A stretch of DNA of 64,000 nucleotides from a virus: IMG/VR virus record IMGVR_UViG_3300034104_005002, positions 97,055 through 161,054 of that record. One strand, written 5' to 3'. Both the position numbers and the translations under genes were made by a program. Each line of letters begins with the position of its first letter. Positions within the stretch are counted from its first letter, which is position 1. This document shows positions 1-64,000 of the stretch, piece after piece. A model generated the notes under the pieces. The model ran no database searches and had not been told where the DNA came from. It saw only the letters and a list, made by a program, of their open reading frames with translations.

Positions 1-1
1 T

Positions 2-607
2 ATCATAACCAGAAAGATCAATTTTTAATTCTTCTTTTTTCCTAGAACGGCCCTTTATATTCCTTTCAATTTCATTAAAGGCAATAATTCCATTATATTC
101 TAGAATTTCTCCTTTACGAAGTTTATATATGGACTCCTCTGAAAGGTTGTTCTTTTCTAGAAACTCAAGAAATCCTGTTACAATTTCTTTACGTCCATCT
201 AGGTAAACGACTTCAAATTGTTTCGTTTTTCCCTTGGCCCGATTAATGTTTACGGCAAAGAGTTTATAGTCATTGTCTGAAACCCATTTTAGGTTCGTTG
301 GATGGCAATTATAAATGTTGTTGTCTTTATGAATGACTCTATTATAATTTCTTGGATTATCAATCAGGTAGGATGCAACAAGAGTATCTAAGTAGACTCT
401 CACCTTTTTACCCATGGTTGCGATAGTGACGTATAGTCGGTCCCTATCGTCTGCGGATTTTAAGGGTCTTGAGTACGTTAAATCGATGACCGCAGGAGTC
501 TGTCCGGTCTTTCTCCAGTTACTATGAATTGTTACAGGAACAGATGGATCATTCTCGTCATATGAGAAGTAGTAGCCATCGTGTTCTTTTATGCGAATTT
601 TGTTCAT
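2..607 (-). CDS. HNH_3-like homing endonuclease, 3'-partial
   Basis: This minus-strand frame is open from an ATG at 607 to the left edge, so the C-terminus lies outside the window. The first 200 residues contain LVASYLIDNP followed by VIHKD, NCHPTNL and KWVSDN, the pattern of HNH_3-type nucleases in which His-x-Asp and Asn-Leu form the beta-beta-alpha metal core. A basic tail (KGRSRKKEELK) follows. Such genes are usually free-standing or intron-borne homing endonucleases that cut DNA of related phages. It is preceded by a perfect consensus promoter at 660-688. An AAGGAG lies about 27 bases upstream of the ATG, unusually far. Family call is by motif only. Confidence 0.7.
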   Translation of the reverse strand, partial: MNKIRIKEHDGYYFSYDENDPSVPVTIHSNWRKTGQTPAVIDLTYSRPLKSADDRDRLYVTIATMGKKVRVYLDTLVASYLIDNPRNYNRVIHKDNNIYNCHPTNLKWVSDNDYKLFAVNINRAKGKTKQFEVVYLDGRKEIVTGFLEFLEKNNLSEESIYKLRKGEILEYNGIIAFNEIERNIKGRSRKKEELKIDLSGYD

Positions 608-659
608 GTCTATATAATATGGATTTACAAATCTCCTTCTTGCGGAAAGAGACCTGGAC

Positions 660-688
660 ATTATAGCCCAGGTCTCTAGATTTGTCAA
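660..688 (-). promoter_or_regulatory. perfect sigma70 promoter with inverted repeat over the -10
   Basis: On the minus strand TTGACA (683-688) and TATAAT (660-665) are separated by exactly 17 bases. A 10-bp perfect inverted repeat (AGAGACCTGG at 648-657 and its complement at 668-677) places the -10 box in its 10-base loop. It reads into the HNH-type gene. The repeat could be an operator or form a hairpin near the RNA start. Confidence 0.85.
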
Positions 689-767
689 GTGTTTGTTGGA
701 TTTTTATGGGGAGTATTCGGTACTCTGATTGGTTTTATAAGTTAGAAATTTACTAAATAGTTAGAGG

Positions 768-1760
768 TTAGAGCACACGGATTTTTTCGTGTCCTACTCT
801 GATTCTTGGATCAACTAGAATATCGATACCCAATTTTTTTGCATCCAGGTTCATTGACACATCTTCGCCGCAATAGTCTTGTACGCCATTCTCAAACTTC
901 TGAAGTTTTGGACCCCACCAAGGATATTCCATATTCTCAAAAACACCCTTGGATACCATCATCCAACCACCACCGACATAATCAACAGAAAAAGGCTTCT
1001 TTCTCTTAGAAATACTTTCGGCGGTCTCATGATTCATAATACCCCCATTCTTCATAAAATCATCGGCCTCTAGCCAATGAGCAACAGAAGTAGTAAAACC
1101 GTTCTCGGTCATATAATAACCACTGACAATTGGATTGACATTCACCATAAGACGCCGAACCCGCTCTTTTCGTACATTAAAATCTGACTTGTGCATAGAT
1201 TCAAGTTCCTCATCAGAAACTTCCCATAGAGGATATTCTTCCTTATCAAATTCTTTTTCAGAAGGAACGTCCTTTACTGCAAGATCACACAATTGCCAGA
1301 ATTTTTCAGAATTAAAAACAATGTCATTATCGATCCATAATTGCCAATCATATTCTAGTTTTCCTTGCCAGGGTTCTTGCCAGGGACCACTTGTGACATT
1401 CGCGCCAAGAACCTTACATCTTGCAAAGTTCACCATAGAAGAATAATCCTGAGAAATTTGAATTCCCATTCCATTGTTCACTAGATCAAAACATAGTTGA
1501 ACAAAACTTTTTAGAAATGCATAAGAACAAGATCTTCCAGGAAGACAGAAAACGATTTTCTTACCCCTCATCTTGGCTTTTACTTTATTATAATATTCAT
1601 TAAGTTGTTGCTGGTATTGTTGTAGTTCTGGTAAGAACGACTCTTGTTTAGACGAATTTTTTTGAATTTCTTCAGAAAGTCTTTTGATATGATTTTCTAG
1701 ATCCTGAAAATCAAGATTATCTGATGTATTTTTTGATTTAACTGTGAAACCTCGTGGCAT
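768..1760 (-). CDS. GT-A fold glycosyltransferase
   Basis: A 330-residue protein. After a coiled N-terminal 60 residues comes a strand KIVFCLPG that begins a GT-A nucleotide-sugar-binding fold. DNDIVF near residue 142 supplies the DxD-type metal motif, and DYVGGGWMMV and GEDVSMNLDAKK look like the acceptor-side and late catalytic segments seen in phage GT2-like enzymes. The likely role is sugar transfer to phage DNA or a host or virion surface molecule; the acceptor cannot be read. TTAGGAG sits just upstream of the ATG, a good ribosome site unlike most minus-strand genes, and a late-promoter-like TCATAAATAG lies about 55 bases upstream. Confidence 0.75.
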   Translation of the reverse strand: MPRGFTVKSKNTSDNLDFQDLENHIKRLSEEIQKNSSKQESFLPELQQYQQQLNEYYNKVKAKMRGKKIVFCLPGRSCSYAFLKSFVQLCFDLVNNGMGIQISQDYSSMVNFARCKVLGANVTSGPWQEPWQGKLEYDWQLWIDNDIVFNSEKFWQLCDLAVKDVPSEKEFDKEEYPLWEVSDEELESMHKSDFNVRKERVRRLMVNVNPIVSGYYMTENGFTTSVAHWLEADDFMKNGGIMNHETAESISKRKKPFSVDYVGGGWMMVSKGVFENMEYPWWGPKLQKFENGVQDYCGEDVSMNLDAKKLGIDILVDPRIRVGHEKIRVL

Positions 1761-2045
1761 TTTAATATTCTCCTAATAATTAAGTTAAATTCGCGTCATT
1801 TTTATGAGCCGACTATTTATGACGATTTTTACCCGGCGGAAATTTTTTGGTTTATGGGAAACAAAAAGTGAATTTTGATTTGACCTTTTTATGTAATTTT
1901 ACCCGGCCGGGATTTTTTTATAAGACGTAAATTGGTTCGGGTTTTTGGTGGAAAATGGGGGTTTTATGTAATTATGGGATAATGGGGGTGGATTTGGGGT
2001 TTTATTTTAAAAGGCTTTGATTTTTATGGTTAGGCCCAGGCCGCG
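1761..2045 (-). other. long AT-rich leader of the glycosyltransferase gene
   Basis: No gene is visible. On the minus strand, CATAAAA-type hexamers recur several times between short GC-rich palindromes (for example CCCGGCCGGG followed by a T tract on the plus strand near 1903-1920). A CGTCAT/ATGACG inverted repeat surrounds the late-promoter-like site near 1811-1822. It is probably an untranslated leader carrying a second, late promoter. Confidence 0.4.
1811..1822 (-). promoter_or_regulatory. late-promoter-like TCATAAATAG
   Basis: The minus-strand sequence TCATAAATAGTC resembles the T4-family late promoter (TATAAATA), used by a phage sigma factor without a -35 box. It lies about 50-60 bases before the glycosyltransferase ATG. 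Confidence 0.45.
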
Positions 2046-2074
2046 ATCATAACACACCCCGCCCATACTGTCAA
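2046..2074 (-). promoter_or_regulatory. consensus promoter TTGACA-17-TATGAT
   Basis: Minus-strand TTGACA (2069-2074), 17-base spacer and TATGAT (2046-2051). It reads toward the glycosyltransferase through an approximately 280-base leader. Confidence 0.7.
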
Positions 2075-2098
2075 CTGCTCGTAATAAACTGTAATAAT

Positions 2099-2136
2099 AT
2101 CACGAACCCACGAAGATTAGGGGTGAGTTCGTGATA
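2099..2136 (-). terminator. terminator hairpin
   Basis: Perfect 10-bp inverted repeat TATCACGAAC / GTTCGTGATA with an 18-base loop just after the stop of the gene ending at 2146, followed on the minus strand by TTATTA. The T tract is weak. Confidence 0.6.
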
Positions 2137-2145
2137 CTAACTGTG

Positions 2146-2379
2146 TCAGACTCGATGACGCAAACCAGCAGGCAATTGTCGGTTCCTACGTGTTAGCTCC
2201 ATCCCATAAGTACAGGCCTGGTCGATGTAGTAACCTTCCCTTACATTATTCCAGCCCTTCATATTGCGGGCCGCAGATTGACAGTCTTTGATAACATGAA
2301 CCAGACTGTAACAATCTAACACTTTAGCATGATCTTCCCACCGTTGGAAGTCTGCTGGAGTGGCGTATTCTGTGGCCAT
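2146..2379 (-). CDS. small conserved-looking phage protein
   Basis: A 77-residue protein starting MATEYATPADF. It is rich in charged and aromatic residues and predicted helical; no motif is recognised. I use the internal Met (codon at 2377-2379), because the frame's earlier Met lies in the leader. Function unknown. Confidence 0.65.
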   Translation of the reverse strand: MATEYATPADFQRWEDHAKVLDCYSLVHVIKDCQSAARNMKGWNNVREGYYIDQACTYGMELTRRNRQLPAGLRHRV

Positions 2380-2450
2380 TGTTAACACTGGGAGATAGGA
2401 GGTTTGAGAGAATTAGGGGAGAGACTGTGCCCTCCCCTGATGTACCTAAC

Positions 2451-2858
2451 TCAGATAATTTCGCTCACGATCTCATCACCGCCAAGCGTACATGGCTCGC
2501 CATCGATATAATCAACCGGCTGAAATGATGGGCATACGCTCCATGTTTCCGTCTCAATAAAGTGGTTCAGAGCAAATTGGGCAAACAATTTTGCGCCACT
2601 GTTTTTATAAAACTGCCCCATGCAATAATGCAACTTATTGGTATCAATCCGGTTAGGATAAACCATAACAACCTCACAGAAAAGCAAGCCCTGTTGCCTA
2701 CCCTCACCGATGCGGAATGATACCTCAAACTTGTATCCACCAACAGCGTAGAAGTGTACACAATCGGTGTAGATTCCACCGATGTCATCATCAGCAGGCG
2801 GCCACGTAGAGTAGGCTTCCCAGTTGAGAGTGTAACGGTTGAGAGTGGCGGTTGTCAT
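2451..2858 (-). CDS. hypothetical protein, 135 aa
   Basis: The start at 2858 is chosen because CGGAG lies 8 bases upstream; an earlier in-frame Met falls before it. The protein has alternating beta-like segments (YKFEVSFRIG, LLFCEVVMVYP) and a Cys near the end. Local GC content is higher than in the rest of the window. No family recognised. Confidence 0.7.
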   Translation of the reverse strand: MTTATLNRYTLNWEAYSTWPPADDDIGGIYTDCVHFYAVGGYKFEVSFRIGEGRQQGLLFCEVVMVYPNRIDTNKLHYCMGQFYKNSGAKLFAQFALNHFIETETWSVCPSFQPVDYIDGEPCTLGGDEIVSEII

Positions 2859-2884
2859 CGGATCGGCTCCGGTTGTTTGACCCT

Positions 2885-3007
2885 TTAATAATCCCACGTT
2901 TCGGCTCGCCGTTCTGTATCAACCGCTACCGTTTCCATGATTCGACTGATAAGATACGCTGATGGCCGTTTGGTATCACCCGATACAGTGGCCTGGCCTG
3001 ATCTGTC
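2885..3007 (-). pseudogene. gene tail lacking a start codon
   Basis: An open minus-strand frame of 40 codons without an ATG until METVAVD near its end. Its tail (SAYLISRIMETVAVD, then ERRAETWDYY) reads like real protein, so this may be the C-terminal remnant of a lost gene. It abuts the first non-coding cassette. Confidence 0.3.
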
Positions 3008-3035
3008 CTAGTATTGTTTCAACAAAATAAAAAGA

Positions 3036-3138
3036 GCGGGGGCGCCGCAATGATATAAAACAAGACACTTAATCTGCCATAAAATAATAAAGTATAAAGA
3101 ACAAATAAAGACCCCAGAGTATAAAGAACTCTAGGGCC
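3036..3138 (+). ncRNA. conserved non-coding cassette, copy 1
   Basis: GCGG-GGGCG-CCGC hairpin (3036-3048), then the conserved box ATATAAAACNNGACACTTA, an A/T-rich stretch and a hairpin (3110-3138) that can terminate minus-strand transcription of the gene ending at 3155. No clear plus-strand -35 in this copy. The direction of transcription is inferred from copies 2 and 3. Confidence 0.45.
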
Positions 3139-3154
3139 ACTGATTGTTATTAAC

Positions 3155-3556
3155 TCATGCGGGCAAACTATAAGCAATCATCTCATTTGTGCCCTTGGGC
3201 TGTAAACGAATCACCCCATCTTTGACAGTTCGATTACATTTAACATTGGTAAGTTGAGTCAGTTCCCGCACTTTACGGGCAATACTCTGGTGGTTTTTAG
3301 TAGTCGTAGTGAACGAATATCCCCACACGGGCTGTAGTCCGGCTGGGGTAATCTCGGCCACGTCTATTTTAATGCGGAACATTTCACCTTTGGCAATGAG
3401 AACATTCTCATAATACTCGGTAAATTGTAGCCGCTCGCTGCCATCCTTGCGGGTTCCAATATAACCAGCAGAGCGAACAATGATAGCATTGCTGACACCA
3501 GCAGCACGGCAGGCCTCACGGTGGGCCAGGAGAGCGGTTCCGGTGAGTTTGATCAT
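3155..3556 (-). CDS. hypothetical protein, 133 aa
   Basis: The protein starts MIKLTGTALLAHREACRAAG, looks alpha/beta, and is moderately basic; no motif recognised. The likely -10 is TACACT about 30 bases upstream, and AAGGGAACAACCC precedes the ATG, the same AAGGGA...CCC leader seen before the genes starting at 4145, 18431 and 19119. It ends next to a terminator hairpin. Confidence 0.7.
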   Translation of the reverse strand: MIKLTGTALLAHREACRAAGVSNAIIVRSAGYIGTRKDGSERLQFTEYYENVLIAKGEMFRIKIDVAEITPAGLQPVWGYSFTTTTKNHQSIARKVRELTQLTNVKCNRTVKDGVIRLQPKGTNEMIAYSLPA

Positions 3557-3667
3557 GGGTTGTTCCCTTGACTGCTCCCATAGTGTAGCAGCTCTAGAGG
3601 CTAGTGGCGAGGTTTTAACGATTAGCGGTGCTTATGGGTCTGATAAAATATGTTTATGAATAAAACC

Positions 3668-3696
3668 TTGACTTTATGGGTCACTGCTGCTATACT
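3668..3696 (+). promoter_or_regulatory. plus-strand promoter TTGACT-17-TATACT
   Basis: TTGACT (3668-3673), 17-base spacer, TATACT (3691-3696). It reads into cassette copy 2, which holds no open frame on this strand. Confidence 0.8.
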
Positions 3697-3815
3697 ATAA
3701 ACAACAAAAGAAAACAAAACGCAAAAGCGTGATAATATAAAACGGGACACTTATCCTGCACTTTTTTATTATTATAAAAAACAAAAAAAAACCTGGAAGT
3801 ATAAAACCTCCAGGT
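3697..3815 (+). ncRNA. conserved non-coding cassette, copy 2 (candidate small RNA)
   Basis: Transcription from the promoter at 3668-3696 would give an RNA of about 110 bases: a purine-rich leader, an ACGC-AAAA-GCGT hairpin (3719-3730), the box TATAAAACGGGACACTTATC, a T/A stretch and the stem ACCTGGA / TCCAGGT at 3791-3815. The last stem followed by T8 on the other strand also terminates the minus gene ending at 3828. Confidence 0.55.
3791..3815 (-). terminator. intrinsic terminator
   Basis: Stem ACCTGGA / TCCAGGT followed by eight or more T on the minus strand, just after the stop at 3828. Confidence 0.85.
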
Positions 3816-3827
3816 GGTTGATTATAA

Positions 3828-4145
3828 TCAGCAGGTTGGATGTTTCTTATTCTCCCACCGATCATAATGCGCGTCGATTACTTCCTGCAACGGTTCGTAA
3901 TCAGTATAATCGGCGGCGATTACACCGGGTTCATTACCCAGAACCAGGAAGATTGCCACCTTTTTATTGTTATGTTGAAGCCGCAATGTGGATTCGTCTG
4001 TAGCCACAGTTTCCTCCAAGAACTCAGTCTTGGATACATCCGAATATCGAATATTTTCCTCTCCATTGTTTACACTCAAAGGTGTAAATCCGGCCCGTTT
4101 GAGGGACTTAAGCAGGGAGCGGACTTCAGGGTGGTAGTCGTTCAT
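3828..4145 (-). CDS. hypothetical protein, 105 aa
   Basis: The protein starts MNDYHPEVRSLLKSLKRAGF and reads as an alpha/beta fold with an N-terminal helix and a central strand VAIFLVLGNE. No family recognised. Driven by the promoter at 4170-4198 and closed by the terminator at 3791-3815, so it forms a single-gene unit. Confidence 0.75.
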   Translation of the reverse strand: MNDYHPEVRSLLKSLKRAGFTPLSVNNGEENIRYSDVSKTEFLEETVATDESTLRLQHNNKKVAIFLVLGNEPGVIAADYTDYEPLQEVIDAHYDRWENKKHPTC

Positions 4146-4169
4146 GGGGTGAATCCCTTTGACCCTTTA

Positions 4170-4198
4170 AGTATTGCAGACCCAGGCCGATCCGTCAA
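4170..4198 (-). promoter_or_regulatory. promoter TTGACG-17-AATACT
   Basis: Minus-strand TTGACG (4193-4198), 17-base spacer and AATACT (4170-4175), about 25 bases upstream of the ATG at 4145. Confidence 0.65.
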
Positions 4199-4235
4199 GA
4201 CCCCAAACGATCAGAAATGCTTATGGGTCCAGGGC

Positions 4236-4264
4236 TTGACAATACTGGAAAAGTGTTTTATACT
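4236..4264 (+). promoter_or_regulatory. plus-strand promoter TTGACA-17-TATACT
   Basis: TTGACA (4236-4241), 17-base spacer, TATACT (4259-4264), the second cassette copy with a full plus-strand promoter. It faces away from the minus genes and reads only the non-coding cassette. Confidence 0.85.
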
Positions 4265-4390
4265 ATAAACAACAAAAGAAAACAAGCGGAGGACCGCAAT
4301 AACATAAAACGAGACACTTATCCTTCTTTTTTATACTATTTTTTATACTAAACAAAAGTGACCCGTAAGTATAAAGAACTCGCGGGTCAC
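4265..4390 (+). ncRNA. conserved non-coding cassette, copy 3 (candidate small RNA)
   Basis: GCGG-AGGA-CCGC hairpin (4286-4297), the box ACATAAAACGAGACACTTAT, an A/T stretch, and a stem GTGACCCG / CGGGTCAC (4358-4390) flanked by T runs on both strands, so it can stop transcription in both directions. Confidence 0.6.
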
Positions 4391-4396
4391 TGTTTT

Positions 4397-4576
4397 TTAT
4401 ACTACTTCAGTTAGTATAATTTCCTTTGCGTACCAAAGTTGAACCAATGCATCATCCAATTCTTTAATCTTAGAATCAAAAGTAGCATCTTTAGTGATAG
4501 ACGCGCACCGGATCAATTCTCTACGGCGATCAAGTAAAGCCATGCGAATACAATAACCGCTAAGTGTGACAGACAT
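4397..4576 (-). CDS. small helical protein, 59 aa
   Basis: Reads MSVTLSGYCIRMALLDRRRE onward, entirely helical and amphipathic, ending EIILTEVV. It ends at the bidirectional terminator of cassette 3. Function unknown. Confidence 0.6.
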   Translation of the reverse strand: MSVTLSGYCIRMALLDRRRELIRCASITKDATFDSKIKELDDALVQLWYAKEIILTEVV

Positions 4577-4610
4577 AACTATAAAGAATGAAGGAAAGTT
4601 GGTAAATTAA

Positions 4611-4810
4611 CTAGATCAAGGTGAGAAATTCTTTTTCGTCATATCCCCCAGAATCCATAGCGTCTTCCAGTTCTGTAACTAGCCCGTCAAAATCTTCACT
4701 AGGGGCAAGATGTTGGTCAGAACATCAACTAGGCTACCATATTCTTCGCGCAAATTATCAAGATACTCCCCACGATTAGCAAAACCGTTGTTCTGATAGG
4801 GGCAAGACAT
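4611..4810 (-). pseudogene. frameshifted small acidic protein gene
   Basis: The first frame from ATG 4810 reads MSCPYQNNGFANRGEYLDNL and stops at 4679; a second frame continues with SEDFDGLVTELEDAMDSGGY to a stop at 4611. The two halves read like one acidic protein of about 65 residues, so a single-base shift near 4720 has split it. It may be real decay or a sequencing error. Confidence 0.5.
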
Positions 4811-4908
4811 GAGAGGCGTTCCCTTGGTTGACTAGTCAACTGTAACCCATAAAAACCAGACGATCACCGTACCTTGTGCCACTTAAACAACTGGCACAAT
4901 TAAAATAA

Positions 4909-5292
4909 TTATCCTTGGAAGTTAGGAACACTAAAACCAAACTCAAACTTGAAAACTATAATGTTAAGAACATCGAAAATCTCTCTTAGTTTTTCCTTGG
5001 CCAATGGGTGCTCTAAAGCATATTTTTCACAAGGATAAAGATCATCTTCGTCTAGCTCTAAAAGATCCTCATTAACATCTGGAATCTCGTCAGACTCATG
5101 GAAACTCAGATCATATTTCTCATTACAAAAGAATATCTTACCCATACCTACCACAAAAGTTAGATCATTCTCTTTACAGAATGGAACAACAGTTGATTCA
5201 AAGTATTGTTCTGCAATTGCATCAATTTCCTTATAAGCCCTATTTTCAATCTCCTCAAGTTGTTTGGCTATTTTGTCAGAGATAGTGGCCAT
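4909..5292 (-). CDS. hypothetical acidic protein, 127 aa
   Basis: The N-terminal helix MATISDKIAKQLEEIENRAY is followed by a beta-rich core and an acidic stretch (DVNEDLLELDEDDLYP). Its promoter has TATACT preceding AATCCAGTCAACC, the leader motif shared by many genes here. Function unknown. Confidence 0.75.
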   Translation of the reverse strand: MATISDKIAKQLEEIENRAYKEIDAIAEQYFESTVVPFCKENDLTFVVGMGKIFFCNEKYDLSFHESDEIPDVNEDLLELDEDDLYPCEKYALEHPLAKEKLREIFDVLNIIVFKFEFGFSVPNFQG

Positions 5293-5408
5293 TGGAGAAT
5301 TGTCTGGTTGACTGGATTAGTATAAGGGAGATAATGGGTTGGTGGTCAGGGCCTTGTGACACTTATGGAACTGGCACACCATCAGTCACGATTAAGGTTT
5401 TTATGGAT

Positions 5409-5528
5409 TATACTATAAACAACAAAAGAAAACAAGCGGAGGACCGCAATAACATAAAACGAGACACTTATCCTGCACTTTTTTATTATTATAAAAAACA
5501 ACAAAAAAGAGTCAGAATTAACTAACTC
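5409..5528 (+). ncRNA. conserved non-coding cassette, copy 4
   Basis: TATACT at 5409-5414, hairpin GCGG-AGGA-CCGC (5436-5447), the conserved box and a stem GAGTCAG / CTAACTC (5509-5528) with T tracts on both sides. Nearly identical to copy 3, but no good plus-strand -35 is seen. Confidence 0.5.
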
Positions 5529-5542
5529 TTTTATACGAATTA

Positions 5543-5794
5543 TCAATAATTCAATACCTCATTAGCATTATCTTCGGCCTCTTCAGTTGTAACAAATGGG
5601 CCAAAAAACTCAGAATTAGGAATACAACCAGGAGAACAAACTGCCCAATAGTAACCTGGTTCATACAAATTATCACCAGAAGTTTCACGCAATCCTTCGG
5701 CTTCATTATGTTGATCACAATCGGATTGTGAAAACCAAGTGATCCAAACCGGGGTGGACCCTTCGTTATCAGTGTGTTGGATGGTGGTTTGCAT
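5543..5794 (-). CDS. small phage protein with GYYWAVC..PG motif, 83 aa
   Basis: Contains GYYWAVCSPGCIPNSEFFGP followed by FVTTEEAEDNA, a compact beta-plus-helix module (a modified residue or ligand loop followed by a 'T-EEA' helix) that I recognise from many small phage proteins of unknown role. Two Cys flank the PG turn. It ends at the cassette 4 terminator. Confidence 0.7.
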   Translation of the reverse strand: MQTTIQHTDNEGSTPVWITWFSQSDCDQHNEAEGLRETSGDNLYEPGYYWAVCSPGCIPNSEFFGPFVTTEEAEDNANEVLNY

Positions 5795-5880
5795 GGTCGT
5801 GTCCGGTTGACTTGCTTAGTATAGGGTGAGAAGGGGACCATAAACAGTCCCCTTGTGCCAGTTGTTGAACTGTCTATTGT

Positions 5881-6549
5881 TTAATAATCCCAGCCGTTTT
5901 CGTCTTTTATGTATACATTACATGACGAAAAATCGACACATAAAGTAGCAGTTTGTCCCTCAATTGCATCACTAAGGAAATTATCCGCTGCCTTACGAAT
6001 AGATGTAAACAAATGATCATAAGAATACATATTAGAAAATCTTTTCTTAAACATCTGATAACCCTTACAGATCCATCCAACGATGGAATCAATATCATAA
6101 TCGGCCAATTCTTCTTCACCATATTCACCATCAGACCATTCATCCAGGGCCTCAATTATACCTTCTCTTACGTTTTTCCTGAGTTTATCCATAATCCACT
6201 GATCCTGCAGATACGAATTACACTTATCAATTTTTGTAAAATCATAATCATCACCATTTAATGAGGCAGTGAGTAGAGACTGAATATCACTACTTACATC
6301 ATCAATCGAGGCTGATCTATAACCTCTAGAATTATATCCACACGCAACTCTCCCGGCAATATAACCGCCAATCGCCATAAGCTCATCAGTATAACCACAA
6401 GAGTGTGGCTTTACAGTATGTTCTAGAATGTCATGGGCAACAACTAGCCCATCCAATCCTGGCTCAAAATAATTACGACCAGTATCTACAACTATACCTA
6501 GTCCACCGTATTCTTCATGCTCTTTAATAACCAGAGAATACTTTTTCAT
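5881..6549 (-). CDS. hypothetical protein, 222 aa
   Basis: The start at 6549 (MKKYSLVIKEHEEYGG) is chosen because the promoter at 6574-6602 places the RNA start after the frame's earlier Met. The N-terminal region has GLVVAHDILEH, which resembles a helix with paired His/Asp-Glu-His that could bind metal. The C-terminal half is acidic and helical. No firm family. Confidence 0.7.
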   Translation of the reverse strand: MKKYSLVIKEHEEYGGLGIVVDTGRNYFEPGLDGLVVAHDILEHTVKPHSCGYTDELMAIGGYIAGRVACGYNSRGYRSASIDDVSSDIQSLLTASLNGDDYDFTKIDKCNSYLQDQWIMDKLRKNVREGIIEALDEWSDGEYGEEELADYDIDSIVGWICKGYQMFKKRFSNMYSYDHLFTSIRKAADNFLSDAIEGQTATLCVDFSSCNVYIKDENGWDY

Positions 6550-6573
6550 GGGAGGAATCCCAGCGACTTCTAA

Positions 6574-6602
6574 AGAATAAACCACCACCACCGATAAGTC
6601 AA
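6574..6602 (-). promoter_or_regulatory. promoter TTGACT-17-TATTCT
   Basis: TTGACT (6597-6602), 17-base spacer, TATTCT (6574-6579) on the minus strand; it decides the start of the gene ending at 5881. Confidence 0.7.
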
Positions 6603-6683
6603 GACCTTTACTGATAAGATTATCTGATTGGACCCATAAGCAGGAATGATCACCAGAGGCCCCCAGGAGCCCGCCAGAGGCGT

Positions 6684-6794
6684 TATAATGGTCTTAAGAC
6701 AACCACACAAGCGCAAGGGCGTTATTACATAAAACTAGAAACTACTCCTGCAATTTTTTATTATTATAAAAAGAAAAGAGAGAATAAATCTCTC
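6684..6794 (+). ncRNA. conserved non-coding cassette, copy 5
   Basis: TATAAT at 6684-6689, hairpin CGC-AAGG-GCG (6712-6721), the variant box TACATAAAACTAGAAACTAC, A/T stretch and stem GAGAGA / TCTCTC (6778-6794) with T tracts. The hairpin stem differs from copies 1-4 but stays paired. Confidence 0.45.
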
Positions 6795-6804
6795 CTTTAT
6801 ATTT

Positions 6805-6933
6805 TTAGACGCGCCCAACGTAATGCTGAACGCCAGATTCCAAAGTTAATTTAACCGCCAGCTCCCAGGCCTCGTTTATATCCTGGGGAGCACGAAACAA
6901 CTCCCACTGATTAGCACGGTAAATGATAATCAT
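6805..6933 (-). CDS. small protein, 42 aa
   Basis: Reads MIIIYRANQWELFRAPQDIN and ends VQHYVGRV: a strand-helix-strand mini-fold (a 'Y.v..W..F.a...A...A' pattern). It lies 3 bases after the stop of the upstream gene and ends at the cassette 5 terminator, so the two form one operon. Confidence 0.6.
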   Translation of the reverse strand: MIIIYRANQWELFRAPQDINEAWELAVKLTLESGVQHYVGRV

Positions 6934-6936
6934 AAT

Positions 6937-7137
6937 TCAGGCAGCCAGAATAAGGTTTGCAACTATTTTTTCACCAGGCAATTCTTGGAGTTTATTATAA
7001 ACAGCCTCGAATTGTTGAACCATGTTCAGATAATAAGCCGACAGATGTGGGCTATTATCATAAACTGCCTGCTCTTCATCACACAAGACTGAAATAATGT
7101 CCAGGATTTCACCAGAGGTTAGAGTGATTTGAGTCAT
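6937..7137 (-). CDS. small helical phage protein, 66 aa
   Basis: Starts MTQITLTSGEILDIISVLCD; two long helices follow. The start at 7137 is used because the -10 (TACAAT near 7200) and leader motif GGGTCA lie within the longer frame. It resembles small T4-like phage proteins that begin MTQITLT. Function unknown. Confidence 0.65.
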   Translation of the reverse strand: MTQITLTSGEILDIISVLCDEEQAVYDNSPHLSAYYLNMVQQFEAVYNKLQELPGEKIVANLILAA

Positions 7138-7297
7138 GGGAAACAGGAGTTGTAGAGATTTTAGTGGTGGGTTTTCATCACACGTTACGTTGGTGATGAC
7201 CCTTTTATTGTAAAGGGAGAGAATGGATGATTGGTCAGGACCTTGTGCCACTTAAACAACTGGCACACCATCAACCACGGTCCAGGTTTTTATAGTT

Positions 7298-7394
7298 TAT
7301 ACTATAAACAACGCAGGGGCGTGATTACATAAAACGAGAAACTACTCCTGCACTTTTATATTATTATAAAAAACGGGAGAGATTTATTCTCTCC
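7298..7394 (+). ncRNA. conserved non-coding cassette, copy 6
   Basis: TATACT (7298-7303), hairpin ACGC-AGGG-GCGT (7311-7322), box TACATAAAACGAGAAACTAC, A/T stretch and stem GGAGAGA / TCTCTCC (7375-7394). Confidence 0.5.
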
Positions 7395-7402
7395 TTTATA
7401 CT

Positions 7403-7555
7403 TCAGATCCTCCCTACACAAACTGGATTTTGTGAGTTTAGATCGAGCATAAGAATAAATCTATACATCGTCGTTGACATACAAACAAACAGAAAAGCTC
7501 CCATGACTAAACAAACAAAAATGGTACGAATGGTTGAAAAATTAATTTGTCCCAT
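7403..7555 (-). CDS. small membrane protein, 50 aa
   Basis: A single hydrophobic segment (TIFVCLVMGAFLFVCM) follows a polar N-terminus MGQINFS. It is paired with a similar gene just upstream (7607-7768). Both have the leader ACACAAAAACACCATGGG, so they look like a duplicated pair. Function unknown. Confidence 0.55.
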   Translation of the reverse strand: MGQINFSTIRTIFVCLVMGAFLFVCMSTTMYRFILMLDLNSQNPVCVGRI

Positions 7556-7606
7556 GGTGTTTTTGTGTTGACCCTTTTATTGTAAAGGGAGAGAATGGAT
7601 GATTGG

Positions 7607-7768
7607 TCAGGACCTTGTGCCACTTAAACAACTGGCACACTCCGTAACTTGATTTGATTGCAATAGATTCATTTTAATAAGAGCCGCATCAAATGCAGAT
7701 GTAATTAAAACGAAAATAACCGAAAAAACAAAAATAACACAAAAGTCCTTAAAAGTAATTGGTCCCAT
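7607..7768 (-). CDS. small membrane protein, 53 aa
   Basis: A hydrophobic segment (FCVIFVFSVIFVLI) after MGPITFKD. Shares leader sequence and layout with 7403-7555. Its stop lies beyond the GTGCCACTT / AACTGGCAC hairpin, whose sequence encodes the last residues. Confidence 0.5.
   Translation of the reverse strand: MGPITFKDFCVIFVFSVIFVLITSAFDAALIKMNLLQSNQVTECASCLSGTRS
7617..7638 (-). repeat. intergenic hairpin GTGCCACTT-N4-AACTGGCAC
   Basis: One copy of the window-wide hairpin that sits at gene ends just upstream of the next promoter. Other near-perfect copies are near 4875, 7243 and 8095; here it overlaps the tail of the 53-residue gene. Confidence 0.6.
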
Positions 7769-7820
7769 GGTGTTTTTGTGTTGACTGGTTTATTATAAGA
7801 TGTGGTGAAATTGGTTTTTA

Positions 7821-8030
7821 TTAAATATCCTGAAACCCCCTACCACTAACAAGAGCTATCTGGTCAGCATCTTCCGAAACAAGAAAAATCTGGGAACTGC
7901 CAATAATGTCTATACGAGTGCGTCGAGGATAATCATCATGTTCGGCTATTTGCTGAATAAAGAGTATTTTATTTGGATCTAGGTAAACTGGCTCACGAGT
8001 TTGCCAATCGGTTAATTTAAGAAATTCCAT
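7821..8030 (-). CDS. hypothetical protein, 69 aa
   Basis: MEFLKLTDWQTREPVYLDPN onward; an all-beta mini-protein (YLDPNKILFIQ, RTRIDIIGSSQIFLVSE). The fold pattern 'V.ldp..I..i......t.I.l..g....V.E' is that of the small phage and bacterial FlbD-like proteins. Function unknown. Confidence 0.65.
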   Translation of the reverse strand: MEFLKLTDWQTREPVYLDPNKILFIQQIAEHDDYPRRTRIDIIGSSQIFLVSEDADQIALVSGRGFQDI

Positions 8031-8196
8031 TGACGATAATGGTGTAATGACTAGCTTATTATAAGGGAGATAATGCGTGACTGGTCAGGGCCTTGTGACA
8101 CTTAAACAACTGGCACACTTATGCCCTTCTCCGCGTTACTAGCAACTAGAATAAACTCAGTCGATAGGAGACACCCACCCGCTCAAAATTAAATCA

Positions 8197-8292
8197 GCGA
8201 AGGGTCGCAATGATATAAAACTGGACACTTATCCTGCCATATTATATTTTTATAAAGAATAGAAAAAAATCCAGAGTATAAACACCCTGGAT
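8197..8292 (+). ncRNA. conserved non-coding cassette, copy 7
   Basis: Hairpin GCGA-AGGG-TCGC (8197-8208), box ATATAAAACTGGACACTTAT, A/T stretch and stem ATCCAG / CTGGAT (8269-8292) with T tracts on both strands. Confidence 0.5.
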
Positions 8293-8304
8293 TAGATTTT
8301 TATG

Positions 8305-8583
8305 TCATTCTTTCAGATGACAAATATCAGCATGATTGAACTTCTTAATCATAAGAAAACTGATACGAATTGGTTGCTCTGCAAGATAAAACCACACTCC
8401 AGTTTCATCAATTCCAATTTCACCATCAACCGATGATAGGTCTACACAATCACCTCCATCATTATCAGCAATGTATGGGGAATCATCCATATCATAACCA
8501 ACAAAGTAAAGAGTATCATTCAAGACTACAGCATAGGCCTCTGCCAAAAGATTATGGAAAGTATCAAGAGAAATTGTTGCCAT
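8305..8583 (-). CDS. hypothetical acidic protein, 92 aa
   Basis: Start MATISLDTFHNLLAEAYAVV is chosen because TTACACT plus the GAGTCAACC leader lie inside the longer frame. An N-terminal helix precedes beta strands rich in Asp (GYDMDDSPYIADNDGGDC). Function unknown. Confidence 0.65.
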   Translation of the reverse strand: MATISLDTFHNLLAEAYAVVLNDTLYFVGYDMDDSPYIADNDGGDCVDLSSVDGEIGIDETGVWFYLAEQPIRISFLMIKKFNHADICHLKE

Positions 8584-8667
8584 TTGTGTCTGGTGTGGTT
8601 GACTCATACAGTGTAACCCATAAGAACCGGTCCCAGTGGACAGTTCATAAAGTGACACATACAACAA

Positions 8668-9298
8668 ATACCCCTAAAGATTTTTGGATTTTTTATCCAA
8701 ACTGGGGCAAACCTAGTATTTTATTGTATAATACACGATGTTCGACTTTCTTATAAACTTTAATACTTTATCCCGTAGGAGTATGTAAGAGGTTTATAAT
8801 AAAGAGAGAACAATTGTCTTTTGTTTAGAACAGTGACCGAATCAATGATTCCTGGGTGTTCATTATAAAAAACAATTCTTATCACAATTATATTTAGCAT
8901 CTTTATGTGGTGGACAGTTGCGAAAGTGTCTGTTTTTTATGATCTTTTCTGTTTTTTATGATATAATTGTGGGTTGTGTATTTTATGCAGGCCAATACTA
9001 CTACATAAAAAAGACTAAATTATAAATTATAAAATATAAAATATAAAATATAAAATAATACAGATATACTACTACATAAAAAAGACTAAATTATAAAATA
9101 TAAAATAATATAGACATAAAAACAAAATAATACAGATATACTACTACATAAAAACAAAATAATACAGATATACTACGAAATAATACAAATAGTACAAATA
9201 TATTATACACGAATACTAAAAAATTGCCGTAAGGACGTATATTCGCCCAAATTTTAGACTGCCATAAAAATAAATAACTAGGTTAAGGAATTATAACA
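8668..9298. other. AT-rich gene-free region with iterated sequence
   Basis: About 630 bases without a credible gene at the point where coding switches from minus to plus. From about 9000 to 9190 near-identical units (AATACAGATATACTACTACA and ATAAAATATAAAATA runs) recur four or more times. A GGACAG / CTGTC hairpin followed by TTTTTTAT lies near 8916-8940. The layout would suit a replication origin or a recombination site, but no initiator gene is adjacent. Confidence 0.5.
9264..9277 (+). promoter_or_regulatory. late-promoter-like AATAAATA
   Basis: ATAAAAATAAATAACTAGG, about 25-35 bases upstream of the plus-strand ATG at 9299, matches the T4-family late promoter core. Confidence 0.4.
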
Positions 9299-9877
9299 AT
9301 GAACAATCTAAAAGAAGTCTCTAAAATAGAAGGTCTTGAAGATTTCTCTGGGTATTTTGTAGATATTCATGGGAATGTATATTCCAACAGACAGAAAAAT
9401 AAAGGACTAAAAAAGAAAGCATTTTTTAAGAGTGGAATAGGTCCCAGTTATAACAAAGTTATACTATGTGGAAAGAATGGTGTAACAAGAGCCTTTTACG
9501 TGCATATACTGGTAGGGAAACTTTTTATTCCTAAAAGTAATCATAGAAAATACTTCATTCACAGATCAGATGATGTTTACGATAATTCACTGGAAAATAT
9601 CATAAGCGTAGATAAATACCGCGTTAAAAAGGATCATAAGATGGGGCGGCCACGCACCAGACCGGAAATGATAAATGATCTGGAAAAAGAATCCATCCTA
9701 TCCGATAAATTAGTGGCCGAATTGAAACTTTTTTATAAGGCAGCAGTGATAAAAGGAGCCTATCAGGGTAAAGAATTTGACTTTATAGATGAAATGGTTA
9801 CAGAATTGATGGATATGTACGCGAATCAGAGAGGTTTAAAAAAAATCCTTCATCAGATTCGACAGGAGGAAGGGTAG
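9299..9877 (+). CDS. NUMOD4/HNH_3-type endonuclease
   Basis: A 192-residue plus-strand protein in a minus-strand neighbourhood. The N-terminus (EDFSGYFVDIHGNVYSNR) is the NUMOD4-like W/F-x-x-I.g....Y.vS..G.v.S pattern. YVHILVGKLFIPK with HRSDDVYDNSLENI is an HNH_3 core, though the usual first His-x-Asp reads IHRSDD. The C-terminal 70 residues are helical and probably bind DNA. A free-standing homing endonuclease is the likely identity. It converges on small minus genes after 9877. Confidence 0.7.
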   Translation: MNNLKEVSKIEGLEDFSGYFVDIHGNVYSNRQKNKGLKKKAFFKSGIGPSYNKVILCGKNGVTRAFYVHILVGKLFIPKSNHRKYFIHRSDDVYDNSLENIISVDKYRVKKDHKMGRPRTRPEMINDLEKESILSDKLVAELKLFYKAAVIKGAYQGKEFDFIDEMVTELMDMYANQRGLKKILHQIRQEEG

Positions 9878-9912
9878 CGGTCTGGGATCGAGAAAAAGTG
9901 AAAGAATCCCTT

Positions 9913-10035
9913 TTATGGGAGGCTGTCTAACATTTTCCAATGAGTCACATTTTGAACAATATAAGCATCAGGACCTTTCATTATCCAATAATCTGCTCCC
10001 ATTTCAAGATCAACTTGCTCATTGTCCTTTTCCAT
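9913..10035 (-). CDS. small protein, 40 aa
   Basis: MEKDNEQVDLEMGADYWIMK, then GPDAYIVQNVTHWKML; strand-turn-strand pattern typical of very small phage proteins. It converges with the plus-strand endonuclease gene. Confidence 0.45.
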   Translation of the reverse strand: MEKDNEQVDLEMGADYWIMKGPDAYIVQNVTHWKMLDSLP

Positions 10036-10099
10036 CAGTGAAAATAACTTCTATAGATCGCCATTCATTGGACATTTACTGGGATCCAATTGTTCATAA

Positions 10100-10270
10100 T
10101 CAAGAATAGTAATTTTCAAGAGCAATTTCTACCTCGTTAGAGTTTATTCCATGAACATAATTGTATGCCGCACGTAAATAAAAACCACTCCTAATCCCCT
10201 CGCCTTTTTTCATTGAAGAAACTGCCTCGTCTAACATATAAACGAGTTTCAAATCATGGGAAGATTTCAT
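10100..10270 (-). CDS. small helical protein, 56 aa
   Basis: MKSSHDLKLVYMLDEAVSSM onward; helical and amphipathic, with RSGFYLRAAYNYVHGI. Two bases separate it from the upstream gene's stop, so it is co-transcribed with 10273-10398 and 10414-10698. Confidence 0.55.
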   Translation of the reverse strand: MKSSHDLKLVYMLDEAVSSMKKGEGIRSGFYLRAAYNYVHGINSNEVEIALENYYS

Positions 10271-10272
10271 AA

Positions 10273-10398
10273 TCAAGCAGAATAAATTTCAGGATAGAAA
10301 TACCAAGTACCTTTATTATCATCTACCAATCTAAGATCAAATCCATACTTATCTGCAACTGCCTTTAATTCTTGTTCGGCGGATTTGAACAGTTGCAT
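10273..10398 (-). CDS. small protein, 41 aa
   Basis: MQLFKSAEQELKAVADKYGF followed by DLRLVDDNKGTWYFYPE: a helix-strand-strand unit. Member of the three-gene run after the helicase. Confidence 0.55.
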   Translation of the reverse strand: MQLFKSAEQELKAVADKYGFDLRLVDDNKGTWYFYPEIYSA

Positions 10399-10413
10399 CT
10401 GGAGGATAATAAT

Positions 10414-10698
10414 TCATAGTTTTTGAATAATTTTTGCTGCCTTAATTGCGAGTTTATCGGTTTTTGCATTTGTTTTCAAGAAAACATTTGCCTCAGGTGC
10501 ATTTTGTTTGATTGGTGTTACCTTGCGAATTGGTGTGGAATTAGTGGCCAGTTGCCTCAGAATAACATCGGCCATTTGTTCTACTTTTTGTTCGTGGGCG
10601 ACTTTAATTTTGTTCTTACGCCTAAGGGCGTCATTCATAACTCTCCCCTCTTTAATCAGTTGACTCACACGTTGGCGGCGAAGTTCTAGGGTGTTCAT
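10414..10698 (-). CDS. basic helical protein, 94 aa
   Basis: Strongly basic (MNTLELRRQRVSQLIKEGRV, LRRKNKIKVAHEQK), consistent with nucleic-acid binding. It begins right after the promoter module at about 10715-10745 (TACAAT-AACCTCAGTTCA). No family recognised. Confidence 0.65.
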   Translation of the reverse strand: MNTLELRRQRVSQLIKEGRVMNDALRRKNKIKVAHEQKVEQMADVILRQLATNSTPIRKVTPIKQNAPEANVFLKTNAKTDKLAIKAAKIIQKL

Positions 10699-10759
10699 TT
10701 GAGTGGTTGTGAACTGAGGTTATTGTAGCAGGTAGAATAGTCTGGTGAGTCTGGCGCTT

Positions 10760-10781
10760 GTGCCAGTTTGGTGACTGGCAC
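10760..10781. repeat. perfect copy of the intergenic hairpin
   Basis: GTGCCAGT (10760-10767) and ACTGGCAC (10774-10781) with a 6-base loop, between the helicase stop and the next promoter. It may act as a terminator or an operator; there is no T tract. Confidence 0.7.
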
Positions 10782-10812
10782 ATTATAAAAAGGAAAGGGA
10801 TCTCTCTTATAA

Positions 10813-12285
10813 TCAATCCTCTACAATAACCTTGGTCAGATGGTGCTTTGCGCGAGTTACCTGAACATAAAGAAGATTATCTTCTTGTTGTAATTCCCAG
10901 TCCTGTTTGGCCCATTTGGACGGAGAATAATGATTCATTCCCAGGGAGAATACTCGATTCCATTCCCTACCTTTGGACCTATGAATCGTGGACAATACAA
11001 GAATCTTTTTATTCTCGGTATCATCAAACAATTCCCGAATCTTATTGATTAGAGTAGAAATAGGATCATCAAATGCACACTGATCAATAAAGACCATAAG
11101 TGTTTCTACCTGATCCTCGATTACCTGACACTTGGTATCATTTCCTTTTTCTTTATACTTTTGAATCTCTTTTTCCTTATAAATTTCTAACTTATTGATC
11201 AGGGTCTTGACGGTGTTTACCTTCCACCTTGTTGCAAGTTTGATTAGACCTTCACCGATCTTTCTTCCTTCTACCTTACAAGGAATTTTGTTTCGGATAA
11301 GATTATAAGCAACCTCCACAAGAGGCTTAGTATTGCGGCAGATGATTGCATCCTCTTGAATTACAAGTTTGGCGAGATCTTTTAGGGTACATTCGTCTAC
11401 AATTCCATCCGGGGAATCGGGGTGAGATTCAACATGCGAAACAAATTTTTGGGCCTCTTTTACTACATTTTTGGGGCAGCGGAATGTCACAGAAAGAGGC
11501 AGCTCAACTGCATTAAAATCTTTCTTGATTAGATCCAGGGCATTAGAATCGGCGCCCGTAAATCCATAAATTGCCTGATGTGGATCACCAACCGCAATAA
11601 GCCTACCAGACTTTTTAAGCATCATTTTAACTAATGCCCTGCGAGTTGCATTAGTATCTTGGGCCTCATCAAGAAAAATATAATCGTACTGCCAGATTTT
11701 GAGCCTGTTGCGAATCGGCAGATAAATCATGTCTGCAAAATCCACCACACTTGTAATCTGGTTAGAGATACTAAGAAGATATTGACACGCATCTACAGCA
11801 GTATCATCAGAAACAGTGGTCGGCAGATTATCCCACAGATCATAATGATCAAACATCTGGGTCCAATTATTATAATCATCGTCGATACATGCACCGATTC
11901 CGACTTCTTTGGCCATTGCAACAGCAGATGTCACAAATGGGCGCAGGATTTCGTGCTCATTATTAAATTCTTCCCTGGCCAGATTTTGTAACTTATTTCC
12001 GTCTACACTGATTCTGGAATAGGCCCTTCTAAGAGCACCAAAACCGAAACTATGAACAGTGCCCACCTTTACATCTTTATTGATATTCTGTTGGTTTACT
12101 CTACATTCAATTTCTTTTGCAATTGCCTTATTGAATGCACAAAAGGCGGTGGTGCCTTTTGTTACTTTTAACATTTCAATCAGCGTGCTTGTCTTACCAG
12201 CACCCGCGACGGCAGAAAGTATAATCGATCCCTTCCCACTCTCGACTTCGTTAATGGCGACAGACTGTTGGGGTGAAAGTTGCAT
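10813..12285 (-). CDS. superfamily 1 DNA helicase (UvrD/Dda-like)
   Basis: A 490-residue SF1A helicase with the motifs in order: Walker A AVAGAGKT (residues 25-32), Ia-like FCAFNKAIAKE, motif II FLDEAQD, motif III GDPHQAIYGF, motif IV TFRCP, motif V STIHRSKGREW and motif VI LLYVQVTRAKHHL. It would unwind duplex DNA 3'-5' or 5'-3' using ATP during replication or recombination; polarity cannot be read. It is shorter than UvrD (about 720 residues) and closer to Dda (about 440). Its leader repeats, base for base, that of the gene at 10698 (TACAATAACCTCAGTTCA). Confidence 0.93.
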   Translation of the reverse strand: MQLSPQQSVAINEVESGKGSIILSAVAGAGKTSTLIEMLKVTKGTTAFCAFNKAIAKEIECRVNQQNINKDVKVGTVHSFGFGALRRAYSRISVDGNKLQNLAREEFNNEHEILRPFVTSAVAMAKEVGIGACIDDDYNNWTQMFDHYDLWDNLPTTVSDDTAVDACQYLLSISNQITSVVDFADMIYLPIRNRLKIWQYDYIFLDEAQDTNATRRALVKMMLKKSGRLIAVGDPHQAIYGFTGADSNALDLIKKDFNAVELPLSVTFRCPKNVVKEAQKFVSHVESHPDSPDGIVDECTLKDLAKLVIQEDAIICRNTKPLVEVAYNLIRNKIPCKVEGRKIGEGLIKLATRWKVNTVKTLINKLEIYKEKEIQKYKEKGNDTKCQVIEDQVETLMVFIDQCAFDDPISTLINKIRELFDDTENKKILVLSTIHRSKGREWNRVFSLGMNHYSPSKWAKQDWELQQEDNLLYVQVTRAKHHLTKVIVED

Positions 12286-12360
12286 GATAGGGGTGTCCCT
12301 GAACTGAGGTTATTGTAGCAGGTAGAATAGTCTGGTGAGTCTGGCGCTTGTGCCAGTTAG

Positions 12361-12981
12361 TCAGGTGTCCAAAAGAGACTTGATTTTGTTTTTAAGTTCT
12401 TTAAGTTCTTTTTCTAATTCCTGAATTTTCTTGTCCTTATCATCAAGAACTTCTTTCTTTTCAAGAATTGTATTCTTTACATTGGCGCCCCAAAGATTGG
12501 CGCCCACAAGATTGGCGCCCCCAAGATCGGCGCCCTCAAGATTGGCGTACTGAAGATCGGCGCCCCGAAGATTGGCGCCCCGAAGATTGGCGTCCCGAAG
12601 ATCGGCGCCCCGAAGATCGGCGCCCCGAAGATCGGCGTCCCGAAGATTGGCGTCCCGAAGATCGGCTATCCCAAGATCGGCGCCCTCAAGATCGGCACCC
12701 ACAAGATTGGCGTCCCGAAGATTGGCACCCACAAGATCAGCATCCCCAAGATCGGCGCCCACAAGATTGACCCCCCGAAGATTGACCCCCTCAAGATTGG
12801 CGTCCCGAAGATTGGCACCCACAAGATCAGCATCCCCAAGATCGGCGCCCACAAGATTGGCGCCCTCAAGATTGGCGCCCCGAAGATTGAAGTACTGAAG
12901 AATGGCGCCCACAAGATTGGCGTTCCGAAGATTGGCGCCCCATCCAATAGTGTACTCTTTTCCGTTAATGGTTTTTTTCAT
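12361..12981 (-). CDS. pentapeptide-repeat protein
   Basis: Residues from about 10 to 155 are tandem A(N/D)LxG pentapeptides (for example [13 protein letters not shown]), which fold into a right-handed quadrilateral beta-helix. The last 45 residues are a Lys/Glu coiled coil. Some pentapeptide proteins mimic DNA and bind gyrase (established for MfpA/Qnr); others have no known role, and which applies here cannot be told. The DNA is a 15-base-period tandem repeat, so length should vary between relatives. Confidence 0.9.
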
Positions 12982-13042
12982 GGCTGGTTTGGTTGAACTG
13001 AGACTATTGTAAGTCTAGGAAGGTGGTCAGAGGTTGGCGCTT

Positions 13043-13064
13043 GTGCCAGTTTGGTGACTGGCAT
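13043..13064. repeat. copy of the intergenic hairpin
   Basis: GTGCCAGT and ACTGGCAT with the same 6-base loop (TTGGTG) as the copy at 10760-10781, between the gene ending at 13086 and the promoter (TACAAT-AGTCTCAGTTCAACC) of the pentapeptide gene. Confidence 0.65.
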
Positions 13065-13085
13065 ATTATAAAGAGCAGAGAGAAA

Positions 13086-13640
13086 TTATCGTAGCTTATT
13101 TCTATAAAATTCAATCACCCATTTTTGAATCTGAATAATAGCCTCGTCCGGTACTTTATAATCAGGATTGTCACCTGATTCAGATTGATAATTATTCATT
13201 TCAGTATAAAGGTCCTCCCAATAAACCTGACCTTGGGGTGAACTATGCCATGTAAACATAGTGACAAGATCCAAAAAATTTGGACAATCTAAGAATGACA
13301 GGGCACGATCTAGTATAAAATCTTTAGGGAGTGTATTCTCTTTTTCTTCTTCTTTCAGTCGTTCAATTTCTTTTTGAAGATCCTCGACTTGTTGCTCTAG
13401 TTTTTGATACTTTTTCATGGGTTTAATTTTGATAATGTTGCATGGAGAGAATGGGTAACGATCAGACTGATAAAAACCATCAACAGTAAATGTATCAAAA
13501 TTTTTCAGTCCAACTTTATAATTAAGTTCAGTTTCTCTATAGCTGATTTTATAAGTCACGACTCCGACAATTTTTTCTCCACATTGTAGAGTTGCCTCTA
13601 CTTCTTGACCTACAAACTTAGAAAGATCAATTTTCATCAC
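13086..13640 (-). CDS. Sm-like domain protein with coiled-coil and C-terminal domain
   Basis: Residues 1-80 (MMKIDLSKFVGQEVEATLQC through NIIKIKPM) match the start of the proteins at 29964-30503 and 36676-37245 and have the strand pattern of an Sm/LSm-type beta barrel (inferred). A coiled coil follows (KLEQQVEDLQKEIERLKEEE), then an unrelated helical domain of about 85 residues. Sm-like folds often bind RNA. It overlaps the upstream gene by 4 bases. Confidence 0.65.
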   Translation of the reverse strand: MMKIDLSKFVGQEVEATLQCGEKIVGVVTYKISYRETELNYKVGLKNFDTFTVDGFYQSDRYPFSPCNIIKIKPMKKYQKLEQQVEDLQKEIERLKEEEKENTLPKDFILDRALSFLDCPNFLDLVTMFTWHSSPQGQVYWEDLYTEMNNYQSESGDNPDYKVPDEAIIQIQKWVIEFYRNKLR

Positions 13641-13861
13641 CAGTCCCGATCATCAATTGGCATCCATTCAATATCCATTTCTTCAAGAATATCAATTGTA
13701 ATCTCTTCTTCAAGAAGAGAAATTTCTGCACGACAGATACAATCTGCATATTCTGGTGGATCATAAAGTGTGGCCCCAGAAACCATTACTCCATCCTCAA
13801 TAATTGCCTCCACGATGAAGTAATTATCTCGTGGAGTGATAGATTCAATTGATTTGATCAT
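13637..13861 (-). CDS. hypothetical acidic protein, 74 aa
   Basis: MIKSIESITPRDNYFIVEAI onward; start at 13861 is set by ATGA overlap with the upstream stop. Beta strands followed by an acidic helix (EEEITIDILEEMDIEW). Confidence 0.6.
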   Translation of the reverse strand: MIKSIESITPRDNYFIVEAIIEDGVMVSGATLYDPPEYADCICRAEISLLEEEITIDILEEMDIEWMPIDDRDW

Positions 13862-14013
13862 TTGTCTTGAGAATAAAGAACCGAATAGTGATTTGCCAGT
13901 TCTACTGCAGTCGCAGTCACCGGATCGCCACGAAAAAGACACATTTCTTCATCCTTATAAGCAACCCAGATAGTTTGCTGGGTTTGAATGTCAGAGGCAA
14001 GAATGAAAGACAT
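13858..14013 (-). CDS. small protein, 51 aa
   Basis: MSFILASDIQTQQTIWVAYK, then a helix AVELANHYSVL. Start and stop both overlap neighbouring genes (TGATG, ATGA), so four genes from 14198 to 13086 are translationally coupled. Confidence 0.6.
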   Translation of the reverse strand: MSFILASDIQTQQTIWVAYKDEEMCLFRGDPVTATAVELANHYSVLYSQDK

Positions 14014-14198
14014 CAGCAATCGTAGATTTTGTTGAAATTGTATTGTTGCCGGAACCATTCTTGCTCATATTCCTCAAAAATAGGAAGATCAACAAGAAAA
14101 TTGTAATGCTGCGCCCAAAAATTACAAAGCCATGGAATCATCGCATTAAGATCATTTCCATGAAGCGCAAGAGAGAAAGAATAAAGTTCGTTGTCCAT
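14013..14198 (-). CDS. aromatic-rich small protein, 61 aa
   Basis: MDNELYSFSLALHGNDLNAM onward with many Trp, Tyr and Phe. First gene of the coupled group ending at 13086. Function unknown. Confidence 0.6.
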   Translation of the reverse strand: MDNELYSFSLALHGNDLNAMIPWLCNFWAQHYNFLVDLPIFEEYEQEWFRQQYNFNKIYDC

Positions 14199-14277
14199 AG
14201 TGTGATTTGCTTGGGACTTCCTTATTATGATGGATGGTGGGCTGGTTTGGGTGGATCAGTGGACAGTTTGGGAAGTG

Positions 14278-14538
14278 TCACACTTCTTTAACTTCTTTAA
14301 GAGTCAAACCATCACCAATCTGCATTGCATAATGAATTTCATTAAAACTATGCGCAATTGATTCAAAAATCATAGAACTAGTAGGTTCCTCTCCTCCCCA
14401 AAATTCACTATCAGTTTTATATTCAAACGTAATTGTAAAAGTTTTTTCCACTTTTGAATTCTCTTCTTTAATTCGATCTTCTAGCTGGGCTAGTTGATTT
14501 TTGATAGAGGCAATTTGTTGCTGAATAGAAAGAGCCAT
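14278..14538 (-). CDS. hypothetical protein with N-terminal coiled coil, 86 aa
   Basis: Residues 1-27 (MALSIQQQIASIKNQLAQLE) form a coiled-coil helix, and a beta-rich remainder follows. The head resembles that of the genes starting at 46589 and 19119, a recurring 'q..I..L...l..l' module in this genome. Confidence 0.6.
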   Translation of the reverse strand: MALSIQQQIASIKNQLAQLEDRIKEENSKVEKTFTITFEYKTDSEFWGGEEPTSSMIFESIAHSFNEIHYAMQIGDGLTLKEVKEV

Positions 14539-14546
14539 GATAAAAA

Positions 14547-14960
14547 TTAGATAAAAGTATCCTCATAAGGATCATAAGAAGTTCCGAACTTTTCGGCCAC
14601 GGACATTTTTAGATCATTAAATTGTTCCTGTACTGCTAAAATTGTTTCGCGCATCTGATTTTCAATTGAATCTGTTTTTTCTTTGAATAGTTCTAGAGCC
14701 CTATAATTAAGAGTCCCCTCTTGACGTTTGTACCAATAATTAACAACTTGTTCTAGATCAATCTCCACACCATCAATTGTAAGAACCACATCATATTCAT
14801 CTTTAGGTGTAGTTGGTTCAAATAGTTCTTGTTCAAGAAGCTCTACAGCCTTAGCTACTCGGTTTTGGTTTTTTTGATCCAGAATAACAAAACAATCAAG
14901 AATAAATAGACCAAGTGGATCACCATTAAGAGATGTAACACGTCGATTAGAGACTTTCAT
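14547..14960 (-). CDS. hypothetical protein with GDPLG segment, 137 aa
   Basis: The opening (TSLNGDPLGLFILDC) and a later DGVEIDLEQVV recall the protein at 23075-23311 (GDPLG ... DGVELDIKEF), suggesting a shared small alpha/beta unit. The C-terminal half is helical. The promoter is TATACT-GATCTCAGTTCAACC. Confidence 0.6.
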   Translation of the reverse strand: MKVSNRRVTSLNGDPLGLFILDCFVILDQKNQNRVAKAVELLEQELFEPTTPKDEYDVVLTIDGVEIDLEQVVNYWYKRQEGTLNYRALELFKEKTDSIENQMRETILAVQEQFNDLKMSVAEKFGTSYDPYEDTFI

Positions 14961-14964
14961 AGGA

Positions 14965-14990
14965 ATTGGTTGAACTGAGATCAGTATAAA
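14965..14990 (-). promoter_or_regulatory. recurrent promoter module TTTATACTGATCTCAGTTCAACC
   Basis: On the minus strand TATACT is followed by an ACTGA-TC-TCAGT palindrome and AGTTCAACC. The same arrangement precedes the genes starting at 17417 and 19987, and variants with TACAAT precede 10698, 12285, 12981 and 16491. Confidence 0.65.
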
Positions 14991-15026
14991 AGAGAATTGA
15001 TTGTTGGTGGTAGGTCAGTGGACAGT

Positions 15027-15419
15027 TCACAGACTGTCACGCTTGCCATAAAGATACAAATAATCGTCGAGAATAACTGGGGAAATTGAGAGAAAAGTGT
15101 CCAGTAATTCCTGATCACCATTAACTAAATTATAAAAATCTGAATACTCATTTGCCATATATGTCCTGTGATTATAATTCATTGTTGCAATATATTTTAC
15201 TTCTTTATTCTTGTCTGCTGTCAATACATCTAAAAACTCAATTGGTAGTTTTCGATTTAACGCAAGACCAAAACGAACATGAGAATTCCTATATTTTAGA
15301 AATTCTCGCATCTCACAATAAAATTCAGTGGTCTTGGCCTCCTCAAACTTTTTAGAAATGTTCTTAAAATAGAAATGCACTGCGACAGGTGGAAGAATCA
15401 ATAAAAATAGTTCAATCAT
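15027..15419 (-). CDS. membrane-anchored hypothetical protein, 130 aa
   Basis: An N-terminal transmembrane helix (LFLLILPPVAVHFYF) is followed by a helical-repeat-like soluble part. The start at 15419 overlaps the upstream stop by 8 bases, and an earlier in-frame Met lies well inside the upstream gene. Confidence 0.6.
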   Translation of the reverse strand: MIELFLLILPPVAVHFYFKNISKKFEEAKTTEFYCEMREFLKYRNSHVRFGLALNRKLPIEFLDVLTADKNKEVKYIATMNYNHRTYMANEYSDFYNLVNGDQELLDTFLSISPVILDDYLYLYGKRDSL

Positions 15420-15672
15420 AATTGGGTAAGAAAGTAATGACTCGATGGGTGCCAGGTTTACTATATTTTGGAGACCGTTTGGATAGTTTAATCCATTTCT
15501 CAATGTATGGTTCTAGACCGAGAGATTTTAGTTGCCTACAAAAATCATGGGCTGTATTATATCTACGAAACCACCTATAATTGGCTGACCTTTCAAAATT
15601 ATATTTGGGTGAAATATCAAAAAATTCTCCACCCTCACACCTGACTTCGTAATAATAATTTCTTTTATGCAT
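15412..15672 (-). CDS. hypothetical basic protein, 86 aa
   Basis: MHKRNYYYEVRCEGGEFFDI onward, rich in Tyr, Arg and Lys; beta-rich. Second of three tightly spaced genes from 16491. Confidence 0.6.
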   Translation of the reverse strand: MHKRNYYYEVRCEGGEFFDISPKYNFERSANYRWFRRYNTAHDFCRQLKSLGLEPYIEKWIKLSKRSPKYSKPGTHRVITFLPNYD

Positions 15673-15676
15673 TATA

Positions 15677-15982
15677 TTAACCTAATTCATAACCAAGAAG
15701 GATAAGTCGTTTATCGCACCATTCTCGGCAAGGTGGATAAAATCCATAAATTTCTTTTTTTTCTGCATCACCAGATCCCCCTACGCCTCTCGGCCCATAT
15801 CTCCATTTTTTGTAATCTTCTGACCAACATTTACTATCATCATAAGGGGAAATTCTAATCCTGGCGGTTTTCTCAATAAATGCTACCCTATTCTTAACTT
15901 CATTTGGATCTGTTCCTTCTATTGCCCTAAAACAAGAATAGCCGTCTAATGTAATCCAGGAAGTAGTTTTAATCATATTCAA
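15677..15982 (-). CDS. hypothetical protein, 101 aa
   Basis: Beta-rich with a Gly stretch (GPRGVGGSGDAEKK) and three Cys (KCWSED, YPPCREWC). Overlaps the upstream gene by 4 bases. Confidence 0.6.
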   Translation of the reverse strand: MNMIKTTSWITLDGYSCFRAIEGTDPNEVKNRVAFIEKTARIRISPYDDSKCWSEDYKKWRYGPRGVGGSGDAEKKEIYGFYPPCREWCDKRLILLGYELG

Positions 15983-16491
15983 CCCTCCAGCATAATAGAT
16001 TCAAGAGTTCCATCCTCATAAATGGATTCTGCAATGTTTGCCTCAATATCGTCAGATTCCCGGTATTTGTCTACATAGGCTGCAAGAACAGCACCAATCT
16101 GGTTATGATCCCAGGTGGAAATTCGACCCCATTCTGAAATGCGATTGGGATAATGAGAAATAAATCCACTACGAGAAGTGAACATTTGCCTTACCTTGTT
16201 ATTCAATGTGGTGCCTCTTACGGCACACAAAATCTTGGCAAAATCAGAACGGCTGATCTCTGCAAAGATTCGATCATTCATAAAATTATATTCTTTGGGT
16301 GAAATTAGTTCTTCATATTCAATAGAAACATCCATCCACTCGGCTAGTTTTTTGACATATTCTTTTGCATATTCCTCAAATACATTTCTCCAATCACTTA
16401 CTTCGGCCTCTCGCATTTCAAGAACATCATCCATGTAGGAATTATGAATAGATCCATAAAAACCAGAGAAAGGAATCAGAGAAGAAAACAT
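15979..16491 (-). CDS. hypothetical helical protein, 170 aa
   Basis: Starts MFSSLIPFSGFYGSIHNSYM; mostly helical and acidic. A 'HYPNRISEWGRISTWDHNQI' stretch suggests a binding surface. Promoter TACAAT-AATCACAGTTCA lies just upstream. No family recognised. Confidence 0.65.
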   Translation of the reverse strand: MFSSLIPFSGFYGSIHNSYMDDVLEMREAEVSDWRNVFEEYAKEYVKKLAEWMDVSIEYEELISPKEYNFMNDRIFAEISRSDFAKILCAVRGTTLNNKVRQMFTSRSGFISHYPNRISEWGRISTWDHNQIGAVLAAYVDKYRESDDIEANIAESIYEDGTLESIMLEG

Positions 16492-16557
16492 GGTGTTTTT
16501 TTGAACTGTGATTATTGTAAGGCTAGAATGGTCTGGTGGTGGTGGGTCTTGTGCCAG

Positions 16558-16860
16558 TTATTCAGGTGTCACAGGATCGGTGACATACTTATTTCCATTC
16601 AAAAATTCAATCAACTTTTGTTTCCATACATCATAACCATTTGAAAAAAGATGTTCTTCAGGATTCAAAACAACACCTAGGCCATAAAGAAGATCATCAA
16701 TAAAAGTAAAATCATTATAATTTTCATAACCATACTGATTAGGATAAGTCTCCATGTATTGTTGAAGATACTTCACCATAAGAACCATCCTCTTTTTCCT
16801 ATATTCTGGATCTTTTTTATCCAGAGCAATTAGTTGATCGACAATTTCGTAAGTTTTCAT
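16558..16860 (-). CDS. hypothetical helical protein, 100 aa
   Basis: MKTYEIVDQLIALDKKDPEY onward; an all-helical, Tyr-rich protein. Ends VTDPVTPE, with the stop inside the GTGCCAGTT hairpin arm. Confidence 0.6.
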   Translation of the reverse strand: MKTYEIVDQLIALDKKDPEYRKKRMVLMVKYLQQYMETYPNQYGYENYNDFTFIDDLLYGLGVVLNPEEHLFSNGYDVWKQKLIEFLNGNKYVTDPVTPE

Positions 16861-16926
16861 GGAAGATTAGTAACTGAGATCAGTATAGAGTAAAAATGGT
16901 TAGATGGAATGGGTGGTTGTGCCAGT

Positions 16927-17304
16927 TTATGAGGTGCCTACTTTTGATTCTTCAAGATATTCTTTTGCACATTGTATAATAAATTCCTCTAAAAAGATGG
17001 ACATCAAAACCACAATACCAAGAAGAATGTGCCCTTGATAAACAAGTACCCCGATGATTGTAAAGTAAAAAAATAATTCTACTGTGGGAAAGTAATACCT
17101 GTTCAATTTGCTTGTAGTGTAATAAATTGAACAGGCTTTTTTGCTAGTTGCAACAATTAGACCAAAAACAAAGCCAACCCAGATAATAAATCTTAAGACA
17201 TTCAAAAATCCTGTATTATCTTGAAAAGTACCTTCATAAGTAAGAGCCGACATCGTGACTGGATTAAGTATGATGTACTTTATGGTGTTGAGAAGTTTTT
17301 TCAT
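16927..17304 (-). CDS. membrane protein, 125 aa, two or three TM helices
   Basis: Hydrophobic segments are near residues 35-55 (FIIWVGFVFGLIVAT), 75-95 (VELFFYFTIIGVLVY) and 95-112 (ILLGIVVLMSIFLEEF). Small phage membrane protein of unknown role; shares an ATGA overlap with the upstream gene. Confidence 0.6.
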   Translation of the reverse strand: MKKLLNTIKYIILNPVTMSALTYEGTFQDNTGFLNVLRFIIWVGFVFGLIVATSKKACSIYYTTSKLNRYYFPTVELFFYFTIIGVLVYQGHILLGIVVLMSIFLEEFIIQCAKEYLEESKVGTS

Positions 17305-17417
17305 TTTTCGGTGGTGGGAACGTCAATAATAATGATCTCTTGATTGTTATTCAGGTATTCAATTTGAACAACTTTTGGAGTGATCTGGACTTTGCCGATA
17401 ATCAGTGAGCGGTTCAT
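17301..17417 (-). CDS. small beta protein, 38 aa
   Basis: MNRSLIIGKVQITPKVVQIE onward; one beta hairpin. It starts after the TTATACT-GACTTCAGTTCAA promoter and couples by ATGA to the membrane protein gene. Confidence 0.5.
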   Translation of the reverse strand: MNRSLIIGKVQITPKVVQIEYLNNNQEIIIIDVPTTEK

Positions 17418-17484
17418 GGTTGTTTGATTGAACTGAAGTCAGTATAAAAGAAAATTGGGGCCAATGGTCGGCCCCTTGTGCCGC

Positions 17485-17763
17485 TTATTCAGGTGTCACA
17501 CCTAATTTATCATAAGTATCAAAACTACAATAATCTCCCTCTAATTCTTCTGGTCTAGCAACATCTAGAAACATTTGATAGGTATAAAAATCAAATGTCG
17601 ATGATGGGGCAACAAAATTATAAAAAGGATCTCCATCCCTGTATGCTAAATCCGGTAAATTCCAATTAGCCCCAAAATATTTACAACCACTACACCTAGA
17701 TTCGCCATAAATTTCCTGACTTTCACAGGTAATACATCCACCATGAAAAATAGTCATTTTCAC
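17485..17763 (-). CDS. Cys-rich putative zinc protein, 92 aa
   Basis: Cys pattern CITCES and SRCSGCKYF near residues 11-27 could bind zinc. Overlaps the upstream DUF7227-like gene by 4 bases (ATGA), so the two probably act together. Confidence 0.6.
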   Translation of the reverse strand: MKMTIFHGGCITCESQEIYGESRCSGCKYFGANWNLPDLAYRDGDPFYNFVAPSSTFDFYTYQMFLDVARPEELEGDYCSFDTYDKLGVTPE

Positions 17764-18431
17764 CCAACAATCTCATTAACTGTTTTCTTGGCAGGAGAAT
17801 GAGCCGGGAATGCAATAATAAAATCCCGATCAACATTTGCACAAAGACCACACGTAGCGCAATTCACATTATCATGAATAGTGGCTGGGCAGGTAATAAC
17901 TTTTCTGCCAGATTCTGTTTGATAAAACCTCTCGGTCTTATCAGAAGGAACAACCGCAACTGCCGGAATTCCATATTCAGACATTACCTTGTCTGCAACT
18001 TCTACTGATTCAGTAGAAGCATTGATTGCAAAACCCCTGGCATTAGCGTTCTCAATGCAGATGCGATTGTGCTCATTAAGAATATGGTGAGTATAGGTGT
18101 AGCCCCTTTTATTTGTATTGGCCGTGATCAACTTTTTGAGTTTGATGTAATCAATGTTTCCGTCATTATGAGGCAGGTCCCCGGATTGATTATGACGCCA
18201 CAATTGATTTTTAGGGAGCCTCGCAATTTGTTTTACAAAATCGTCCCAATCGGTTCCCCTTTCTTTGTTAGAAACCTTGCGCCAATGGATCGCAACCGGG
18301 CCATACTTTGCATAACAACCTTTATCATAAAAAGGACAGGTTGTGGGGCAAGTAGAACGCTCAGAAGTAGAAACCGGAATGTTTCCGGTCTTGCCATTTT
18401 TAGATGCAATTGTAAGAGCAACCTGGGTCAT
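17760..18431 (-). CDS. DUF7227-like (phage GP88-type) cysteine protein
   Basis: The start MTQVALTIASKNGKTGNIPV (18431) is chosen; an in-frame Met 8 codons earlier lies in the AAGGGA...CCCC leader. CPTTCPFYDKGCYA with a later CATCGLCA gives the Cys clusters of the phage 'gp88' family, found widely next to metabolic phage genes; the fold is TIM-barrel-like and recalls radical-SAM proteins, but no function is established. HNQSGDLPH is the conserved 'GDi' segment. Length 223 agrees with the family as I know it. Confidence 0.7.
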   Translation of the reverse strand: MTQVALTIASKNGKTGNIPVSTSERSTCPTTCPFYDKGCYAKYGPVAIHWRKVSNKERGTDWDDFVKQIARLPKNQLWRHNQSGDLPHNDGNIDYIKLKKLITANTNKRGYTYTHHILNEHNRICIENANARGFAINASTESVEVADKVMSEYGIPAVAVVPSDKTERFYQTESGRKVITCPATIHDNVNCATCGLCANVDRDFIIAFPAHSPAKKTVNEIVG

Positions 18432-18514
18432 GGGGTAAAAATCCCTTAACGACAAATGTAGAATACAGCAGGATTAGTGGGTCTGGTCGGGTGCTTGTGC
18501 CAGTTAGTCAGGTG

Positions 18515-18741
18515 TCATACCCATGTAACAAAAATGCTTCTAGTGTATTTGTTATAATTCCACAATTTAAACCCTTCATCATTTAAATAGGCAATAATAA
18601 TATCAACCTCTTCTTGTTCGATATTGTCTATTTCACAAGAAATAAGACCACCTTCTGCGGCAAGTCTAAGAGATTTTTGACCTTTTCTATGGTTAAATTG
18701 TCTTGAAAAGAAAGTTGTAGCAGATCGTAAGAAAGTGTCAT
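18515..18741 (-). pseudogene. frameshifted small gene, about 75 codons
   Basis: ATG 18741 opens MTLSYDLLQLSFQDNLTIEK and stops at 18628. A second frame continues KSLRLAAEGGLISCEIDNIE and EGFKLWNYNKYTRSIFV to 18515. The join is near an AAAA run (about 18690), so the gene appears broken by one base. Confidence 0.5.
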
Positions 18742-18819
18742 AATTTCAATTAGTTATAAAAGGTAGAAATTACTTTAAGTTGTTCTTTAGTAACCTGAAA
18801 ATTGTAGGTTTTGGTCATT

Positions 18820-19119
18820 TCAGTTGTCTTCTTGATTGCGGAATACTTCTACAAACTCTTCTGCTGCCGCAAAGGACATTTCAGCAAACATTCGATAGGT
18901 GGTTCTATTTTCCACAAGTTCACCATAAGTATCATCGTGGTGAAGGAGGTCGTGATACTCTTTAACCATTTGTTGATAGATTTGTTGACCCAAATCAACT
19001 AGAACATCACCAACTTTGGCGGTTTCGATGGTTGATGTCCCTTTGTAGTTATACGGTTGTTGTTTGAGATCAAATTCCAGTTCTTGAATTTTGGTTTGGA
19101 GTTGTGTTTTGGTGGTCAT
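18820..19119 (-). CDS. chimeric protein: Lcl-type head fused to an unrelated tail
   Basis: Residues 1-45 (MTTKTQLQTKIQELEFDL ... TAKVGDVL) match the head of the Lcl-like protein at 39811-40281. The remainder (QQIYQQMVKEY ... FVEVFRNQEDN) matches the protein at 49085-49273 (EEFAKVFSDQED). The fusion point is near the GDVL segment. Start is set by the AAGGGATTTTTACCCC leader. Function unknown. Confidence 0.65.
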   Translation of the reverse strand: MTTKTQLQTKIQELEFDLKQQPYNYKGTSTIETAKVGDVLVDLGQQIYQQMVKEYHDLLHHDDTYGELVENRTTYRMFAEMSFAAAEEFVEVFRNQEDN

Positions 19120-19202
19120 GGGGTAAAAATCCCTTGTCAACAAAGATAGTATAAAAGAGAATTGGTGGGTCTGGTCGGGTGCTTGTGCCAGTTAGTCAGG
19201 TG

Positions 19203-19526
19203 TCACGGCTCCAGCAATTCTCTTTGTTCTGGAGTGAGAGATTCTAAGAATTCTTTACGTTTTTTGGCCTTGGATTCTCTGGCTAATTGTTTTTCAATTT
19301 CTTTGTCAAAGTAATCTACCATATCATCATAGGTATAATCGCCAGCATCCCAGTCTGAAGTATTATCGTTTTTTATGAAAACCATTTTGTAATAATAATC
19401 TTTATTACCCTGCCAATCATAATAGAGATTTATTTTATAACCTTCATCATTTTGAACAAAATCAGTACTAATTCCCAATTTTTCGGCCTTCGTTAGAAAA
19501 TTTAGGATTTGTGTTGCAGTAATCAT
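19203..19526 (-). CDS. hypothetical protein, 107 aa
   Basis: MITATQILNFLTKAEKLGIS followed by beta strands (YKINLYYDWQGNKDYYYKM) and a basic coiled C-terminus ending TPEQRELLEP. No family recognised. Confidence 0.6.
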   Translation of the reverse strand: MITATQILNFLTKAEKLGISTDFVQNDEGYKINLYYDWQGNKDYYYKMVFIKNDNTSDWDAGDYTYDDMVDYFDKEIEKQLARESKAKKRKEFLESLTPEQRELLEP

Positions 19527-19544
19527 TTTAAGTTGGGGATAAGT

Positions 19545-19733
19545 TTAAGATGCAATAGACCAATTCAAATCATTTGTCAGATTAACCCAAAAAAAGTATG
19601 AACCATTTGATGATCTTAAAAAGATCCTATTGTCTTTGTGCTGTTCCACAATGCAAATAGGATCTCGATTCATCATATTGGCCAGGCGATTCTTGGCCTT
19701 TTTAGATTTTGCGATTACAGTAACAGTTTCCAT
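19545..19733 (-). CDS. small basic protein, 62 aa
   Basis: METVTVIAKSKKAKNRLANM onward; helix rich in Lys/Arg then beta strands. No family recognised. Confidence 0.55.
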   Translation of the reverse strand: METVTVIAKSKKAKNRLANMMNRDPICIVEQHKDNRIFLRSSNGSYFFWVNLTNDLNWSIAS

Positions 19734-19825
19734 CAGTTTGTGGCAAGAATCAGGTTTGCGACTCTATTTTCTCCAGAAAATTCTTAGAGTTTATCATGAA
19801 AATCCCAAGTATCAAGTATCAAAAT

Positions 19826-19987
19826 TCAAGGTTTAATAAGTAACACACCGGAAGGAACGCCCACAGAACGCGAGCGCCTTGATACTACCACCGCTAAAGA
19901 TCTGGCAGCAAGCATCTGTTGTTTGAACTCTTGAAGCTCGGATTCCAGTTCTTGAATTTTGGTTTGGAGTTGTGTTTTGGTGGCCAT
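19826..19987 (-). pseudogene. internally deleted copy of the Lcl-like gene
   Basis: The head (MATKTQLQTKIQELESEL) is joined directly to DNA closely matching the 3' end of 39811-40281 but in a different frame. In the original frame the last codons still spell GGSIK ... RSFRCVTY. About 300 bases are missing, leaving a 53-codon frame with a meaningless tail. Confidence 0.65.
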
Positions 19988-20071
19988 GGCTAAAAATGTT
20001 TAACTGAGATCAGTATAAGGCGTAAATGGTGGTCTGGTGGTGAATTAGTGGACAGTTATGAAAGTGTCTAC

Positions 20072-20446
20072 TTAAGAAAGAAGATTTTTAATTTCCAGAA
20101 TGAACCACACTTTCGGGGCATTATGAATTAGAATTAGATCATGAATTTTAGAGCCTAGTCCGCCAACACTAAAAATTAAAAAAATTATAGGAAACGTAAT
20201 AAATATAAGAATTTCACTATTATGCTCTCTTTTTGCTAGTTGAACAATGAATCCAATACTCACCAATAGTCCAATAATAAAAACAACTAACCCAATCGCA
20301 TAAAAAGTGTTAATCCATAGACCATAAGAAATATATTGTTGGGCAATGTCTGGAAGTTGAGCAAAAGAAAAGTCTTTAACTTCTCCCACCGAAGTCATAA
20401 TCTCGGCAAGAATTTGAGAAACTTGAGCCTGAAGTTGGTCGTTCAT
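20072..20446 (-). CDS. membrane protein, 124 aa
   Basis: An amphipathic N-terminal 40 residues precede two hydrophobic segments (TFYAIGLVVFIIGLLVSI and ILIFITFPIIFLIFSV). Unknown small phage membrane protein. Confidence 0.6.
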   Translation of the reverse strand: MNDQLQAQVSQILAEIMTSVGEVKDFSFAQLPDIAQQYISYGLWINTFYAIGLVVFIIGLLVSIGFIVQLAKREHNSEILIFITFPIIFLIFSVGGLGSKIHDLILIHNAPKVWFILEIKNLLS

Positions 20447-20493
20447 AATTTAATTAGAAAAAGGTTGGTTGTTGTGTTAGTTCTTTAATTACC

Positions 20494-20757
20494 TTAACAA
20501 TCACATTTGTCAAGAACCCGTTCAATTTGCCTTTTCAAAATTGATTTTCCGCAAACAATACCCATTGATTTTCTGCAAACAATACCCTCATTATAGATCA
20601 AGCAAAAAAGAGTCTTAAACGCATCAGAAGTTAGTAATTCATCTGAAAAATGTTCACCTGATTTCAAAACAAAAATCACGTCTCCAGATGGTATATCAAT
20701 GAACTCAACAAAACCATATGCTGAAATAACTTTAAGATTGTCAAAAGTTAGTTCCAT
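20494..20757 (-). CDS. hypothetical protein with 24-bp tandem duplication, 87 aa
   Basis: MELTFDNLKVISAYGFVEFI onward, beta-rich. Bases 20540-20563 and 20564-20587 are a tandem duplication with one mismatch, giving the repeated peptide GIVCRKSM / GIVCGKSI. Start chosen at the Met preceding the beta core. Confidence 0.6.
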   Translation of the reverse strand: MELTFDNLKVISAYGFVEFIDIPSGDVIFVLKSGEHFSDELLTSDAFKTLFCLIYNEGIVCRKSMGIVCGKSILKRQIERVLDKCDC

Positions 20758-20921
20758 AAAAAGTGATTCCTCAATCAACAAAGATAATTTAGCATGAAGT
20801 CTAAAATGAGTCAATAGTCCTTATGACGATTTTGTTATTGTCACATGGTCGCTTGACTTTTATTCTGACTTCCAGTAGAGTTGGTTTGTTCCGAAGATGC
20901 GGGAGCTATATTCTATATTAA

Positions 20922-21350
20922 TTACTTTTTATTAATAATTTTATTGTATTCTTCAAGTGTAACATGTCCTTTAACAATAGGAAAATTACTACTGATTATC
21001 GCTTTTTTATTGTCGTCTCTTTCGACTGGTTCAAGTAGAATATGTCCAGGTATCCAATAAGGCCATTGGATTCTGTTATTATATGCTGTTCTAGATAATT
21101 TAGTATACTCCAACTTAGTACATTTTTGGGGTGAATGAATATACTGATTATCTCCAACCTTTTTATATGGCTGGGTAAAATGAATAATTTCAACATTAAG
21201 TGGTTCAGTATATTGTTCCAAAGAAATTTTAAACAGCTGACCAGTCCTATCCCATTTAGTCATAGACGGTATACGATACACCCAAATCTTTCCATTTTTA
21301 TCAGTATCTTTTTCTGTTGGCCATTTTTCGTCAATAGAAATGAGTTTCAT
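20922..21350 (-). CDS. hypothetical protein, 142 aa
   Basis: MKLISIDEKWPTEKDTDKNG onward; mainly beta, with many Tyr, Trp and Pro. Ends YNKIINKK. The leader CTTTATTATG without a Shine-Dalgarno site is shared with many genes here. Confidence 0.6.
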   Translation of the reverse strand: MKLISIDEKWPTEKDTDKNGKIWVYRIPSMTKWDRTGQLFKISLEQYTEPLNVEIIHFTQPYKKVGDNQYIHSPQKCTKLEYTKLSRTAYNNRIQWPYWIPGHILLEPVERDDNKKAIISSNFPIVKGHVTLEEYNKIINKK

Positions 21351-21445
21351 AATAAAGAATAGTGAGTGGTTAGTGTGGATTTTAAACAATTGACCCTAGG
21401 ACTTGACAGGATCCATAATCAGTGATACAATACTGACCTCCTCGA

Positions 21446-21571
21446 TCAAATCACCCTAAACTTTCTTTTAAGGTGATTTAACGCTTGTTTTCTTGCTTTT
21501 ATCTTGTTTTTAGAAATTCCCCGAGTTTTCTTTTTCTTCTCGGAGTTGTGTTGCCAATTGGGAGTGTTCAT
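21446..21571 (-). CDS. small highly basic protein, 41 aa
   Basis: MNTPNWQHNSEKKKKTRGIS onward with 14 Lys/Arg in the next 25 residues; probably binds nucleic acid. An ATCACC / GGTGAT inverted repeat overlaps the end of the coding sequence. Confidence 0.55.
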   Translation of the reverse strand: MNTPNWQHNSEKKKKTRGISKNKIKARKQALNHLKRKFRVI

Positions 21572-21581
21572 GACTTTTTAA

Positions 21582-21890
21582 CTATTTAACAAGAAGAAAG
21601 TTATTCATTCCGTATGTAAATACTTTATTTCTATTATTTTTAAAAGTTAAAACAATATCATAAAGATCATCTAGATCTTCATCATCAAGATCCTCATGAA
21701 ACCACCCATAAATGTACATTTTTAGTTCATTATTATCTTCAAACAAAATATCCCTGATTTCATCAACTTCCCAAAATATAGAAATACCATACTCATCTAG
21801 CCTATGAGAAAGACTATTCATAAAACCCAAATTGCCCAGTTTTTCCACGGCTCCAATGAGCCAAATAGTTTTCTGTTCCTGAGTGGCCAT
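21582..21890 (-). CDS. hypothetical acidic protein, 102 aa
   Basis: MATQEQKTIWLIGAVEKLGN onward; helices flanking a very acidic stretch (HEDLDDEDLDDLYDIV). Function unknown. Confidence 0.6.
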   Translation of the reverse strand: MATQEQKTIWLIGAVEKLGNLGFMNSLSHRLDEYGISIFWEVDEIRDILFEDNNELKMYIYGWFHEDLDDEDLDDLYDIVLTFKNNRNKVFTYGMNNFLLVK

Positions 21891-21961
21891 GACGAAAATT
21901 GTTTAACTGGAATCAGTTTAAACGACAGTGATGGGTTGGGTGATTAGTGGTGGACAGTTCC

Positions 21962-22144
21962 TCAACCGACCCAGGTGATAATTCCCCTTTTCATCCACCC
22001 CTTTTTTGTGATTTTACAATCAGGAGTTTCAGGATCTCGATACCATCCATAAACGCCCTTTTCAATAAAACTTTGCCTCAATTCTCTAGAGAGTTGTTCT
22101 TGCTCAATTTCCTTAATCGCGGCCTTAATTTCTTTTTTATCCAT
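21962..22144 (-). CDS. small protein with KKGWMKRG tail, 60 aa
   Basis: MDKKEIKAAIKEIEQEQLSR helix followed by PDCKITKKGWMKRGIITWVG. The C-terminal pattern resembles the end of the next upstream gene product (KEGQKGWIKNGKFTVGDW), so the two share a small C-terminal unit. Confidence 0.55.
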   Translation of the reverse strand: MDKKEIKAAIKEIEQEQLSRELRQSFIEKGVYGWYRDPETPDCKITKKGWMKRGIITWVG

Positions 22145-22210
22145 TGTTTTGTGATGAATTTCAACGATTATAAACAAAAAATGCCCCGTTGAAGGACATG
22201 AGTGGACAGT

Positions 22211-22579
22211 TTACCAATCGCCTACTGTAAATTTACCATTTTTAATCCATCCTTTTTGGCCTTCTTTATTGGTTGCTCTAATTCCTCTCCCTCTGGTTCT
22301 TTCTTTATACAGTTCGTCTGATGTTTTTTGTCTCCCGGCTTCTTTTTTTTCTTGTTCTTTCTTTCTTTGTTTTTGTAACCTTTCTTGATAGTCTGAATCA
22401 CCATAAGACTTGCTCATTCCAAGTTTTGGAGTTACGGCCTCAAGAAATTGTTTGTAGGTCTTCTTTGTATTTTGCCTCAGGTCCTCAACTTCCTTGCGGT
22501 TAAGGTCTAGGGTGCGGTCACCGGCCTCGGATCCGGCTTTTTTGATTGTTTTAATTATTTCTTGGGATCTTTGGGTCAT
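22211..22579 (-). CDS. basic helical protein, 122 aa
   Basis: Very rich in Lys, Arg and Glu (YQERLQKQRKKEQEKKEAGR), helical, with the GWIKNG tail shared with 21962-22144. ATGA overlap with the 109-residue gene upstream. Confidence 0.6.
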   Translation of the reverse strand: MTQRSQEIIKTIKKAGSEAGDRTLDLNRKEVEDLRQNTKKTYKQFLEAVTPKLGMSKSYGDSDYQERLQKQRKKEQEKKEAGRQKTSDELYKERTRGRGIRATNKEGQKGWIKNGKFTVGDW

Positions 22580-22905
22580 TTTACTTCAAATGTCTGTCTG
22601 GTTACTTTTCTTTTTGTGGTTGGTTTGGAATTATCACCTAAAGTTACTCTAGGGGTGGATTGTCTATTTCCAGTGGAAGTAATTCCACGTTTACCTTCAT
22701 AAGGACCGCCTGGGCCATATAATCTCTGTTGAATTGTTTTAAGTGCTTCTTGATCTTTTTTGGGTAATGGTTGGCCCTGTGTATAGGAAAGTTTTTCGTC
22801 GATTGTGTCTAACCATTCGTCACTCATTGCCTCATAAATATGAATTGCGCTTTTTACATCAGATGCGAAACCTTCTTGCATCAAAAATAGAATAACTTCT
22901 TCCAT
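22576..22905 (-). CDS. small phage protein with 'EGFASD..SA..I...MSDEW' domain
   Basis: The first 45 residues (MEEVILFLMQEGFASDVKSA ... MSDEWLDTI) match a short helical domain I associate with small proteins of T4-like cyanophages; the Gly/Pro-rich middle (LYGPGGPYEGKRG) is also typical. The role is unknown, possibly virion-associated. A TCTAAATAGT late-promoter-like site lies about 20-30 bases upstream. Confidence 0.6.
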   Translation of the reverse strand: MEEVILFLMQEGFASDVKSAIHIYEAMSDEWLDTIDEKLSYTQGQPLPKKDQEALKTIQQRLYGPGGPYEGKRGITSTGNRQSTPRVTLGDNSKPTTKRKVTRQTFEVK

Positions 22906-22924
22906 TAGATTGTAAGTATTTTCT

Positions 22925-22934
22925 ACTATTTAGA
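22925..22934 (-). promoter_or_regulatory. late-promoter-like TCTAAATAGT
   Basis: Minus-strand TCTAAATAGT located 20-29 bases before the ATG at 22905. Confidence 0.4.
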
Positions 22935-22942
22935 CAAAAAAA

Positions 22943-22960
22943 GAGGCCCTATGGGGCCTC
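22943..22960 (-). terminator. intrinsic terminator
   Basis: GAGGCCC-CATA-GGGCCTC followed by seven T on the minus strand; closes the transcript of the PRTRC-like region's downstream genes. Confidence 0.9.
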
Positions 22961-23012
22961 AGAGTTTCAAACAAGAATTAATTGGCCCTTTACATTCATG
23001 GGCCGGAATATC

Positions 23013-23075
23013 TCAATCACCCATAATTCCAATAAGATCAAGAGAAACAATGATTGCGATTTTAATGTAAAGCAT
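23013..23075 (-). CDS. tiny hydrophobic peptide, 20 aa
   Basis: MLYIKIAIIVSLDLIGIMGD, overlapping the upstream stop (TAATG). It would be a single membrane segment; its reality is uncertain. Confidence 0.3.
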   Translation of the reverse strand: MLYIKIAIIVSLDLIGIMGD

Positions 23076-23311
23076 TAATCTGAAAAAGAAGAAAGCGGTG
23101 TAATTTGGCCAAATGGATTTCGTAAAAACTCTTTAATATCCAATTCTACACCATCAAGATTTGTGATCTTAATTTCTTCTATTTCTGCCCCATCTTGTGG
23201 CCGATAGTTATGAGTCAACTGCCAATAAAGATCAGAAATACCTAATGGGTCTCCAAGAACAGTCACATATTTAAATGGGTCATTTTTTCTGCTGTAAGAG
23301 AGTTTTAGCAT
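23075..23311 (-). CDS. small protein with GDPLG and DGVELDI, 78 aa
   Basis: FKYVTVLGDPLGISDLYWQL then ITNLDGVELDIKEF. Shares these segments with 14547-14960. Start at 23311. Function unknown. Confidence 0.6.
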   Translation of the reverse strand: MLKLSYSRKNDPFKYVTVLGDPLGISDLYWQLTHNYRPQDGAEIEEIKITNLDGVELDIKEFLRNPFGQITPLSSFSD

Positions 23312-23329
23312 TAATCTGTTGATTTATGA

Positions 23330-23608
23330 TCAGAAGTTAAAGGTGTTTCCGTTTGAGGTGATAGAAATTACACGATTGACATCAAAAGACCGCCAGGCTT
23401 TTTCACCTTGATCTTTTGCAATCTTAAAATCCCTCACGCGAATAATGTCAGGGTTGGTGGAATTAGTGCCGGTTCCTACAATTTCTTGGCGATCACGCGG
23501 GTTAAATTGGATCTTGCGGGATTCGCCGTTCTTTTTTACAAATTCTACAGAGATGATAGTGGAACCAGATTCCTTAAGAAATTCACGGATAGTTTCTGCG
23601 CGGTTCAT
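23330..23608 (-). CDS. SH3-type beta-barrel phage protein, 92 aa
   Basis: After a helix (MNRAETIREFLKESG) come strands IISVEFVKKNGESRKIQF, a RDRQEIVG linker and EKAWRSFDVNRVISI. This is the layout of the small SH3-barrel-fold proteins (related in shape to WYL-type domains) common in large phages; their role is unknown. It lies directly downstream of the PRTRC-like cassette. Confidence 0.65.
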   Translation of the reverse strand: MNRAETIREFLKESGSTIISVEFVKKNGESRKIQFNPRDRQEIVGTGTNSTNPDIIRVRDFKIAKDQGEKAWRSFDVNRVISITSNGNTFNF

Positions 23609-23707
23609 AATGAATAAAAGTTTGTTGGTGAATTCAGGGCTTTCCCCCTGATGAACCTATTATGCCAAGGGAAAGGGGGGCATGGAAGCCCCCAGTGGCC
23701 AGTTTGT

Positions 23708-24040
23708 TTATCGGCCCATCGCAGACCGAATCTTCATTTCAATCCGTTCATCGAGTTTGGCCAGGATATAGTTCTCAAGCTGAGAATCCAGACTATTTTT
23801 GATGTCAGTTGAAACCATTTCAGTCATTGCCGGAATCTGATAGCGTTTTAGATAATTAGTCATTCTCTTTGAGAATGGGTCAGACTTAAAGTATTCCTCG
23901 ACTGCATTATTCATCGAGGTTGTATCTGGTTTGGCGGTCTGAATTTCTTCATAAAGATAACGAAGAGCATTCAACAGATTAGAAAATTCGACCAGTTGAT
24001 CGTTCACGTTCACTAGAGCCGGGACAGTGGTTGTTTCCAT
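23708..24040 (-). CDS. helical protein encoded with the E1-like gene, 110 aa
   Basis: METTTVPALVNVNDQLVEFS onward, predicted all helical with an acidic/basic C-terminus ending KIRSAMGR. It follows the E1-like gene by 6 bases, so it belongs to the same transcript. It could be an accessory or a target of the modification system; no family recognised. Confidence 0.6.
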   Translation of the reverse strand: METTTVPALVNVNDQLVEFSNLLNALRYLYEEIQTAKPDTTSMNNAVEEYFKSDPFSKRMTNYLKRYQIPAMTEMVSTDIKNSLDSQLENYILAKLDERIEMKIRSAMGR

Positions 24041-24046
24041 AATAAA

Positions 24047-24760
24047 TCAAGAAATAGAGGTGGACAGAGTGCGGCCATTAAAAAACATTCCGCTTTGTTG
24101 AGGATTAAGCACCCCATCAAGGAAGTTTTGAATCACCGAGAGAGTAATCGCGGCAGCAAAGAAATTTGCCGAGATCAATTGAGGCCTAGAAGGTGTACTC
24201 AGAGCACAGGATCCCTTTTCTGGGATGCTGTCAATAGGGTTACTGATGTTGGGATAAGCAATACTAGGATCCATTCCAACACGTTCACCATTACATTTAC
24301 CAAACCAAAGAGTCTGGCCCTGTACTGATTCCGTGCCGTCACTATTACCTGGGGTAATAAAGAAAAAATCTTTATCAGAACAGGTAGTAGAGATTGCCTT
24401 TAGAACATCATGTCGAGTTGCATCATTGTCAACAGAACAAACAATCAGAGGAGACTCTGCTCGCTCCAGAAGAGGAATGAAAGAAGTCATTGAAATAAAA
24501 TCTTCCTTGCAGTCAACATTTTCTAGACCTTGAAAGGCACAGAAGTCTACCATTGCGCGGGCCTTGTTCATGCCAATTTGTGATGGGCCTACAATTTGAC
24601 GAGTTTGGTTGTGCTCTTCAAATTCATCACCATCAATAAAAACTACTTTGGCGTTTTCTGTGGCCGGATGGTGCGCAACAAGACGGGCAATAGGTGATGC
24701 AAGATAGCCGCCAGTGCCACCTACTCCTACAATAAAAACGGTGTCAGGATTGAAATTCAT
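24047..24760 (-). CDS. E1-like adenylyltransferase (PRTRC-type ThiF)
   Basis: A 237-residue ThiF/E1 fold. The nucleotide loop is VGVGGTGG (residues 11-18), followed by IDGDEFEEHNQTRQ (42-55) in place of the canonical DxDxVexSNLnRQ, Lys66 in GMNKAR and DNDATR (111-116). Cys185 in KGSCAL followed by PQLISANFFAAA matches the Cys and 'Q.LI.N' segment of PRTRC-type ThiF proteins. The enzyme would adenylate, and perhaps thioesterify, the C-terminus of the Ubl encoded at 27183-27449. It is 70 bases downstream of the protein-B-like gene. Confidence 0.85.
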   Translation of the reverse strand: MNFNPDTVFIVGVGGTGGYLASPIARLVAHHPATENAKVVFIDGDEFEEHNQTRQIVGPSQIGMNKARAMVDFCAFQGLENVDCKEDFISMTSFIPLLERAESPLIVCSVDNDATRHDVLKAISTTCSDKDFFFITPGNSDGTESVQGQTLWFGKCNGERVGMDPSIAYPNISNPIDSIPEKGSCALSTPSRPQLISANFFAAAITLSVIQNFLDGVLNPQQSGMFFNGRTLSTSIS

Positions 24761-24829
24761 GATTTAAGGTGAACTACTTTGCAAGTATAAAGGAGAAATG
24801 GGAGTGAGAAGCGAGGAGATGGACAGTTT

Positions 24830-25870
24830 TCAGGCTGTCACAAAGGATTCATCTAGCTGGCCAATTAGGTATCCTTCAGAAGAAATATACCATTTGCGGC
24901 CCACCGCATCTTCTTGAGTAGTGTAACCAAAATAGACCGAATCTTCTTTTTGAATTGTAGAAGTTTTTGCTGGAATGATCATTACATGCGGAGCTTCTGG
25001 AATTGGAGTAAATCCGGCCATCAACATCGTAAAGAATGCCTGAACGTCCTGATCTGCATCAATCATAATCAGACAATCATAACCAGAACACAAGAATTTA
25101 TGATCCGATTTATGGTAATTACCACATTCTATAGAATCTTTTAGGGCATTGATATTTTCTGTAAATCTAGCGAGCCTAAGAAGATCATTATTGAAATTTG
25201 ACTGAAAGTAGGAACTAACAATTCCCCGAAGATTCGCCGGAGAACTCACTTGCCCCCAACAGATTTTTCCATATATGTATCCAGTTTCATCTCTCTGGTC
25301 TGAACTGTAAACATTTGCCGCAGCAAATGAAGATGTCTGATAAATTACACCCTCTTCATAATAACCGGCCCGGAGGTGGGCATTATCTCCTTGGTAAACT
25401 TTTTTAAAACGAGGTGGGGTTCCTTTATAATTCAGTTTAATATCAAAGACCATATTGGAAATGGAGATTTTCTTTTCCTCTTTGGGTTTAGATTCATGGC
25501 CTTCCATACAGTGTTGGCCTGTATAACCATCCCACCATACGTCACATTCTGTTTGATTTTCCCTGGCATTCCTAAAGAATTCTGTTGACTCGTTTTCATC
25601 ATAGCTGCCGTCTTCTGCAAACACATTTGGATATGTGGTTTTCAGGTATTGAGTGGTTCGTCGCGGGCAATACTGGCAGTGATTGCTATAAAAATCTTCA
25701 TATTCGTTATAATTTGGATCAACTTCGCCAAATTCAGAATAATTTTCAGGCATCCAGGCCCTAATTGTAAGGGCCTGGGAATCTACCCGATAGGAAATAA
25801 ATTCCGCTTCAGAGGGAAGCAAGTGAGTGTTTACTTTGGCCGGATTTGTGGGAAAAATAGGATTCATCAT
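24830..25870 (-). CDS. PRTRC protein B-like, possible E2-like enzyme
   Basis: A 346-residue protein between the JAMM and E1 genes; its start overlaps the JAMM stop by 4 bases. YGKICWG (Cys204) followed by SPANLRG ... YFQSNFN recalls the CWG...F..S.F segment of PRTRC system protein B. The 'Y.yGKICW' pattern also recalls the active-site segment of E2 enzymes (G-x-I-C-L), which is an inference. CQYCP near residue 65 and TECD / QHCMEGH near 109-125 could bind zinc. If it is E2-like it would carry the Ubl thioester to targets. Confidence 0.6.
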   Translation of the reverse strand: MMNPIFPTNPAKVNTHLLPSEAEFISYRVDSQALTIRAWMPENYSEFGEVDPNYNEYEDFYSNHCQYCPRRTTQYLKTTYPNVFAEDGSYDENESTEFFRNARENQTECDVWWDGYTGQHCMEGHESKPKEEKKISISNMVFDIKLNYKGTPPRFKKVYQGDNAHLRAGYYEEGVIYQTSSFAAANVYSSDQRDETGYIYGKICWGQVSSPANLRGIVSSYFQSNFNNDLLRLARFTENINALKDSIECGNYHKSDHKFLCSGYDCLIMIDADQDVQAFFTMLMAGFTPIPEAPHVMIIPAKTSTIQKEDSVYFGYTTQEDAVGRKWYISSEGYLIGQLDESFVTA

Positions 25871-26817
25871 ACCTCCGCAAATTGGTGATCTTCGATGTAA
25901 ACAGAAAGCAAGGCCATAAGTTCTTCAATCTCTTCTGGGTTTCCTTTGTTTTGTTTTAGGAAATCCTCGATTACGTCTTCAATTTGATGGAGTTTAATAG
26001 ACTCTTTTTCAGGTGTTTGATAGCCCTGAAATTCATCCCAAAGCTCACTAAAATCTCCATTGATATTGTCCTTAAAACCAAATGGAGACTTGTAATTGTA
26101 ACCATTCCAATTGGTTCTTTGATTGGAGGAGTATTTGGTGACTACTGGTTTAGAATAATCAACATAATCAAGAACGTCTTCATGGAAAGTAAACCCTTCA
26201 AGTGGTTCGGTTTCAATAAGATCTTTATGGGGGATCTTAAAGCGCCGACCATTTGCCACAACAGAAGAAGCAATAGCGTAAGTCCGATCTTTGGCACTAA
26301 TGGATCCAACTACAATATGAATTCCAGGATCTCCCAGTTCATACTTATCATCGGTGCCCGAAAAGAAGGCTTGCATAGTGTTGTGGCTGTGGGAAGATCC
26401 AACAGGAATCCAGCCAATCGGAGGATAACTTGTAATGACTTCTCCAGTCTCAATGTCAATAGCATCATCAAATCTATCAACCCTCACAGATGTGGCAGAT
26501 ACTTTCTGTTTGGGAACAAGAATCCGATAAAGAGAGGGATCTTCTTCGCTGCGAAGAATACGAACCGAAACTTCTACATTAGAAGGAACTTTTTCAATAA
26601 AGTGAAAACAAAGCTGCACCCACCGTTGCCACAAATCCGCCGGGATTTTGTGAATGTCTTCATTAAGAGTGAATGATTCTAGATCTTCTTTGGAAATAAT
26701 TACGTTGGCATCTGGATCATCGGTGGGGCGAATGTACGTTCCCCAACCACCAGTATAAAGTTCAAAACATCCATGCTTGGCGGTTCGTAGAATCTTTGGG
26801 ATTTCTTGTGTTTCCAT
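25867..26817 (-). CDS. JAMM/JAB metallopeptidase (PRTRC protein A-like)
   Basis: SSHSHNTMQAFFSGTDD gives the exact JAMM signature H143-x-H145-x7-S153-x2-D156, with GIHIVVGSI as the following strand. A Glu upstream (perhaps E82) would complete the zinc site. JAMM enzymes remove or mature ubiquitin-like proteins. The 316-residue length and gene neighbours match PRTRC protein A. The N-terminal 100 residues are an added alpha/beta domain, and the C-terminal 60 residues are acidic helices. Confidence 0.87.
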   Translation of the reverse strand: METQEIPKILRTAKHGCFELYTGGWGTYIRPTDDPDANVIISKEDLESFTLNEDIHKIPADLWQRWVQLCFHFIEKVPSNVEVSVRILRSEEDPSLYRILVPKQKVSATSVRVDRFDDAIDIETGEVITSYPPIGWIPVGSSHSHNTMQAFFSGTDDKYELGDPGIHIVVGSISAKDRTYAIASSVVANGRRFKIPHKDLIETEPLEGFTFHEDVLDYVDYSKPVVTKYSSNQRTNWNGYNYKSPFGFKDNINGDFSELWDEFQGYQTPEKESIKLHQIEDVIEDFLKQNKGNPEEIEELMALLSVYIEDHQFAEV

Positions 26818-27182
26818 AATAAAGAGAAGAAGTTTACAAAAAAGGCCCTTGTTTCAGGGCCTTTGTGGTTTTTGGACTGTATCAGCCGATAGATTTTTGC
26901 TAACTTGCGTTAACAATGCACAAGTAATTACTTACTTGAGGGGCTATCTCCCAAAGCCTCAAGAATTCTTGAGACGCTGTTGTTTTTGTGTTTTAAGTAC
27001 CAACTAGCTTCCAGAGGGCTCAACTAGCCTGGATTTTGTTTATAGGATTTTTATAGTTAACTTGGCTCTCGTCAACTGTTGAATTTTACTTCAACAAATC
27101 TATTTAATAAAGTAAAAACCTATTGATTATAGGATTTTATTTGTTAGCTAATGTTTATTTTTGTTAATAAAACACTAACTGT
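26818..27182 (-). ncRNA. structured gene-free leader between the Ubl and JAMM genes
   Basis: 365 bases without a gene, AT-rich with many inverted repeats on the minus strand: a 16-base palindrome CTCAAGAATTCTTGAG, TGTTGAA / TTCAACA, and AAGTAAGTAATTACTT. It ends in the intrinsic terminator at 26843-26862, just before the JAMM gene. This layout fits a structured leader or small RNA whose termination could control the three downstream genes. It does not match a known riboswitch that I can recognise. Confidence 0.4.
26843..26862 (-). terminator. intrinsic terminator ahead of the JAMM gene
   Basis: AGGCCCT-GAAACA-AGGGCCT followed by TTTTTT on the minus strand, only 26 bases before the ATG at 26817. 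Confidence 0.88.
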
Positions 27183-27449
27183 TTATGAACCCTTGCTTTC
27201 GCTTGTGATAGCACCACGCACGGTTTCACCGGGCCGAGGCTGAGTGTCCGAAGGGACAGATTCGCCATTGATCACATAGGTAGTGATTCGGGCCACATCT
27301 ACACCAAGACTAGAGCCATATTCAGCAAAGAGTTGTGAAACAGACTTGCCGCGAGCATTTTCAAAAGGAACTTGCACGCTTTCGGTGTTCACGGTAAGGA
27401 CAACCGGAAGGCTGGTGTCCATGGTACGAACGTTTTGGAGAAATTGCAT
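27183..27449 (-). CDS. ubiquitin-like (beta-grasp) protein, PRTRC-C/MoaD-like
   Basis: An 88-residue protein: two strands (PVVLTVNTESVQVPFENA), a helix (SVSQLFAEYGSSLGVD), then VARITTYVINGESV and TQPRPGETVRGAITSES, the beta-grasp order strand-strand-helix-strand-strand with the 'V.PGD.V' turn of MoaD/ThiS and Ubl families. It ends KGS rather than Gly-Gly. As first gene of the cassette it is the natural substrate of the E1-like enzyme. Confidence 0.72.
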   Translation of the reverse strand: MQFLQNVRTMDTSLPVVLTVNTESVQVPFENARGKSVSQLFAEYGSSLGVDVARITTYVINGESVPSDTQPRPGETVRGAITSESKGS

Positions 27450-27572
27450 AATAAAGTAAAAGAGGTAAACGACAGTTGGTTTGTTGTGGTGTGAGGTGTC
27501 CCCCTCACCGACCTTTATAAGATAACAGGGGCTGGAGGGCTTTTTGGCGCCCTTGGGCCAGTTTGAGGAGTG

Positions 27573-27809
27573 TCACATCGTCTTCCAATAATCAGGATTC
27601 TCTTCCACATAATTATTGAAAACTTCCAAACATTCTGCAACAGAGAATTCATGAATAGCAGATGTTTCGGAAAAAGAATTCCAATAAGGAGATTTTAGGT
27701 AAATCCAAATGCCATCATTGTTCCAACCACTTCTTTCATCTGAAATAAAATCCACCCTCGGATCATTCTTTATATTTTTTAAAGTTCTGGCTATTTTAAA
27801 CTTAGTCAT
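27573..27809 (-). CDS. hypothetical protein, 78 aa
   Basis: MTKFKIARTLKNIKNDPRVD onward; the start at 27809 gives an 8-base overlap with the upstream stop. Helix, beta hairpin with Trp (WNNDGIWIYLKSPYWN) and a C-terminal helix. Resembles small phage proteins of unknown role. Confidence 0.6.
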   Translation of the reverse strand: MTKFKIARTLKNIKNDPRVDFISDERSGWNNDGIWIYLKSPYWNSFSETSAIHEFSVAECLEVFNNYVEENPDYWKTM

Positions 27810-28023
27810 AATTACCCCAGTTTTCTCTGACAAAAATAAGAAATTCTTCGATTTTTTTATCATTATAAAATGGATCTAGTTTTCTGTTTTCCACAATAAA
27901 ACAAACCAGATTTGGCTGTTTTTTAGAAAGAACATAAAGATAAATCTGCCCCCATCTCAATTGAGGATACCACGCATCGTACTCGTTTACTACATCCCTT
28001 AAATAGTGGTTAAATTCAGTCAT
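27802..28023 (-). CDS. hypothetical protein, 73 aa
   Basis: MTEFNHYLRDVVNEYDAWYP onward; start at 28023 overlaps the HNH gene end by 8 bases. Alpha/beta, aromatic-rich. No family recognised. Confidence 0.6.
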   Translation of the reverse strand: MTEFNHYLRDVVNEYDAWYPQLRWGQIYLYVLSKKQPNLVCFIVENRKLDPFYNDKKIEEFLIFVRENWGNYD

Positions 28024-28567
28024 TTTTAAGATTGATAAAGGCATTGTTGTTTATTTTGTAGCATGAACCACGTTCACTGATGATAAAAATTTCAGGATTT
28101 CCTGTATAAGGATTGACATCAATTCGGTCAATAATGCCCTTATATATCCACTTTTTACACTTTAACCAAAGTTCTTTTCCAGAGATATTTCCTTTATAAT
28201 CAGTAAAACGAACTAGGCCAAGAGTGTTTCCTTTGTTAACATTACACTCTAAACACATTGTCTGATAGTTTTCCAATGTGTCCTTACCACCTAATGATTT
28301 GGGTTTAATATGATCAATAGTGATCTCCATATCATCTTCAGAGAGAATGCGCCAGAAAATTCTATTGTTATCTTTTAAATCCTTACACTTTTGTAGCCTG
28401 GACGCAGATCGTCCACATGAAACGCAAGTATGTCCAAGTTTTTTAAGAAGTTTAATTCTTTTGGCTGTTCCAAAAAATCTAGAAGAATAAATCTTTTCGG
28501 ACTGAATCACATCATCAAAAGAAAGTTCCTTAACTATTTGAATTTTAGGAGATTTCTTTTTTGGCAT
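28016..28567 (-). CDS. HNH endonuclease
   Basis: A 183-residue classical HNH nuclease: CVSCG near residue 48, ITIDHIKPKSLGG (the His of the beta strand), NYQTMCLECNVNKGN with the second Cys pair and Asn/His position. A beta-rich C-terminal domain follows. It probably cuts DNA as a free-standing homing nuclease. It sits in an operon of small genes, not inside an interrupted gene that I can identify. Confidence 0.88.
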   Translation of the reverse strand: MPKKKSPKIQIVKELSFDDVIQSEKIYSSRFFGTAKRIKLLKKLGHTCVSCGRSASRLQKCKDLKDNNRIFWRILSEDDMEITIDHIKPKSLGGKDTLENYQTMCLECNVNKGNTLGLVRFTDYKGNISGKELWLKCKKWIYKGIIDRIDVNPYTGNPEIFIISERGSCYKINNNAFINLKND

Positions 28568-28571
28568 TGTT

Positions 28572-28778
28572 TCAGAAAAGCAATTGGTTAAGAATCTGGT
28601 GCTTCAATGGTGTTGGGGTGTATGTATCCAATATAATCAGTTGAGAATATCTGGTTTCACTTACTTTCGCAAACATGTAGTCTTTCAGAGCCTTTCCTGA
28701 CATCCAAGAATCAAAATTGTGTATGTTCATGTATTCTGAGTTCTGTGGATTTTTGAGATCAACAACAAGAAGTTTCAT
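28572..28778 (-). CDS. small paralogue family 'KLLVVD', 68 aa
   Basis: MKLLVVDLKNPQNSEYMNIH onward with W..GK.L.DY and QLIILDTYTPT. The same module forms the C-terminal half of 30513-30893 and the N-terminal half of 29504-29851. Function unknown. Confidence 0.65.
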   Translation of the reverse strand: MKLLVVDLKNPQNSEYMNIHNFDSWMSGKALKDYMFAKVSETRYSQLIILDTYTPTPLKHQILNQLLF

Positions 28779-28815
28779 GGGATTGTTTAGATGTACTTAG
28801 TCATTATAAACAAAA

Positions 28816-28835
28816 AGGCCACCCGAGGGCGGCCT
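28816..28835 (-). terminator. intrinsic terminator
   Basis: AGGCCGCCC / GGGTGGCCT stem followed by TTTTTG on the minus strand, after the SPFH fragment. Confidence 0.85.
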
Positions 28836-28857
28836 GAGTGGTCAGTTTGAGAATTGG

Positions 28858-29271
28858 TCACTTTGTAGTGACAAAATCCTTGTCAGAGAGTGAGAGAATA
28901 GGCGCCCCATTGATAAGAATTTTTTGGATACTACCATTCTTCATTGCCTCACGAAGAACCTCAAGTCGCTGATATTCCAGAGACTGGGAAGTTACAGTAG
29001 AAGCAAGTGCCTTATTTTCTTCTGCCTTGAGTTGTGCCGTTTCAGTCTTAACTTTCTGCTCTTTATTTGCCGATTGAGCAGCAACCACGCGATTCACAGA
29101 TGCGACCAAATCATCAGGAAGGTCTGCCTTTACCGCCACAACGGAATCAATTTTAATCTTTCCAGCAAGATTATTTTTCTCAAGAGCAAGATTTAGATTG
29201 GTTTTAATTGTATCTTGAATTCGATCAAGACTACTATTCACCTCAAGAGCCGCAAATTCATCAACGTCCAA
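28858..29271 (-). pseudogene. N-terminally truncated SPFH/prohibitin-like protein
   Basis: The 137 codons match the second half of an SPFH (stomatin/prohibitin) protein: SLDRIQDTIKTNLNLALEKN, then IKIDSVVAVKADLPDDLVAS and an Ala/Glu/Lys-rich coiled stretch. No membrane anchor or first half of the domain is present and the frame has no upstream ATG, only TTG at 29271. Whole phage SPFH genes encode about 250-300 residues, so this is a fragment or depends on an unusual start. Confidence 0.6.
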
Positions 29272-29296
29272 CAGAAAAAATTCTTGTAATCATAAA

Positions 29297-29437
29297 TTAC
29301 TTACCAACAATCATAAAAAACAAAGTCAAACCGCCAAACATAAAAGTAATAATTGGAATAGATGGAGTGTTCTTATTTGCTTGAGCCAGAAAAATAAAGA
29401 ATACCAAACTAGCGTATTCAAATCCGGTGAGAGTCAT
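29297..29437 (-). CDS. small membrane protein, 46 aa
   Basis: MTLTGFEYASLVFFIFLAQA and PIITFMFGGLTLFFMI form two short hydrophobic segments. It lies between the SPFH fragment and the terminator at 29473-29492. Confidence 0.55.
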   Translation of the reverse strand: MTLTGFEYASLVFFIFLAQANKNTPSIPIITFMFGGLTLFFMIVGK

Positions 29438-29472
29438 AATTGTGGTTGAACTGAAAGTAGTATAGGCCATAA

Positions 29473-29492
29473 AGGCCGCCCTCGGGCGGCCT
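29473..29492 (-). terminator. intrinsic terminator
   Basis: Perfect AGGCCGCCC-GA-GGGCGGCCT stem with a short T tract; nearly identical to the terminator at 28816-28835. Confidence 0.8.
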
Positions 29493-29503
29493 GAGTGGTC
29501 AGT

Positions 29504-29851
29504 TCATAAAGTGGCATACTTGTTTACAAGAAACTGAACATAATCATCAGAAGATTCCCCCAGATCTTTACCTTCAGGAATGACCTCCACATAATCACCG
29601 AATTCGGCTAATTGTTCCCCGGCAACGTCATTATCACAAATTACTATAATTGGCCTGATTAGCATTTTGAGCCAATTTTTATAATCTTTCGGTGTTCTTG
29701 GGTCGGTGTTTATTTGTTGGATAATTCCGGCCCGTTCGCTGTATGCAAATAGAGAATAGTCGGCCAATTTTTTACCTTCCATCCATTCTCCGACTTTGTA
29801 GGTTTCAATGTATTCTGGTTGTTTATTGAGGCCGATTGCAAGAAGTTTCAT
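29504..29851 (-). CDS. chimera of 'KLLVVD' module and Toprim C-terminal segment
   Basis: Residues 1-50 (MKLLAIGLNKQPEYIETYKV) match the small protein at 28572-28778. Residues 50-115 (DYKNWLKMLIRPIIVICDND, then EQLAEFGDYVEV) are nearly the same as the end of the Toprim gene at 31277-31812, including the DND metal motif but not the catalytic Glu. It is unlikely to be a working Toprim enzyme. Confidence 0.65.
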   Translation of the reverse strand: MKLLAIGLNKQPEYIETYKVGEWMEGKKLADYSLFAYSERAGIIQQINTDPRTPKDYKNWLKMLIRPIIVICDNDVAGEQLAEFGDYVEVIPEGKDLGESSDDYVQFLVNKYATL

Positions 29852-29967
29852 TGTCTTGTTTGTTCTATTCCTACATTAGACAAAGCAACAGCAAATAAAA
29901 TTGTACCACCAGCCCCAAACATTGCGCCTAAGACAAAAACAATTGTGAATAGGGTTTTAGAATTCAT
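29848..29967 (-). CDS. small membrane protein, 39 aa
   Basis: MNSKTLFTIVFVLGAMFGAG, one transmembrane helix with Gly-rich face. ATGA overlaps link it to both neighbours, so it is translated with them. Confidence 0.6.
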   Translation of the reverse strand: MNSKTLFTIVFVLGAMFGAGGTILFAVALSNVGIEQTRQ

Positions 29968-30503
29968 GGATTTGATTTAAGTGATTTCAGAAGTTTTGCA
30001 ATTTGTTCTTCGCTCATTTGAGAGAGCAATTGTTTGGCCTGTTCGATTTTGTAGTCATTAGGATTATCAAAGGTGGATTTGGTGTTGATTTCATATGCAC
30101 CTCTACCATAAATCTCCATAATATCTAGGTTGCCATTTCTAAGAGAATAGCCAGTTTTGGAATAAGAACACAAATTTCCAAGATACAGACCTTCATCAAG
30201 TTCTCCAACAAAGTATTCATCCATCCGAGTTTTAATCATCACGGTCTGACCCACAAAATCATCCAAATTGATGTTGGGCGCTTTTTGGGCGATACCACTT
30301 TCCTCAAATGGAGTCAGGATTTTAATAATTTTAGGTTTTGACATTCCTACTCCAGACTCATTAAACAACCAACCAGAAATTTTATAAGGATACACTATAT
30401 CTGAATAATGTGTATCCTTTTCAAGTGGTCCAGCTAATACAGATTGGTCACGAAGTTCAACGACGATGGTTTTACCAACGTATTGTGAAAGGTCGATAGT
30501 CAT
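29964..30503 (-). CDS. tandem Sm-like domain protein, 179 aa
   Basis: Two copies of a barrel-like unit: MTIDLSQYVGKTIVVELRDQ and INLDDFVGQTVMIKTRMDEY, each ending in an I..I.. strand. The C-terminal helix reads SEEQIAKLLKSLK. It is a full-length paralogue of 36676-37245 and shares its first unit with 13086-13640. The Sm-like assignment rests on strand pattern only. Confidence 0.65.
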   Translation of the reverse strand: MTIDLSQYVGKTIVVELRDQSVLAGPLEKDTHYSDIVYPYKISGWLFNESGVGMSKPKIIKILTPFEESGIAQKAPNINLDDFVGQTVMIKTRMDEYFVGELDEGLYLGNLCSYSKTGYSLRNGNLDIMEIYGRGAYEINTKSTFDNPNDYKIEQAKQLLSQMSEEQIAKLLKSLKSNP

Positions 30504-30512
30504 AAGATTGGA

Positions 30513-30893
30513 TTAGGAAAAGTTGTAAATTTGGTTTAGAACTTGGGATTGAATCTCGGTGTATTCAGAACTTGTCAGAACAATTTGTTGCGTTTTGTTG
30601 TCATCGCCAACGATAAACAAAAGATAGTCGGAAATTCTCCGACCCAAAAAGAAACTAGCAATCGTATTAGCATTACGATACATCGTTGAGCCAGGGTTCT
30701 GGATATCAACAACGAGTAGTTTTGTGTTTTCGGCCTTTTCTCGAATTTGATGCTTACGCAGTTCTGAATAGAGGTCGGAAGCACGGTCGGCCATAGTTTT
30801 ATTACCAGCATTGAAATACCTCCCCTGGAGAGACTCAATGCCACTAAGAATCATTTGGTACTTGTTGTCGGAAACTTCGATGGAGATGCTCAT
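30513..30893 (-). CDS. 'KLLVVD' family protein with helical head, 126 aa
   Basis: Residues 1-58 form a helical domain (MSISIEVSDNKYQMILSGIE) and residues 59-126 repeat the KLLVVDIQNPGS ... SQVLNQIYNF module of 28572-28778. Confidence 0.65.
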   Translation of the reverse strand: MSISIEVSDNKYQMILSGIESLQGRYFNAGNKTMADRASDLYSELRKHQIREKAENTKLLVVDIQNPGSTMYRNANTIASFFLGRRISDYLLFIVGDDNKTQQIVLTSSEYTEIQSQVLNQIYNFS

Positions 30894-30915
30894 GGTAGGT
30901 TATGTTGTGAATTTG

Positions 30916-31209
30916 TCAAATAAGACCAAGAATTTCTTTTTCTTCTTGGGAGAGTTTGTTAAGTGCTTGTTCTTTGAGTTCCTCTTTTCGTTGCTCACTT
31001 TCCATATAATCATACTCAAGCACTTCGACTCTTTTCATGTACCAATCTCCAAAAGTATCTTTAGACCATTTTACCCTACGACCCATGACACCATCTTGAG
31101 CATCAATATAATTGGCCGCATGTTGCCTATGAAGAAAGGCAAGGTCGGGAATGCTTGGTCCCCGGCCCTCTATCATATCAGCATTTCGATAGGTCTGCCA
31201 AATAATCAT
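30916..31209 (-). CDS. hypothetical protein, 97 aa
   Basis: MIIWQTYRNADMIEGRGPSI onward; beta-rich start, coiled C-terminus LNKLSQEEKEILGLI, a tail I have seen on many small phage proteins. Function unknown. Confidence 0.65.
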   Translation of the reverse strand: MIIWQTYRNADMIEGRGPSIPDLAFLHRQHAANYIDAQDGVMGRRVKWSKDTFGDWYMKRVEVLEYDYMESEQRKEELKEQALNKLSQEEKEILGLI

Positions 31210-31276
31210 GTTTTTGGGGGTTAACTGAGTGTATTATACGGGATATTGGACGCAAATGGAGACCGATGTAGACAGT

Positions 31277-31812
31277 TCAAAAACCGGCACAATAGTTATT
31301 TACAAGAAACTGAACATAATCATCCGGTGCTTCTCCAAGGTCCTTATCATCAGGCACTACCTCAACATAATCGCCAAATTTGGCCAGTTTTCTACCGGCC
31401 TCATCATTATCACAAACAACAATGATTGGGCGATTTAGCATTTCTAGCCAGTTTTTATAATCTTTTGGTGGATTATTAGCAAGAGTAGCAAAGGCCGATT
31501 GTTTTAATTCGGTTATCCGACAGGCATCAAAGATACCTTCGGTCAGAAAGATAGGACCATCAGAAACATAATAACTTTCAAGTCCCCAGATTGCAATGGT
31601 TGGTTGGTTTTTATTTCTGTAGGTATAATATTTTCCTTTTTTCGGGCAATTAAAAACTTTTTACATCCCTCTGGTTGATATTGTTGGTAGCCCACCAATT
31701 GACCCGAGAGATTATAAAGAAGAAAAGTGGCGATGTTTAATTCTTCATCAAGAATTGGTCTGTGAAGTTCTAAGTCAAGATGACGTTGTTTTAGGTGGGT
31801 CTTTATGTTCAT
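31277..31812 (-). pseudogene. Toprim-domain (primase-like) gene with apparent -1 frameshift
   Basis: The first frame from ATG 31812 reads MNIKTHLKQRHLDLELHRPI ... VGYQQYQPEGCKK, then enters a wrong frame. Shifting -1 at TGT-AAA-AAG (about 31657-31665) continues VFNCPKKGKYYTYRNK, IAIWGLE, IFLTEGIFDA and RPIIVVCDNDEAGRKL to a stop at 31277. EGIFDA supplies the Toprim Glu and DND the metal Asps, as in DnaG-type primases and related nucleases. AAAAAG is a known slippery sequence, so programmed frameshifting, decay and base-calling error are all possible. Confidence 0.65.
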
Positions 31813-32050
31813 AACCAGTTCCGCCACAATCTTCGCATCCTAAAGTTTCTATAATTGGTTCCTCTGCATAAACATAATACCCATCTGGATTCATGAGAAC
31901 TTTTACGGTTCCTGTTCCACTACAAGTTTCACATTTAACCTTTGTAATCATTTGTTTTATCCTTTCGTTTTGCTTCCTAAGAAGTTCGGTTTCTTCCTTA
32001 AGAAGTTCGGTTTGTTTTCTTATTTTTTCTCTGAGTTTACTTTCGTCCAT
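31775..32050 (-). CDS. coiled-coil plus DnaJ-type zinc motif protein, 91 aa
   Basis: A heptad-repeat head (KLREKIRKQTELLKEETELL) precedes CETCSGTGTV and CEDCGGTGYE, the CxxCxGxG pairs of DnaJ-like zinc fingers. The head resembles the whole of the small protein at 38111-38278. Confidence 0.7.
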   Translation of the reverse strand: MDESKLREKIRKQTELLKEETELLRKQNERIKQMITKVKCETCSGTGTVKVLMNPDGYYVYAEEPIIETLGCEDCGGTGYEHKDPPKTTSS

Positions 32051-32604
32051 TCTTCATTCTTCCGATGTAAGTTTTCATAATACTCGGCCTCTTTTTTCTT
32101 ATTCTCCTCATATTTAAACATCGCCCGAAGAAGAATCTTTGGGTCCTGAGTGACGTCCTCGCTAACAACAACCGGATAACCATTCTCCCAATCATCCTCG
32201 GTTGTTTCTTCTCGGCCAATATTCTCAAAAGTTGGCCAATCTACTTCAACTCCACCAATCACCTTCTTTTTAGTCTCATAAACATCCTTGAACCACTTTA
32301 CATTCCAAGAACCATCATCATAAATGTTATAAGAAATAAAATGGAGTAGTGGTCCGAAAATATCGGCTTCTTGCCAAATCATTTCATCAAACATCTGATG
32401 TAACCATTGCCTTTTATGTGGTGAACCATACCATTCAAAATACTTTTCTACAAAAAGCAGAACATCGTCAATAGTATCTTTATAGTATGGATTTGAGCCA
32501 TACTTGTACTCATTAAGTCGGGCCAGAAAATTATTGTAATTATCCTCGATTTCTTTGATGGTTTGATTGTAAATGACTTGGGCGGTGCTAGTGATGTTTT
32601 GCAT
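32020..32604 (-). CDS. hypothetical protein, 194 aa
   Basis: MQNITSTAQVIYNQTIKEIE onward; helical, acidic and aromatic-rich. Start taken at the first ATG. The end overlaps the next gene by 31 bases. No family recognised. Confidence 0.65.
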   Translation of the reverse strand: MQNITSTAQVIYNQTIKEIEDNYNNFLARLNEYKYGSNPYYKDTIDDVLLFVEKYFEWYGSPHKRQWLHQMFDEMIWQEADIFGPLLHFISYNIYDDGSWNVKWFKDVYETKKKVIGGVEVDWPTFENIGREETTEDDWENGYPVVVSEDVTQDPKILLRAMFKYEENKKKEAEYYENLHRKNEEWTKVNSEKK

Positions 32605-32628
32605 TGTGGTTTCTTTTGGCAAGATTAG

Positions 32629-32832
32629 TTAATCAAATGATTCTAAAATAATTTGGAGTCCAGAAATAATTCCTTCAAGATTGCTCGGTGAAATGCGAAT
32701 CTTATTAGAAAGAAACTCACTTCTACCATCATTCCAACTATCTTGAATAATTTCTATATTCCCTCTATAAAAATCAATAGTAATACTACCGTTATCCAAA
32801 TCTTCAAATTGAAGAGTTCCTTTAAGTGCCAT
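32629..32832 (-). CDS. small beta protein, 67 aa
   Basis: MALKGTLQFEDLDNGSITID onward; beta strands then a helix. Function unknown. Confidence 0.6.
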   Translation of the reverse strand: MALKGTLQFEDLDNGSITIDFYRGNIEIIQDSWNDGRSEFLSNKIRISPSNLEGIISGLQIILESFD

Positions 32833-32872
32833 TTGAGTGAGTTGGTTGAACTGTGTGCATCATAAAGCAAAA

Positions 32873-32894
32873 AGGACTCCCGGTGAGGAGCCCT
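32873..32894 (-). terminator. intrinsic terminator
   Basis: AGGGCTCC-TCACCG-GGAGTCCT followed by TTTTTG on the minus strand, after the gene ending at 32919. Confidence 0.8.
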
Positions 32895-32918
32895 TGTGAC
32901 AGTTAAAAAGGTGGCTAC

Positions 32919-33470
32919 TTATACACCACAAGTAGCCATTTGTTCTTGTTGAGACTTTTGAACAAACTGAGTAATTTCACCAGACAAATCGTGAGATTCT
33001 TTGCGGGCCTCCTCAAGAATTGGGTCAATGAACCACTTCATAACTAGTTGTTCTGGGAGTCCTTTATATGACTCTGTTTTTAGATTGAGGTTAGAATGCA
33101 TAATCCAGAAAAATGGCTGGGCATAATGGGAAAGCATATTCGTAGAAATTTCTAGAATATCGGAGGGTTTATCATCATAATAATCAATATCATTCATATA
33201 GAGGGCGTGTGCATATCCGGAGATACAGTGAGCAGTCCCACAACTAGTTTTTGTGTGGAAGGCCTTCATATAAAATCTATTTTGATTTGATTTAATAATA
33301 GAGGCAACCTTTACAAGATTACTCCATTGCTCGGTCGTGATGGAACTTCCACTATTGAAAATAGAATCATTCCGCCCAAACATAAAACTAACTGGCCTTA
33401 CACCAGTAATTTGTTCAGACTCAGCAAGCAGAGCAAAATAGTTGTTCTTGAAATCAATTGGAGTCAACAT
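32919..33470 (-). CDS. hypothetical protein with CGTAHCISGYA motif, 183 aa
   Basis: A helical protein whose centre FHTKTSCGTAHCISGYAHAL resembles the C-G-T-x-x-C-x-x-G segment of small phage and bacterial proteins of unknown function. The two Cys and His could bind a metal. Confidence 0.65.
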   Translation of the reverse strand: MLTPIDFKNNYFALLAESEQITGVRPVSFMFGRNDSIFNSGSSITTEQWSNLVKVASIIKSNQNRFYMKAFHTKTSCGTAHCISGYAHALYMNDIDYYDDKPSDILEISTNMLSHYAQPFFWIMHSNLNLKTESYKGLPEQLVMKWFIDPILEEARKESHDLSGEITQFVQKSQQEQMATCGV

Positions 33471-33556
33471 AATTTAAAATGAGTTGGTTGAACTGAGTGT
33501 ATTATAGGGGATATTGATGGGAGGTGGTAGGGTCCTTGTGCCAGTTACTCAGGTGT

Positions 33557-33847
33557 CTACTCCATCGCAGTAATCTTTATATTAGAAATAGTCGTTCCTT
33601 TTGAGAATTCTTTTGTCTGGTTCTTTATTGCTCGATAAGAAGTGTGAATTCCAAATTTCCAATAAAGAACTCTACCAACAAAATCGTGAAACTCTTTCAG
33701 ATACACTGGTGGAACCTCAATATCTTCCTCTCGTCCTCGGTAATTTCTAATATTTCTTTCATTCCAGTCCTGAGTCATTCTCCTATAATCCCTCTCATAA
33801 TCCTCAAGAGTAATTGTGAACTCTGCGGTTATTTTAATTGGTTTCAT
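33557..33847 (-). CDS. hypothetical protein, 96 aa
   Basis: MKPIKITAEFTITLEDYERD onward; beta strands around a helical Tyr/Arg-rich middle. Overlaps the upstream gene's end by 14 bases. Confidence 0.6.
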   Translation of the reverse strand: MKPIKITAEFTITLEDYERDYRRMTQDWNERNIRNYRGREEDIEVPPVYLKEFHDFVGRVLYWKFGIHTSYRAIKNQTKEFSKGTTISNIKITAME

Positions 33848-34061
33848 TGGAACAATCCAAAAAGTAATAATAACGAGCCGAATTGGGTGGGATATAGCGG
33901 ACTACCTTACAATTTTTATAGGTGTCCACTTCTCCAAACTTTTGTGGTGGTTCTTTTGGCATCTTTGGAATTTTAGATACAAGATAAACAGCCAAAAATG
34001 TTGGTATGGAAAGTACAATACTTAAAATTATACATTCGCCAATATTTAAAAGTGTTTTCAT
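33834..34061 (-). CDS. membrane-anchored small protein, 75 aa
   Basis: An N-terminal transmembrane helix (CIILSIVLSIPTFLAVYL) is followed by FGEVDTYKNCKVVRYIPPNS, ARYYYFLDCSN, a short beta domain I recognise from many small phage membrane proteins. Function unknown. Confidence 0.65.
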   Translation of the reverse strand: MKTLLNIGECIILSIVLSIPTFLAVYLVSKIPKMPKEPPQKFGEVDTYKNCKVVRYIPPNSARYYYFLDCSNETN

Positions 34062-34074
34062 AATAATCAACAGA

Positions 34075-34293
34075 TCACGAAACGATGAAACGATGAGATT
34101 TAAAGATATCGTATCCATAATCAGTACTAACAAAGAATCCCAATTCTTCCAACCTCTTCTTATCCTCAGAGGATACATAAAAAGGTGAAATTGCAGGATT
34201 AACAGTCAAAGAATTGTTTTCACAATGGAACAATGGGGGTTCAAAATTTCCATATTTGGAAAAGATTTGGAGTGCTTCAATTAGGTCGTTCAT
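34075..34293 (-). CDS. hypothetical protein, 72 aa
   Basis: MNDLIEALQIFSKYGNFEPP onward with PLFHCENNSLTV; the layout 'l..AL.if..Y....p..CeHd.L.V' is common in small phage proteins and may be a ligand-binding alpha/beta unit. Confidence 0.65.
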   Translation of the reverse strand: MNDLIEALQIFSKYGNFEPPLFHCENNSLTVNPAISPFYVSSEDKKRLEELGFFVSTDYGYDIFKSHRFIVS

Positions 34294-34302
34294 AATAATA
34301 AT

Positions 34303-34536
34303 TCAAATTTCGTCTACAAAACTAACAGTCGGAGTAAGTCCTTGAATTTTGTACTCCTCAATTTTCTTGAATGTTTCTGTGGTGAAAGAATCATCTTCTA
34401 GTTCTTTTTGACTAGCAAATTTGAGAAATAAGTTGTAATCATAAGAATCAAGGTCTTTTGATGGGACTATGCTGTTTGCATCAAAAAATTCAACTTTACC
34501 GGACTTTATGAGTTCTTCTAATTCTTTAATTTTCAT
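34303..34536 (-). CDS. hypothetical protein, 77 aa
   Basis: MKIKELEELIKSGKVEFFDA onward. A middle segment (DYNLFLKFASQKELEDDSFT) resembles the protein at 60532-60765 (EYSLYLEYATPEELEKDKVS), so these two are distant paralogues. Confidence 0.6.
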   Translation of the reverse strand: MKIKELEELIKSGKVEFFDANSIVPSKDLDSYDYNLFLKFASQKELEDDSFTTETFKKIEEYKIQGLTPTVSFVDEI

Positions 34537-34760
34537 TTTGATAAGTGTTCTCGTTTGTCAAGTTCTTCTTTTATTACAGAAAGTTTTTGATTAATTTTTT
34601 TTCTATTTTCTCTCCATTCAACACAAGAAGAACAATCACAATACCATACCCAGTCCGCTGCATAAACGTGTAAATACTCTCTTTCTTTACGATAAACCCC
34701 CAAGAGACGATGAGTGGGGAGTTTAAGAATTGTTTCTAGTTTGTTTCTGTTAGGGTCCAT
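34533..34760 (-). CDS. small Cys-containing helical protein, 75 aa
   Basis: THRLLGVYRKEREYLHVYAA with YCDCSSCVEW and a helical tail VIKEELDKREHL. The same order 'T.RLl.yyKk.R...CdC..C...L..IK..L..REH' occurs in many small phage proteins. Overlaps both neighbours slightly. Confidence 0.65.
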   Translation of the reverse strand: MDPNRNKLETILKLPTHRLLGVYRKEREYLHVYAADWVWYCDCSSCVEWRENRKKINQKLSVIKEELDKREHLSK

Positions 34761-34765
34761 AATAT

Positions 34766-35113
34766 TTAAATCGTCTCCATTACTTCTTCAAAAAATTTAA
34801 TATTGGCAATGCGCCTTTGAGCATGTTTGGTAAATTCAATAAGAACTTTGGTTGTTGGTGACATATAACTATCCCATTTTTGGTTAGTCTCCAAGTAACT
34901 CACGAGTTCCACCAGATACTTGACAGAACAACTACACATCTCAAAAGATTTTCCAACAATCCAATTATCAGTGATAAAATCATAAAGAACAGGAGCCGGT
35001 TCTTGGCTATTGCACACCGCCTCAAACATGTCATTACGAAAATCATGCATTTCGTCATTCTCCATGAACAAACGAACCACATTGCTAGTTGAAGAATGAT
35101 GCTCAAATTTCAT
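34766..35113 (-). CDS. hypothetical helical protein, 115 aa
   Basis: MKFEHHSSTSNVVRLFMEND onward; all-helical, with three Cys (AVCNSQ, MCSCSV). Function unknown. Confidence 0.6.
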   Translation of the reverse strand: MKFEHHSSTSNVVRLFMENDEMHDFRNDMFEAVCNSQEPAPVLYDFITDNWIVGKSFEMCSCSVKYLVELVSYLETNQKWDSYMSPTTKVLIEFTKHAQRRIANIKFFEEVMETI

Positions 35114-35155
35114 GGTGGATTGCTGTTTGATTATGGGATAATTTTAAAAGAAAAG

Positions 35156-35173
35156 GACCCTGGGGGTAGGGTC
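35156..35173 (-). terminator. intrinsic terminator
   Basis: GACCCT-ACCCCC-AGGGTC then CTTTTCTTTT on the minus strand, between the genes at 35201 and 35113. Confidence 0.75.
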
Positions 35174-35200
35174 ATTGTGCCAGTTTATAAAGTGTCAACC

Positions 35201-35500
35201 TCAATAACCTTCAATAGGGATATACCCGACACTATAACAAGTTTCACAATCCTCCAAATCACACTCTGCCCAAGAGTATTCTGAATGGATATTATCCTCA
35301 TCAAAATCGGCAGCAAATTGAGCACTTACAATTTTGTATTGTTCATTATTTTGGTCAGGGTCATTAACATCAACATAATGAAGTATCCAACTCTCTCCGT
35401 GACCTTCACAATCAGGGCACCTACGAAATCCTGTCTTGCCCGTGAGAATGTCCCGAAGTTCTCCCGCCTCAAGAGAAACGCCGTATTCTGAGAAGTACAT
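35201..35500 (-). CDS. zinc-ribbon-like protein, 99 aa
   Basis: CPDCEGHGES (DnaJ-like) near residue 33 and DCETCYSVGY near the end are likely zinc pairs around a beta-rich acidic middle. Function unknown. Confidence 0.65.
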   Translation of the reverse strand: MYFSEYGVSLEAGELRDILTGKTGFRRCPDCEGHGESWILHYVDVNDPDQNNEQYKIVSAQFAADFDEDNIHSEYSWAECDLEDCETCYSVGYIPIEGY

Positions 35501-35636
35501 TATTAGTTTTTGTATTGGGTTTGGGTGGAGCAGTCATCATACGTCTAAATGTGCAGTTTTACAAAGGAGGCTGTGCAGGTTCTTGAAGTGTCACAAGGGA
35601 ATAAAGGTAATTTTTTGACCAATCCAAAAGTAAACA

Positions 35637-35813
35637 TTAGTCTTGAATTAGAGTGATAATAGAAAGAACAGTATTGCAAAAAGCCCAGCCGATACAAGCT
35701 CCCAAAAGAAATGGGTAGATTGCAAGGCTGTTTAGAATAAGAGCAAGAATAAAATAGATAATTGCTCGCTGAGCATATACAATGTAGCGTTGGTTGGGGT
35801 TGATGTTGTACAT
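35637..35813 (-). CDS. small membrane protein, 58 aa
   Basis: Two transmembrane helices (AIIYFILALILNSLAIYPFL, ACIGWAFCNTVLSIITLI). The start at 35813 is used because the hairpin and promoter lie within the longer frame. The 35511-35636 stretch downstream shows no convincing gene. Confidence 0.6.
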   Translation of the reverse strand: MYNINPNQRYIVYAQRAIIYFILALILNSLAIYPFLLGACIGWAFCNTVLSIITLIQD

Positions 35814-35868
35814 TGAAATGGGTGACTTATGGTGGTGTGGTGGACAGTAGGTTAACTGCCCATCCTTT

Positions 35869-36105
35869 TCAATCTCGACTCCAATTGACTTCAGTTCGTG
35901 GATAAAAAAGCATTCCCCCGTGACCATCGGAATCAGATCCGGCATTGCAAACAGGACACGTCATCCATGAAAATTCCCCCTCTAGTTGATCTGTTGAAAT
36001 GTGAGTCAGTTCTGATTGCCTTGCAGTGGCAGTAGAGCCACATTCCATACATCGACCACGCCAGATGCGTTCTTTCTTGGGGATTCCGCGATAAGTGATT
36101 TCCAT
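35869..36105 (-). CDS. zinc-ribbon protein, 78 aa
   Basis: CMECGS near residue 19 and CPVCNAG near residue 51 form two CxxC knuckles with short beta hairpins, a classical zinc ribbon. It lies 2 bases after the upstream gene. Function unknown. Confidence 0.7.
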   Translation of the reverse strand: MEITYRGIPKKERIWRGRCMECGSTATARQSELTHISTDQLEGEFSWMTCPVCNAGSDSDGHGGMLFYPRTEVNWSRD

Positions 36106-36107
36106 AA

Positions 36108-36380
36108 TCAGGCGGGGTCGTAAGTCATTTCAAAAATATCTGGCTTGCAGAAGTAAAATTCGTTCTTTACTCCTCGGATAAGAAAGTCCCCAATAGTGCT
36201 ACTGTGTGGACCCTCAAGAGTAGTGATATACATCAGGCAAGTTCCGTCTGGATTTTGAAGGTATCGGAGCTTTCCAGGATTGCAGCTTTCCACCCACTCA
36301 TAAAGAGCCTGGGTGCATTCAAGTGTTCCGTCAAATTGACGAGCCTCAATAGTGACTGGTTTTTTAGTGTAGAATGCCAT
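36108..36380 (-). CDS. conserved phage protein 'KPVTIEARQFDG', 90 aa
   Basis: KKPVTIEARQFDGTLE, ITTLEGPHSSTIGDFLIRG and EFYFCKPDIFEMTYDP are the hallmark segments of a very widespread phage protein family of about 80-110 residues whose function has not been established. Confidence 0.8.
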   Translation of the reverse strand: MAFYTKKPVTIEARQFDGTLECTQALYEWVESCNPGKLRYLQNPDGTCLMYITTLEGPHSSTIGDFLIRGVKNEFYFCKPDIFEMTYDPA

Positions 36381-36478
36381 TTTTTGTTTGTTTGATGAAT
36401 TAAGTGGACTTTTTTAGTATAGAGTGAAATGGGCGGCTTGTGGTGGTGCAGTGGACGGTTTAAAAAGTGGTTTCATAA

Positions 36479-36679
36479 TTAAGAAAAATTGGGCATAGGA
36501 TGCCAATGGGTTGGTGGAAATGGGTGTGGCCATCTAGCAAATGCGTCCTCACTTTCCATCCAAACATAATATGGGTCAGTTGTATAAGGAACTCCATTTG
36601 GAGTTACTACAACATCCTTGGCAATGACAGCAAACATTTTGCGGTCTTTTGGTGCAGTTTCAATTGGAAGCCAGTTCAT
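36479..36679 (-). CDS. DUF551-like phage protein, 66 aa
   Basis: WLPIETAPKDRK at the start and PPTHWHPMP at the end are the two conserved ends of DUF551-type phage proteins, small beta modules with unknown role. ATGA overlap with the upstream Sm-like gene's stop. Confidence 0.75.
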   Translation of the reverse strand: MNWLPIETAPKDRKMFAVIAKDVVVTPNGVPYTTDPYYVWMESEDAFARWPHPFPPTHWHPMPNFS

Positions 36680-37245
36680 TTTTTAAGAGAATGAAGAAGT
36701 TGAGCAATTTGTTCCTCAGACAGATTTTTTACGGCTTCTTTGGCCTTTTCTACTTCGGGGTCTACATCAGGAATTTCTTTGGTTTCAATGTGGAAGGCTC
36801 CTTCTTCATAGATTTCTGTAATCCATTGAGTAGTTGGGCAATGAGAACGCTTTCCTGAATTTGTAAACTGAAACCCACCGATGTTTAAATCACCAGAAAT
36901 TTTTCCAATATATTGGGTTGAAAGGCCCGAGTATTCTTTATTCAGCCGAATAAGAATAGTCTTTCCAATAAACTTATTGAGGTCAATGTGTGGATGTTTT
37001 TGGGCAAGTCCGGTGAATTTCATGGTTTTTGTGAATGGTTTGATTGATACGATGTCGTGGGGTTCTGCCACGCAAGAGTTACTATAATATCCTAGTGTAT
37101 TATAATAATTTGGGTTATTTCCTATTTTAAATCTGAAGCTAAAACGTGAATCTAGACATTCTTCAACTACGCCAATATATCCCTCTCCGTTTCGGAGTTC
37201 TATTTGGACCTCTTGATTGAGGTATTTGTCAAGATGGATGCTCAT
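36676..37245 (-). CDS. tandem Sm-like domain protein, 189 aa
   Basis: Paralogue of 29964-30503 over its full length: MSIHLDKYLNQEVQIELRNG, then HIDLNKFIGKTILIRL, a Tyr/Gly-rich part and the tail LSEEQIAQLLHSLKK. Confidence 0.65.
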   Translation of the reverse strand: MSIHLDKYLNQEVQIELRNGEGYIGVVEECLDSRFSFRFKIGNNPNYYNTLGYYSNSCVAEPHDIVSIKPFTKTMKFTGLAQKHPHIDLNKFIGKTILIRLNKEYSGLSTQYIGKISGDLNIGGFQFTNSGKRSHCPTTQWITEIYEEGAFHIETKEIPDVDPEVEKAKEAVKNLSEEQIAQLLHSLKK

Positions 37246-37323
37246 AAGTTTCTTGTGAAATGCTTGGTAATTTTAGTGGATGGATTGCGGCTGGGCCTTA
37301 AGAGGTGGGCACCTTTCAAATCG

Positions 37324-37461
37324 TCACAACCACTCCTCTATAAAATAATCAACAGTAATTTCATTCTGTTTACAAAATTCTTCTACATTATCAGGAATAC
37401 TTTTTGTAATTTCAGAAAGAGCGAATCTTTCCCACAAAAGATAGAAATTTTCTTCAGTCAT
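37324..37461 (-). CDS. small acidic helical protein, 45 aa
   Basis: MTEENFYLLWERFALSEITK onward; overlaps the upstream gene by 4 bases (ATGA). Confidence 0.55.
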   Translation of the reverse strand: MTEENFYLLWERFALSEITKSIPDNVEEFCKQNEITVDYFIEEWL

Positions 37462-37616
37462 TGGTCTCGTAAAGAATTCAGTTGGTTTTGATAATAAGAA
37501 ATGTCGTCTAGAATAGAATCCACAATGTTTTGTTTATATTGTGGATTTTGGTCTAGTTCTTCTTTAAGATTTTTGATTCTTTTTGTGAGAAGATTAATGG
37601 TTTCTGTGGTGTTCAT
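37458..37616 (-). CDS. small coiled-coil protein, 52 aa
   Basis: MNTTETINLLTKRIKNLKEE onward, continuous heptads to the end (YYQNQLNSLRDQ). Coupled to 37324-37461. Confidence 0.55.
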   Translation of the reverse strand: MNTTETINLLTKRIKNLKEELDQNPQYKQNIVDSILDDISYYQNQLNSLRDQ

Positions 37617-37631
37617 GGTAAAAAATACTTA

Positions 37632-37859
37632 CTATGTCCAAGAATGGACTGTTGTAACTAATTCTTCAATACCTTCTTTATTAAACTGGTATGTTGCGAC
37701 TAAATTACCTTCACCACCATATAATGGGATTTCATAAAGAACCAAGCCATCATTATGACGATGAACTTCTCCACCAGATTCTTCAGACATATTAATATCA
37801 ATTACATCGCCGCAACTCATATTAGTAATTTTTTCAATGTCTTGATGTAAAGTGTTCAT
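37632..37859 (-). CDS. hypothetical acidic protein, 75 aa
   Basis: MNTLHQDIEKITNMSCGDVI onward, beta-rich with His/Asn/Asp (EVHRHNDGLVLYEIP). It is the gene immediately downstream of the tRNA on the minus strand. Confidence 0.6.
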   Translation of the reverse strand: MNTLHQDIEKITNMSCGDVIDINMSEESGGEVHRHNDGLVLYEIPLYGGEGNLVATYQFNKEGIEELVTTVHSWT

Positions 37860-37879
37860 AATAAAGAATAGTAGGTTAG

Positions 37880-37958
37880 TACTCCACCCCAGATTTGAAC
37901 TGGGAATCCGAAGAAGCAGATTTTGAGTCTGCCGCGTTTACCGTTTCGCCAGTGGAGT
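37880..37958 (-). tRNA. tRNA-Leu (CAA)
   Basis: All parts of the cloverleaf fold on the minus strand: acceptor ACTCCAC / GTGGAGT (7 bp), D stem GCG/CGC, anticodon stem GCAGA/TCTGC with loop CTCAAAA (anticodon CAA, reads UUG), an 11-base variable region and T stem CCCAG/CTGGG with loop TTCAAAT. Discriminator A; CCA is not encoded. Variable arm slightly short for tRNA-Leu. Confidence 0.92.
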
Positions 37959-38043
37959 AAGAAAAACAAGCCTGCTTCAACTCAGGCCCATTGTAACGGA
38001 TTAAATAGAAGAAAAGAAGCCTGCACAAATTCCTTTTCGATTT

Positions 38044-38090
38044 GTGTTAAGTGAGACGGAATCCCAAAATTGAGCGAGAGCCCTTAACAC
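38044..38090 (-). repeat. 8-bp inverted repeat upstream of the tRNA
   Basis: GTGTTAAG (38044-38051) and CTTAACAC (38083-38090) enclose a 31-base loop. It lies in the leader between the coiled-coil gene and the tRNA. May be an RNA-processing structure; no tRNA fold is possible. Confidence 0.4.
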
Positions 38091-38110
38091 CTTTAAAGAA
38101 TAGCACCCGA

Positions 38111-38278
38111 TCAGGGAGAATCTGGTGGTCGTGTGCCAGTTTGTGAATTGGTCTTTTTAAGGGTTTGAATCAGTTGTTCCAGTCTTTCATTTTGTTTTTT
38201 AATTAATTCCGTTTCCTTTTTAATTAATTCCGTGCTCTTTTTAATTAATTCTCTAAGTTCTTTTTCGGTTTTTACCAT
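38111..38278 (-). CDS. small coiled-coil protein with internal repeats, 55 aa
   Basis: MVKTEKELRELIKK then STELIKK-ETELIKKQNERL: a heptad coiled coil in which a TTAATTAA-containing DNA unit is repeated. Its sequence resembles the head of the zinc-motif protein at 31775-32050. The C-terminus reads through the intergenic hairpin. Confidence 0.5.
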   Translation of the reverse strand: MVKTEKELRELIKKSTELIKKETELIKKQNERLEQLIQTLKKTNSQTGTRPPDSP

Positions 38279-38390
38279 TTTTCTTGTTTACAAGTTTATC
38301 GACAGATTCCCTAAGTTTATCAGCGGTTTTATGAAGATCATCAGCATCTTTCTCAGATACAAAACGATAATAGCCAAAAAGTGCCCAGAC
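38253..38390 (-). pseudogene. headless gene fragment
   Basis: An open frame without a start codon: VWALFGYYRFVSEKDADDLH ... ESVDKLVNKKNGKN. It reads like the tail of a membrane-anchored coiled-coil protein. Its upstream boundary falls exactly in a copy of the intergenic hairpin (AAGTGTCCACTTTTT / AAAAAGT...GGGCACTT), as if the hairpin had marked a recombination joint. Confidence 0.35.
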
Positions 38391-38410
38391 TTTTTAAAAA
38401 GTGGACACTT

Positions 38411-38656
38411 TTAAGATTGGCTCAGTTGTGCAATTTTTTCTTTAATGTTCTTTGCCGACTCAAAATCTTTATTCGCAACGGCCTCTTCTAGGCTCTCTTG
38501 CAGTGAAGAAATGGCCACAAAACTAGCTGATTCTTCTAGTTCAGCAATCCAGGATTTAGGGGCAGATTCCAAAACTTCTAGAGCAGTACTTTCTTCTCTA
38601 AAGATACCCGATTCCATGAGAATTTTAAGAATTTCTTGGGCGATTAGGTCTTGCAT
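38411..38656 (-). CDS. UVR-motif-like helical protein, 81 aa
   Basis: After an acidic helical head, the C-terminal SLQESLEEAVANKDFESAKN and KEKIAQL fit the UVR-type helical hairpin (L...a...A....dfe.A...r..I..L) used for protein contacts in UvrB/UvrC and others. Start at 38656 (MQDLIAQEILKI). Confidence 0.6.
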   Translation of the reverse strand: MQDLIAQEILKILMESGIFREESTALEVLESAPKSWIAELEESASFVAISSLQESLEEAVANKDFESAKNIKEKIAQLSQS

Positions 38657-38660
38657 GATA

Positions 38661-38672
38661 TCAATAAATAAT
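38661..38672 (+). promoter_or_regulatory. late-promoter-like TCAATAAATAAT
   Basis: Plus-strand AATAAATA 20-31 bases before the ATG of the tiny plus-strand gene at 38692. Confidence 0.4.
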
Positions 38673-38691
38673 AAGTATTTATGGAAAAACA

Positions 38692-38775
38692 ATGACCCAA
38701 GAAATTCTTACTGGTTTTTGTGTTCTTCTTGTTGGATCTGTTACGGCTTATTTAATTAAGTTCAGTAAACCATAA
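38692..38775 (+). CDS. tiny plus-strand membrane protein, 27 aa
   Basis: MTQEILTGFCVLLVGSVTAY followed by LIKFSKP: one transmembrane helix with a basic tail. A late-promoter-like site precedes it. It is a rare plus-strand gene in this part of the window and overlaps the end of the convergent gene by 14 bases. Confidence 0.5.
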   Translation: MTQEILTGFCVLLVGSVTAYLIKFSKP

Positions 38776-39169
38776 TCTCCTTCACCTGGTCATTAGAAAA
38801 ACCGAGGTCCTTACCAAGTTTAAAGGCACGCTTTTTCCATACAATAACAGCAGTTGTCAGTTGCTTCACTTTTGCATGATTGAGATAATGAGCCCGACGC
38901 TTTGCGACAATAAAAAGAGTATTGTAGGCCTTCATGTCCTCAAGAATTTCAACACTCTTTTCTGAATCAATCTCGGCTTTTGGGACCTTACGCCATTTTG
39001 CGAAATAAACTTCCTTATAAGATTGTAGTTCGTCTAGAACCTTATAAGTATCTTCTAGTGAAAGATTCTCAATATCATCAACAGTGAGATCATTGGCGAG
39101 AATTTGGGAGAAATAAGAAATCATTGGCTTTTTTCGATTGCTCTGTATCTTAGGGCACATGGTTGCCAT
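38762..39169 (-). CDS. hypothetical basic helical protein, 135 aa
   Basis: Start MATMCPKIQSNRKKPMISYF at 39169 is preferred but Met codons at 39160 and 39124 are also possible. A long helical body rich in Lys (VAKRRAHYLNHAKVKQL, VWKKRAFKLG) may bind nucleic acid. Confidence 0.6.
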   Translation of the reverse strand: MATMCPKIQSNRKKPMISYFSQILANDLTVDDIENLSLEDTYKVLDELQSYKEVYFAKWRKVPKAEIDSEKSVEILEDMKAYNTLFIVAKRRAHYLNHAKVKQLTTAVIVWKKRAFKLGKDLGFSNDQVKEIMVY

Positions 39170-39224
39170 TTGCTGACAGGGGTGTGACAGTTTTGGAATT
39201 GACCCAAAAAGACGCAATCAAAAT

Positions 39225-39548
39225 TTACAAACTGTTCCATTTAAGCCACAAAATAAATGCCAAAATCCCCAAAGGAATGGCGATATACCAATAAGTCACG
39301 GCAAAATATAAAACAGTACCAATTCCTAAAATCCAGTACTTGATAGTCATATCATCTGGATCCGAGGAAGATGTGTAATTACCACCACTATCCATACTAC
39401 TAACACATCTAAGGTTAGTAATCATTGGGGGATTATTATAAATCGCATTAATTGTTGCTTTTGCGGTGTTTGCGGAACTTGCATTTACTCGCACATTAAT
39501 AAAGGGTCCGTTTTGAACCGCAATAATTTTAGCTTCCCAAATTGCCAT
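39225..39548 (-). CDS. membrane-anchored protein, 107 aa
   Basis: A soluble N-terminal beta domain (WEAKIIAVQNGPFINVRVNA ... TAKATINAIY) is followed by a C-terminal transmembrane pair (LGIGTVLYFAVTYWYIAIPL). The 'v.V.A.s...A..ti.a.Y' pattern is common in small phage proteins. Confidence 0.6.
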   Translation of the reverse strand: MAIWEAKIIAVQNGPFINVRVNASSANTAKATINAIYNNPPMITNLRCVSSMDSGGNYTSSSDPDDMTIKYWILGIGTVLYFAVTYWYIAIPLGILAFILWLKWNSL

Positions 39549-39550
39549 GT

Positions 39551-39727
39551 TTATTTACCAAAAACGTAGTATCCCTTATAGCCACGATGCCTTACAACAA
39601 AACATTCAGGGGCGATTCCGGGTGAAAGATACCGCCGAGTGGTGGACCTTGCATAGGCATTCCAAGCCGAGTTTTGTTTAGGATCTTGGGGCCAATTTGA
39701 TGCATCATAAAATCCGAAGGTGTCCAT
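39551..39727 (-). CDS. small protein, 58 aa
   Basis: MDTFGFYDASNWPQDPKQNS onward with ARSTTRRYLSPGIAPECFVV, RHRGYKGYYVFGK. Two bases before the next gene. Function unknown. Confidence 0.55.
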   Translation of the reverse strand: MDTFGFYDASNWPQDPKQNSAWNAYARSTTRRYLSPGIAPECFVVRHRGYKGYYVFGK

Positions 39728-39758
39728 TGAATTTGGATTAACTGTAAATATTATAAAA

Positions 39759-39777
39759 CCCGCATTTGTGGTGCGGG
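39759..39777 (-). terminator. intrinsic terminator
   Basis: CCCGCA-CCACAAA-TGCGGG followed by TTTTATAAT on the minus strand, after the Lcl-like gene. Confidence 0.75.
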
Positions 39778-39810
39778 CAGAAGTATGGACAGTTCCTCAA
39801 GTGTCAAGGT

Positions 39811-40281
39811 TCAATAAGTAACACACCGGAAGGCACGCACGCTGTTCATGATCGTCTCAATGAAGCTGAAGATGCTACCACCGCTAAAGCCCTGACAGCA
39901 AGCGATGGTAGCAGTAATCTCTGTAGAAGACCAATAGTCGGTGCTGGCGAAGTGTTGAGGAATGGTCTTATAGGCAAGATTAAGTTGATTTATGGTTGGA
40001 ATAAAGAACTGAGAAGGATTAAATCCTTGTTCTTCTAGTTTCTTGAAGACTTCAGGGAATTCTTTACTCCAAGTAGCATAAACATCGGTTGATTTTGGGG
40101 CCACCAAAAGAGCGACACCATTTTCTTTTTTAAGGACGATACAGCCATCCTCAAGAACGTCACCCACAGATGCCTCTTGAATAGTTGGATGGTTTTTATA
40201 GTTATTCAATTGTTGTTTAAAAGAAGAAAGTTCTTCTTCTAGTTCTTGAATTTTGGTTTGAAGTTGTGTTTTGGTTGTCAT
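39811..40281 (-). CDS. Lcl/DUF1566-like C-type-lectin-fold protein, 156 aa
   Basis: A coiled-coil head (MTTKTQLQTKIQELEEELSS) leads to GDVLEDGCIVLKKENG and a C-terminal TDYWSSTEITATIA ... VRAFRCVTY, the 'YWSST ... R.fR.V' frame of Lcl/DUF1566 domains, which adopt the C-type lectin fold used by variable phage adhesins. Related shortened copies are at 18820-19119 and 19826-19987. No reverse transcriptase is nearby. Confidence 0.7.
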   Translation of the reverse strand: MTTKTQLQTKIQELEEELSSFKQQLNNYKNHPTIQEASVGDVLEDGCIVLKKENGVALLVAPKSTDVYATWSKEFPEVFKKLEEQGFNPSQFFIPTINQLNLAYKTIPQHFASTDYWSSTEITATIACCQGFSGGSIFSFIETIMNSVRAFRCVTY

Positions 40282-40283
40282 AA

Positions 40284-40451
40284 TCAATAAAAACTAAATT
40301 TCCAGCCGCGTTTTACAGCCTCTGAGATGATTTGATCTTGAGGCCATTCATAATCGGGGGTTCCTACAGAGATACCAAAGTTTTTCCAGAGAAAATCTTC
40401 GGCATCTGCTAACATAGACTTAGAATACGCAGTTTTTTCAGTGGTGGTCAT
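40284..40451 (-). CDS. small protein, 55 aa
   Basis: MTTTEKTAYSKSMLADAEDF onward; helical, ending VKRGWKFSFY. Overlaps the upstream stop by 14 bases. Confidence 0.55.
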   Translation of the reverse strand: MTTTEKTAYSKSMLADAEDFLWKNFGISVGTPDYEWPQDQIISEAVKRGWKFSFY

Positions 40452-40659
40452 AATCAGTCTCATAATAAGAAGAACAAACAATGTCGTCGTGATGTGTGGG
40501 AATGGACCGGCGATTTTTGATCCTATTCATACCAGAAATCTGAAACTCCACAGTTTCATCATCGGTGAGAAAAGAATCAATTTGACGTTTTTCGTTCAGG
40601 GTTTTGGGGCTCCTAAGAGCACATTTATTGTAAGAAGTTTGGCGATGGGTGCGGGACAT
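40438..40659 (-). CDS. basic small protein, 73 aa
   Basis: MSRTHRQTSYNKCALRSPKT onward; Arg/Lys-rich head, acidic tail ending YETDYDHH. Common small phage protein type; function unknown. Confidence 0.6.
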   Translation of the reverse strand: MSRTHRQTSYNKCALRSPKTLNEKRQIDSFLTDDETVEFQISGMNRIKNRRSIPTHHDDIVCSSYYETDYDHH

Positions 40660-40772
40660 TAGAAACCTGAATTGATTTGATCTTATTGTATCTAGGGATT
40701 TCTAGAATTTTGTCAGAAGTGGACAGTTCTTAAAGTGTCATTCTCGGCTAAGGTCGTGCCATCACCTCCCCC

Positions 40773-41618
40773 TCAGGCACCGGGCACCGGCAGGGCGTGG
40801 TGGGGGAGGGAAACGTCACCTCTTATTTCATTTGCGGGAACAAGCGTCCATGTTGCATAGCCCTCGACTTCGTTTGCGTCGTCGTAGGTCCATCCACTAC
40901 CGTCCCAGCAAAAGCCCTCCGCATCACACCACCCTTCGCGCTCCCATGGCCGCTCCGCCACGGGCACCGGCTCGATGGTGGTGGCAATGTCATCAGGCTT
41001 ATCCATGGTTGAATCAAGAAAAGCTCTAGCCTCGTCCATGCGCATAAGCCAAGTCTCAAATCTACCCCCTTCGCGCAGCGATTCCCAACTCGCAACATCT
41101 CCATTTAGGTGTAGTCCCGCGACCCCTTCAGAGCTGTCAACCAGAGCATCAAGATCATCGAGTAACAGGCTCAGCAATTCATGCGCTTTCGTATCAGGCA
41201 CCGGCTCGATGGTGGGGTGGGCGTAGCGGGTGATCTCTTGGCGGACAACATCAAGCGCCGTGTAGAAATCGGCGTCGTACATAAAGCGCTCACCCTGATA
41301 GCCAACGGTTTCGTACTGCTCCCACAGGCGCATCTTTAGTACGCACCACTCTTCATCTGTCGGTCCCTCTCGCTCGGGCTGGGCCCGTGGTGATGACGCA
41401 CGTTCGATCAATGCTGATCGGTACTGGCCCACTGATTGGAATGATGCTGCATAGGCATCGTGGTTGAGTAATGCCAACCAGTAAGACTGGTTCATGGGAC
41501 GGCCATCTGTGACTGGCCCCGCCACCTCAGGCTCGTGCTGGGCCACCTGCCGTGTTCCATGGCCAGTCCACATTGAGCTGGCTTCGTAGCCACCATCCGA
41601 TAAAAGATTGCTTGTCAT
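40773..41618 (-). CDS. DUF551-like protein of the GC-rich island, 281 aa
   Basis: Start at 41618 (MTSNLLSDGGYEASSMWTGH) is preferred over an earlier Met that runs into the endonuclease gene. The protein contains TIEPVPDTKAHE and IEPVPVAERPWEREGWCDAE, a tandem 'EPVPV-ER-W' unit and a C-terminal WTLVPANEI ... ALPVPG, as in long DUF551-type proteins of marine Synechococcus phages (from memory). GC content and codon use differ sharply from the flanks. Confidence 0.7.
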   Translation of the reverse strand: MTSNLLSDGGYEASSMWTGHGTRQVAQHEPEVAGPVTDGRPMNQSYWLALLNHDAYAASFQSVGQYRSALIERASSPRAQPEREGPTDEEWCVLKMRLWEQYETVGYQGERFMYDADFYTALDVVRQEITRYAHPTIEPVPDTKAHELLSLLLDDLDALVDSSEGVAGLHLNGDVASWESLREGGRFETWLMRMDEARAFLDSTMDKPDDIATTIEPVPVAERPWEREGWCDAEGFCWDGSGWTYDDANEVEGYATWTLVPANEIRGDVSLPHHALPVPGA

Positions 41619-41670
41619 TTTGGACAGGTCCGGGCGGGATGGGTGGTTATTTTTGCTGGGCAACTGATGA

Positions 41671-42195
41671 CTAGACATGAGTGGTAAGGGATTGGTGGAC
41701 AAACTGACCCTGAAGCTCAAGAGCAGCCTTTGCGTAGGCTGCTGCAGCGTCTTCTGGTGTAGCAAAAGTACCTAAAAACTTATTCCGTCCATTGCTATCT
41801 TGAATTTGCGCACGCCACTTGTTATGGTGAGGTGAAACACCTTTTAGTCCGCACTTATTGGTAGAAAGGACGGGACGGTTGTATTGATTCTGAGTTCGGG
41901 TAGCCAATCTCAGATTCTCGATCCTATCATCATTCCTGATTCCGTTAATATGATCCACTTCCATTTCCCTGGGATCACGATTAAAGAAACACCAGATGAT
42001 ACGATGTCTCTTGTACTTGACTCCGTTCACAGCAATCCCGTGATAGCCATTTTGCTGCAGCCAGCCAGCGGGTTTGCTCAGATCGATTTGACTGTTATGG
42101 CGATACTTCCAGAACAATGCGCCATCGGAGTCGCTGTAGCGGAAAAGCTCCCTTAAGACATCTTGGCCAGGCAGCTGTCTAAATTTGGTCATCAT
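41671..42195 (-). CDS. HNH endonuclease with AP2 DNA-binding domain
   Basis: The N-terminal half has KRHRIIWCFFNRDPREMEVD then HINGIRNDDRIENLR, the HNH_3 core. The C-terminal half, GVSPHHNKWRAQIQDSNGRN, KFLGTFATPEDAAAAYAKAA, is an AP2 domain. This fusion is a well-known phage homing endonuclease class. It lies inside the GC-rich island and may have mobilised it. Confidence 0.92.
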   Translation of the reverse strand: MMTKFRQLPGQDVLRELFRYSDSDGALFWKYRHNSQIDLSKPAGWLQQNGYHGIAVNGVKYKRHRIIWCFFNRDPREMEVDHINGIRNDDRIENLRLATRTQNQYNRPVLSTNKCGLKGVSPHHNKWRAQIQDSNGRNKFLGTFATPEDAAAAYAKAALELQGQFVHQSLTTHV

Positions 42196-42463
42196 CTTTT
42201 TCGATAAACTGACTAGAAGCGGTAAATTGTTCTTTTGTCAGGGCGGTGCGGGTGCGAATAGCCGTGGCGCAGGCATCGGCTCGTGCTGCACCTGTGCTGG
42301 TTCGTGCCCTTTCGTATTGCTTATCACAAATCCGCGCACATGCTTCCCGTTCGGCGGCGATGGCGGCGATGGCGGCTTCCACTATCTCATCAGTGTCATG
42401 ATTAGGATGGCCAACTGCATAGTCATGTAGTCGGTCTAGTGCAATGTGGATAGGGTCAGTCAT
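42179..42463 (-). CDS. Ala-rich small phage protein, 94 aa
   Basis: IVEAAIAAIAAEREACARIC with ARADACATAIRTRT is the 'AIAAEREACA.IC...A....A..CA.AIR.R' pattern of many small phage proteins. High GC. Overlaps the endonuclease start by 17 bases. Confidence 0.7.
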   Translation of the reverse strand: MTDPIHIALDRLHDYAVGHPNHDTDEIVEAAIAAIAAEREACARICDKQYERARTSTGAARADACATAIRTRTALTKEQFTASSQFIEKDDDQI

Positions 42464-42496
42464 TAATAATTTTCCTTTGAACTTTCACAGTTTAAC

Positions 42497-42913
42497 TCAA
42501 TTTAAACCAGATTTGGAGCCTAAGTGGTCACTTTCAGAATCGTCCACTCCTAAAAGTTTTAGGTCTTCCCTACATTCTTCTAATGTATAAGTCTTTACCT
42601 TACCAGTGTCAATATCATCAACCATCTGAAGTAGATGTTCTAGAAACTCTTTTGGATAAACCTCATCTTCACCGAGACTAGACCAAAACCAACCCAAACA
42701 TTCTTCTAGTGGATCATCATTTTTTAGAAGAGCATAATTATCTAAATTATCTGTCATTAGGTCAGACCAGATTCTAAAGTTCATTCTAAAAACCTGAACC
42801 CAGGTAGGAAGAACGTGAGTAAAAATATACTCGGCCCACGACATTTTTGTTTTATTTTCTGTTCCTAAAATTGGTTTACTTATCATCTTTATTTTTTCCG
42901 TAATTAAATCCAT
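42497..42913 (-). CDS. hypothetical acidic protein, 138 aa
   Basis: Aromatic-rich helical protein (MSWAEYIFTHVLPTWVQVFR) with an acidic C-terminal half; returns to the normal AT-rich composition. The start may be the Met at residue 24. Confidence 0.6.
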   Translation of the reverse strand: MDLITEKIKMISKPILGTENKTKMSWAEYIFTHVLPTWVQVFRMNFRIWSDLMTDNLDNYALLKNDDPLEECLGWFWSSLGEDEVYPKEFLEHLLQMVDDIDTGKVKTYTLEECREDLKLLGVDDSESDHLGSKSGLN

Positions 42914-42963
42914 ACCAGATAATATAAAGATCTATCAATACGTTAAACCAGTTAATTTGCATT
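42889..42963 (-). CDS. tiny membrane peptide, 24 aa
   Basis: MQINWFNVLIDLYIIWYGFN then YRKK, one hydrophobic helix with basic end. It starts within 2 bases of the upstream stop. Uncertain. Confidence 0.35.
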
Positions 42964-43161
42964 TTAAAACCCCTTCGCTTTTTCTCGGTAGTCTAAAATC
43001 TCGACATAATCTAAAAGTTCACTTGGTGTCTGAAACCAAGTCTGAAGTACGTCCTGGTAATTGTTAAATGTTCTGGTCTTCTTATTTATGAAGTGGATTT
43101 TGTAATCGTGCCGTAAATATGGCTCGTCTGATGTTTGTGTAAAAGTAATTAAATCAGTCAT
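42964..43161 (-). CDS. hypothetical protein, 65 aa
   Basis: MTDLITFTQTSDEPYLRHDY onward; the start at 43161 is fixed by the promoter at 43184-43212. 'YLRHDYKIHFINKKTRTF' and 'W.tPs.lldyVEIl' are patterns seen in small phage proteins. Confidence 0.65.
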   Translation of the reverse strand: MTDLITFTQTSDEPYLRHDYKIHFINKKTRTFNNYQDVLQTWFQTPSELLDYVEILDYREKAKGF

Positions 43162-43183
43162 GCTCCATCTGGTCTGGTGCTCC

Positions 43184-43212
43184 ACACTAGCACGGATCCA
43201 CCAATTTGTCAA
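43184..43212 (-). promoter_or_regulatory. promoter TTGACA-17-TAGTGT
   Basis: TTGACA (43207-43212), 17-base spacer and TAGTGT (43184-43189) on the minus strand. Confidence 0.65.
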
Positions 43213-43255
43213 GCCCTAAACCCCATATATAATATTAAGTTCATTAAAAGAGCAT

Positions 43256-43519
43256 ATGATTTCTATTAAAAAATTCTGTTCAAACATAAAACTCGGTTGG
43301 TTATTAATTTTTGCCACCTTTACCTTGTGGAAAGATCACTTAAAAAATGAATCCACCTTTTGGGTAAGCCTTGAGCAAGATCGATCCATTCCAACATTTA
43401 ATTGGTCTGATTATGAGTGTTTTATAAAAACCCAAAAGAAACCAAGAGGTCGGGCAAAACCAAAATACCCAAATACAATTGCCGGGTTTTTAAAATGGCG
43501 TTCCGAATTTACTAAATAA
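43256..43519 (+). CDS. plus-strand hypothetical protein, 87 aa
   Basis: MISIKKFCSNIKLGWLLIFA: a hydrophobic segment is followed by a basic tail (TQKKPRGRAKPKYPNTIAGF). It opens the only plus-strand block and ends at a terminator hairpin (43523-43540). Confidence 0.55.
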   Translation: MISIKKFCSNIKLGWLLIFATFTLWKDHLKNESTFWVSLEQDRSIPTFNWSDYECFIKTQKKPRGRAKPKYPNTIAGFLKWRSEFTK

Positions 43520-43690
43520 AACAGGAGACGAAATTCTCCTCTTTAGAGAATAAGATGTATTACTAAAAGATTCCAGAAATGGCTCTTTCATTAATGCTTC
43601 TCCTCTAATTGGGTAACATAATCCAATTCTAAGAGAAATAATCTCAGACGACTCATTTGCAGCCGCCTGTAGAACCGACTCGTCTGACAT
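43490..43690 (-). CDS. antisense-overlapping protein, 66 aa
   Basis: MSDESVLQAAANESSEIISL, RIGLCYPIRGEALMKEPFLE: an amphipathic, protein-like sequence in a minus frame opposite the leader of the plus-strand block. Its last 10 codons overlap the end of 43256-43519. It looks real but is in an unexpected place. Confidence 0.4.
   Translation of the reverse strand: MSDESVLQAAANESSEIISLRIGLCYPIRGEALMKEPFLESFSNTSYSLKRRISSPVLFSKFGTPF
43523..43540 (+). terminator. terminator hairpin
   Basis: AGGAGA-CGAAAT-TCTCCT followed by CTTTAG on the plus strand, after the 87-residue gene. Confidence 0.55.
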
Positions 43691-43757
43691 TATGTCAGGA
43701 AGGAATTAGATTGTGTTACCAACAAACCACCCTTTCTTTTCCTTAGGAGAAAAACAA

Positions 43758-44552
43758 ATGCCAGACACAGTTTATGCACCGGATCCCTGGTCTATTCTTG
43801 CCGGTCAGCACTCAGACATTCGTAGAGAAGGTTCTGTAGAGCGCGGCGAGATTCGTTATGATGTTGCTACTCGCTCAGCCGATAACCGTTATGCTAATGC
43901 AGTCGGTCAAGGCGAAATCAAGTATGCAATTGCCGATCACGCTGAATCAACCAACCGTGATATTTTAACCACTGGTTATCATACTCAGGTTAAAGTCGAT
44001 GAGGCCGCTGATAAGATTCAGCAAAGAGCCACTGATTTCTATCTTGCTGGCCAAGCAAGAGATTTTGATACTTCCCGTGATGTTGCGGCTCTAAAAGCAA
44101 CTACAGACATGGCCTCCCAAAAACTCAGCACCGAGATTCTTCTCACTGCTGAAAGGGGGGCCACTGCTACTGCTCTTGAGTCCGCTAAAGTTGCCGCCGC
44201 TGTTGCCCTAGGTCAATCTCAACTCAGCAAGGAAATTGCCGAGAGCAAGTTTGAACTTAGCAAGCAGGTCGGTTATGAAAACGAGAAGACCCGTGACCTC
44301 ATCAATTCTCTCAAGAATGATGAACTCAATCGTCTTCTTATTGAGCGCAACACTGATCTCCAACATTGCCGCCACGACTATTGGGGTGCCAGAGATGGTC
44401 TCGTCAATACGCAATTTGCAGCCCTGTCTTCCCAGGTTAACTCTCAGCTAAATGCCCTAAACAGCCAAATTGCTGAGACCCGTCAAGGTATGGTTAACTT
44501 CGGAACCATGGCCGGTGTTGGTCAGTCCTCAACCAGCAACGCTGTACGCTGA
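43758..44552 (+). CDS. long helical protein, probably virion-associated, 264 aa
   Basis: The start at 43758 (MPDTVYAPDPWSILAGQ) has AGGAG 8 bases upstream. The body is an uninterrupted Ala/Glu/Lys helix suited to a fibre shaft or whisker. The end QIAETRQGMVNFGTMAGVGQ recurs in the small protein at 46041-46289 (SQIANIDQNMINFGDMTNVT). Followed by a strong terminator. Role in the virion is inferred from the block's layout. Confidence 0.65.
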   Translation: MPDTVYAPDPWSILAGQHSDIRREGSVERGEIRYDVATRSADNRYANAVGQGEIKYAIADHAESTNRDILTTGYHTQVKVDEAADKIQQRATDFYLAGQARDFDTSRDVAALKATTDMASQKLSTEILLTAERGATATALESAKVAAAVALGQSQLSKEIAESKFELSKQVGYENEKTRDLINSLKNDELNRLLIERNTDLQHCRHDYWGARDGLVNTQFAALSSQVNSQLNALNSQIAETRQGMVNFGTMAGVGQSSTSNAVR

Positions 44553-44571
44553 TTTAATTCAGTAGTTATCT

Positions 44572-44595
44572 GGGGGAGGTAACTCCCCCTTTTTT
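44572..44595 (+). terminator. strong intrinsic terminator
   Basis: GGGGGAG-GTAA-CTCCCCC followed by TTTTTT on the plus strand, between the helical protein and the collagen-like gene. Confidence 0.92.
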
Positions 44596-44611
44596 AAAAA
44601 GGAGAATAACT

Positions 44612-45145
44612 ATGGACTCAGCAGAAAGAAAACTCATTGATCTTTATAATCTTTTGGCCCAATATCAAAGAAATAATGACCCAGCCCTAGAGGGTGCCAT
44701 TAATTCAACTCGATCTGAAATAACATCGATGTTGAATGATCGTGGCGATAAAACTATCATCAAAATTGATGATAGGGACACTATCAACCACTGCAATGAA
44801 GGACCCCCAGGACCCCCAGGACCCCCAGGACCCCCAGGGGAGCCAGGAGTGTGTACCTGTAAATGCAAAAGCATCCTGGTTTCAGATGATTATGATGCTA
44901 CTTGCGATGATTACTATATCGGTGTCAACAGCAACGAACCTGTTACTATTACACTACCTGAAAACTGCATCGACTGTTATGAGATCATCGTAAAGGCAGA
45001 AATGGGTCCACCACTCGGAAATCGTAAAGTCACCATTACGACTTTGGATGGCTCATTAATTGACGGTGATGATGAGTACATTATTGAAGTACCTTATGAT
45101 TCAATCAACATAATTTGTCGTGGCGGCGATTGGCACATTATTTAA
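44612..45145 (+). CDS. collagen-like protein, 177 aa
   Basis: Shine-Dalgarno AAGGAG precedes the ATG. A helical head of 65 residues is followed by five tandem Gly-Pro-Pro / Gly-Glu-Pro triplets, a Cys knot-like VCTCKCKS and a C-terminal beta-rich 95 residues (a small head such as EPVTITLPENCIDCYE). Trimeric collagen-like shafts with globular heads are typical of phage fibres. The 9-base triplets CCAGGACCC repeat exactly. Confidence 0.8.
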   Translation: MDSAERKLIDLYNLLAQYQRNNDPALEGAINSTRSEITSMLNDRGDKTIIKIDDRDTINHCNEGPPGPPGPPGPPGEPGVCTCKCKSILVSDDYDATCDDYYIGVNSNEPVTITLPENCIDCYEIIVKAEMGPPLGNRKVTITTLDGSLIDGDDEYIIEVPYDSINIICRGGDWHII

Positions 45146-45154
45146 CCTAGAACC

Positions 45155-45952
45155 ATGAAATTTAATATTAAACCATCTCAAATTGACACTAGAGACTTTA
45201 TTTACCGAAACGATAGCACAGAGATCTTGCGGGAATCCGTAGATCTCCGTGAATGGGATACAATTGTCGAATCGCAAGACGATTTAGGTAGTTGCGCCGC
45301 CAATGCAATAACAAATGCCTATGAACTTTGCGTTAATCGAAATTATCCTGAACAGTTTACTCATCTAAGTAGATTATTTGTTTATTATAATACACGCCTT
45401 GAGCACGGAATAATCGAAGAAGACGAGGGAATGTTTCTTAGGGATGGCATGAAATCATTATCCAAATATGGAGTGTGTTGTGAAAAATTATGGCCTTATG
45501 ATATAGACAAATTCAACATAAAACCAAGTGAAGAGGCATATGAGGACGGTATAAAAAGAAAAATTCTTAATTACCAAAAACTTATAAGCACCTATTATAT
45601 TGCCCAGGTGATAAACAACAACAAACCAGTTGTATTTGGAATGACCATTTATGAAAGTTTTATGGATCTAAATGAGCGTATTTCTACTGTTACTTTTCCT
45701 TCTAGAAAGGAAAGAAATCTTGGAGGCCATGCTATGTGTATGGTTGGTTATGATTTAAATAAGAGACTATTTTTGGCAAAGAATAGTTTTGGGTCTGATT
45801 GGGGAGACAACGGCTATTGTTGGATTCCTTTTGATTATATTGAAAAAGAGGCATACGACATTTGGACATTTGATATCCCATCCCAAGCAGGAGAACTCAA
45901 TGTACTACCCCTACCCATACTATCCGTACCACAGGCGGAGATATTGTTATGA
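45155..45952 (+). CDS. papain-like cysteine peptidase (C1A)
   Basis: QDDLGSCAANAITNAY carries Gln41 and Cys47, GGHAMCMVGYD carries His192 and KNSFGSDWGDNGYCWIP carries Asn210: the complete papain tetrad. There is no signal peptide and only a short N-terminal region (IKPSQIDTRDF) instead of a propeptide, as in other phage or giant-virus C1 peptidases. Located among putative structural genes, it may process a virion protein or act on the host surface. Confidence 0.9.
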   Translation: MKFNIKPSQIDTRDFIYRNDSTEILRESVDLREWDTIVESQDDLGSCAANAITNAYELCVNRNYPEQFTHLSRLFVYYNTRLEHGIIEEDEGMFLRDGMKSLSKYGVCCEKLWPYDIDKFNIKPSEEAYEDGIKRKILNYQKLISTYYIAQVINNNKPVVFGMTIYESFMDLNERISTVTFPSRKERNLGGHAMCMVGYDLNKRLFLAKNSFGSDWGDNGYCWIPFDYIEKEAYDIWTFDIPSQAGELNVLPLPILSVPQAEILL

Positions 45953-46028
45953 CGACTATTATTGGAATAGGTGCTATCCCTATTACAATAGATGGTATCC
46001 TTATTATTCCTACTACCCCTATTATTAA
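45900..46028 (+). CDS. Tyr/Pro-rich peptide, 42 aa, overlapping the peptidase gene
   Basis: Reads MYYPYPYYPYHRRRYCYDDY and stays Tyr-rich to its end. GGAG 8 bases upstream supports the start. The first 53 bases overlap the peptidase end in another frame, so it was created or coupled there. Confidence 0.6.
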   Translation: MYYPYPYYPYHRRRYCYDDYYWNRCYPYYNRWYPYYSYYPYY

Positions 46029-46040
46029 GGAGACTTAAAA

Positions 46041-46289
46041 ATGCATTATCGATTTAGGCCTTATCCTTATTATAGGCGTTATTATAATATTGATCCATAT
46101 TATTACAGGAGATATTATCCTTATAATGTGATTGACAGCCAAATTGCCAATATCGATCAAAACATGATCAATTTTGGTGATATGACGAATGTTACTCAGG
46201 ACGCGACCATTTATCAGTTGAGAAGTCCAGAAACAGAAAAAACCAATGAACCACCCGAAGAAGATGGATCATTGGTCTCAGCCACATAA
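46041..46289 (+). CDS. Tyr-rich small protein, 82 aa
   Basis: TAAGGAGA precedes the ATG. A Tyr/Arg/Pro-rich half (MHYRFRPYPYYRRYYNIDPY) is followed by SQIANIDQNMINFGDMTNVT, matching the C-terminus of the 264-residue helical protein. Probably binds or caps the same structure. Confidence 0.65.
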   Translation: MHYRFRPYPYYRRYYNIDPYYYRRYYPYNVIDSQIANIDQNMINFGDMTNVTQDATIYQLRSPETEKTNEPPEEDGSLVSAT

Positions 46290-46296
46290 TTTACCA

Positions 46297-46325
46297 GGCG
46301 GTGTTTAATCATCGCCTTTTTCTTT
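46297..46325. terminator. bidirectional terminator
   Basis: GGCG / CGCC stem with TTTTTCTTTT on the plus side, between convergent genes ending at 46289 (+) and 46305 (-). Confidence 0.7.
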
Positions 46326-46589
46326 TGTAATGCAATCAGACTGAAAAATGTTTTCTAGTTCTTTAAGTTCTTTAGCGGTGACCGCAACCCATCTTTCTGA
46401 TGGCTCCAGAAAAGTTTCCCAAATCGGAACACCCTCGGATTCCATTCTTCGGTAAAAAACTCCTTTATAAGGAGCAAAATACTGACCCGTAAAGTGCCTA
46501 GAAATTTCTAGTTTTGGATTTTTTAGCTGATCTAAGGTTTGCTGAAGAGTGTTAATTTGGTTTTGGATCTCTTCTATAGTGAGTGACAT
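46305..46589 (-). CDS. hypothetical protein with coiled-coil head, 94 aa
   Basis: MSLTIEEIQNQINTLQQTLD, then beta strands (FAPYKGVFYRRMESEGVPIW). The head is of the same type as 14278-14538. Confidence 0.6.
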   Translation of the reverse strand: MSLTIEEIQNQINTLQQTLDQLKNPKLEISRHFTGQYFAPYKGVFYRRMESEGVPIWETFLEPSERWVAVTAKELKELENIFQSDCITKEKGDD

Positions 46590-46592
46590 GAT

Positions 46593-46985
46593 TTAGTTTT
46601 TGTAAGAAATATTTTCGTTAAAAAGTTCTACTAGATCCTGGAAATAATATTCGACTTCTTCAGGATTTCCTTTCCCCAGTTCCCAGGCCTTATCAAAAAT
46701 CCTGTTTGCCTTTGGGTGATTGACCATATTGTATTCTGCAATCAGGTCGGTTTGGAATTCATTTTTCAGTCTATCTTGTTCTTCATAATAATGCTTTAGG
46801 TGGGCATTATATGATACTTCATCAAGAACCTTTTCTTCTACACAGTTCTTTGGTGGTTTGAAATCATCATCAAATTGCCTTTTTATCCCTACCATTACCC
46901 CTTTGCGATAGTAATAAATGGTCGTATAGTCGTCCTTTTTGGCAATTGATACCGATGTTGTTTGATAATAAGCAAGTGGTTTCAT
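46593..46985 (-). CDS. paralogous protein family A, 130 aa
   Basis: MKPLAYYQTTSVSIAKKDDY ... TIYYYRKG and a helical half ending with ELGKGNPEEVEYYF. It is a paralogue of 55227-55616 (MKPFEYYSNYQIQYPNKKDY). Start at 46985 by that comparison. Function unknown. Confidence 0.65.
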   Translation of the reverse strand: MKPLAYYQTTSVSIAKKDDYTTIYYYRKGVMVGIKRQFDDDFKPPKNCVEEKVLDEVSYNAHLKHYYEEQDRLKNEFQTDLIAEYNMVNHPKANRIFDKAWELGKGNPEEVEYYFQDLVELFNENISYKN

Positions 46986-47093
46986 GATGTCTTTAGCAAG
47001 GGTCAACTGGACTTTGACTGTCCTGTGACTATTATAGGGCAAATGGCTGGGATTTAAAGGGATGATGCGTATGTGATGCGTATGTCGTGCAGA

Positions 47094-47258
47094 TTATTTG
47101 TTTTTAATAATTACAGGACACGATTTGACTACTTTCTGAATTTCTGCCATAATTTCCTTTTTTTGAGTCTCAGTGAGACTAGGATTGGTTATCAATCTTT
47201 TATAAAGCTCGAAAACCTGATTACAAGTGAGAAGTGTTAGAAGAAACAGATTAAACAT
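47094..47258 (-). CDS. small protein with hydrophobic N-terminus, 54 aa
   Basis: MFNLFLLTLLTCNQVFELYK may be a signal or membrane segment, followed by a helix (ETQKKEIMAEIQKVVK). Overlaps the upstream stop by 8 bases. Confidence 0.55.
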   Translation of the reverse strand: MFNLFLLTLLTCNQVFELYKRLITNPSLTETQKKEIMAEIQKVVKSCPVIIKNK

Positions 47259-47658
47259 TTAGAATTTCCCTGGCTCGTTTTTCTACTGAATCGGGATAGT
47301 ATCCCAATTCTTTCTTTTTATTTTCTACGGCCTCGTGCAGACGACAGACGGTCTTTCGATCAGGAAGTTTTCGACCAAAAATCTTTTTGAGTTCCTCATA
47401 ATTTTTTAAATCGGCTAGAGTGCATTTAAAATTAGCCGGATAAAGAAACCCATAACAATAAGGGTAATTATTAATCCATAAGGGCAATATTTTAAAGGTT
47501 GGGTGTTGAAGAGTGCATGAGTATTCGTCATGGATTACAATAGTCGTATCCGGGTCATCTAGATACTGATTGATAATTTTAGACAGGGCCGGGGAAGTCG
47601 GCTCGTTCCTGATAAGAGTCAGGAAGAAATAATTAACTTTTTTGAGAATTTCTTTCAT
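47251..47658 (-). CDS. hypothetical protein, 135 aa
   Basis: MKEILKKVNYFFLTLIRNEP onward; beta-rich centre and basic helical tail. Middle gene of a coupled group (47094 to 48202). Confidence 0.6.
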   Translation of the reverse strand: MKEILKKVNYFFLTLIRNEPTSPALSKIINQYLDDPDTTIVIHDEYSCTLQHPTFKILPLWINNYPYCYGFLYPANFKCTLADLKNYEELKKIFGRKLPDRKTVCRLHEAVENKKKELGYYPDSVEKRAREILNV

Positions 47659-47912
47659 AATTTAGATAGAGAAGGATCTTCTTTTTTACACTTACCAACG
47701 GTTTCATCCCAGGCAACTCTAAAATGCGTATCAAAATCATCAATAAAATATTGTAGAAACTGATAAGAAGCATTCATCAGGGCTTCGGCCTTCTTATAAT
47801 CTCGCTCTTCAAGTGCAGTAATAGCAGTCTCAATGACCTCACGAACACTACAAGCATTACAGATGGTTCCTTCTAAGGAATTCATGGATTCCCATACTTT
47901 ATCATAATCCAT
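47655..47912 (-). CDS. hypothetical acidic helical protein, 85 aa
   Basis: MDYDKVWESMNSLEGTICNA onward, with four Cys/His-like positions (CNACSV). ATGA overlap with the downstream gene. Confidence 0.6.
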   Translation of the reverse strand: MDYDKVWESMNSLEGTICNACSVREVIETAITALEERDYKKAEALMNASYQFLQYFIDDFDTHFRVAWDETVGKCKKEDPSLSKL

Positions 47913-48202
47913 TAATTATTCTCCTTTGGTGGTTTAATTTGTTGAAACGGTACATTTAGGGTGTCTGCATAAGAAACCGGACAATTTTCAGCTGTTCCGT
48001 ATTTGGCGACCCATCGGTTCAGGAGAATCTTAGCAGATTCCCTCCTAAAAGCAAAGGCCTCGCTTTTTTTATCGAAAAACTCCTGGGATTTTGGTGGAAA
48101 CTCGTGGGCCTCGACAATCAGATCATATTCTTTTTGATTCACAAAATCTAGATATTTTTGCCTATTCTCTTCGGATGGATTTTCAATTAGGTCTTCAATC
48201 AT
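47912..48202 (-). CDS. hypothetical helical protein, 96 aa
   Basis: MIEDLIENPSEENRQKYLDF onward; predicted helical. Shares one base with the downstream start (TAATG). Confidence 0.6.
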   Translation of the reverse strand: MIEDLIENPSEENRQKYLDFVNQKEYDLIVEAHEFPPKSQEFFDKKSEAFAFRRESAKILLNRWVAKYGTAENCPVSYADTLNVPFQQIKPPKENN

Positions 48203-48314
48203 AAGTCATCGGGATCCCCAAATCCAAGAAATACAGGGTGTCGTGGAAGTTCTTTTTGTGTACTTAATTATAATAACCCAAAAACACACCAGATTTTATC
48301 TCCAGTGTGCCAGT

Positions 48315-48926
48315 TTAAAAAGTGTCCTTTAGGTCTTGGAGCATTTTCTGTAGTTTTTTATAACGATTGATATAATGAAAAAACAGCCGCAATGTATTGA
48401 ATGCATCATCAGATGCCCTATGTGGCTCACCAATAAATTCTAGTTTGTTTCTAGAAAGTGCCGACTTTAGGCCACCTCTTGAGTTTCGCCCACTGGTCAT
48501 TTGTTGGAAAACATAAAGAGTTTTCACATCAAAAATTCGCCTTCCAAAAAAAGGAAAATTGATGCTCCTTTGATTAAACTCTTCTTTAAGTTCTGATGCA
48601 TCTGAAGAAAAGCCAGACCCACCCCAACAAATTGGATTAACGAAACAATCATAAGACCTTATAATTTTCCCCAATTCTTCGGCCACAGTCTCATGAGAAA
48701 CCGACTTCTCTTTGATAATTTCGTCGGTAATTCCTGTGAGTTCGGTGATAAATGGAGTGATTGGTTCTTGTGGGTCAAGATACCAATTGAATTTTTTAAT
48801 TTCTTCTGGTTTTATAGGAGATGCAACTGCTATACCAACCTCTATGATTTTAGGGGTGGTCCCGTCATTTTTATTGTTTAGTTCCAAATCCAGCGAAAGG
48901 TAGTTGATGTTTTTAGGTTGGTTCAT
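48315..48926 (-). CDS. DEDDh 3'-5' exonuclease (DnaQ/RNase T-like)
   Basis: Exo I SLDLELNN (Asp13, Glu15), a middle CWGGSGFSSDASEL (Asp109) and Exo III HRASDDAFNT (His169, Asp174) form the DEDDh site of the RNase H fold, 203 residues in length. It may trim RNA or DNA ends, or scavenge nucleotides. Stands alone with no polymerase domain. Confidence 0.87.
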   Translation of the reverse strand: MNQPKNINYLSLDLELNNKNDGTTPKIIEVGIAVASPIKPEEIKKFNWYLDPQEPITPFITELTGITDEIIKEKSVSHETVAEELGKIIRSYDCFVNPICWGGSGFSSDASELKEEFNQRSINFPFFGRRIFDVKTLYVFQQMTSGRNSRGGLKSALSRNKLEFIGEPHRASDDAFNTLRLFFHYINRYKKLQKMLQDLKDTF

Positions 48927-49083
48927 TAGAGTCTAAGATTTGAGTAAGTGAGTCAACAAGTTTTCCCAGAAGTCTGGCTCTTTGTGGTGGAGTATTGGGA
49001 CAATCCCACAACATATCAACAAATCTATTAAGCCGAGGAATAATTTCTACTCGGATTTGTTGTTCTTTATCAGTGTAGGTCAT
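48913..49083 (-). CDS. small helical protein, 56 aa
   Basis: MTYTDKEQQIRVEIIPRLNR onward; start at 49083 because the earlier frame overlaps the upstream gene. Overlaps the exonuclease start by 14 bases. Confidence 0.6.
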   Translation of the reverse strand: MTYTDKEQQIRVEIIPRLNRFVDMLWDCPNTPPQRARLLGKLVDSLTQILDSNEPT

Positions 49084-49084
49084 T

Positions 49085-49273
49085 TTAGATGTCCTCTTGG
49101 TCACTGAATACTTTGGCAAATTCTTCGGTGGCTTCAAATGCATATTGGGCTGCCATAAAAAAGATTTTCCGCCTCTCTTGTTCGGTAACAGTACCAAGAC
49201 CTTGAGCAGTTTTTGCCCATTCAATAAAGAGAGTTTGGCCGATGTCAACAAATCGTTGGTCACTAAAATTCAT
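49085..49273 (-). CDS. small helical protein, tail shared with a chimera, 62 aa
   Basis: MNFSDQRFVDIGQTLFIEWA ... EATEEFAKVFSDQEDI. The same unit forms the C-terminal half of the protein at 18820-19119. Confidence 0.65.
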   Translation of the reverse strand: MNFSDQRFVDIGQTLFIEWAKTAQGLGTVTEQERRKIFFMAAQYAFEATEEFAKVFSDQEDI

Positions 49274-49402
49274 TTGGAGTTTCTCCTTTGTGTGTGATTG
49301 TAGTTTATGGGAAAATTGAGTCTTATGGGTTGTAGTGTGGTGTCCGTGAAGTTTTCTCCTAGATTATAAGAAGAGCGGACCCAATCCATCATTCCCATTT
49401 AT

Positions 49403-49627
49403 TTACTTTTTAAAGATATTTTTGATTAAGTCAAAAATGCTTTCACGTTCTTCATAATACTTTGCATCAGGTCCACATTTTCCTATCCAGGCTCGTTCAA
49501 AATCACAAAATTTGATTGAAGTTCTTCCATCTACTGGACTTGGTGGTTCTTGAAGTTCTGGATGTGTACAAGTACTATAAAAATGGGCAACTTTATGATA
49601 CTTGCAATCTTTACATAGTTTAGTCAT
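49403..49627 (-). CDS. Cys-rich zinc-binding-like protein, 74 aa
   Basis: CKDCKYH, CTHPEL, FCDFER and KCGPDAKYYE are the four blocks of a small phage zinc protein family ('C.DCk......C.HP......C...R....CGP.gk.f'). Start at 49627. Confidence 0.75.
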   Translation of the reverse strand: MTKLCKDCKYHKVAHFYSTCTHPELQEPPSPVDGRTSIKFCDFERAWIGKCGPDAKYYEERESIFDLIKNIFKK

Positions 49628-49628
49628 T

Positions 49629-49835
49629 TCAATTCTTTTTAAAGAGTTTGTAAATCGCATCCGCGACAGCCAGGGCTTCTTCGGGTTCCATTGTAATATG
49701 AATTTTGCGGTTCCCCTTTTCCCAATAAGAAATAGTGCAACCATCAGTATCAACCACGATATTCTGGTCTTCTACGGTATAATACCATTCATCACCAGTA
49801 TAAATGCTGATTTGGGTGCTAGTTTCGACAGCCAT
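49629..49835 (-). CDS. hypothetical protein, 68 aa
   Basis: MAVETSTQISIYTGDEWYYT onward; beta strands then helix EEALAVADAIYKLFK. It lies one base from the next gene. Confidence 0.6.
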   Translation of the reverse strand: MAVETSTQISIYTGDEWYYTVEDQNIVVDTDGCTISYWEKGNRKIHITMEPEEALAVADAIYKLFKKN

Positions 49836-49957
49836 TGGAAAACCTCCTTTGTGGATGAGTATATTATAAATTGGGATTGGGTTAATCTAGATGCTTCTTG
49901 TGCCAGTTAGTCAAGTGTCCTTTAGGTCTTGGAGTTTTTTATTTTGTTGTTTTGTGT

Positions 49958-50221
49958 TCATGGGTCTACATAAGTTTCCAAGTAAGCAATAATTTTATCA
50001 AGATAATATTCTTCGGTCAGCTTTGCGGCAGGACAGAACCCTAAATGTTTGTTATGGGTCATGAGGAACCACCTCATATTTTCTCCATCGCCGCCAACGA
50101 CAACATGAAGAAGTGAGTAAAGTTGAAGAAACTTCACTGTATCAATGTATCTGTTCGGAATTTGTAGAATTTCCGAGGCCTTATCGGCGGCTTGTTGTAG
50201 AATTTCTTTTTCGGTGGTCAT
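49958..50221 (-). CDS. DUF2384 (MbcA/ParS)-like protein, 87 aa
   Basis: KFLQLYSLLHVVVGGDGENM followed by RWFLMTHNKHLGFCPAAKL matches the 'L..l....gd...a..Wl..pN..LgG.P..ll' pattern of the MbcA/ParS antitoxin-like domain. No toxin gene is adjacent; other phages carry such lone proteins of unknown role. Confidence 0.55.
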   Translation of the reverse strand: MTTEKEILQQAADKASEILQIPNRYIDTVKFLQLYSLLHVVVGGDGENMRWFLMTHNKHLGFCPAAKLTEEYYLDKIIAYLETYVDP

Positions 50222-50222
50222 T

Positions 50223-50600
50223 TTAAATATCATCAGATGAAAAGACTAGATTTTCCGGAAGAGCCTCAACATCTAGTTTGGCTCTCAGGTGTCTAATAAT
50301 ATCCATGGGTTCTTGCGAGTTGTTCCAGTATTTTATTTTATAATATCCCGATGAAATCCAATTTGGAGAATTAAAACAAAACTGTCCGGGGACATAAATT
50401 CCATAGCAAAGAATCTTCATATCTCTCTTTTTCACATAAGGACCCTTTCTAACTGCGGCTATCCAATATCTGGTCCTATACTTTTTAAATGTGAATATCT
50501 CTTGAAAGAAGTTGTTTTTAACATCTTCCCTAAGAATATTATAGGTCCAGTTATCAAAGTCAAACAAGTCCGAAGATTTAAGTCTTTCGTTGTCAGTCAT
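50223..50600 (-). CDS. hypothetical protein, 125 aa
   Basis: MTDNERLKSSDLFDFDNWTY onward; the 8-base overlap fixes the start. Beta-rich, aromatic. Function unknown. Confidence 0.6.
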   Translation of the reverse strand: MTDNERLKSSDLFDFDNWTYNILREDVKNNFFQEIFTFKKYRTRYWIAAVRKGPYVKKRDMKILCYGIYVPGQFCFNSPNWISSGYYKIKYWNNSQEPMDIIRHLRAKLDVEALPENLVFSSDDI

Positions 50601-50706
50601 TTTCTCTTCCAATTGGAACAATAAAAATCAGATGGAGCCATAATGAAAGAGACAAAAATAAAGCAACAAAAAGACCTATAATAAAGGGGATTTCGTCTTT
50701 AGTCAT
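50593..50706 (-). CDS. small membrane protein, 37 aa
   Basis: MTKDEIPFIIGLFVALFLSL, one transmembrane helix with a short hydrophilic tail. Overlaps both neighbours. Confidence 0.6.
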   Translation of the reverse strand: MTKDEIPFIIGLFVALFLSLSLWLHLIFIVPIGREND

Positions 50707-50879
50707 CGGTTCATCCAGTCCCTCAAATCAACAATTTCATACCAATCATACCTATTTGATATTTCATCCCATTTTTCTATTGCTTCCTCTTTGGTTTCGT
50801 AGCATTCAATCCAATCACCGGTACAGTCAGAAGGATAATATTCGTCTCCAGCAATCAAAAGGTAGTGCTTAGTTGACAT
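50703..50879 (-). CDS. small phage protein 'YYPS...DWI', 58 aa
   Basis: HYLLIAGDEYYPSDCTGDWI followed by a T-EEA helix and YDWYEIVDLRDWM. This layout is known from many small phage proteins of unknown role. Start at 50879. Confidence 0.7.
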   Translation of the reverse strand: MSTKHYLLIAGDEYYPSDCTGDWIECYETKEEAIEKWDEISNRYDWYEIVDLRDWMNR

Positions 50880-50959
50880 TAGATTTTTGTGAGGTACAAG
50901 ATTATTATAGGCCAAAAATGACCCCCGTAAAGTGCATATGTTCCAGTTCGTCGAGTGTC

Positions 50960-51073
50960 CTATTTAAGACCGCCCATAAACGAATAAGATTCTGCGTCAC
51001 CCCATTGAAGCCCAACAGAGACGTAGCGCGAGATAATGAAGTCTTCCCATAAAGATTTAAAAAAGTTAATCAT
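50960..51073 (-). CDS. small protein downstream of terminase-like gene, 37 aa
   Basis: MINFFKSLWEDFIISRYVSV then GLQWGDAESYSF. Overlaps the terminase-like stop by 4 bases. It shows no resemblance to a nuclease domain. Confidence 0.55.
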   Translation of the reverse strand: MINFFKSLWEDFIISRYVSVGLQWGDAESYSFMGGLK

Positions 51074-51819
51074 AATTCGTATTCACGTTTAAAGGCATCT
51101 TCCCCAATATTTTTAATCACTTCTTCCTTCCAATTATTGTCTAGCCTAGGAATATCTCTCCAATCATATTCAGATAATGAATATTTGTTTATACCATCCT
51201 TTGCATCTTCAACCAGCTCATTAAAATAACTACCTTCTTTTTTGGTACTTGCGATGATTATTTTGGGGGAGTTATTGCGACCAAAGAAAGAAGCCAATAA
51301 ATTCTGAGAAGTATAGTACTCCATAAACGCAAATTCATCTAAAAATGCGTGAGTATATTCCCAATTCTCCCAAGTTTCAGGGGTAGAAATATTTGTTACT
51401 ATTTTTACCCTAGAATTATTTTTAAGTATTATCCACATTGAGGTTCTTTTTACTATTCCGGGTTTAATCCAATCGGGTAACTGTTCATATGTATTATAGA
51501 ATCGTTCAAGTAAATATTTTGAATTTTGATAACTAAAACTACTAATCACAATATTGCAATTAGATTTAAAAATTGCCTGATGTAAAAGATAGAATAATGG
51601 AACCGATGATTTGCCAAATTGTCTTGGGGCCTTTATAAGATTGTATTTGTTTTTATGAATTTTTTTGACAATTTCTTCTTGGGCGGGATAAAGAAGAAAA
51701 GGCGCATTATCTTCTTTAAGCGAAGAAAATTTCACATAATTGTTAATAAAATAAATTGGGTCATTAGAACATTTAATTGATTCTGAAAAATGAAGAATTT
51801 TGTTTAATAAGTTAATCAT
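51070..51819 (-). CDS. terminase large subunit ATPase domain only (T4 gp17-like)
   Basis: Start at 51819 (an earlier TTG frame exists). Walker A KAPRQFGKSS (Lys70), AFLDEFAF as Walker B with Glu162, and a coupling segment IIASTKKEGS appear in the gp17 order. The protein ends at FKREYEL, exactly where the nuclease domain should begin, so 249 residues remain versus about 550-610 for a full subunit. It may be a split or vestigial terminase or a different packaging/repair ATPase. Confidence 0.75.
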   Translation of the reverse strand: MINLLNKILHFSESIKCSNDPIYFINNYVKFSSLKEDNAPFLLYPAQEEIVKKIHKNKYNLIKAPRQFGKSSVPLFYLLHQAIFKSNCNIVISSFSYQNSKYLLERFYNTYEQLPDWIKPGIVKRTSMWIILKNNSRVKIVTNISTPETWENWEYTHAFLDEFAFMEYYTSQNLLASFFGRNNSPKIIIASTKKEGSYFNELVEDAKDGINKYSLSEYDWRDIPRLDNNWKEEVIKNIGEDAFKREYEL

Positions 51820-51820
51820 A

Positions 51821-51946
51821 TCAAAAGGGTTGAATGTGGTCAAGAATACTTACAATAAAAGGCAGCATAAGAAAAAACAATAGCCAAGAAATTTGGACTA
51901 ATTCAAGGCAAATCCAAAAAAGAAAAATCGGATAAAGAAAATACAT
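51821..51946 (-). CDS. small membrane protein, 41 aa
   Basis: MYFLYPIFLFWICLELVQIS continuing WLLFFLMLPFIV: two hydrophobic helices. Couples by TGATG to the upstream gene. Confidence 0.55.
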   Translation of the reverse strand: MYFLYPIFLFWICLELVQISWLLFFLMLPFIVSILDHIQPF

Positions 51947-52848
51947 CACACAATATTGTTTATAAAATTCCTATCAGGAACGAGGCTCTGCTGATTCCTC
52001 AACATTGTACCATTAAACCCGTCCATTAGCAAGAGGTTGTACCCTCGGCTCCAGGCGCTCTGCAGACCAGAAACATTAGACCGAAGAGGCCAAGAGTGGT
52101 CCGTATCAAATATAATTGGCTTATTACTCTTAGAGAATTGTCCTTTACTTAGGGCAGTAAAAGTCGGACCAAACCAATCTGCTCCTGTATTTTTCATCCA
52201 TACTGATTCATCTCTACCACTAGATGCTCTAATCCCCCGAGCATAAGAAACGCCAACTGGTTTATTCGTCCACTTGTTAATCCATTTTACAACTTGTCTT
52301 TGGAACCAGTTGGCGGATTGAGACATCAACTCATTTCCAACCTCATAAATGACATTATCATAAGGTTCAAGAATTTCTACGACTTCTTTAACATGGGCTC
52401 TTTGAAATTTATTCCAGGGGCCTCTTGTATGAACAAGTTCGTGTGCCTTTGGTCCTAGACCATTGAATGGATGATTCTCCCAGGCTAGGGGAAAAATATC
52501 AGGAATAGAACCTTCAAAAAGAACGACTCCGGTTACAATGTCTCTTTTTTCGGCTCTTTTTACGGCATCTTCTAGATTTTTATAAAAATTCTTGTTTAGA
52601 GAACCGTCTTTCTTCCAGGGACCGTTTTTGATTCTTACAATACCGGGAGTATTACTACCCCATTGTGATTGAGAAAAGTTTGCTCCTTTTGTTTCTACTG
52701 TCCAGAGTCTTGTGAAGTTCCCGGTTATCTTATCAATTCCTATTTTTTCACCACCAATTGTCTGAACAGTGTTCCAGGTGTGATTACCAGCAAGGCGAAT
52801 TTTCTTTCCGTCTTTGTAGAAATTTTTACCTTTTATGGTGATAGCCAT
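51946..52848 (-). CDS. glycoside-hydrolase-like TIM-barrel protein, 300 aa
   Basis: The start MAITIKGKNFYKDGKKIRLA is the beta-strand head common to clan GH-A enzymes. GNHTWNTVQT, FTRLWTVETKGA and EVGNELMSQSA (a likely NE acid/base) follow the (beta/alpha)8 order, and FDTDHSWP then FNGTM lie late. It would cut a host polysaccharide during adsorption or release. CCTAAATAGT lies about 20-30 bases upstream. Confidence 0.72.
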   Translation of the reverse strand: MAITIKGKNFYKDGKKIRLAGNHTWNTVQTIGGEKIGIDKITGNFTRLWTVETKGANFSQSQWGSNTPGIVRIKNGPWKKDGSLNKNFYKNLEDAVKRAEKRDIVTGVVLFEGSIPDIFPLAWENHPFNGLGPKAHELVHTRGPWNKFQRAHVKEVVEILEPYDNVIYEVGNELMSQSANWFQRQVVKWINKWTNKPVGVSYARGIRASSGRDESVWMKNTGADWFGPTFTALSKGQFSKSNKPIIFDTDHSWPLRSNVSGLQSAWSRGYNLLLMDGFNGTMLRNQQSLVPDRNFINNIV

Positions 52849-52866
52849 AATCTTATTAAGAATTCC

Positions 52867-52878
52867 GACTATTTAGGG
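52867..52878 (-). promoter_or_regulatory. late-promoter-like CCTAAATAGTC
   Basis: Minus-strand CCCTAAATAGTC 19-30 bases before the hydrolase-like gene. Confidence 0.45.
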
Positions 52879-53031
52879 TTAGTCCCATATGATAAAGAAG
52901 TCTGATGCTGAAGATGATTCAGTTTTGGTTTCTGCTACAATTTTAAATGTACTTTTAAGTTTATCTAAAGTATAATCTACTTCCCAACAACCCCAAAAAG
53001 CTACGACAAGGACAAGAGTGGCTTCACCCAT
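52879..53031 (-). CDS. small membrane protein, 50 aa
   Basis: MGEATLVLVVAFWGCWEVDY, a short transmembrane segment with a Ser/Glu/Asp-rich tail. Ends right before the late promoter of the next gene. Confidence 0.55.
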   Translation of the reverse strand: MGEATLVLVVAFWGCWEVDYTLDKLKSTFKIVAETKTESSSASDFFIIWD

Positions 53032-53042
53032 ATAATGCGTTG

Positions 53043-53405
53043 CTACCCCACTACTCGGTTGACAAGCACGGATCTAATCTTGCCGGCGAAGGTAACATTC
53101 TCATTATAGGCTATCCTGGAAGCGTAGACCGGTTCGCCATTGGATGTCTCAAGATTTGAAGCTCTAACAATTCTTGGTTCACTTTCAAGAGCCATGGAAA
53201 CCGTACTAACCGACAGCTGAGCCTCTTCAGAGATTTGTTCAATAGTAAACCAAATGTTTTCGGGAGAGAATCTTGGCTTAATTTTTTTCCCCATTATTGT
53301 CTTCCACTGTACTTTGTGCTTGCGGGAAGGTTTATTCTTTTCGGCCCAGTCGTTGATGATACTTAGGCACTTTTTAAGATGTTCGTCTTGTTCTTGTTCA
53401 GTCAT
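53043..53405 (-). CDS. winged-helix/HTH protein, 120 aa
   Basis: The start at 53405 is by the 8-base overlap. Residues 60-95 (WFTIEQISEEAQLSVSTVSM, ALESEPRIVRASN) form an HTH with 'sv.TVS.aL', as in small winged-helix DNA binders. Probably a phage regulator. Confidence 0.65.
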   Translation of the reverse strand: MTEQEQDEHLKKCLSIINDWAEKNKPSRKHKVQWKTIMGKKIKPRFSPENIWFTIEQISEEAQLSVSTVSMALESEPRIVRASNLETSNGEPVYASRIAYNENVTFAGKIRSVLVNRVVG

Positions 53406-53646
53406 TACTATGCTCCATACAGATTTTAATACTCGATAAACAACAGTTCCATCCATTGTCAAAATCATCATAAATCGGGTCTTGTGATTCTGGAATAACA
53501 TCCTGAAAGTGTGTCAAAACCTCATCTACTGCCATATTGACTTTTACACTCCAATGGGTTCTCTCATACTCGGGGTCATAAAAGACAGATTTGATACCAT
53601 CAAAAAGTTTTTGGCGAAACTCACTTGCGGGTTCTCTCAAATCCAC
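53398..53646 (-). CDS. hypothetical acidic protein, 82 aa
   Basis: MDLREPASEFRQKLFDGIKS onward; helical with two Cys near the end. Overlaps the regulator gene by 8 bases. Confidence 0.6.
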   Translation of the reverse strand: MDLREPASEFRQKLFDGIKSVFYDPEYERTHWSVKVNMAVDEVLTHFQDVIPESQDPIYDDFDNGWNCCLSSIKICMEHSND

Positions 53647-53692
53647 ATAACCTCTTTCGTCAATGGGTGCATTAAGTATCCGTTGGAGGTAC

Positions 53693-54115
53693 TTATTTGG
53701 AGTTGATTCTGGTGGAGGGGGATTCTTCTTTTAGTTCATATTCTCCTACTTCATTAGAAGTATATGTATTTTTGGCCCATTCTAACCACTGGTCAGCGGT
53801 CATATTATAATACCCATTAGGTCCGACACTAGAAAGTAATTCTCCAAATATAAGTGCTACTGTTTTCCAGTCATTACTTTCTGGTTTAGTATCCCTAATG
53901 ATTTTATTAGCATCTTTAACTAATGATTGATGGGCCTCATAGCCTTTTTTAAAAACAACCCAAAAAGGTTCTCCCATAGGATACGCCCCATAAATTGTTT
54001 TATAAGCCTCTTCTGCGGGAGTTTTTGTTTTTTCTATCTCTTCAAGAAACTCCAATTTACTTTGAAGTACCTTGATTTCTGATTTTACCTTTTCGATTTC
54101 GTTATCAAAAGTCAT
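53693..54115 (-). CDS. hypothetical protein, 140 aa
   Basis: A coiled-coil head (FDNEIEKVKSEIKVLQSKLE) followed by AYKTIYGAYPMGEPFWVVFK, KGYEAHQS, a segment I have seen in phage proteins ('W..F..GYEA'). Function unknown. Confidence 0.6.
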   Translation of the reverse strand: MTFDNEIEKVKSEIKVLQSKLEFLEEIEKTKTPAEEAYKTIYGAYPMGEPFWVVFKKGYEAHQSLVKDANKIIRDTKPESNDWKTVALIFGELLSSVGPNGYYNMTADQWLEWAKNTYTSNEVGEYELKEESPSTRINSK

Positions 54116-54641
54116 TTTCAAATTCCTCCAATTGTTGTTTCTTAATCTCTAGAATTCTTCCGGTCTCTTTATGAACAAGTTCCTGAAGTTCTAATTCGCG
54201 TGTCATCAAATGTTGGGGTCCGAGTAAATCGTGATAAACCTCAATTCTTGCCATATGGCACATATGAAGCAGCTCAAAAAAATCTTTCTCAAGTTGAATT
54301 CCCTCACCTAGCTCCCTACCCAAAAGAGTCTCACAAACAGACTTATGGGCAATGAATTGGAAGTCCCACCACCTCCCATAAGGGTCAATTTCTTCTTCTA
54401 CGTGAGAAGGAGAACATCCATAATCATCATAATCCTCGACGGAGATATAAACAAATTCTCCGCAAGATTGATTATTGTCCCAATAACGTTCATTAAAGTG
54501 AGACAGACTTAGAATAGAGTGTGTAGTAAATTTTTTGATGCCTCCAAAACTATATGTTGGTTTTACGAAAGCAACGAAAACTGGTTCGCCAGCACTGATT
54601 TCAGTACGAGTGATGCAACAAGAAGCAGAAAAACATCCCAT
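54105..54641 (-). CDS. conserved phage protein 'MGC....C.IT...I..G', 178 aa
   Basis: The start MGCFSASCCITRTEISAGEP with Cys3/Cys8/Cys9 and GEPVFVAFV is the head of a recurring phage protein type of unknown function. A 'DYDDYGC' acidic loop and a helical C-terminal half follow. Confidence 0.65.
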   Translation of the reverse strand: MGCFSASCCITRTEISAGEPVFVAFVKPTYSFGGIKKFTTHSILSLSHFNERYWDNNQSCGEFVYISVEDYDDYGCSPSHVEEEIDPYGRWWDFQFIAHKSVCETLLGRELGEGIQLEKDFFELLHMCHMARIEVYHDLLGPQHLMTRELELQELVHKETGRILEIKKQQLEEFENDF

Positions 54642-54662
54642 GATAATTAAGTGTGTTGGATT

Positions 54663-54836
54663 TTAATAAAGTACAATATCGTCATTATCTTCATAATCAT
54701 TAACAATCTGAACATTATATAATCTATGTTCAAGTATTGCATCCACCATACGAGCAAGCATTGAATCATCCCTCACCTTCATTATTTCTTCTATGGCCTT
54801 TGACCTAGTAATTCTTATAGTGCTATATGGGCTCAT
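54663..54836 (-). CDS. small phage protein 'MSPYSTIRITRSKA', 57 aa
   Basis: MSPYSTIRITRSKAIEEIMK, then ILEHRLYNVQIVNDYEDNDD: a common small T4-like phage type. Confidence 0.65.
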   Translation of the reverse strand: MSPYSTIRITRSKAIEEIMKVRDDSMLARMVDAILEHRLYNVQIVNDYEDNDDIVLY

Positions 54837-54842
54837 AAATTT

Positions 54843-55013
54843 TCAATCCTTGGTATAATGTTGAGCATTTACAGTCTCGGCTATTAAAATCTTTTCAAAG
54901 GCTTCTCCAATACTGTCTGCGATTCCCTCATAATGGTCAACCCCATCAGGACCAGTAATTAGTTTCCAGCGATAATTATTATCTTGTGGTTGGTAAATGA
55001 TTTCAATTTTCAT
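54843..55013 (-). CDS. small protein, 56 aa
   Basis: MKIEIIYQPQDNNYRWKLIT onward; two strands and a helix. Couples (ATGA) to the upstream gene. Confidence 0.55.
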   Translation of the reverse strand: MKIEIIYQPQDNNYRWKLITGPDGVDHYEGIADSIGEAFEKILIAETVNAQHYTKD

Positions 55014-55216
55014 TTGCACTCTCTTTTCAGTTGATTTACAAGGTCTTTTGCTTGGTCTAGAAATGCCCTTGATTGATGTGCCCGATCCTTATGAATCAAA
55101 GTCCAATCAGGTTTCTCTGTGCTTTCAAGGACACATCCGGGTCCAATCGTCCCCCGTGTGTATTCGATTGCAGTCCAAAGTCGTTCAAGTTGTTCTTTGG
55201 TGATTGTGGTTTTCAT
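55010..55216 (-). CDS. small helical protein, 68 aa
   Basis: MKTTITKEQLERLWTAIEYT onward, basic helical; no family recognised. Confidence 0.6.
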   Translation of the reverse strand: MKTTITKEQLERLWTAIEYTRGTIGPGCVLESTEKPDWTLIHKDRAHQSRAFLDQAKDLVNQLKRECK

Positions 55217-55226
55217 AATTTGCCCC

Positions 55227-55616
55227 TCAATCCTTAATGAGGTCTACAAGGTCATAAAATTCATTATACACCTCTTCAAGACCACTAGCGTGCCCTTTAT
55301 CCCAGGCAAGTTCAAACGCCCTGTGCCTTTTAGGGTTATCGCTCACATTAAAATTTTCAAAGAGGTCATTGATAAACTCTCCATGAAGTTTATGAACTTC
55401 CTCAACATACTGTTTTTGATGTGTCTTATATCCTTCTTCATTAAGAACTTCTTGGATTACCGCGTTAGGATACTCATCCATCAATTGCCTTTTGGATTTT
55501 TGAAACCCAAAAGATTTAGTAACACAAATCCCTTTATCATAAACATAAAGGGTGATATAATCTTTTTTGTTAGGGTATTGAATTTGATAATTGGAGTAAT
55601 ATTCAAAGGGTTTCAT
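55227..55616 (-). CDS. paralogous protein family A, 129 aa
   Basis: MKPFEYYSNYQIQYPNKKDY ... ITLYVYDKGICV with a helical half ending ELAWDKGHASGLEEVY. Paralogue of 46593-46985. The start is preceded by AGGAGAC. Confidence 0.65.
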   Translation of the reverse strand: MKPFEYYSNYQIQYPNKKDYITLYVYDKGICVTKSFGFQKSKRQLMDEYPNAVIQEVLNEEGYKTHQKQYVEEVHKLHGEFINDLFENFNVSDNPKRHRAFELAWDKGHASGLEEVYNEFYDLVDLIKD

Positions 55617-55690
55617 AAAAAGTCTCCTGTGTGTATGAGGTCATTATAAGGCAAAAAGGGACACCAGTGAAGCGCCCATGTGTCAGTTCT

Positions 55691-55960
55691 TCAAGTGTCC
55701 GTTGTTAGTTCATAATTCTCAAGTAACCATCTTTCGTAATGCAAAAAATTTATACTAAAGATAAACTTTCCAATAGTAAATTCTATCCAAATCAGAGAGC
55801 CATCATTAATCTCAAAAATACTCCTGAAGTAAAATTTCGGGAGTAATGTTGAATCAATTTCCGAAAAATAAAATGAAAAGAGTGTCTTTCTACCGAATGG
55901 TAGGATATTTAAACGAAATTCGTTGGTTCCTTTGCTATAATGACTTTCAAACAGTTTCAT
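55691..55960 (-). CDS. hypothetical beta-rich protein, 89 aa
   Basis: MKLFESHYSKGTNEFRLNIL onward; mostly beta strands with aromatic residues. Function unknown. Confidence 0.55.
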   Translation of the reverse strand: MKLFESHYSKGTNEFRLNILPFGRKTLFSFYFSEIDSTLLPKFYFRSIFEINDGSLIWIEFTIGKFIFSINFLHYERWLLENYELTTDT

Positions 55961-56108
55961 TTTCTTTACAATAATGGTTATATTCCCAACGATGTGCCAT
56001 TTCTACAAAGTCTTTGCTGATTAGACAGTCTTCATTTCCAGTCTCATAAATTTTATCCCAGTCAATGGGATTTTCTTTGCTCCATTCTTCATAGGTTAGT
56101 TTAGTCAT
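55947..56108 (-). CDS. small acidic protein, 53 aa
   Basis: MTKLTYEEWSKENPIDWDKI onward, helical; overlaps the neighbouring gene by 14 bases. Confidence 0.55.
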   Translation of the reverse strand: MTKLTYEEWSKENPIDWDKIYETGNEDCLISKDFVEMAHRWEYNHYCKENETV

Positions 56109-56272
56109 CGTTCAGCAACCACCTCAAAATCGTTTATAACAATAGATCTTTTACTTTTAGCAAGAATTCCTTGATTTGGAAAATAAGGAACTGCTATAAG
56201 ATTATAATAGGGAATCTTTTGTTCATAAAGTTTGTAAAGATGTCCATCTTTCTTGTATCGGTAGAGTTTCAT
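56105..56272 (-). CDS. small basic protein, 55 aa
   Basis: MKLYRYKKDGHLYKLYEQKI onward; all-beta with many Tyr. ATGA overlaps on both sides. Confidence 0.55.
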   Translation of the reverse strand: MKLYRYKKDGHLYKLYEQKIPYYNLIAVPYFPNQGILAKSKRSIVINDFEVVAER

Positions 56273-56610
56273 TTTTCAAATTTCTTTTTAAGTTTTAGGT
56301 AAAGTCCATACTCATCAGTAGACTGTTTAATTTTGGCTTCTACAATATGATGCCTAATATAATCATCAGCGGACATTTTATCAACCTCATCGATAATTTC
56401 GCAAATAACAATCTCATCAGAAATCGCAAGATGTCTACCTAGTTCTTCTTCGTATTCGTTAACAGTATCAATTCCGGCGTTGTCCATAAGTTCTTGGCCA
56501 GCTGCTACAACCGCTTCTGGAAGGCTTTGTTCGCTAAAAACTTCTAATTTTGTGGACTCAAAGGTAGTTAATCCCGCACCAAGAGTGTCTCTTAAGATAA
56601 TGTAGGTCAC
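56269..56610 (-). CDS. hypothetical acidic protein, 113 aa
   Basis: MTYIILRDTLGAGLTTFEST onward; beta start, then helices rich in Glu/Asp. Function unknown. Confidence 0.6.
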   Translation of the reverse strand: MTYIILRDTLGAGLTTFESTKLEVFSEQSLPEAVVAAGQELMDNAGIDTVNEYEEELGRHLAISDEIVICEIIDEVDKMSADDYIRHHIVEAKIKQSTDEYGLYLKLKKKFEK

Positions 56611-56619
56611 TTCAGTTCC

Positions 56620-56946
56620 TCAAAATTTCTCTTCAATTTCTTGTTTTGTTGCCATCTCCACATTAGGATAACTGACGTCCTCGTAATCATACAATTGAAA
56701 ATCTTCAATCAGGTCTGTAACGACATTATCACACAGGTAATCAGTAAAAAATCCCGTATCAAGTTCTCCATCACTCGTAAGCATATCATTCTTATGCTTT
56801 TCAGGGTCAAACCTCACATAAAAAGTTACTTTATAACCTTTTAAATTTTCTAAAGCATTATTTATTTTTTGCTGTTCTTTATGTTTTTGAATTTGAAGTT
56901 CAAGTTCGTTAAGTTGCTCTTCAGTCAGCTGTGAAACGTCAATCAT
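56620..56946 (-). CDS. hypothetical acidic protein, 108 aa
   Basis: A coiled-coil head (DVSQLTEEQLNELELQIQKH) is followed by a ferredoxin-like beta segment KVTFYVRFDPE. Helices plus acidic loop. Function unknown. Confidence 0.6.
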   Translation of the reverse strand: MIDVSQLTEEQLNELELQIQKHKEQQKINNALENLKGYKVTFYVRFDPEKHKNDMLTSDGELDTGFFTDYLCDNVVTDLIEDFQLYDYEDVSYPNVEMATKQEIEEKF

Positions 56947-57149
56947 TTCAACTCCTCCAGTGTATTCGCAATTTCAAGAATGTTCTTTTCAGTAATACCA
57001 ATATACTTGAGTTCTTCTACAACTTTACGAAGAGCAGCAACGGCAATAATGTGAGGATGAGATTGTTCCATATTACCCCAGTCAAATCTCACTTCTTCAA
57101 TAGCATCTGCAACTGCTTGTGCTTCTTTAAGCATTTTCATTTCATTCAT
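56943..57149 (-). CDS. small helical protein, 68 aa
   Basis: MNEMKMLKEAQAVADAIEEV onward; wholly helical. ATGA and TGA/ATG overlaps with neighbours. Confidence 0.55.
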   Translation of the reverse strand: MNEMKMLKEAQAVADAIEEVRFDWGNMEQSHPHIIAVAALRKVVEELKYIGITEKNILEIANTLEELK

Positions 57150-57333
57150 CTTTCAATTGACGGATTTCACTTTTAAGTTCTTCTTTTAGTTGAGAAATTT
57201 GAATTTTAAGTTCTTCAATATTATCATAAAGTTGTTCTAAATGGTTTGCAAGTTCTATACTATCAACTTTATATTCAGAGAGAGCCCCCATTCTCGTAAG
57301 GTCTCTATGTATTGTGTCCCAAAGTGTTTCCAT
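57142..57333 (-). CDS. small coiled-coil protein, 63 aa
   Basis: METLWDTIHRDLTRMGALSE; C-terminal half is a heptad coiled coil (IQISQLKEELKSEIRQLKDE). GGAGACC precedes the ATG. Confidence 0.55.
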   Translation of the reverse strand: METLWDTIHRDLTRMGALSEYKVDSIELANHLEQLYDNIEELKIQISQLKEELKSEIRQLKDE

Positions 57334-57413
57334 AAGGTCTCCTGTGTTTATGAGTGTATCATAAGGCAAAATCCACTCCACCACAAGGCAGAGTGGACGG
57401 TTGTTTAAGTGTC

Positions 57414-57671
57414 TCAGTTAAAAAGCCTCAAGATTTTTTGAGCATCATAACTAAGACTTTTCAGGTCTTCGTCTCCAAATGGATTGGTGATTTTGGTTCC
57501 AGTCGGCAATTGTTCTTTAATTCGGTTGAGTCCGTTTACGGTGAGTATTGCGGTTTCTTTTTGACCAACAGATTCACCAACAACACCCCCCAAACAAAAC
57601 CCCAATCCAAAAACAAACCCCAAAAATACAATAAGAAGCACGCCGCCTGTAAAAGAATCATCGTTGTTCAT
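57414..57671 (-). CDS. membrane protein with Gly-rich segment, 85 aa
   Basis: One hydrophobic helix (VLLIVFLGFVFGLGFCLGGV) near the start, then a soluble tail. Function unknown. Confidence 0.6.
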   Translation of the reverse strand: MNNDDSFTGGVLLIVFLGFVFGLGFCLGGVVGESVGQKETAILTVNGLNRIKEQLPTGTKITNPFGDEDLKSLSYDAQKILRLFN

Positions 57672-57681
57672 AATTCAATCC

Positions 57682-57876
57682 TCAAAGACTAAGACGACGA
57701 CCAAGAAGAACACCAAGTCCACCACCAAGAGAGAATACTGCAAACTCTCGGAGAGGATTGTGACTGTATTTACGAACAATCATTTGACTCTCAGGAACAG
57801 TAACAGTTTTTCCATCTGAATCCTTAACTGCAACTTGTTGTTGGACAGGGGCAGATTGTCGGTTGTTATCGAACAT
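57682..57876 (-). CDS. small protein with C-terminal membrane segment, 64 aa
   Basis: MFDNNRQSAPVQQQVAVKDS, then AVFSLGGGLGVLLGRRLSL at the end. Lies directly downstream of TnpB. Confidence 0.55.
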   Translation of the reverse strand: MFDNNRQSAPVQQQVAVKDSDGKTVTVPESQMIVRKYSHNPLREFAVFSLGGGLGVLLGRRLSL

Positions 57877-57910
57877 ATAGTAATAAAAACCAATAAAATT
57901 CTATAAAACT

Positions 57911-59107
57911 CTATTGATTTTCTAGACGTTTCACCGCAGATGCTAAATGATGACTAGCACCATTTAGTCTTAATTCCGCTCCACGTCCGTAATCGACATA
58001 CTCTGCCGATGTTAATTCTTGACCCGAAAGGTCTGACCATCCTTTTTTGAGGATGTTGATAGAGGCATTTAGGTCTCTATCGTGATTAGAACCACAAGAA
58101 GGACAAGTCCATTCTCTAATGTTTAGAGGCATTTGGTCCTCTTTATGACCACAATTAGAACAAGTTTTACTTGATGGATAAAATCGGTCTATTTTAACCA
58201 GAGTTTTTCCGTACCAATTACACTTGTATTTTAACATATCCACAAAAGTAGACCAAGAGGCATCGCTAATGGATTTAGCAAGTTTGTGGTTTTTTAACAT
58301 TCCGGAAACATTTAGGTCTTCAACAACAATTAAATCAAAAGTCTTGACAAGTTGTGTTGAAACATTATGAAGAAAATATGTTCTTGAGTTGGTAATATTT
58401 TCATAAACCTTAGCAACTTTAATACGTTGTCTATTGTAACGATTACTACCTTTGGTCTTCCGACTTAAATGTTTCTGTGCTTTTTTAAGTTTAGATTGGT
58501 TCTTTCTAAACCATTTGGGATTGTTAATGACTTGCCCATTACTTAAGATGAACAAATCCTTTAAACCCAAATCAATACCTACTACTTTACCAGTTGAGGG
58601 TATTGGGTTGAGTTCTTGTTGAACTAAAATCGAAACAAAATATTTGTCAGTTGGAGTTTTAGAAACAGTAATACTTCTAAAGTCGGCTTCTTCAGGGATA
58701 GTTCGGTCTAGAACAATTTTGACCCAACCAATTTTTTCAAGTCTAACTAAAGACTTTTCTTGGTCCAAAGTAAACTTTTGATTGGGTAGTCTAAATGATT
58801 GTCTGTTAAATTTTTTCTTGAACTTTGGTCGCCCAAGTTTAGTTTTTCGTTTTTTATTGAAGTATTGTTTTTTGAATTCAATAAAATCTCTTGTTTTTTG
58901 TTGGAGGGTTGCTGCAGAAACTTCCTTAAGAAACTCAAACTCCTCTTGGTCTTTTAGTGTCTTTTCATTTACTGTAGAACCATCATTATTATTAAAATTT
59001 TCAACAAGTTTGTTCCAGACAAATCTACAACAACCAAAAGTTTTAGAAAATAAAATCTCTTGTTCTTTTGTAGGATAAATCCTATATTTGTATGCCTTTA
59101 AATGCAT
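57911..59107 (-). CDS. tnpB: TnpB (IS605-family OrfB), RNA-guided nuclease
   Basis: 398 residues with N-terminal YKYRIYPTKEQE, RuvC Asp179 in VVGIDLGLKD, Glu263 in VVEDLNV, and Asp345 in HDRDLNASIN. Zinc finger Cys316, Cys319, Cys335, Cys338 (CSNCG, CPSCG) is complete. All catalytic residues are present, so it should be active with an omega RNA from its 3' end. No TnpA is near. A CTAAATG / CATTTAG stem-loop lies at 57943-57967 within the last codons. A CTAAATAGT late-promoter-like site lies about 25-35 bases upstream. Confidence 0.94.
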   Translation of the reverse strand: MHLKAYKYRIYPTKEQEILFSKTFGCCRFVWNKLVENFNNNDGSTVNEKTLKDQEEFEFLKEVSAATLQQKTRDFIEFKKQYFNKKRKTKLGRPKFKKKFNRQSFRLPNQKFTLDQEKSLVRLEKIGWVKIVLDRTIPEEADFRSITVSKTPTDKYFVSILVQQELNPIPSTGKVVGIDLGLKDLFILSNGQVINNPKWFRKNQSKLKKAQKHLSRKTKGSNRYNRQRIKVAKVYENITNSRTYFLHNVSTQLVKTFDLIVVEDLNVSGMLKNHKLAKSISDASWSTFVDMLKYKCNWYGKTLVKIDRFYPSSKTCSNCGHKEDQMPLNIREWTCPSCGSNHDRDLNASINILKKGWSDLSGQELTSAEYVDYGRGAELRLNGASHHLASAVKRLENQ

Positions 59108-59131
59108 CTGCTCTTAAATTCGATTGGCTTT

Positions 59132-59143
59132 AACTATTTAGTA
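59132..59143 (-). promoter_or_regulatory. late-promoter-like ACTAAATAGTT
   Basis: Minus-strand TACTAAATAGTT upstream of tnpB; a second copy (GACTAAATAGT) lies at 59208-59218. Confidence 0.4.
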
Positions 59144-59177
59144 AATTTTATTGTTAAGGGGAGAAATAAATCTCCCC

Positions 59178-59311
59178 ACCTGTTAAGCGCCAACCGAACA
59201 AGGCATTACTATTTAGTCAAGTTTTTATTGAAATTTTATTTTATAGATTTTTGTATTTATATACCATACCTCGTGAGGATATATCCTGGAATTCTTTGCT
59301 TAAAGTAATTT
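59178..59311. other. AT-rich spacer upstream of tnpB
   Basis: Between the hairpin at 59158-59177 and the next gene. Only the second late-promoter-like motif is seen. Confidence 0.4.
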
Positions 59312-59437
59312 TTAGTAATCTTCTACAGGTATTGTTTCCATAGGTTCAATAAGTAAAACAGTTGCATTGGATGATATTTCCGCATTCAATAGAGGTTCCC
59401 ACTTTTTTATAAGTTTTTCCTTTTCTTCTTCAGTCAT
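59312..59437 (-). CDS. small protein, 41 aa
   Basis: MTEEEKEKLIKKWEPLLNAE onward; acidic helix then a beta strand. Overlaps the upstream gene by 8 bases. Confidence 0.55.
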   Translation of the reverse strand: MTEEEKEKLIKKWEPLLNAEISSNATVLLIEPMETIPVEDY

Positions 59438-59657
59438 TACTTACTTCCTCATAAGTTGTCTCACCCAGACAAGTTTTTCCTGTCCACATTTTACCACAAG
59501 TCAAACAATTTACTTTAAAAGTCGTTGTGTTTCTATCTGGGTTGGTATTCACTCCATTCTTATCGTATATTGGAATATATGCTACAAGAGTTGTGCTCCC
59601 ACCACTATAAGAAAATTGACAATCTTCTCTAGGACATTCAGGATTTGGGGTTTTCAT
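59430..59657 (-). CDS. zinc-ribbon-like protein, 75 aa
   Basis: ECPREDCQFSYSGG and NCLTCGKMWTGKTC supply the Cys pairs of a zinc ribbon around a beta hairpin with an Asn/Thr-rich middle. Confidence 0.65.
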   Translation of the reverse strand: MKTPNPECPREDCQFSYSGGSTTLVAYIPIYDKNGVNTNPDRNTTTFKVNCLTCGKMWTGKTCLGETTYEEVSND

Positions 59658-59809
59658 TTTTTATATTTTTGTTGAATTTTAGCATATCGGTTTTTGACAT
59701 CATCATAAGATTTAATTGCATTATCAGGATTGAAAGAATTTGCTATGGTATAAAATCCTTCTCCAATAGTAGCAAATCCCATAAGAATGTATTTAAAGAA
59801 GTTAGTCAT
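59654..59809 (-). CDS. small protein, 51 aa
   Basis: MTNFFKYILMGFATIGEGFY onward; short hydrophobic head, basic C-terminus. ATGA overlaps link it to its neighbours. Confidence 0.55.
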   Translation of the reverse strand: MTNFFKYILMGFATIGEGFYTIANSFNPDNAIKSYDDVKNRYAKIQQKYKK

Positions 59810-60063
59810 TTTTCGCCCTTCACTGGAAGGTCTACAGTATCAGGATTTTGCACATAACCAATAACAAAATGTGACCCATCATCTGTTTTTACAATTATCA
59901 TGTTATTGCTTTTAAAAATTGCCGAATTTTTACCTTTCGTCCAGTTTTTGATATAAGGATGTTCTAGAAGTTCTTGCGTTGTAGTAAATTCAAAATCAGC
60001 CCGGTCTAGTTCTCTTATGTCAACAAACCCAGGAACTCTTTGTCTAAAGTAGTTTTTATTCAT
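59806..60063 (-). CDS. hypothetical protein, 85 aa
   Basis: MNKNYFRQRVPGFVDIRELD onward with a beta core (MIIVKTDDGSHFVIGYV). Function unknown. Confidence 0.6.
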   Translation of the reverse strand: MNKNYFRQRVPGFVDIRELDRADFEFTTTQELLEHPYIKNWTKGKNSAIFKSNNMIIVKTDDGSHFVIGYVQNPDTVDLPVKGEK

Positions 60064-60069
60064 TTTTCA

Positions 60070-60309
60070 TCAATACTCCCAACCAAAGATATTCAATTCA
60101 AACATTTTATCTTTCCAAATTTTAAACCCAAGTGATATAAAACTACTCCTATCATTAAAAATAAAATAATTTTTGCGATATTTAGAAATACTAAAAATAA
60201 TTAAACTTCTGTCTTTGTAGAAATGAGGAAGAATATAATGTGTAATCAGTTTCTTTTTCTTTTGGTTTTTATTAACAATAAAATAAGATTGTGAATAAAG
60301 TTTAATCAT
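60070..60309 (-). CDS. hypothetical Phe/Tyr-rich protein, 79 aa
   Basis: MIKLYSQSYFIVNKNQKKKK onward; all-beta, aromatic. Coupled (ATGA) with the upstream gene. Confidence 0.55.
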   Translation of the reverse strand: MIKLYSQSYFIVNKNQKKKKLITHYILPHFYKDRSLIIFSISKYRKNYFIFNDRSSFISLGFKIWKDKMFELNIFGWEY

Positions 60310-60530
60310 TTTTTATACCAACTATCAATAATATCGTATGCATTATCACGCAAAGTTTTTTCATCCATAACGAGTTCCCCATTAGAGTTTCTTATTTCAA
60401 TAGGGTAAGAAAGATTCTCATCAATTTCAAATGCTACTCTACTCAGCAAACTATCTAAACTATCAGATACTAATTCCCCGCACCTTTTATGGTAATGGCC
60501 ATAAACGTATATGTAATTTTCTTTAGTCAT
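60306..60530 (-). CDS. hypothetical protein, 74 aa
   Basis: MTKENYIYVYGHYHKRCGEL onward; start chosen by spacing. Alpha/beta. Confidence 0.55.
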   Translation of the reverse strand: MTKENYIYVYGHYHKRCGELVSDSLDSLLSRVAFEIDENLSYPIEIRNSNGELVMDEKTLRDNAYDIIDSWYKK

Positions 60531-60531
60531 T

Positions 60532-60765
60532 TTAATTACCAATCAAAACATCAAGTATAGTCCTTTGTTCTTCTCTATAAAAAACACCAACCATAAAAGA
60601 AAGGCCATCTGCTTCATAAATTATTTTCTTCGCAGTAATATGAGAAACTTTATCCTTCTCTAGTTCTTCTGGTGTAGCATATTCAAGATATAGGGAGTAT
60701 TCTAGTTCATTAAACTCTTTTGAAGGCTTAATGTCGTCAGTACTATATGTTTTTCTCTTTCTCAT
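60532..60765 (-). CDS. hypothetical protein, 77 aa
   Basis: FNELEYSLYLEYATPEELEK and ITAKKIIYEADGLSFMVGVF match, loosely, segments of 34303-34536. Confidence 0.6.
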   Translation of the reverse strand: MRKRKTYSTDDIKPSKEFNELEYSLYLEYATPEELEKDKVSHITAKKIIYEADGLSFMVGVFYREEQRTILDVLIGN

Positions 60766-60931
60766 CAGAAGTAATATTTAGGTCAGTATAAGCAAGAATA
60801 TTCATAATCTTATCCATAGTTCTTGTTCTTACCTCTTCTGGAAACTTTCCACCATAATTTATCACTCTCAGGCTATTGTAGAGGGTATCATGGATTACGT
60901 ATAGGTCTGCACAAGTTAATTGATGTTTCAT
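60743..60931 (-). CDS. small phage protein 'LT.ADLYVIHDTLY', 62 aa
   Basis: QLTCADLYVIHDTLYNSLRV plus a C-terminal TRTMDKIMNIL helix, a pattern frequent in T4-like phages (function unknown). Confidence 0.7.
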   Translation of the reverse strand: MKHQLTCADLYVIHDTLYNSLRVINYGGKFPEEVRTRTMDKIMNILAYTDLNITSDEKEKNI

Positions 60932-61134
60932 TTAGGATTAATATCAGTAGGTAAATCAACAATAAGGGCATTAAGGAAAGTACCTCCCTTATCATCAGGA
61001 ACTCCCCTAAACATAATTTGAGGGAAGGTATAATCTTTAAACCCAGTAGATTTATAAACTGCGTTATAACGACGCAATAGGTCTTCAAAGTCCCTCATAA
61101 AGTTATCTACGTGTCTTTGTTCGTATTCAGTCAT
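60928..61134 (-). CDS. hypothetical protein, 68 aa
   Basis: MTEYEQRHVDNFMRDFEDLL onward with FPQIMFRGVPDD. ATGA overlap with the downstream gene. Confidence 0.6.
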   Translation of the reverse strand: MTEYEQRHVDNFMRDFEDLLRRYNAVYKSTGFKDYTFPQIMFRGVPDDKGGTFLNALIVDLPTDINPK

Positions 61135-61375
61135 AATAACCTATGTTTAAAATACCATAAAATTCATCATACCAAGTCCATCCAAGTGTTTTTCTATTTG
61201 TTGTCTCATAGTCCGTAGTCATTATAGCACCCCACACTTGAAATGCACACCAGGAAATTGGGAATCCACTATAAAACCCATATAGTTTCATTGCAACATT
61301 ATGAGGTACGCGATTCATTATCCAACGCAACCAGTTTGGACAATACATTAGGAGTTCATAATCAGGGCAATTCAT
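61127..61375 (-). CDS. aromatic-rich protein, 82 aa
   Basis: MNCPDYELLMYCPNWLRWIM onward with 'YCPNWLRWIMNRVPHNV' and Trp-rich C-terminus; perhaps membrane-associated. Start set by overlap. Confidence 0.55.
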   Translation of the reverse strand: MNCPDYELLMYCPNWLRWIMNRVPHNVAMKLYGFYSGFPISWCAFQVWGAIMTTDYETTNRKTLGWTWYDEFYGILNIGYYD

Positions 61376-61581
61376 TTTTCGTCTGCCCATTCTGGAAAAT
61401 TCATAAAATACCCCTCCCCATTATGATTTTTACATAAAATGTTGCTACAAGAAAGCCAATAATCAAAGTCTTTACTTTCTGGTCGCGCTTCCAGAAGAGA
61501 TTGATTACATAAGTATTCTAACACAGGACTTCCACAATCCGCACATTCAGCAACAATTCCTAGACAATCTTTTGATTTCAT
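61372..61581 (-). CDS. small Cys-rich protein, 69 aa
   Basis: MKSKDCLGIVAECADCGSPV with LSCSNILCKNH; four Cys in CxxC pairs, probably zinc-binding. Confidence 0.6.
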   Translation of the reverse strand: MKSKDCLGIVAECADCGSPVLEYLCNQSLLEARPESKDFDYWLSCSNILCKNHNGEGYFMNFPEWADEK

Positions 61582-62114
61582 TTTTTGTCCACCCACTTAA
61601 AGTTTAAAAAGTTTCGCATAAAGAAGCGAACAATTCTATTTGGTTTTTTTGTCATATAGAATTTTACGTCTGGTTCAACAAAATAATATCCAACACTATT
61701 TTTACTAGGATTTAGATTAAACTCGGTTCCACAACTATAACTACTAACAGTTATTCCTGTTCCGGTTGTAATGAAAGTAACTGGAAGACTGAAATATCCA
61801 TAAGTCTTGGCATACTCAAATCTACTATTTGCCTGGTCACATTTAAGTTTGAACTTATGTTCGGCACTTTCTTTAGATAAGGCAAATTTCCTCTTGGTTT
61901 TTACCAAAAGGTCAACAAATTTACTATCTAGTTCTTGTTTGAATTCTTCTAAAGATTTTGGCGGTTTTGGTATATCAAGAACATGTTTGATTTCATCAAA
62001 ATACTCATAATCCTCGGGAAATTCAATTAAACCAAGTAAATATGGTAGAGTATCTATTTTTTCCCACTTAAGTTTATCTACGTTAATTTTATAATATTTT
62101 GGTTGTTCAGTCAT
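61578..62114 (-). CDS. hypothetical protein, 178 aa
   Basis: MTEQPKYYKINVDKLKWEKI onward; a helical first half (KRKFALSKESAEHKFKLKCD) and a beta-rich Tyr/Phe-rich second half ending LNFKWVDKK. Function unknown. Confidence 0.65.
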   Translation of the reverse strand: MTEQPKYYKINVDKLKWEKIDTLPYLLGLIEFPEDYEYFDEIKHVLDIPKPPKSLEEFKQELDSKFVDLLVKTKRKFALSKESAEHKFKLKCDQANSRFEYAKTYGYFSLPVTFITTGTGITVSSYSCGTEFNLNPSKNSVGYYFVEPDVKFYMTKKPNRIVRFFMRNFLNFKWVDKK

Positions 62115-62316
62115 TTTTTAAAATCTCCATAATAGAATTTATACAATCTGGGCAGGGAACCTGTCTCCCTCCGCTCATTACAGTATATGTAGCGTGGTCA
62201 ATATCCTGGAATGCCCAGTCAAAACTAGAAAGTTTTTCTCCACACCAAGAAGTATTTTGTTTGTCTACGTGAGTGTGTTGGATACACCTTATGTATTCGG
62301 GTCTTGATTCGGTCAT
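62107..62316 (-). CDS. conserved phage zinc-type protein 'HTHVDKQNTSWCG', 69 aa
   Basis: RCIQHTHVDKQNTSWCGEKL, FDWAFQDIDHATYT and RQVPCPDCINSIMEIL are the blocks of a small Cys/His phage protein found widely; four Cys and His probably bind zinc. Confidence 0.75.
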   Translation of the reverse strand: MTESRPEYIRCIQHTHVDKQNTSWCGEKLSSFDWAFQDIDHATYTVMSGGRQVPCPDCINSIMEILKND

Positions 62317-62657
62317 TGGCTATACTTCAGTAGCATTTTGAGTGTAGTTTTTGGCGACATATCATCAATCATATGAGGTTCAAGAAGGTCTACGAGTTCC
62401 TCATACTTTCTCTTATAGTCAATACCCAAGTCAACCTTATCACTTGAAAGAGCATCCCTGATGATTTCTATGGATGCTAATAATTTGTAATATTTGTCTG
62501 TGCTTGAATTTCCAAACACTTGATCCATATAAGTATTTTTATCAAAATCGTACTTATGAATGACCCTATGCACTTCATCTTCTGTTAAGGTGAAGTGAAA
62601 ATGATACTCTGGATAGGGTTTAGTGTGTGAGATTTTTGCTGCGTAATCAAAGTTCAT
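62313..62657 (-). CDS. hypothetical protein, 114 aa
   Basis: MNFDYAAKISHTKPYPEYHF onward; helical with a beta start. Function unknown. Confidence 0.6.
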   Translation of the reverse strand: MNFDYAAKISHTKPYPEYHFHFTLTEDEVHRVIHKYDFDKNTYMDQVFGNSSTDKYYKLLASIEIIRDALSSDKVDLGIDYKRKYEELVDLLEPHMIDDMSPKTTLKMLLKYSQ

Positions 62658-63001
62658 TTTGCCCTCATTGCATTAATTACAGCGTCTCTTGCGGTTTGTC
62701 CTTTTGCGTGGTTCATAGGGAATCCAGTATTGATAAAGCACCAATTACTCTCGCCATTCATTTGTATAGAATGTGATTTGAATTGATTGAGTAGAAACTC
62801 AAGGATTTCTGTGTCCGAATAAGGTTCTTCTGTTATTTTTTCAATACACTTAACTCTCACTAATCCTTCTGCTTGTTGTTCTGCCTCCTCATATGTTGCA
62901 TATCTTGTTGCTTCATACAGGCAACACGGGTGTCCATTTTCAAAGTTGTAGGTATTATCATTGTCGTCATCATATTTAATGACGTAATATGGTTCAGTCA
63001 T
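62654..63001 (-). CDS. hypothetical protein, 115 aa
   Basis: MTEPYYVIKYDDDNDNTYNF onward; beta strand, acidic loop, T-EEA helix (ATYEEAEQQAEG), then a second domain. Start by 8-base overlap. Confidence 0.65.
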   Translation of the reverse strand: MTEPYYVIKYDDDNDNTYNFENGHPCCLYEATRYATYEEAEQQAEGLVRVKCIEKITEEPYSDTEILEFLLNQFKSHSIQMNGESNWCFINTGFPMNHAKGQTARDAVINAMRAK

Positions 63002-63161
63002 TTTTGCCTCCAGGTGCATTTTTTAACCAGGCGACGTACTCATACAATTGCGTCATCATTTCTCCAAGTAGTGGGCCAGCATCCTCATGAGTTATAGATG
63101 CGTGTTGTAGTTCTCTGTTTACATCTCGGTATGAAAAATAGATTTTATTAGGTTCAGTCAT
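62994..63161 (-). CDS. small protein, 55 aa
   Basis: MTEPNKIYFSYRDVNRELQH onward; shares the opening MTEP with its neighbour. Helical C-terminus. Confidence 0.55.
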   Translation of the reverse strand: MTEPNKIYFSYRDVNRELQHASITHEDAGPLLGEMMTQLYEYVAWLKNAPGGKND

Positions 63162-63372
63162 TTTTACAAAACTTCTTAAAGGATTCAATAAACTTATCTG
63201 GGTCGGTATCATCAAAATATGCTACCATAGAAACAATCTCTTCTGCTACTTTTTGTGGTGTTGGAATTTCATCACTCCAATTACATAAGTATGGAGCATC
63301 ACCACCAATAAACTCCACAACCTTACACATTACTTTTTCCCAAGAATCTTCGGGTAAATCACTGAATTTCAT
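63154..63372 (-). CDS. small acidic helical protein, 72 aa
   Basis: MKFSDLPEDSWEKVMCKVVE onward. 8-base overlap with the downstream gene. Confidence 0.6.
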   Translation of the reverse strand: MKFSDLPEDSWEKVMCKVVEFIGGDAPYLCNWSDEIPTPQKVAEEIVSMVAYFDDTDPDKFIESFKKFCKND

Positions 63373-63499
63373 AATCCCAAAGTCGTTGGTACACCAATCC
63401 TAGCACATCCTGGGTGGTTCCGCAAGTGTCGGTTGATACTGGAAGTTTTGCGGCCTCTTCCAAGATGAGTTCTAGTTCTATAAGTGCGAAATCAATCAT
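63359..63499 (-). CDS. small helical protein, 46 aa
   Basis: MIDFALIELELILEEAAKLP onward; acidic helix then a short loop. Overlaps 63154-63372 by 14 bases. Confidence 0.55.
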   Translation of the reverse strand: MIDFALIELELILEEAAKLPVSTDTCGTTQDVLGLVYQRLWDYEIQ

Positions 63500-63687
63500 T
63501 ATTCAATTCCAAAATGGGTTTTAATTTCGTCTCTAATTTCTAAAAGGGCATCAATAGTCCAATCTCTTGCGAGTTCTCCAAGAGGACTGTTTCCAATATA
63601 AATCTCATAAGTCTCAATTTTATCAATACATTCTTTCACAATTAACTCTGTAAATTTTTCAGCAAAACAATTCACGAATAATCTCAT
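63499..63687 (-). CDS. small helical protein, 62 aa
   Basis: MRLFVNCFAEKFTELIVKEC onward; helical. Overlaps the upstream gene by 29 bases. Confidence 0.55.
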   Translation of the reverse strand: MRLFVNCFAEKFTELIVKECIDKIETYEIYIGNSPLGELARDWTIDALLEIRDEIKTHFGIE

Positions 63688-63931
63688 AAAGTGTCTGTGG
63701 TTTTTGTTCTTCTACTCGGTGATACTGAACTCCATTCACAATCACCATTCTTTCATCCAAATAATCAACGTGATGTTTTGGTGGTGTGCGATGATTACAA
63801 TTTGCTTGGTTAGTCATTTGTGATTTTAAATAAGGACAATTTTCTGGAGAAACACAGCCGCCTTGATGGGCACTAGTTTTTATGTCATTTGGGGCATAGC
63901 ACCATCCGCAATCATAATAGTTACAAGTCAT
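63659..63931 (-). CDS. Cys-rich zinc-type protein, 90 aa
   Basis: CNYYDCGWCYAP and GGCVSPENCPYLKS contain five Cys in a knuckle-like cluster, followed by a basic Tyr/His-rich tail. Probably binds zinc. Confidence 0.65.
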   Translation of the reverse strand: MTCNYYDCGWCYAPNDIKTSAHQGGCVSPENCPYLKSQMTNQANCNHRTPPKHHVDYLDERMVIVNGVQYHRVEEQKPQTLYEIIRELFC

Positions 63932-64000
63932 TTTTATCTCTATACCTTTCTTCCAAAATAGATTTTAGTTTTTCTAATGCTTGACTTCTGTAAACTTCCT
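63921..64000 (-). CDS. 5'-partial gene at the right edge
   Basis: The frame enters from beyond 64000 and ends EVYRSQALEKLKSILEERYR DKNDL at 63921, overlapping the next start by 11 bases. Only 25 residues are visible; helical. Confidence 0.55.
   Translation of the reverse strand, partial: EVYRSQALEKLKSILEERYRDKNDL

Follow-up and report, generated by a model that had tools for sequence, protein, structure and literature searches.

A block of five adjacent genes in the genome of a large virus fairly likely encodes a phage-borne, self-contained ubiquitin-like modifier (Ubl) conjugation system, a variant of the PRTRC cassettes and of the type-6d operons of Iyer and coworkers. The block lies in the window analysed here, a stretch of 64,000 nucleotides taken from virus record IMGVR_UViG_3300034104_005002, which is 161,054 bases long and of which the window covers bases 97055-161054. 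It comprises five open reading frames, all of them on the minus strand between 23708 and 27449, as had been proposed in a first-pass annotation that predicted a Ubl modification cassette from the letters of the window, and the order of transcription is UBL, JAMM, B, E1, HEL:

27183..27449, minus strand: UBL, 88 aa, predicted ubiquitin-like modifier with the C-terminus ...ITSESKG-S (predicted fold and conserved Lys86-Gly87)
25867..26817, minus strand: JAMM, 316 aa, putative JAB/MPN metallopeptidase, PRTRC-A-like, with an N-terminal domain (profiles and active-site residues)
24830..25870, minus strand: B, 346 aa, putative E2-like protein (hhalign to PRTRC-B, Prok-E2_D in relatives, invariant residues)
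24047..24760, minus strand: E1, 237 aa, putative ThiF/UBA-type adenylating enzyme (Pfam ThiF, hhalign, invariant residues)
23708..24040, minus strand: HEL, 110 aa, last gene of the module (3' of E1 in relatives)

UBL is predicted to be a beta-grasp protein and ends in a conserved Lys-Gly

The 88-residue UBL protein had no family match over the cut-off. Its AlphaFold model (mean pLDDT 79) displays the strand-strand-helix-strand-strand topology of a beta-grasp, and when the model was compared with the PDB by Foldseek, the listed matches were nearly all SUMO, NEDD8, ISG15, ubiquitin and TGS domains, with probabilities of about 1.0 and TM values of 0.45-0.58. As none of these matches individually passes E=0.001, this is an assignment of fold and not of close relationship, and on this level model and structure search agree with the earlier proposal of a beta-grasp Ubl. 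Profile comparison did not detect a relation of UBL to PRTRC-type proteins (3% probability against the PRTRC-C profile, TIGR03738).

The strongest clue for UBL is provided by its C-terminus. Lys86 and Gly87 are invariant (15/15 sequences) and most of the sequences display the ending SE(S/N/Q/A)KG, the terminus being KG and not GG. Gly87 is followed by no residue, by S, F, VY, RH or LG or, once, by eleven residues; in the window there is a single extra residue (Ser). An activatable Ubl precursor looks like this at its end, the Gly being conserved and the few residues after it not. As the majority of these proteins already end at Gly, trimming of a tail is not general. In some plasmids (L020, L021), JAMM carries an N-terminal Ubl fusion whose last residues are KG, and gp199 of Bacillus phage KLEB27-3 is a head-to-tail array of four Ubl units (57 residues per unit), all of them ending in KG. 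Both arrangements imply that cleavage after the Gly of KG is needed, a step for which the adjacent JAMM would be the obvious enzyme. No poly-Ubl relatives were found in IMG/VR.

Homology argues strongly for E1 and JAMM activities

The E1 protein matches Pfam ThiF (2.1e-8, over the cut-off), and its profile aligns with PRTRC-type ThiF proteins of plasmids and other phages (hhalign, P=8e-34). The GxGGxG loop, R54, K66, D111, and Cys185 are invariant in 8 aligned sequences, so that the intact ATP loop and Cys185 of the first-pass annotation are kept in all aligned relatives. Maximum-likelihood analysis grouped the E1 of the window with the 17 other viral E1s in a single clade of viruses only (98/97), separate from the plasmid PRTRC ThiFs, and the E1 of KLEB27-3 fell outside this cyanophage clade. 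A scan of bacterial genomes gave only distant relatives (23-29% identical, save one 39-residue match), and among 50,697 annotated phage records no cyanophage-type E1 relatives were found, just two distant ThiF matches.

JAMM contains the HxHx7SxxD site exactly as it had been read at first pass (H143-S-H145-x7-S153-xx-D156), and these four residues and E82, the candidate catalytic Glu, are invariant in the aligned relatives. Prok-JAB was matched by 6/6 scanned members of the JAMM family (best 3.1e-6). The JAMM profile aligned with PRTRC-A-type proteins of plasmids and other phages (hhalign, P=8e-22) and this match takes in the N-terminal region; invariant W and R residues, which may be counterparts of the conserved Arg and Trp in the N-terminal alpha+beta domain of type 6d, are present in the JAMM alignment. 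Profile searches with JAMM and B against solved structures gave no match. Regarding the HMM searches proposed at first pass, E1 is over the Pfam ThiF cut-off, but E1 remains under that of NCBIfam PRTRC_ThiF (TIGR03736; 46.4 bits, E=3e-12, cut-off 144.75 bits), JAMM under that of NCBIfam PRTRC_A (TIGR03735; 24.7 bits, 1.5e-5, cut-off 101.8), and the window JAMM just under that of Prok-JAB (24.1 bits, cut-off 25).

Three JAMM genes are interrupted by inserts, which were recognised as group I introns with scores of 59, 63, and 83 bits. In L034 and L035 (the same contigs as L002 and L003) the intron is located directly after the codon of the second catalytic His, in L072 four codons past that point, and in the intron-bearing genes the reading frame continues into exon 2 with NTMQAFF or AFFSG. 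As invariant sites are preferred by mobile introns, introns at the active site fit a functionally fixed JAMM motif.

In L041, L044, and L035, homing-endonuclease-like genes lie within the cassette or next to it.

A short segment relates B to E2-like proteins

The B protein of the window had no Pfam or NCBIfam match, and Pfam Prok-E2_D was matched by 3 of the 18 members of the B family (best 9e-6). The B profile aligned with PRTRC-B over the CWG segment (hhalign, P=4e-7), in keeping with the earlier description of a PRTRC-B-like protein, and the alignment places C204, the candidate catalytic Cys within ICWG (segment NVY...ICWG), on the PRTRC-B Cys. Residues C109, C204, W205, N227, and D229 are invariant in all 18 sequences; an invariant His was not present among them and N227-x-D229 was found instead. 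Foldseek searches with B against the PDB and a viral library gave no usable match. The assignment of B as an E2 is founded on the short CWG segment. A cluster of four Cys residues, of which C109 is invariant and C65, C68, and C121 occur in at least 90% of the 18 sequences, possibly forms a zinc site and is missing from plasmid PRTRC-B.

The cassette recurs in viral genomes and is under purifying selection

Profiles of all five proteins were run over viral loci. Apart from the window, 17 distinct viral contigs have JAMM, B, and E1 adjacent to one another; the order is Ubl-JAMM-B-E1 in nearly all cases, and HEL was located 3' of E1 in 10 of these 17 relatives. The exceptions to this arrangement are the most distant relatives: in L070, which comes from a 370 kb phage, UBL is present twice and B precedes JAMM, in L071 UBL is 8 kb away, and in L072 no UBL was found. 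In L036 and L046 the contig ends within the cassette. Values of dN/dS between 0.02 and 0.22, obtained for pairs with unsaturated synonymous sites, show that the cassette is under purifying selection where such pairs could be compared. Among the conserved neighbours outside the module no functional partner was found, and the flanking genes are not conserved. With regard to plasmids, one related ThiF matched 257 plasmid records, and among the matches listed most were larger than 150 kb.

Near-identical phages lack exactly the five genes

Contigs with terminases 92-96% identical were compared. In two of them, G016 (249.8 kb) and G018 (138.8 kb), the whole record is free of E1 and JAMM, and their flanks are 99.2-99.7% identical to the window right to the cassette edges. 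What is missing in G016 is window positions 23707-27555 together with one of the two copies of a 10-bp direct repeat:

23697..23706, minus strand: CAAACTGGCC repeat on the HEL side, one base past the HEL stop codon (used in the G016 junction)
27556..27565, minus strand: CAAACTGGCC repeat at the UBL end of the module, ahead of the UBL leader (junction sequences)

In G018 about 23650-27499 is missing and the ends are joined at the 6-bp AGGGGG, which is common to the UBL leader and the leader of the next gene. What is new here is that near-identical relatives are without exactly this five-gene block, nothing else being missing, at two different short-homology junctions. Two differing empty alleles cannot both be the ancestral empty site and therefore at least one is a recent loss, and the exact removal of the five genes in both contigs defines the module independently of annotation. 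The recurrence in 17 other viral contigs and the limits set by the two cassette-free relatives indicate that the module is not a chance arrangement. Misassembly as the source of the junctions, which would have had to affect two contigs at two different places, is possible but unlikely. A further contig, G017 (58.9 kb), ends within a UBL gene and probably has the cassette. Judging from these contigs, the module is accessory and has been lost at least once. The first-pass annotation had counted loss of the genes in close relatives against a Ubl function; such loss did occur, but it marks the module as accessory and not as devoid of this function.

UBL has a leader and a hairpin of its own

Two elements that might affect expression flank the UBL gene:

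27500..27530, minus strand: promoter-like leader of UBL, TTATAAAGGTCGGTGAGGGGG (upstream alignment; putative promoter function)
26841..26864, minus strand: terminator-like hairpin AAAGGCCCTGAAACAAGGGCCTTT plus T tract, between UBL and JAMM

When 10 upstream regions were aligned, the block GGTCGGTGAGG and an AT-rich stretch before it were conserved upstream of UBL. A stem-loop between UBL and JAMM is present in the window and in 5/5 relatives checked, where the sequences differ, the place is the same and several have a T tract. With a leader and a hairpin of its own, Ubl would be produced in larger amounts than the enzymes, which suits a modifier that is consumed. The start of B overlaps the stop of JAMM (ATGATG) and GGAGG is located ahead of it, which suggests that translation of JAMM and B is coupled.

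Two other candidate signals were discarded. The T4-type late promoter TATAAATA has 1 site in the window versus 5.4 expected, not near the cassette, and the start motif TTTATTATG, present at UBL, JAMM, and HEL, occurs 5 times in the window versus 1.9 by chance, which is not convincing.

The host genome is probably that of a cyanophage

The terminase fragment is nearest to those of T4-like Synechococcus phages (~39% identity). Three cassette-bearing relatives of 224-284 kb (G004, G005, and G006) encode photosystem II D1, and G006 also encodes D2. The presence of psbA and psbD in cassette-bearing kin of a T4-like phage suggests that the phage of the window is probably a large T4-like cyanophage. 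In the 161 kb of this genome, which is possibly a fragment, psbA was not found, and a search for CpeT and NblA as further cyanophage markers found neither.

Proposed mechanism and alternative explanations

In a conjugation system of the proposed type, E1 would bind ATP and Ubl and adenylate the C-terminal Gly87, which would then be passed to Cys185 of E1 as a thioester. B would take the Ubl onto Cys204 and attach it to a target. JAMM would trim the short tail past Gly87 where one is present (here a single Ser) and would also take Ubl off targets. The sequence of adenylation, thioester transfer, conjugation, and deconjugation is deduced from the gene set; the case is strong for the activities of E1 and JAMM, which rest on homology, and moderate for Ubl transfer by B, and by analogy only the targets would be proteins. 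Some phages manage without the module, yet it is under strong selection in those that have it; this suggests an outward-facing, conditional role, and we infer, more weakly, that the target is probably a host protein, a component of host defence or a competing phage rather than an essential virion part. That a family of large cyanophages carries a complete reversible Ubl tagging pathway, an interchangeable module gained and lost as a whole, which marks proteins of the host or of rival phages in the course of infection, is put forward tentatively as a reading that we would not quite call probable.

One alternative is that UBL acts as a sulfur carrier, E1 converting it to a thiocarboxylate from which sulfur would pass to a nucleic acid or small molecule, and JAMM freeing the Ubl as in operons of the quinolobactin/PDTC type. 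The E1 is of the ThiF family, UBL has a weak ThiS / Ub-Mut7C resemblance, and some sulfur operons contain JAMM (PMC1779556). However, JAMM-E1-E2 operons have been classed apart from sulfur operons (PMC1779556), rhodanese was absent from five phage records in searches for which the plasmid control was positive, and the module is without a biosynthetic enzyme whereas the E2-like Cys protein is always present. This explanation is considered unlikely.

It is likewise improbable that the module is aimed at the replication or virion proteins of the phage itself, in the manner of SUMO and ubiquitin on PCNA. This idea draws on plasmids, in some of which PRTRC-type cassettes are located beside dnaN, dnaX, and holA, with replisome genes near or adjoining ThiF in 5 of ~11 plasmid regions viewed, a small sample in which the association may be due to chance. 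In phages, however, a replisome neighbour is not conserved and near-identical phages manage without the module.

Quite doubtful is a modification of a small molecule or terminus that involves no protein targets, in which Ubl or a peptide would be adenylated as by MccB, or capped, and in which B would not be an E2. When the E1 profile was compared with PDB sequences, MccB and TcdA indeed came out best, and the E2 fold of B was not confirmed by Foldseek. However, the hits to MccB and TcdA are weak, with E about 5e-4, and are confined to the nucleotide-binding half; moreover, JAMM, B, and E1 are always found as a set and the KG of Ubl is invariant.

That the cassette, missing as it is in some close relatives, might be an inactive, decaying remnant or a contaminating bacterial operon is highly improbable and is already contradicted by the intact reading frames, the low dN/dS, the separation of the 18 viral E1s from those of plasmids, and the flanks matched at >99% in other phages.

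Comparison with known systems

One of the systems nearest to the module is the PRTRC system of large plasmids (TIGR03734-TIGR03742; for example Cupriavidus metallidurans pMOL28), with which it shares a homologous ThiF/E1 and protein A (JAB), a probably homologous E2-like protein B, a small Ubl with a conserved terminal Gly, and residence on large mobile elements. The order of genes differs, being Ubl-A-B-E1 in the phage module and ParB-E-C-F-B-A-ThiF in PRTRC; the phage Ubl belongs to a different sequence family, and the phage B has the extra four-Cys cluster. Searches of five phage records found none of the PRTRC components ParB, C, E, and F, whereas the same searches were positive on pMOL28. 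Therefore, of the resemblance to PRTRC noted at first pass, homology of E1, JAMM and, probably, B stands, but strict membership is rejected, as four components are absent, Ubl does not match PRTRC-C and scores remain under the family cut-offs. The module is not PRTRC by the definition of that family but plausibly works like one. In the open-access literature searched, no published biochemistry of PRTRC-type cassettes was found. Such cassettes are common on large plasmids and the phage module represents a minimal version (Ubl, E1, E2-like protein, JAMM, and a small protein); with flanks >99% identical with or without the module, a PRTRC-like function is testable by comparing two phages.

Type-6d operons were defined in a survey by Iyer, Burroughs, and Aravind (Genome Biol 2006, PMC1779556), which predicted conjugation and JAB-mediated removal for them. 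Shared features are a standalone Ubl with terminal Gly, a JAB that is encoded in the operon of E1 and probably has the extra N-terminal domain, an E2-like protein with a conserved Cys, and an E1 without rhodanese domain. In contrast, type-6d E2s have a His downstream of the Cys (PMC1779556) that is not conserved in phage B, the large helical protein is not present in the phage module, HEL being small, and type 6d was described in bacteria (PMC1779556) whereas the present module is in phages.

Among phages, Bacillus phage vB_BauM_KLEB27-3 and Vibrio phage D69 encode PRTRC-A, B, and ThiF side by side, as here, although their Ubl differs from the present UBL, that of KLEB27-3 being the four-unit poly-Ubl. 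With a related cassette and poly-Ubl, KLEB27-3 offers a laboratory handle as an isolated phage. The TAPI/TAPK tail assembly of Lambda type also combines a phage Ubl with a JAB, but it is without E1 and E2 and has a tail-assembly context that was not seen here.

Bil, type II CBASS Cap2-Cap3, and other bacterial Ubl pathways share the proposed scheme of E1 activation of Ubl or target, E2 transfer, and JAMM removal. In pathways of the Bil/CBASS type conjugation has been demonstrated; their E1s are E1-E2 fusions or have the BilD Cys domain, whereas the phage E1 is minimal and single-domain, and BilA has two Ubl domains (PMC11354881). These pathways are host-encoded defence, whereas the present module is phage-encoded. 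If the module conjugates, lytic-type phages would carry Ubl conjugation as a mirror image of Ubl-based antiphage defence, and if the tagging of host or rival-phage proteins holds true, this would be the reverse of the Bil and CBASS defences, in which the same chemistry is used against phages.

Introns in the peptidase genes of three related phages; further genes of the window

In viral loci with related cassettes, the active-site codons of the gene for JAMM, the PRTRC-A-like JAB peptidase, are interrupted in three phages by group I introns, which occupy two insertion positions.

L034, 7056-7347: group I intron in JAMM
L035, 7088-7372: group I intron in JAMM
L072, about 9430-10547: group I intron in JAMM

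The window itself carries further genes outside the cassette.

9299-9877: HNH endonuclease gene
28016-28567: HNH endonuclease gene, directly 5' of the cassette
45155-45952: phage-encoded papain-family cysteine protease (Peptidase_C1, 4e-14)
57911-59107: transposase-like gene

The large terminase gene (51070-52848) appears to be truncated or split; its 257-aa ORF aligns with the profile solely over the latter portion, and no PHROG match was obtained for the adjoining 300-aa ORF. Segments 12481-12940 and 3614-7417 each align at multiple sites within the DNA of close relatives and are repeats, tandem or dispersed.

Related cassettes in phages and plasmids

Two plasmid loci encode natural fusions of the ubiquitin-like protein (Ubl) with JAMM.

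L020, 5584-6657: Ubl-JAMM fusion, KG at the Ubl boundary
L021, 4937-5878: Ubl-JAMM fusion, KG at the Ubl boundary

In Bacillus phage vB_BauM_KLEB27-3, gp199 (L016, 751-1458) is annotated as hypothetical and is a poly-ubiquitin-like protein; it consists of four head-to-tail Ubl units of 57 residues, every one ending in VKAGVKG, and PRTRC-type B, A and ThiF genes lie 2-4 kb downstream. In a 370 kb phage (L070, 5142-7110), the Ubl gene is doubled 5' of the cassette, the copies being nearly identical and close together. For ThiF of Vibrio phage D69 (L018, 6809-7822), the annotated start at 7067 seems too far downstream; the open frame contains further E1 domain sequence.

On plasmids (L020, L021, L025, L027, L028), the replisome genes dnaX, dnaN, holA and pol III alpha adjoin or neighbour PRTRC-type cassettes, and this neighbourhood suggests that the target of the plasmid cassettes is possibly linked to replication.

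Follow-up and report, generated by a model that had tools for sequence, protein, structure and literature searches.

A candidate late operon for an accessory virion fibre, preceded by a structured leader RNA, in uncultured T4-like phages

A plus-strand block of five genes at positions 43758–46289 of the window (the 64-kb stretch of viral DNA analyzed here, which forms the end of an uncultured virus record of 161 kb) probably constitutes a late operon of T4-like phages, optional and self-contained, that builds an accessory fibre or decoration on the head or tail of the virion; we place the probability of this reading at about 0.7. The initial annotation had proposed an undescribed fibre or decoration module at this location, and the proposal is supported by the AF2 helix of the first protein, the collagen segment and knob of the second, a paralogue of the knob next to the portal gene in the same genome, the late promoter sequence, and the adjacency of rod and collagen genes in 40 of 42 loci. 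All of the elements that it named are present where it had placed them, and the unit extends upstream of the earlier start at 43758 to include a late promoter and a structured leader of about 240 nt at 43512–43757.

Source Phage and Distribution of the Cassette

The record of the window has a T4-type Gp23 major capsid gene (record positions 47942–49093) whose product is 88% identical to that of Synechococcus phage B23, its closest named relative by capsid protein, and the phage is therefore a T4-like cyanophage. B23 is a freshwater member of the Kyanoviridae (PMC7171214). B23 has no match to the rod or the collagen/knob profiles and no significant match to the leader RNA. The cassette lies about 92 kb from the capsid gene.

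The rod gene was found in about 70 IMG/VR loci (51 with P0001 as query and 69 with the P0001 alignment). The carriers, uncultured T4-like phages that number in the dozens, are on contigs reaching about 400 kb; their records have T4-type Gp23 capsid genes, and the gene neighbors of the cassette vary among them. In one distant carrier (G007) the capsid protein is nearest to those of Sinorhizobium phage Phosso, Vibrio phage 2.275.O, and Pseudomonas phage PA5oct; the cassette is thus common to two T4-like branches that differ greatly, and it behaves like an optional module. A detectable rod is missing from every isolated phage among 50,697 phage records, and tblastn searches of these records with the rod, a distant rod, a second collagen protein, and the second knob protein gave no match. 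Bacterial genomes scanned with the rod and collagen profiles contained no relative, and no paper in the literature searched deals with a papain plus collagen-like cassette in jumbo phages. Record G000 has four tandem paralogues of about 255 residues between its capsid and portal genes (L125, 14218–17375, minus strand; record positions 52217–55374) that share the segment GNGS.K / YSIGESL and have the appearance of repeated decoration-type genes.

Organization of the Gene Block

The genes are arranged in the order P0001, P0002, P0003, P0005, P0004 and are flanked on both sides by small genes that are mainly on the minus strand, in agreement with the earlier description of a block transcribed opposite to its surroundings. 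Elsewhere in the window, minus-strand genes for a ThiF/E1-like protein (24047–24760) and a JAB-like protein (25867–26817), both recognized by reading, lie near each other and resemble a ubiquitin-like conjugation module (24047–26817). A 257-residue match to the N-terminal part of the T4-type terminase large subunit (51070–51843, minus strand; Pfam PF03237, E 3e-11) falls short of the length of a full terminase and lies at a distance from the capsid cluster, and may be a split or partial copy. A 300-residue protein (51946–52848, minus strand) looks like a glycoside hydrolase by reading but gave no match in Pfam at E 0.01. A TnpB/OrfB-like transposon protein of 398 residues, also identified by reading, is encoded at 57911–59107 (minus strand) with a TATAAATA-like element 154 bp upstream.

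Shine-Dalgarno sites, which had been attributed to the block as a whole, are present before four of the five genes. The protease gene, P0003, has no such site and is probably translated by coupling to the collagen gene, which ends 9 bp before it. The strong terminators also reported for the block are represented by terminator-like hairpins with T-runs after P0001 and P0004; such hairpins number 12 as compared with 2.9 ± 1.6 in shuffled sequences. The first, a GC-rich hairpin between the rod and collagen genes (44572–44595, plus strand; hairpin proper 44572–44589, followed by T6), has the features of an attenuator or terminator, and the second, at the end of the operon, occupies 46296–46325 (plus strand; hairpin proper 46296–46317, with a T-run). 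The hairpin after the rod gene is found by a strict perfect-stem rule in 16 of 32 relatives and by eye in nearly all of the others. Because of this GC-rich hairpin, the rod would be expected to be the most abundant product.

A census was made of the 42 loci that have at least 3.5 kb of sequence downstream, using text patterns for detection. A collagen-like gene follows the rod gene in 40 of these loci. Many relatives have a second gene, missing from the window, that combines fibre-like β repeats with the same knob. This second knob gene is present in at least 23 loci, a motif-bearing Tyr-rich gene in at least 20, and a protease in at least 19; these counts are lower bounds, since detection by text pattern overlooks some genes (the dead protease of L117, for example, is not counted).

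Late Promoter and Regulation

The element CTAAATA at 43512–43518 (plus strand) resembles a T4-type late promoter and has the form TATAAATA or ATAAATA in most relatives. Its TAAATA core is invariant at the aligned place in all 12 distinct window-like relatives, 240–310 bp upstream of the rod gene and followed by a stem-loop, and is present likewise in leaders outside the alignment (L142, L143, L145, L146, L147, L150, and L152). It matches the T4 late promoter sequence, from which late expression is predicted, and elements like it are found ahead of structural genes in these phages. A scan for sigma-70 promoters gave results near background (13 versus 9.4).

In distant relatives the cassette is headed by a gene for a LuxR/GerE-type regulator upstream of the rod (L034, L035, L036, L037, L117, L119, L120, and L121; for L035, the Pfam match has E 4e-17). 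In nearly all of these relatives TAAGTA, or sometimes TAAATA, is located about 46–111 bp upstream of the rod gene, and the regulator beside it is possibly the cassette's own activator. A regulator of this kind and a protease that is optional look like parts of an autonomous accessory unit, and, together with the isolated position of the block on the opposite strand, away from the structural genes, and the low complexity of the Tyr-rich proteins, they would suit a cassette that acts on the host rather than in the virion. Its late proteins would then be placed on the cell surface or envelope, as an adhesive layer of Tyr-rich and collagen-like proteins with a protease, and might, for example, interfere with superinfection or modify the sheath of the host. 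We consider this improbable: no export signals were seen on reading the proteins, the promoter sequence is of the T4 late type, and the gp10/tailspike-type knob and its paralogue beside the portal gene, described below, point to virion proteins.

The Rod Protein

P0001 (43758–44552, plus strand), which had been described as a helical protein of 264 residues, is indeed predicted by AF2 (pLDDT 80) to form a single helix of 230 residues (residues 19–248) with a low-confidence tail; all of the AF2 models are of monomers. The tail, NSQIAETRQGMVNFGTMAGVGQSSTSNAVR, encoded at 44457–44549 (plus strand), is non-helical and nearly invariant. The final 30 or so residues of the rod (...SQLQETRQGMVNFGTMAGVGQSSTSNNVR) are almost fixed among family members, whereas the identity of the rest falls to 31–40% in distant members and the length of the rod varies. 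Family-averaged hydrophobicity peaks at 98.5 degrees, as in coiled coils with 11-residue (hendecad) repeats. For P0001 on its own the periodicity is not significant (152 of 1000 shuffles), and the rows of the family alignment are related rather than independent, so that the periodicity supports a coiled coil but does not prove it.

The rod profile gave only chance coiled-coil matches in the PDB. Links of the rod to PHROG are weak: 7 of 30 rod members match phrog_9415, a family of unknown function, with a best E of 2e-5. The whiskers of T4, formed by fibritin (Wac), are a long helical rod of a T4-type phage that is presumably oligomeric and is optional, and in these respects the window rod may work in a similar way. 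The comparison extends only to this general likeness, however: the rod of the window has no Pfam, PHROG, or PDB sequence match and no foldon, and its conserved element is instead the non-helical C-terminal tail.

The Collagen-like Protein and Its Knob

P0002 (177 residues; 44612–45145, plus strand) comprises a helical hairpin (residues 3–43), a Gly-X-Y segment (residues 64–79), and a β knob (residues 86–177). The collagen segment is very short, with about five Gly-X-Y triplets, and in the predicted structure it is flanked by conserved cysteines. The match to Pfam PF01391 scores 17.8 bits (cut-off 27.2), and the relatives hold many more triplets. In having a Gly-X-Y segment followed by a C-terminal β domain, P0002 resembles the collagen-like fibre proteins of phages (PF01391; phrog_5073, phrog_366), and a distant member of the cassette matches tail-fibre PHROGs such as phrog_5073 and phrog_366 at E values down to 3e-16. 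It differs from them in being the product of a short stand-alone gene and in its N-terminal helical hairpin, and the collagen gene of the cassette is nearly always paired with the rod gene, far from the tail genes. One T4-like record of about 400 kb that has the cassette (G008) also contains an open frame of 6003 residues with dozens of collagen-like stretches (C1, about 128857–146442, partly in L128), a giant collagen-like protein.

By fold, the knob is similar to T4 gp10, an Acinetobacter phage tailspike, CBA120 TSP4, and the capsid spike of Pseudomonas phage Pa223 (Foldseek E 4e-5 to 1e-3), as well as to a Klebsiella phage baseplate protein, and in BFVD it resembles many fibre proteins and collagen proteins of phages. 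For gp10, TSP4, and the Pa223 spike the Foldseek E values are 1e-4 to 1e-3 with a probability of 1.00, but only the knob of about 90 residues is common to these proteins, with a sequence identity of 12–22%. The same genome encodes a 219-residue paralogue that is 36% identical to the P0002 knob (E 1e-14). Its gene has the portal gene (phrog_213, E 6e-211) on one side and a virion structural gene of phrog_1645 on the other, in a cluster that includes the tail tube and sheath genes. In Salicola phage SCTP-2 a knob gene likewise adjoins a gene of the phrog_1645 type, and the knob is thus at home among the virion genes of this phage lineage.

The Papain-like Protease

The papain-type protease that had been noted between the rod and Tyr-rich genes is P0003 (265 residues; 45155–45952, plus strand; Pfam Peptidase_C1, E 4e-14), a C1A enzyme with intact catalytic residues. 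Gln41, Cys47, His192, and Asn210 are invariant in the first 19 relatives aligned. Its closest solved structure is xylellain (PDB 3ois; whole-length profile match, E 5e-66), with which it shares the catalytic residues and the N-terminal DxRD segment; unlike the xylellain-type peptidases, the enzyme of the cassette is embedded among fibre genes and is sometimes catalytically dead. That tailed phages have acquired xylellain-type peptidases by transfer is already on record (PMC10380794). Other large phages, Burkholderia phage FLC9 for example, have stand-alone relatives of P0003.

The protease had been suggested to mature its neighbors. Its intact Gln/Cys/His/Asn set, its orientation in common with the putative substrates, and the conserved non-helical tail at the end of the rod would agree with processing of the rod, collagen-like, and Tyr-rich proteins during assembly. 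By pattern detection, however, no protease was found in 23 of the 42 cassettes, most of which retain the rod and collagen genes, and some of the copies that exist are defective: in L117 Ser replaces the catalytic Cys and the Gln is lost, in L015 an internal deletion removes the Cys region, and in L048 only a remnant of 92 residues is left. Because the enzyme is found in only 19 of the 42 loci and is dead or truncated in some, it is accessory and not essential to the cassette, and is not a general maturase; the maturation idea is weak and the least probable of the readings considered here.

The same distribution bears on a role in lysis, in which a late-expressed papain-type endopeptidase would act with a holin-like product of a coiled-coil/transmembrane gene. 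Five window-like relatives have a DUF7201/holin-like gene (phrog_1296) directly after the Tyr-rich gene; such coiled-coil and transmembrane proteins, with a weak holin match, are encoded at L009:9237, L012:9280, L018:7688, L022:9348, and L023:9226. A related papain domain is annotated as an endolysin in Alicyclobacillus phage MMB025, and the protease, joined in some relatives by the holin-like gene, would also fit a lytic or host-attack role. Lysis is nevertheless very unlikely as the purpose of the cassette, as rod and collagen genes persist where the protease is missing or defective, the window has no holin-like gene, and the conserved endolysin/holin pair of lysis cassettes is not seen, with a protease detected in 19 of 42 loci and the holin-like gene in a minority.

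The Tyr-rich Proteins and the Shared Motif

P0005, a peptide of 42 residues of which 20 are Tyr (45900–46028, plus strand), overlaps the 3' end of the protease gene and has its own Shine-Dalgarno site. It is the second and shorter of the Tyr-rich open reading frames and lacks the motif discussed below. Homologues (42–53 residues, Tyr-rich, with a Shine-Dalgarno-like site) are present in 14 of 22 loci checked, all of them window-like. P0004 (82 residues; 46041–46289, plus strand) contains a copy of the rod tail, NVIDSQIANIDQNMINFGDMTNVTQDAT, encoded at 46125–46208 (plus strand), in which the segment SQIANIDQNMINFGDMTNVTQ matches the tail. The C-terminal motif that the rod and the Tyr-rich protein had been said to share is confirmed by comparison of the pair alone (14 of 28 residues identical, BLASTP E 1e-7) and of the profiles of the two families (hhalign E 2.7e-8 over 36 columns). 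When 13 related records were scanned with the tail peptide, the rod was recovered, along with a Tyr-rich carrier in four records, two of which represent the window's own species; no third carrier of the motif was found in them. Since no other part of the rod is as constrained as the motif, it is plausible that the motif docks the rod and P0004 to the same partner.

The Structured Leader RNA

The leader (43520–43757, plus strand; about 240 nt) is predicted to fold into elements P0, P1, P2, and P3. P0 is a 5' stem-loop directly after the promoter (43523–43540, plus strand), with compensatory changes in three of its six pairs and 95.8% of cells paired. P1 is closed by the strands TTAGAG (43543–43548) and CTCTAA (43603–43608), and P2 (43612–43623 with 43709–43720), also on the plus strand, encloses the long hairpin P3 (about 43639–43696). 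The minimum free energy of the leader has a z-score of -6.6 relative to shuffled sequences. The consensus from 12 sequences contains 55 pairs with 96.0% of cells paired, as compared with 36–50% in a strand-sliding control, and 14 of the pairs have changes on both sides (34 cells), a level reached in none of 500 shuffles. Four sequences outside the alignment form 217 of 220 pairs, and the more distant leader of L104 keeps 37 pairs, with 12 broken and 6 gaps. The TTAGAG and CTCTAA strands are invariant in 12 of 12 sequences and complementary in 72 of 72 cells, with no covariation; the pairing holds even with an insert between them.

The CCAATT strand can pair either upstream (6 double-changed cells) or within P2 (14 double-changed cells in 12 pairs); this choice of partners hints at a switch without proving one. 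Of 13 records searched with a covariance model of the leader, 9 gave a single strong plus-strand match per genome, in each case upstream of the rod gene, whereas no significant match was obtained in B23, FLC9, or SCTP-2; a search of Rfam 15 gave no overlapping match up to E 10. A match to the leader pattern in L148 was attributed to chance and discarded. Minus-strand coding was rejected as a cause of the conservation because the frames shift between relatives while the pairing is kept, and because model scores for the plus strand far exceed those for the minus strand. Judged from sequence comparison, the leader is a well-supported, undescribed structured RNA before a probable late phage operon, and it is the least expected part of the unit. 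To our knowledge, there are few descriptions of large folded leaders that regulate late genes of phages.

Proposed Mechanism and Implications

For the preferred reading, an accessory fibre or decoration of the virion, the following sequence of events is proposed. The late transcription machinery of the phage would start at the TAAATA promoter, as its sequence supports, and produce a transcript with a protective 5' stem-loop followed by the folded leader of about 240 nt, which probably tunes the stability or translation of the first gene. The rod would be made in the largest amount, with read-through limited by the hairpin that follows its gene. We infer that the rod oligomerizes as a long coiled coil whose conserved non-helical C-terminal tail docks on a partner, and that the collagen-like protein trimerizes through its collagen segment and its gp10/tailspike-type knob to give a second fibre segment. 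The rod and the trimeric collagen-knob protein would then assemble into the accessory fibre. P0004, with its copy of the rod-tail motif, probably binds the same site as a cap, linker, or competitor, and the protease would be an accessory rather than a required maturase.

A more specific form of this proposal, which we advance tentatively as a possibility, is that the cassette specifies a new class of appendage, in which a hendecad rod is joined with a mini-collagen, a Tyr-rich partner protein carries a copy of the docking peptide, and synthesis is gated by a leader RNA with two mutually exclusive folds, CCAATT pairing with either the upstream AATTGG or the downstream GATTG-rich strand.

Large T4-like phages have many unexplained genes, and several of them show unexplained fibres or hairs. 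As a discrete unit that is common to cyanophage-like and PA5oct/Phosso-like T4 relatives and is unseen in isolates, the cassette supplies concrete genes to test.
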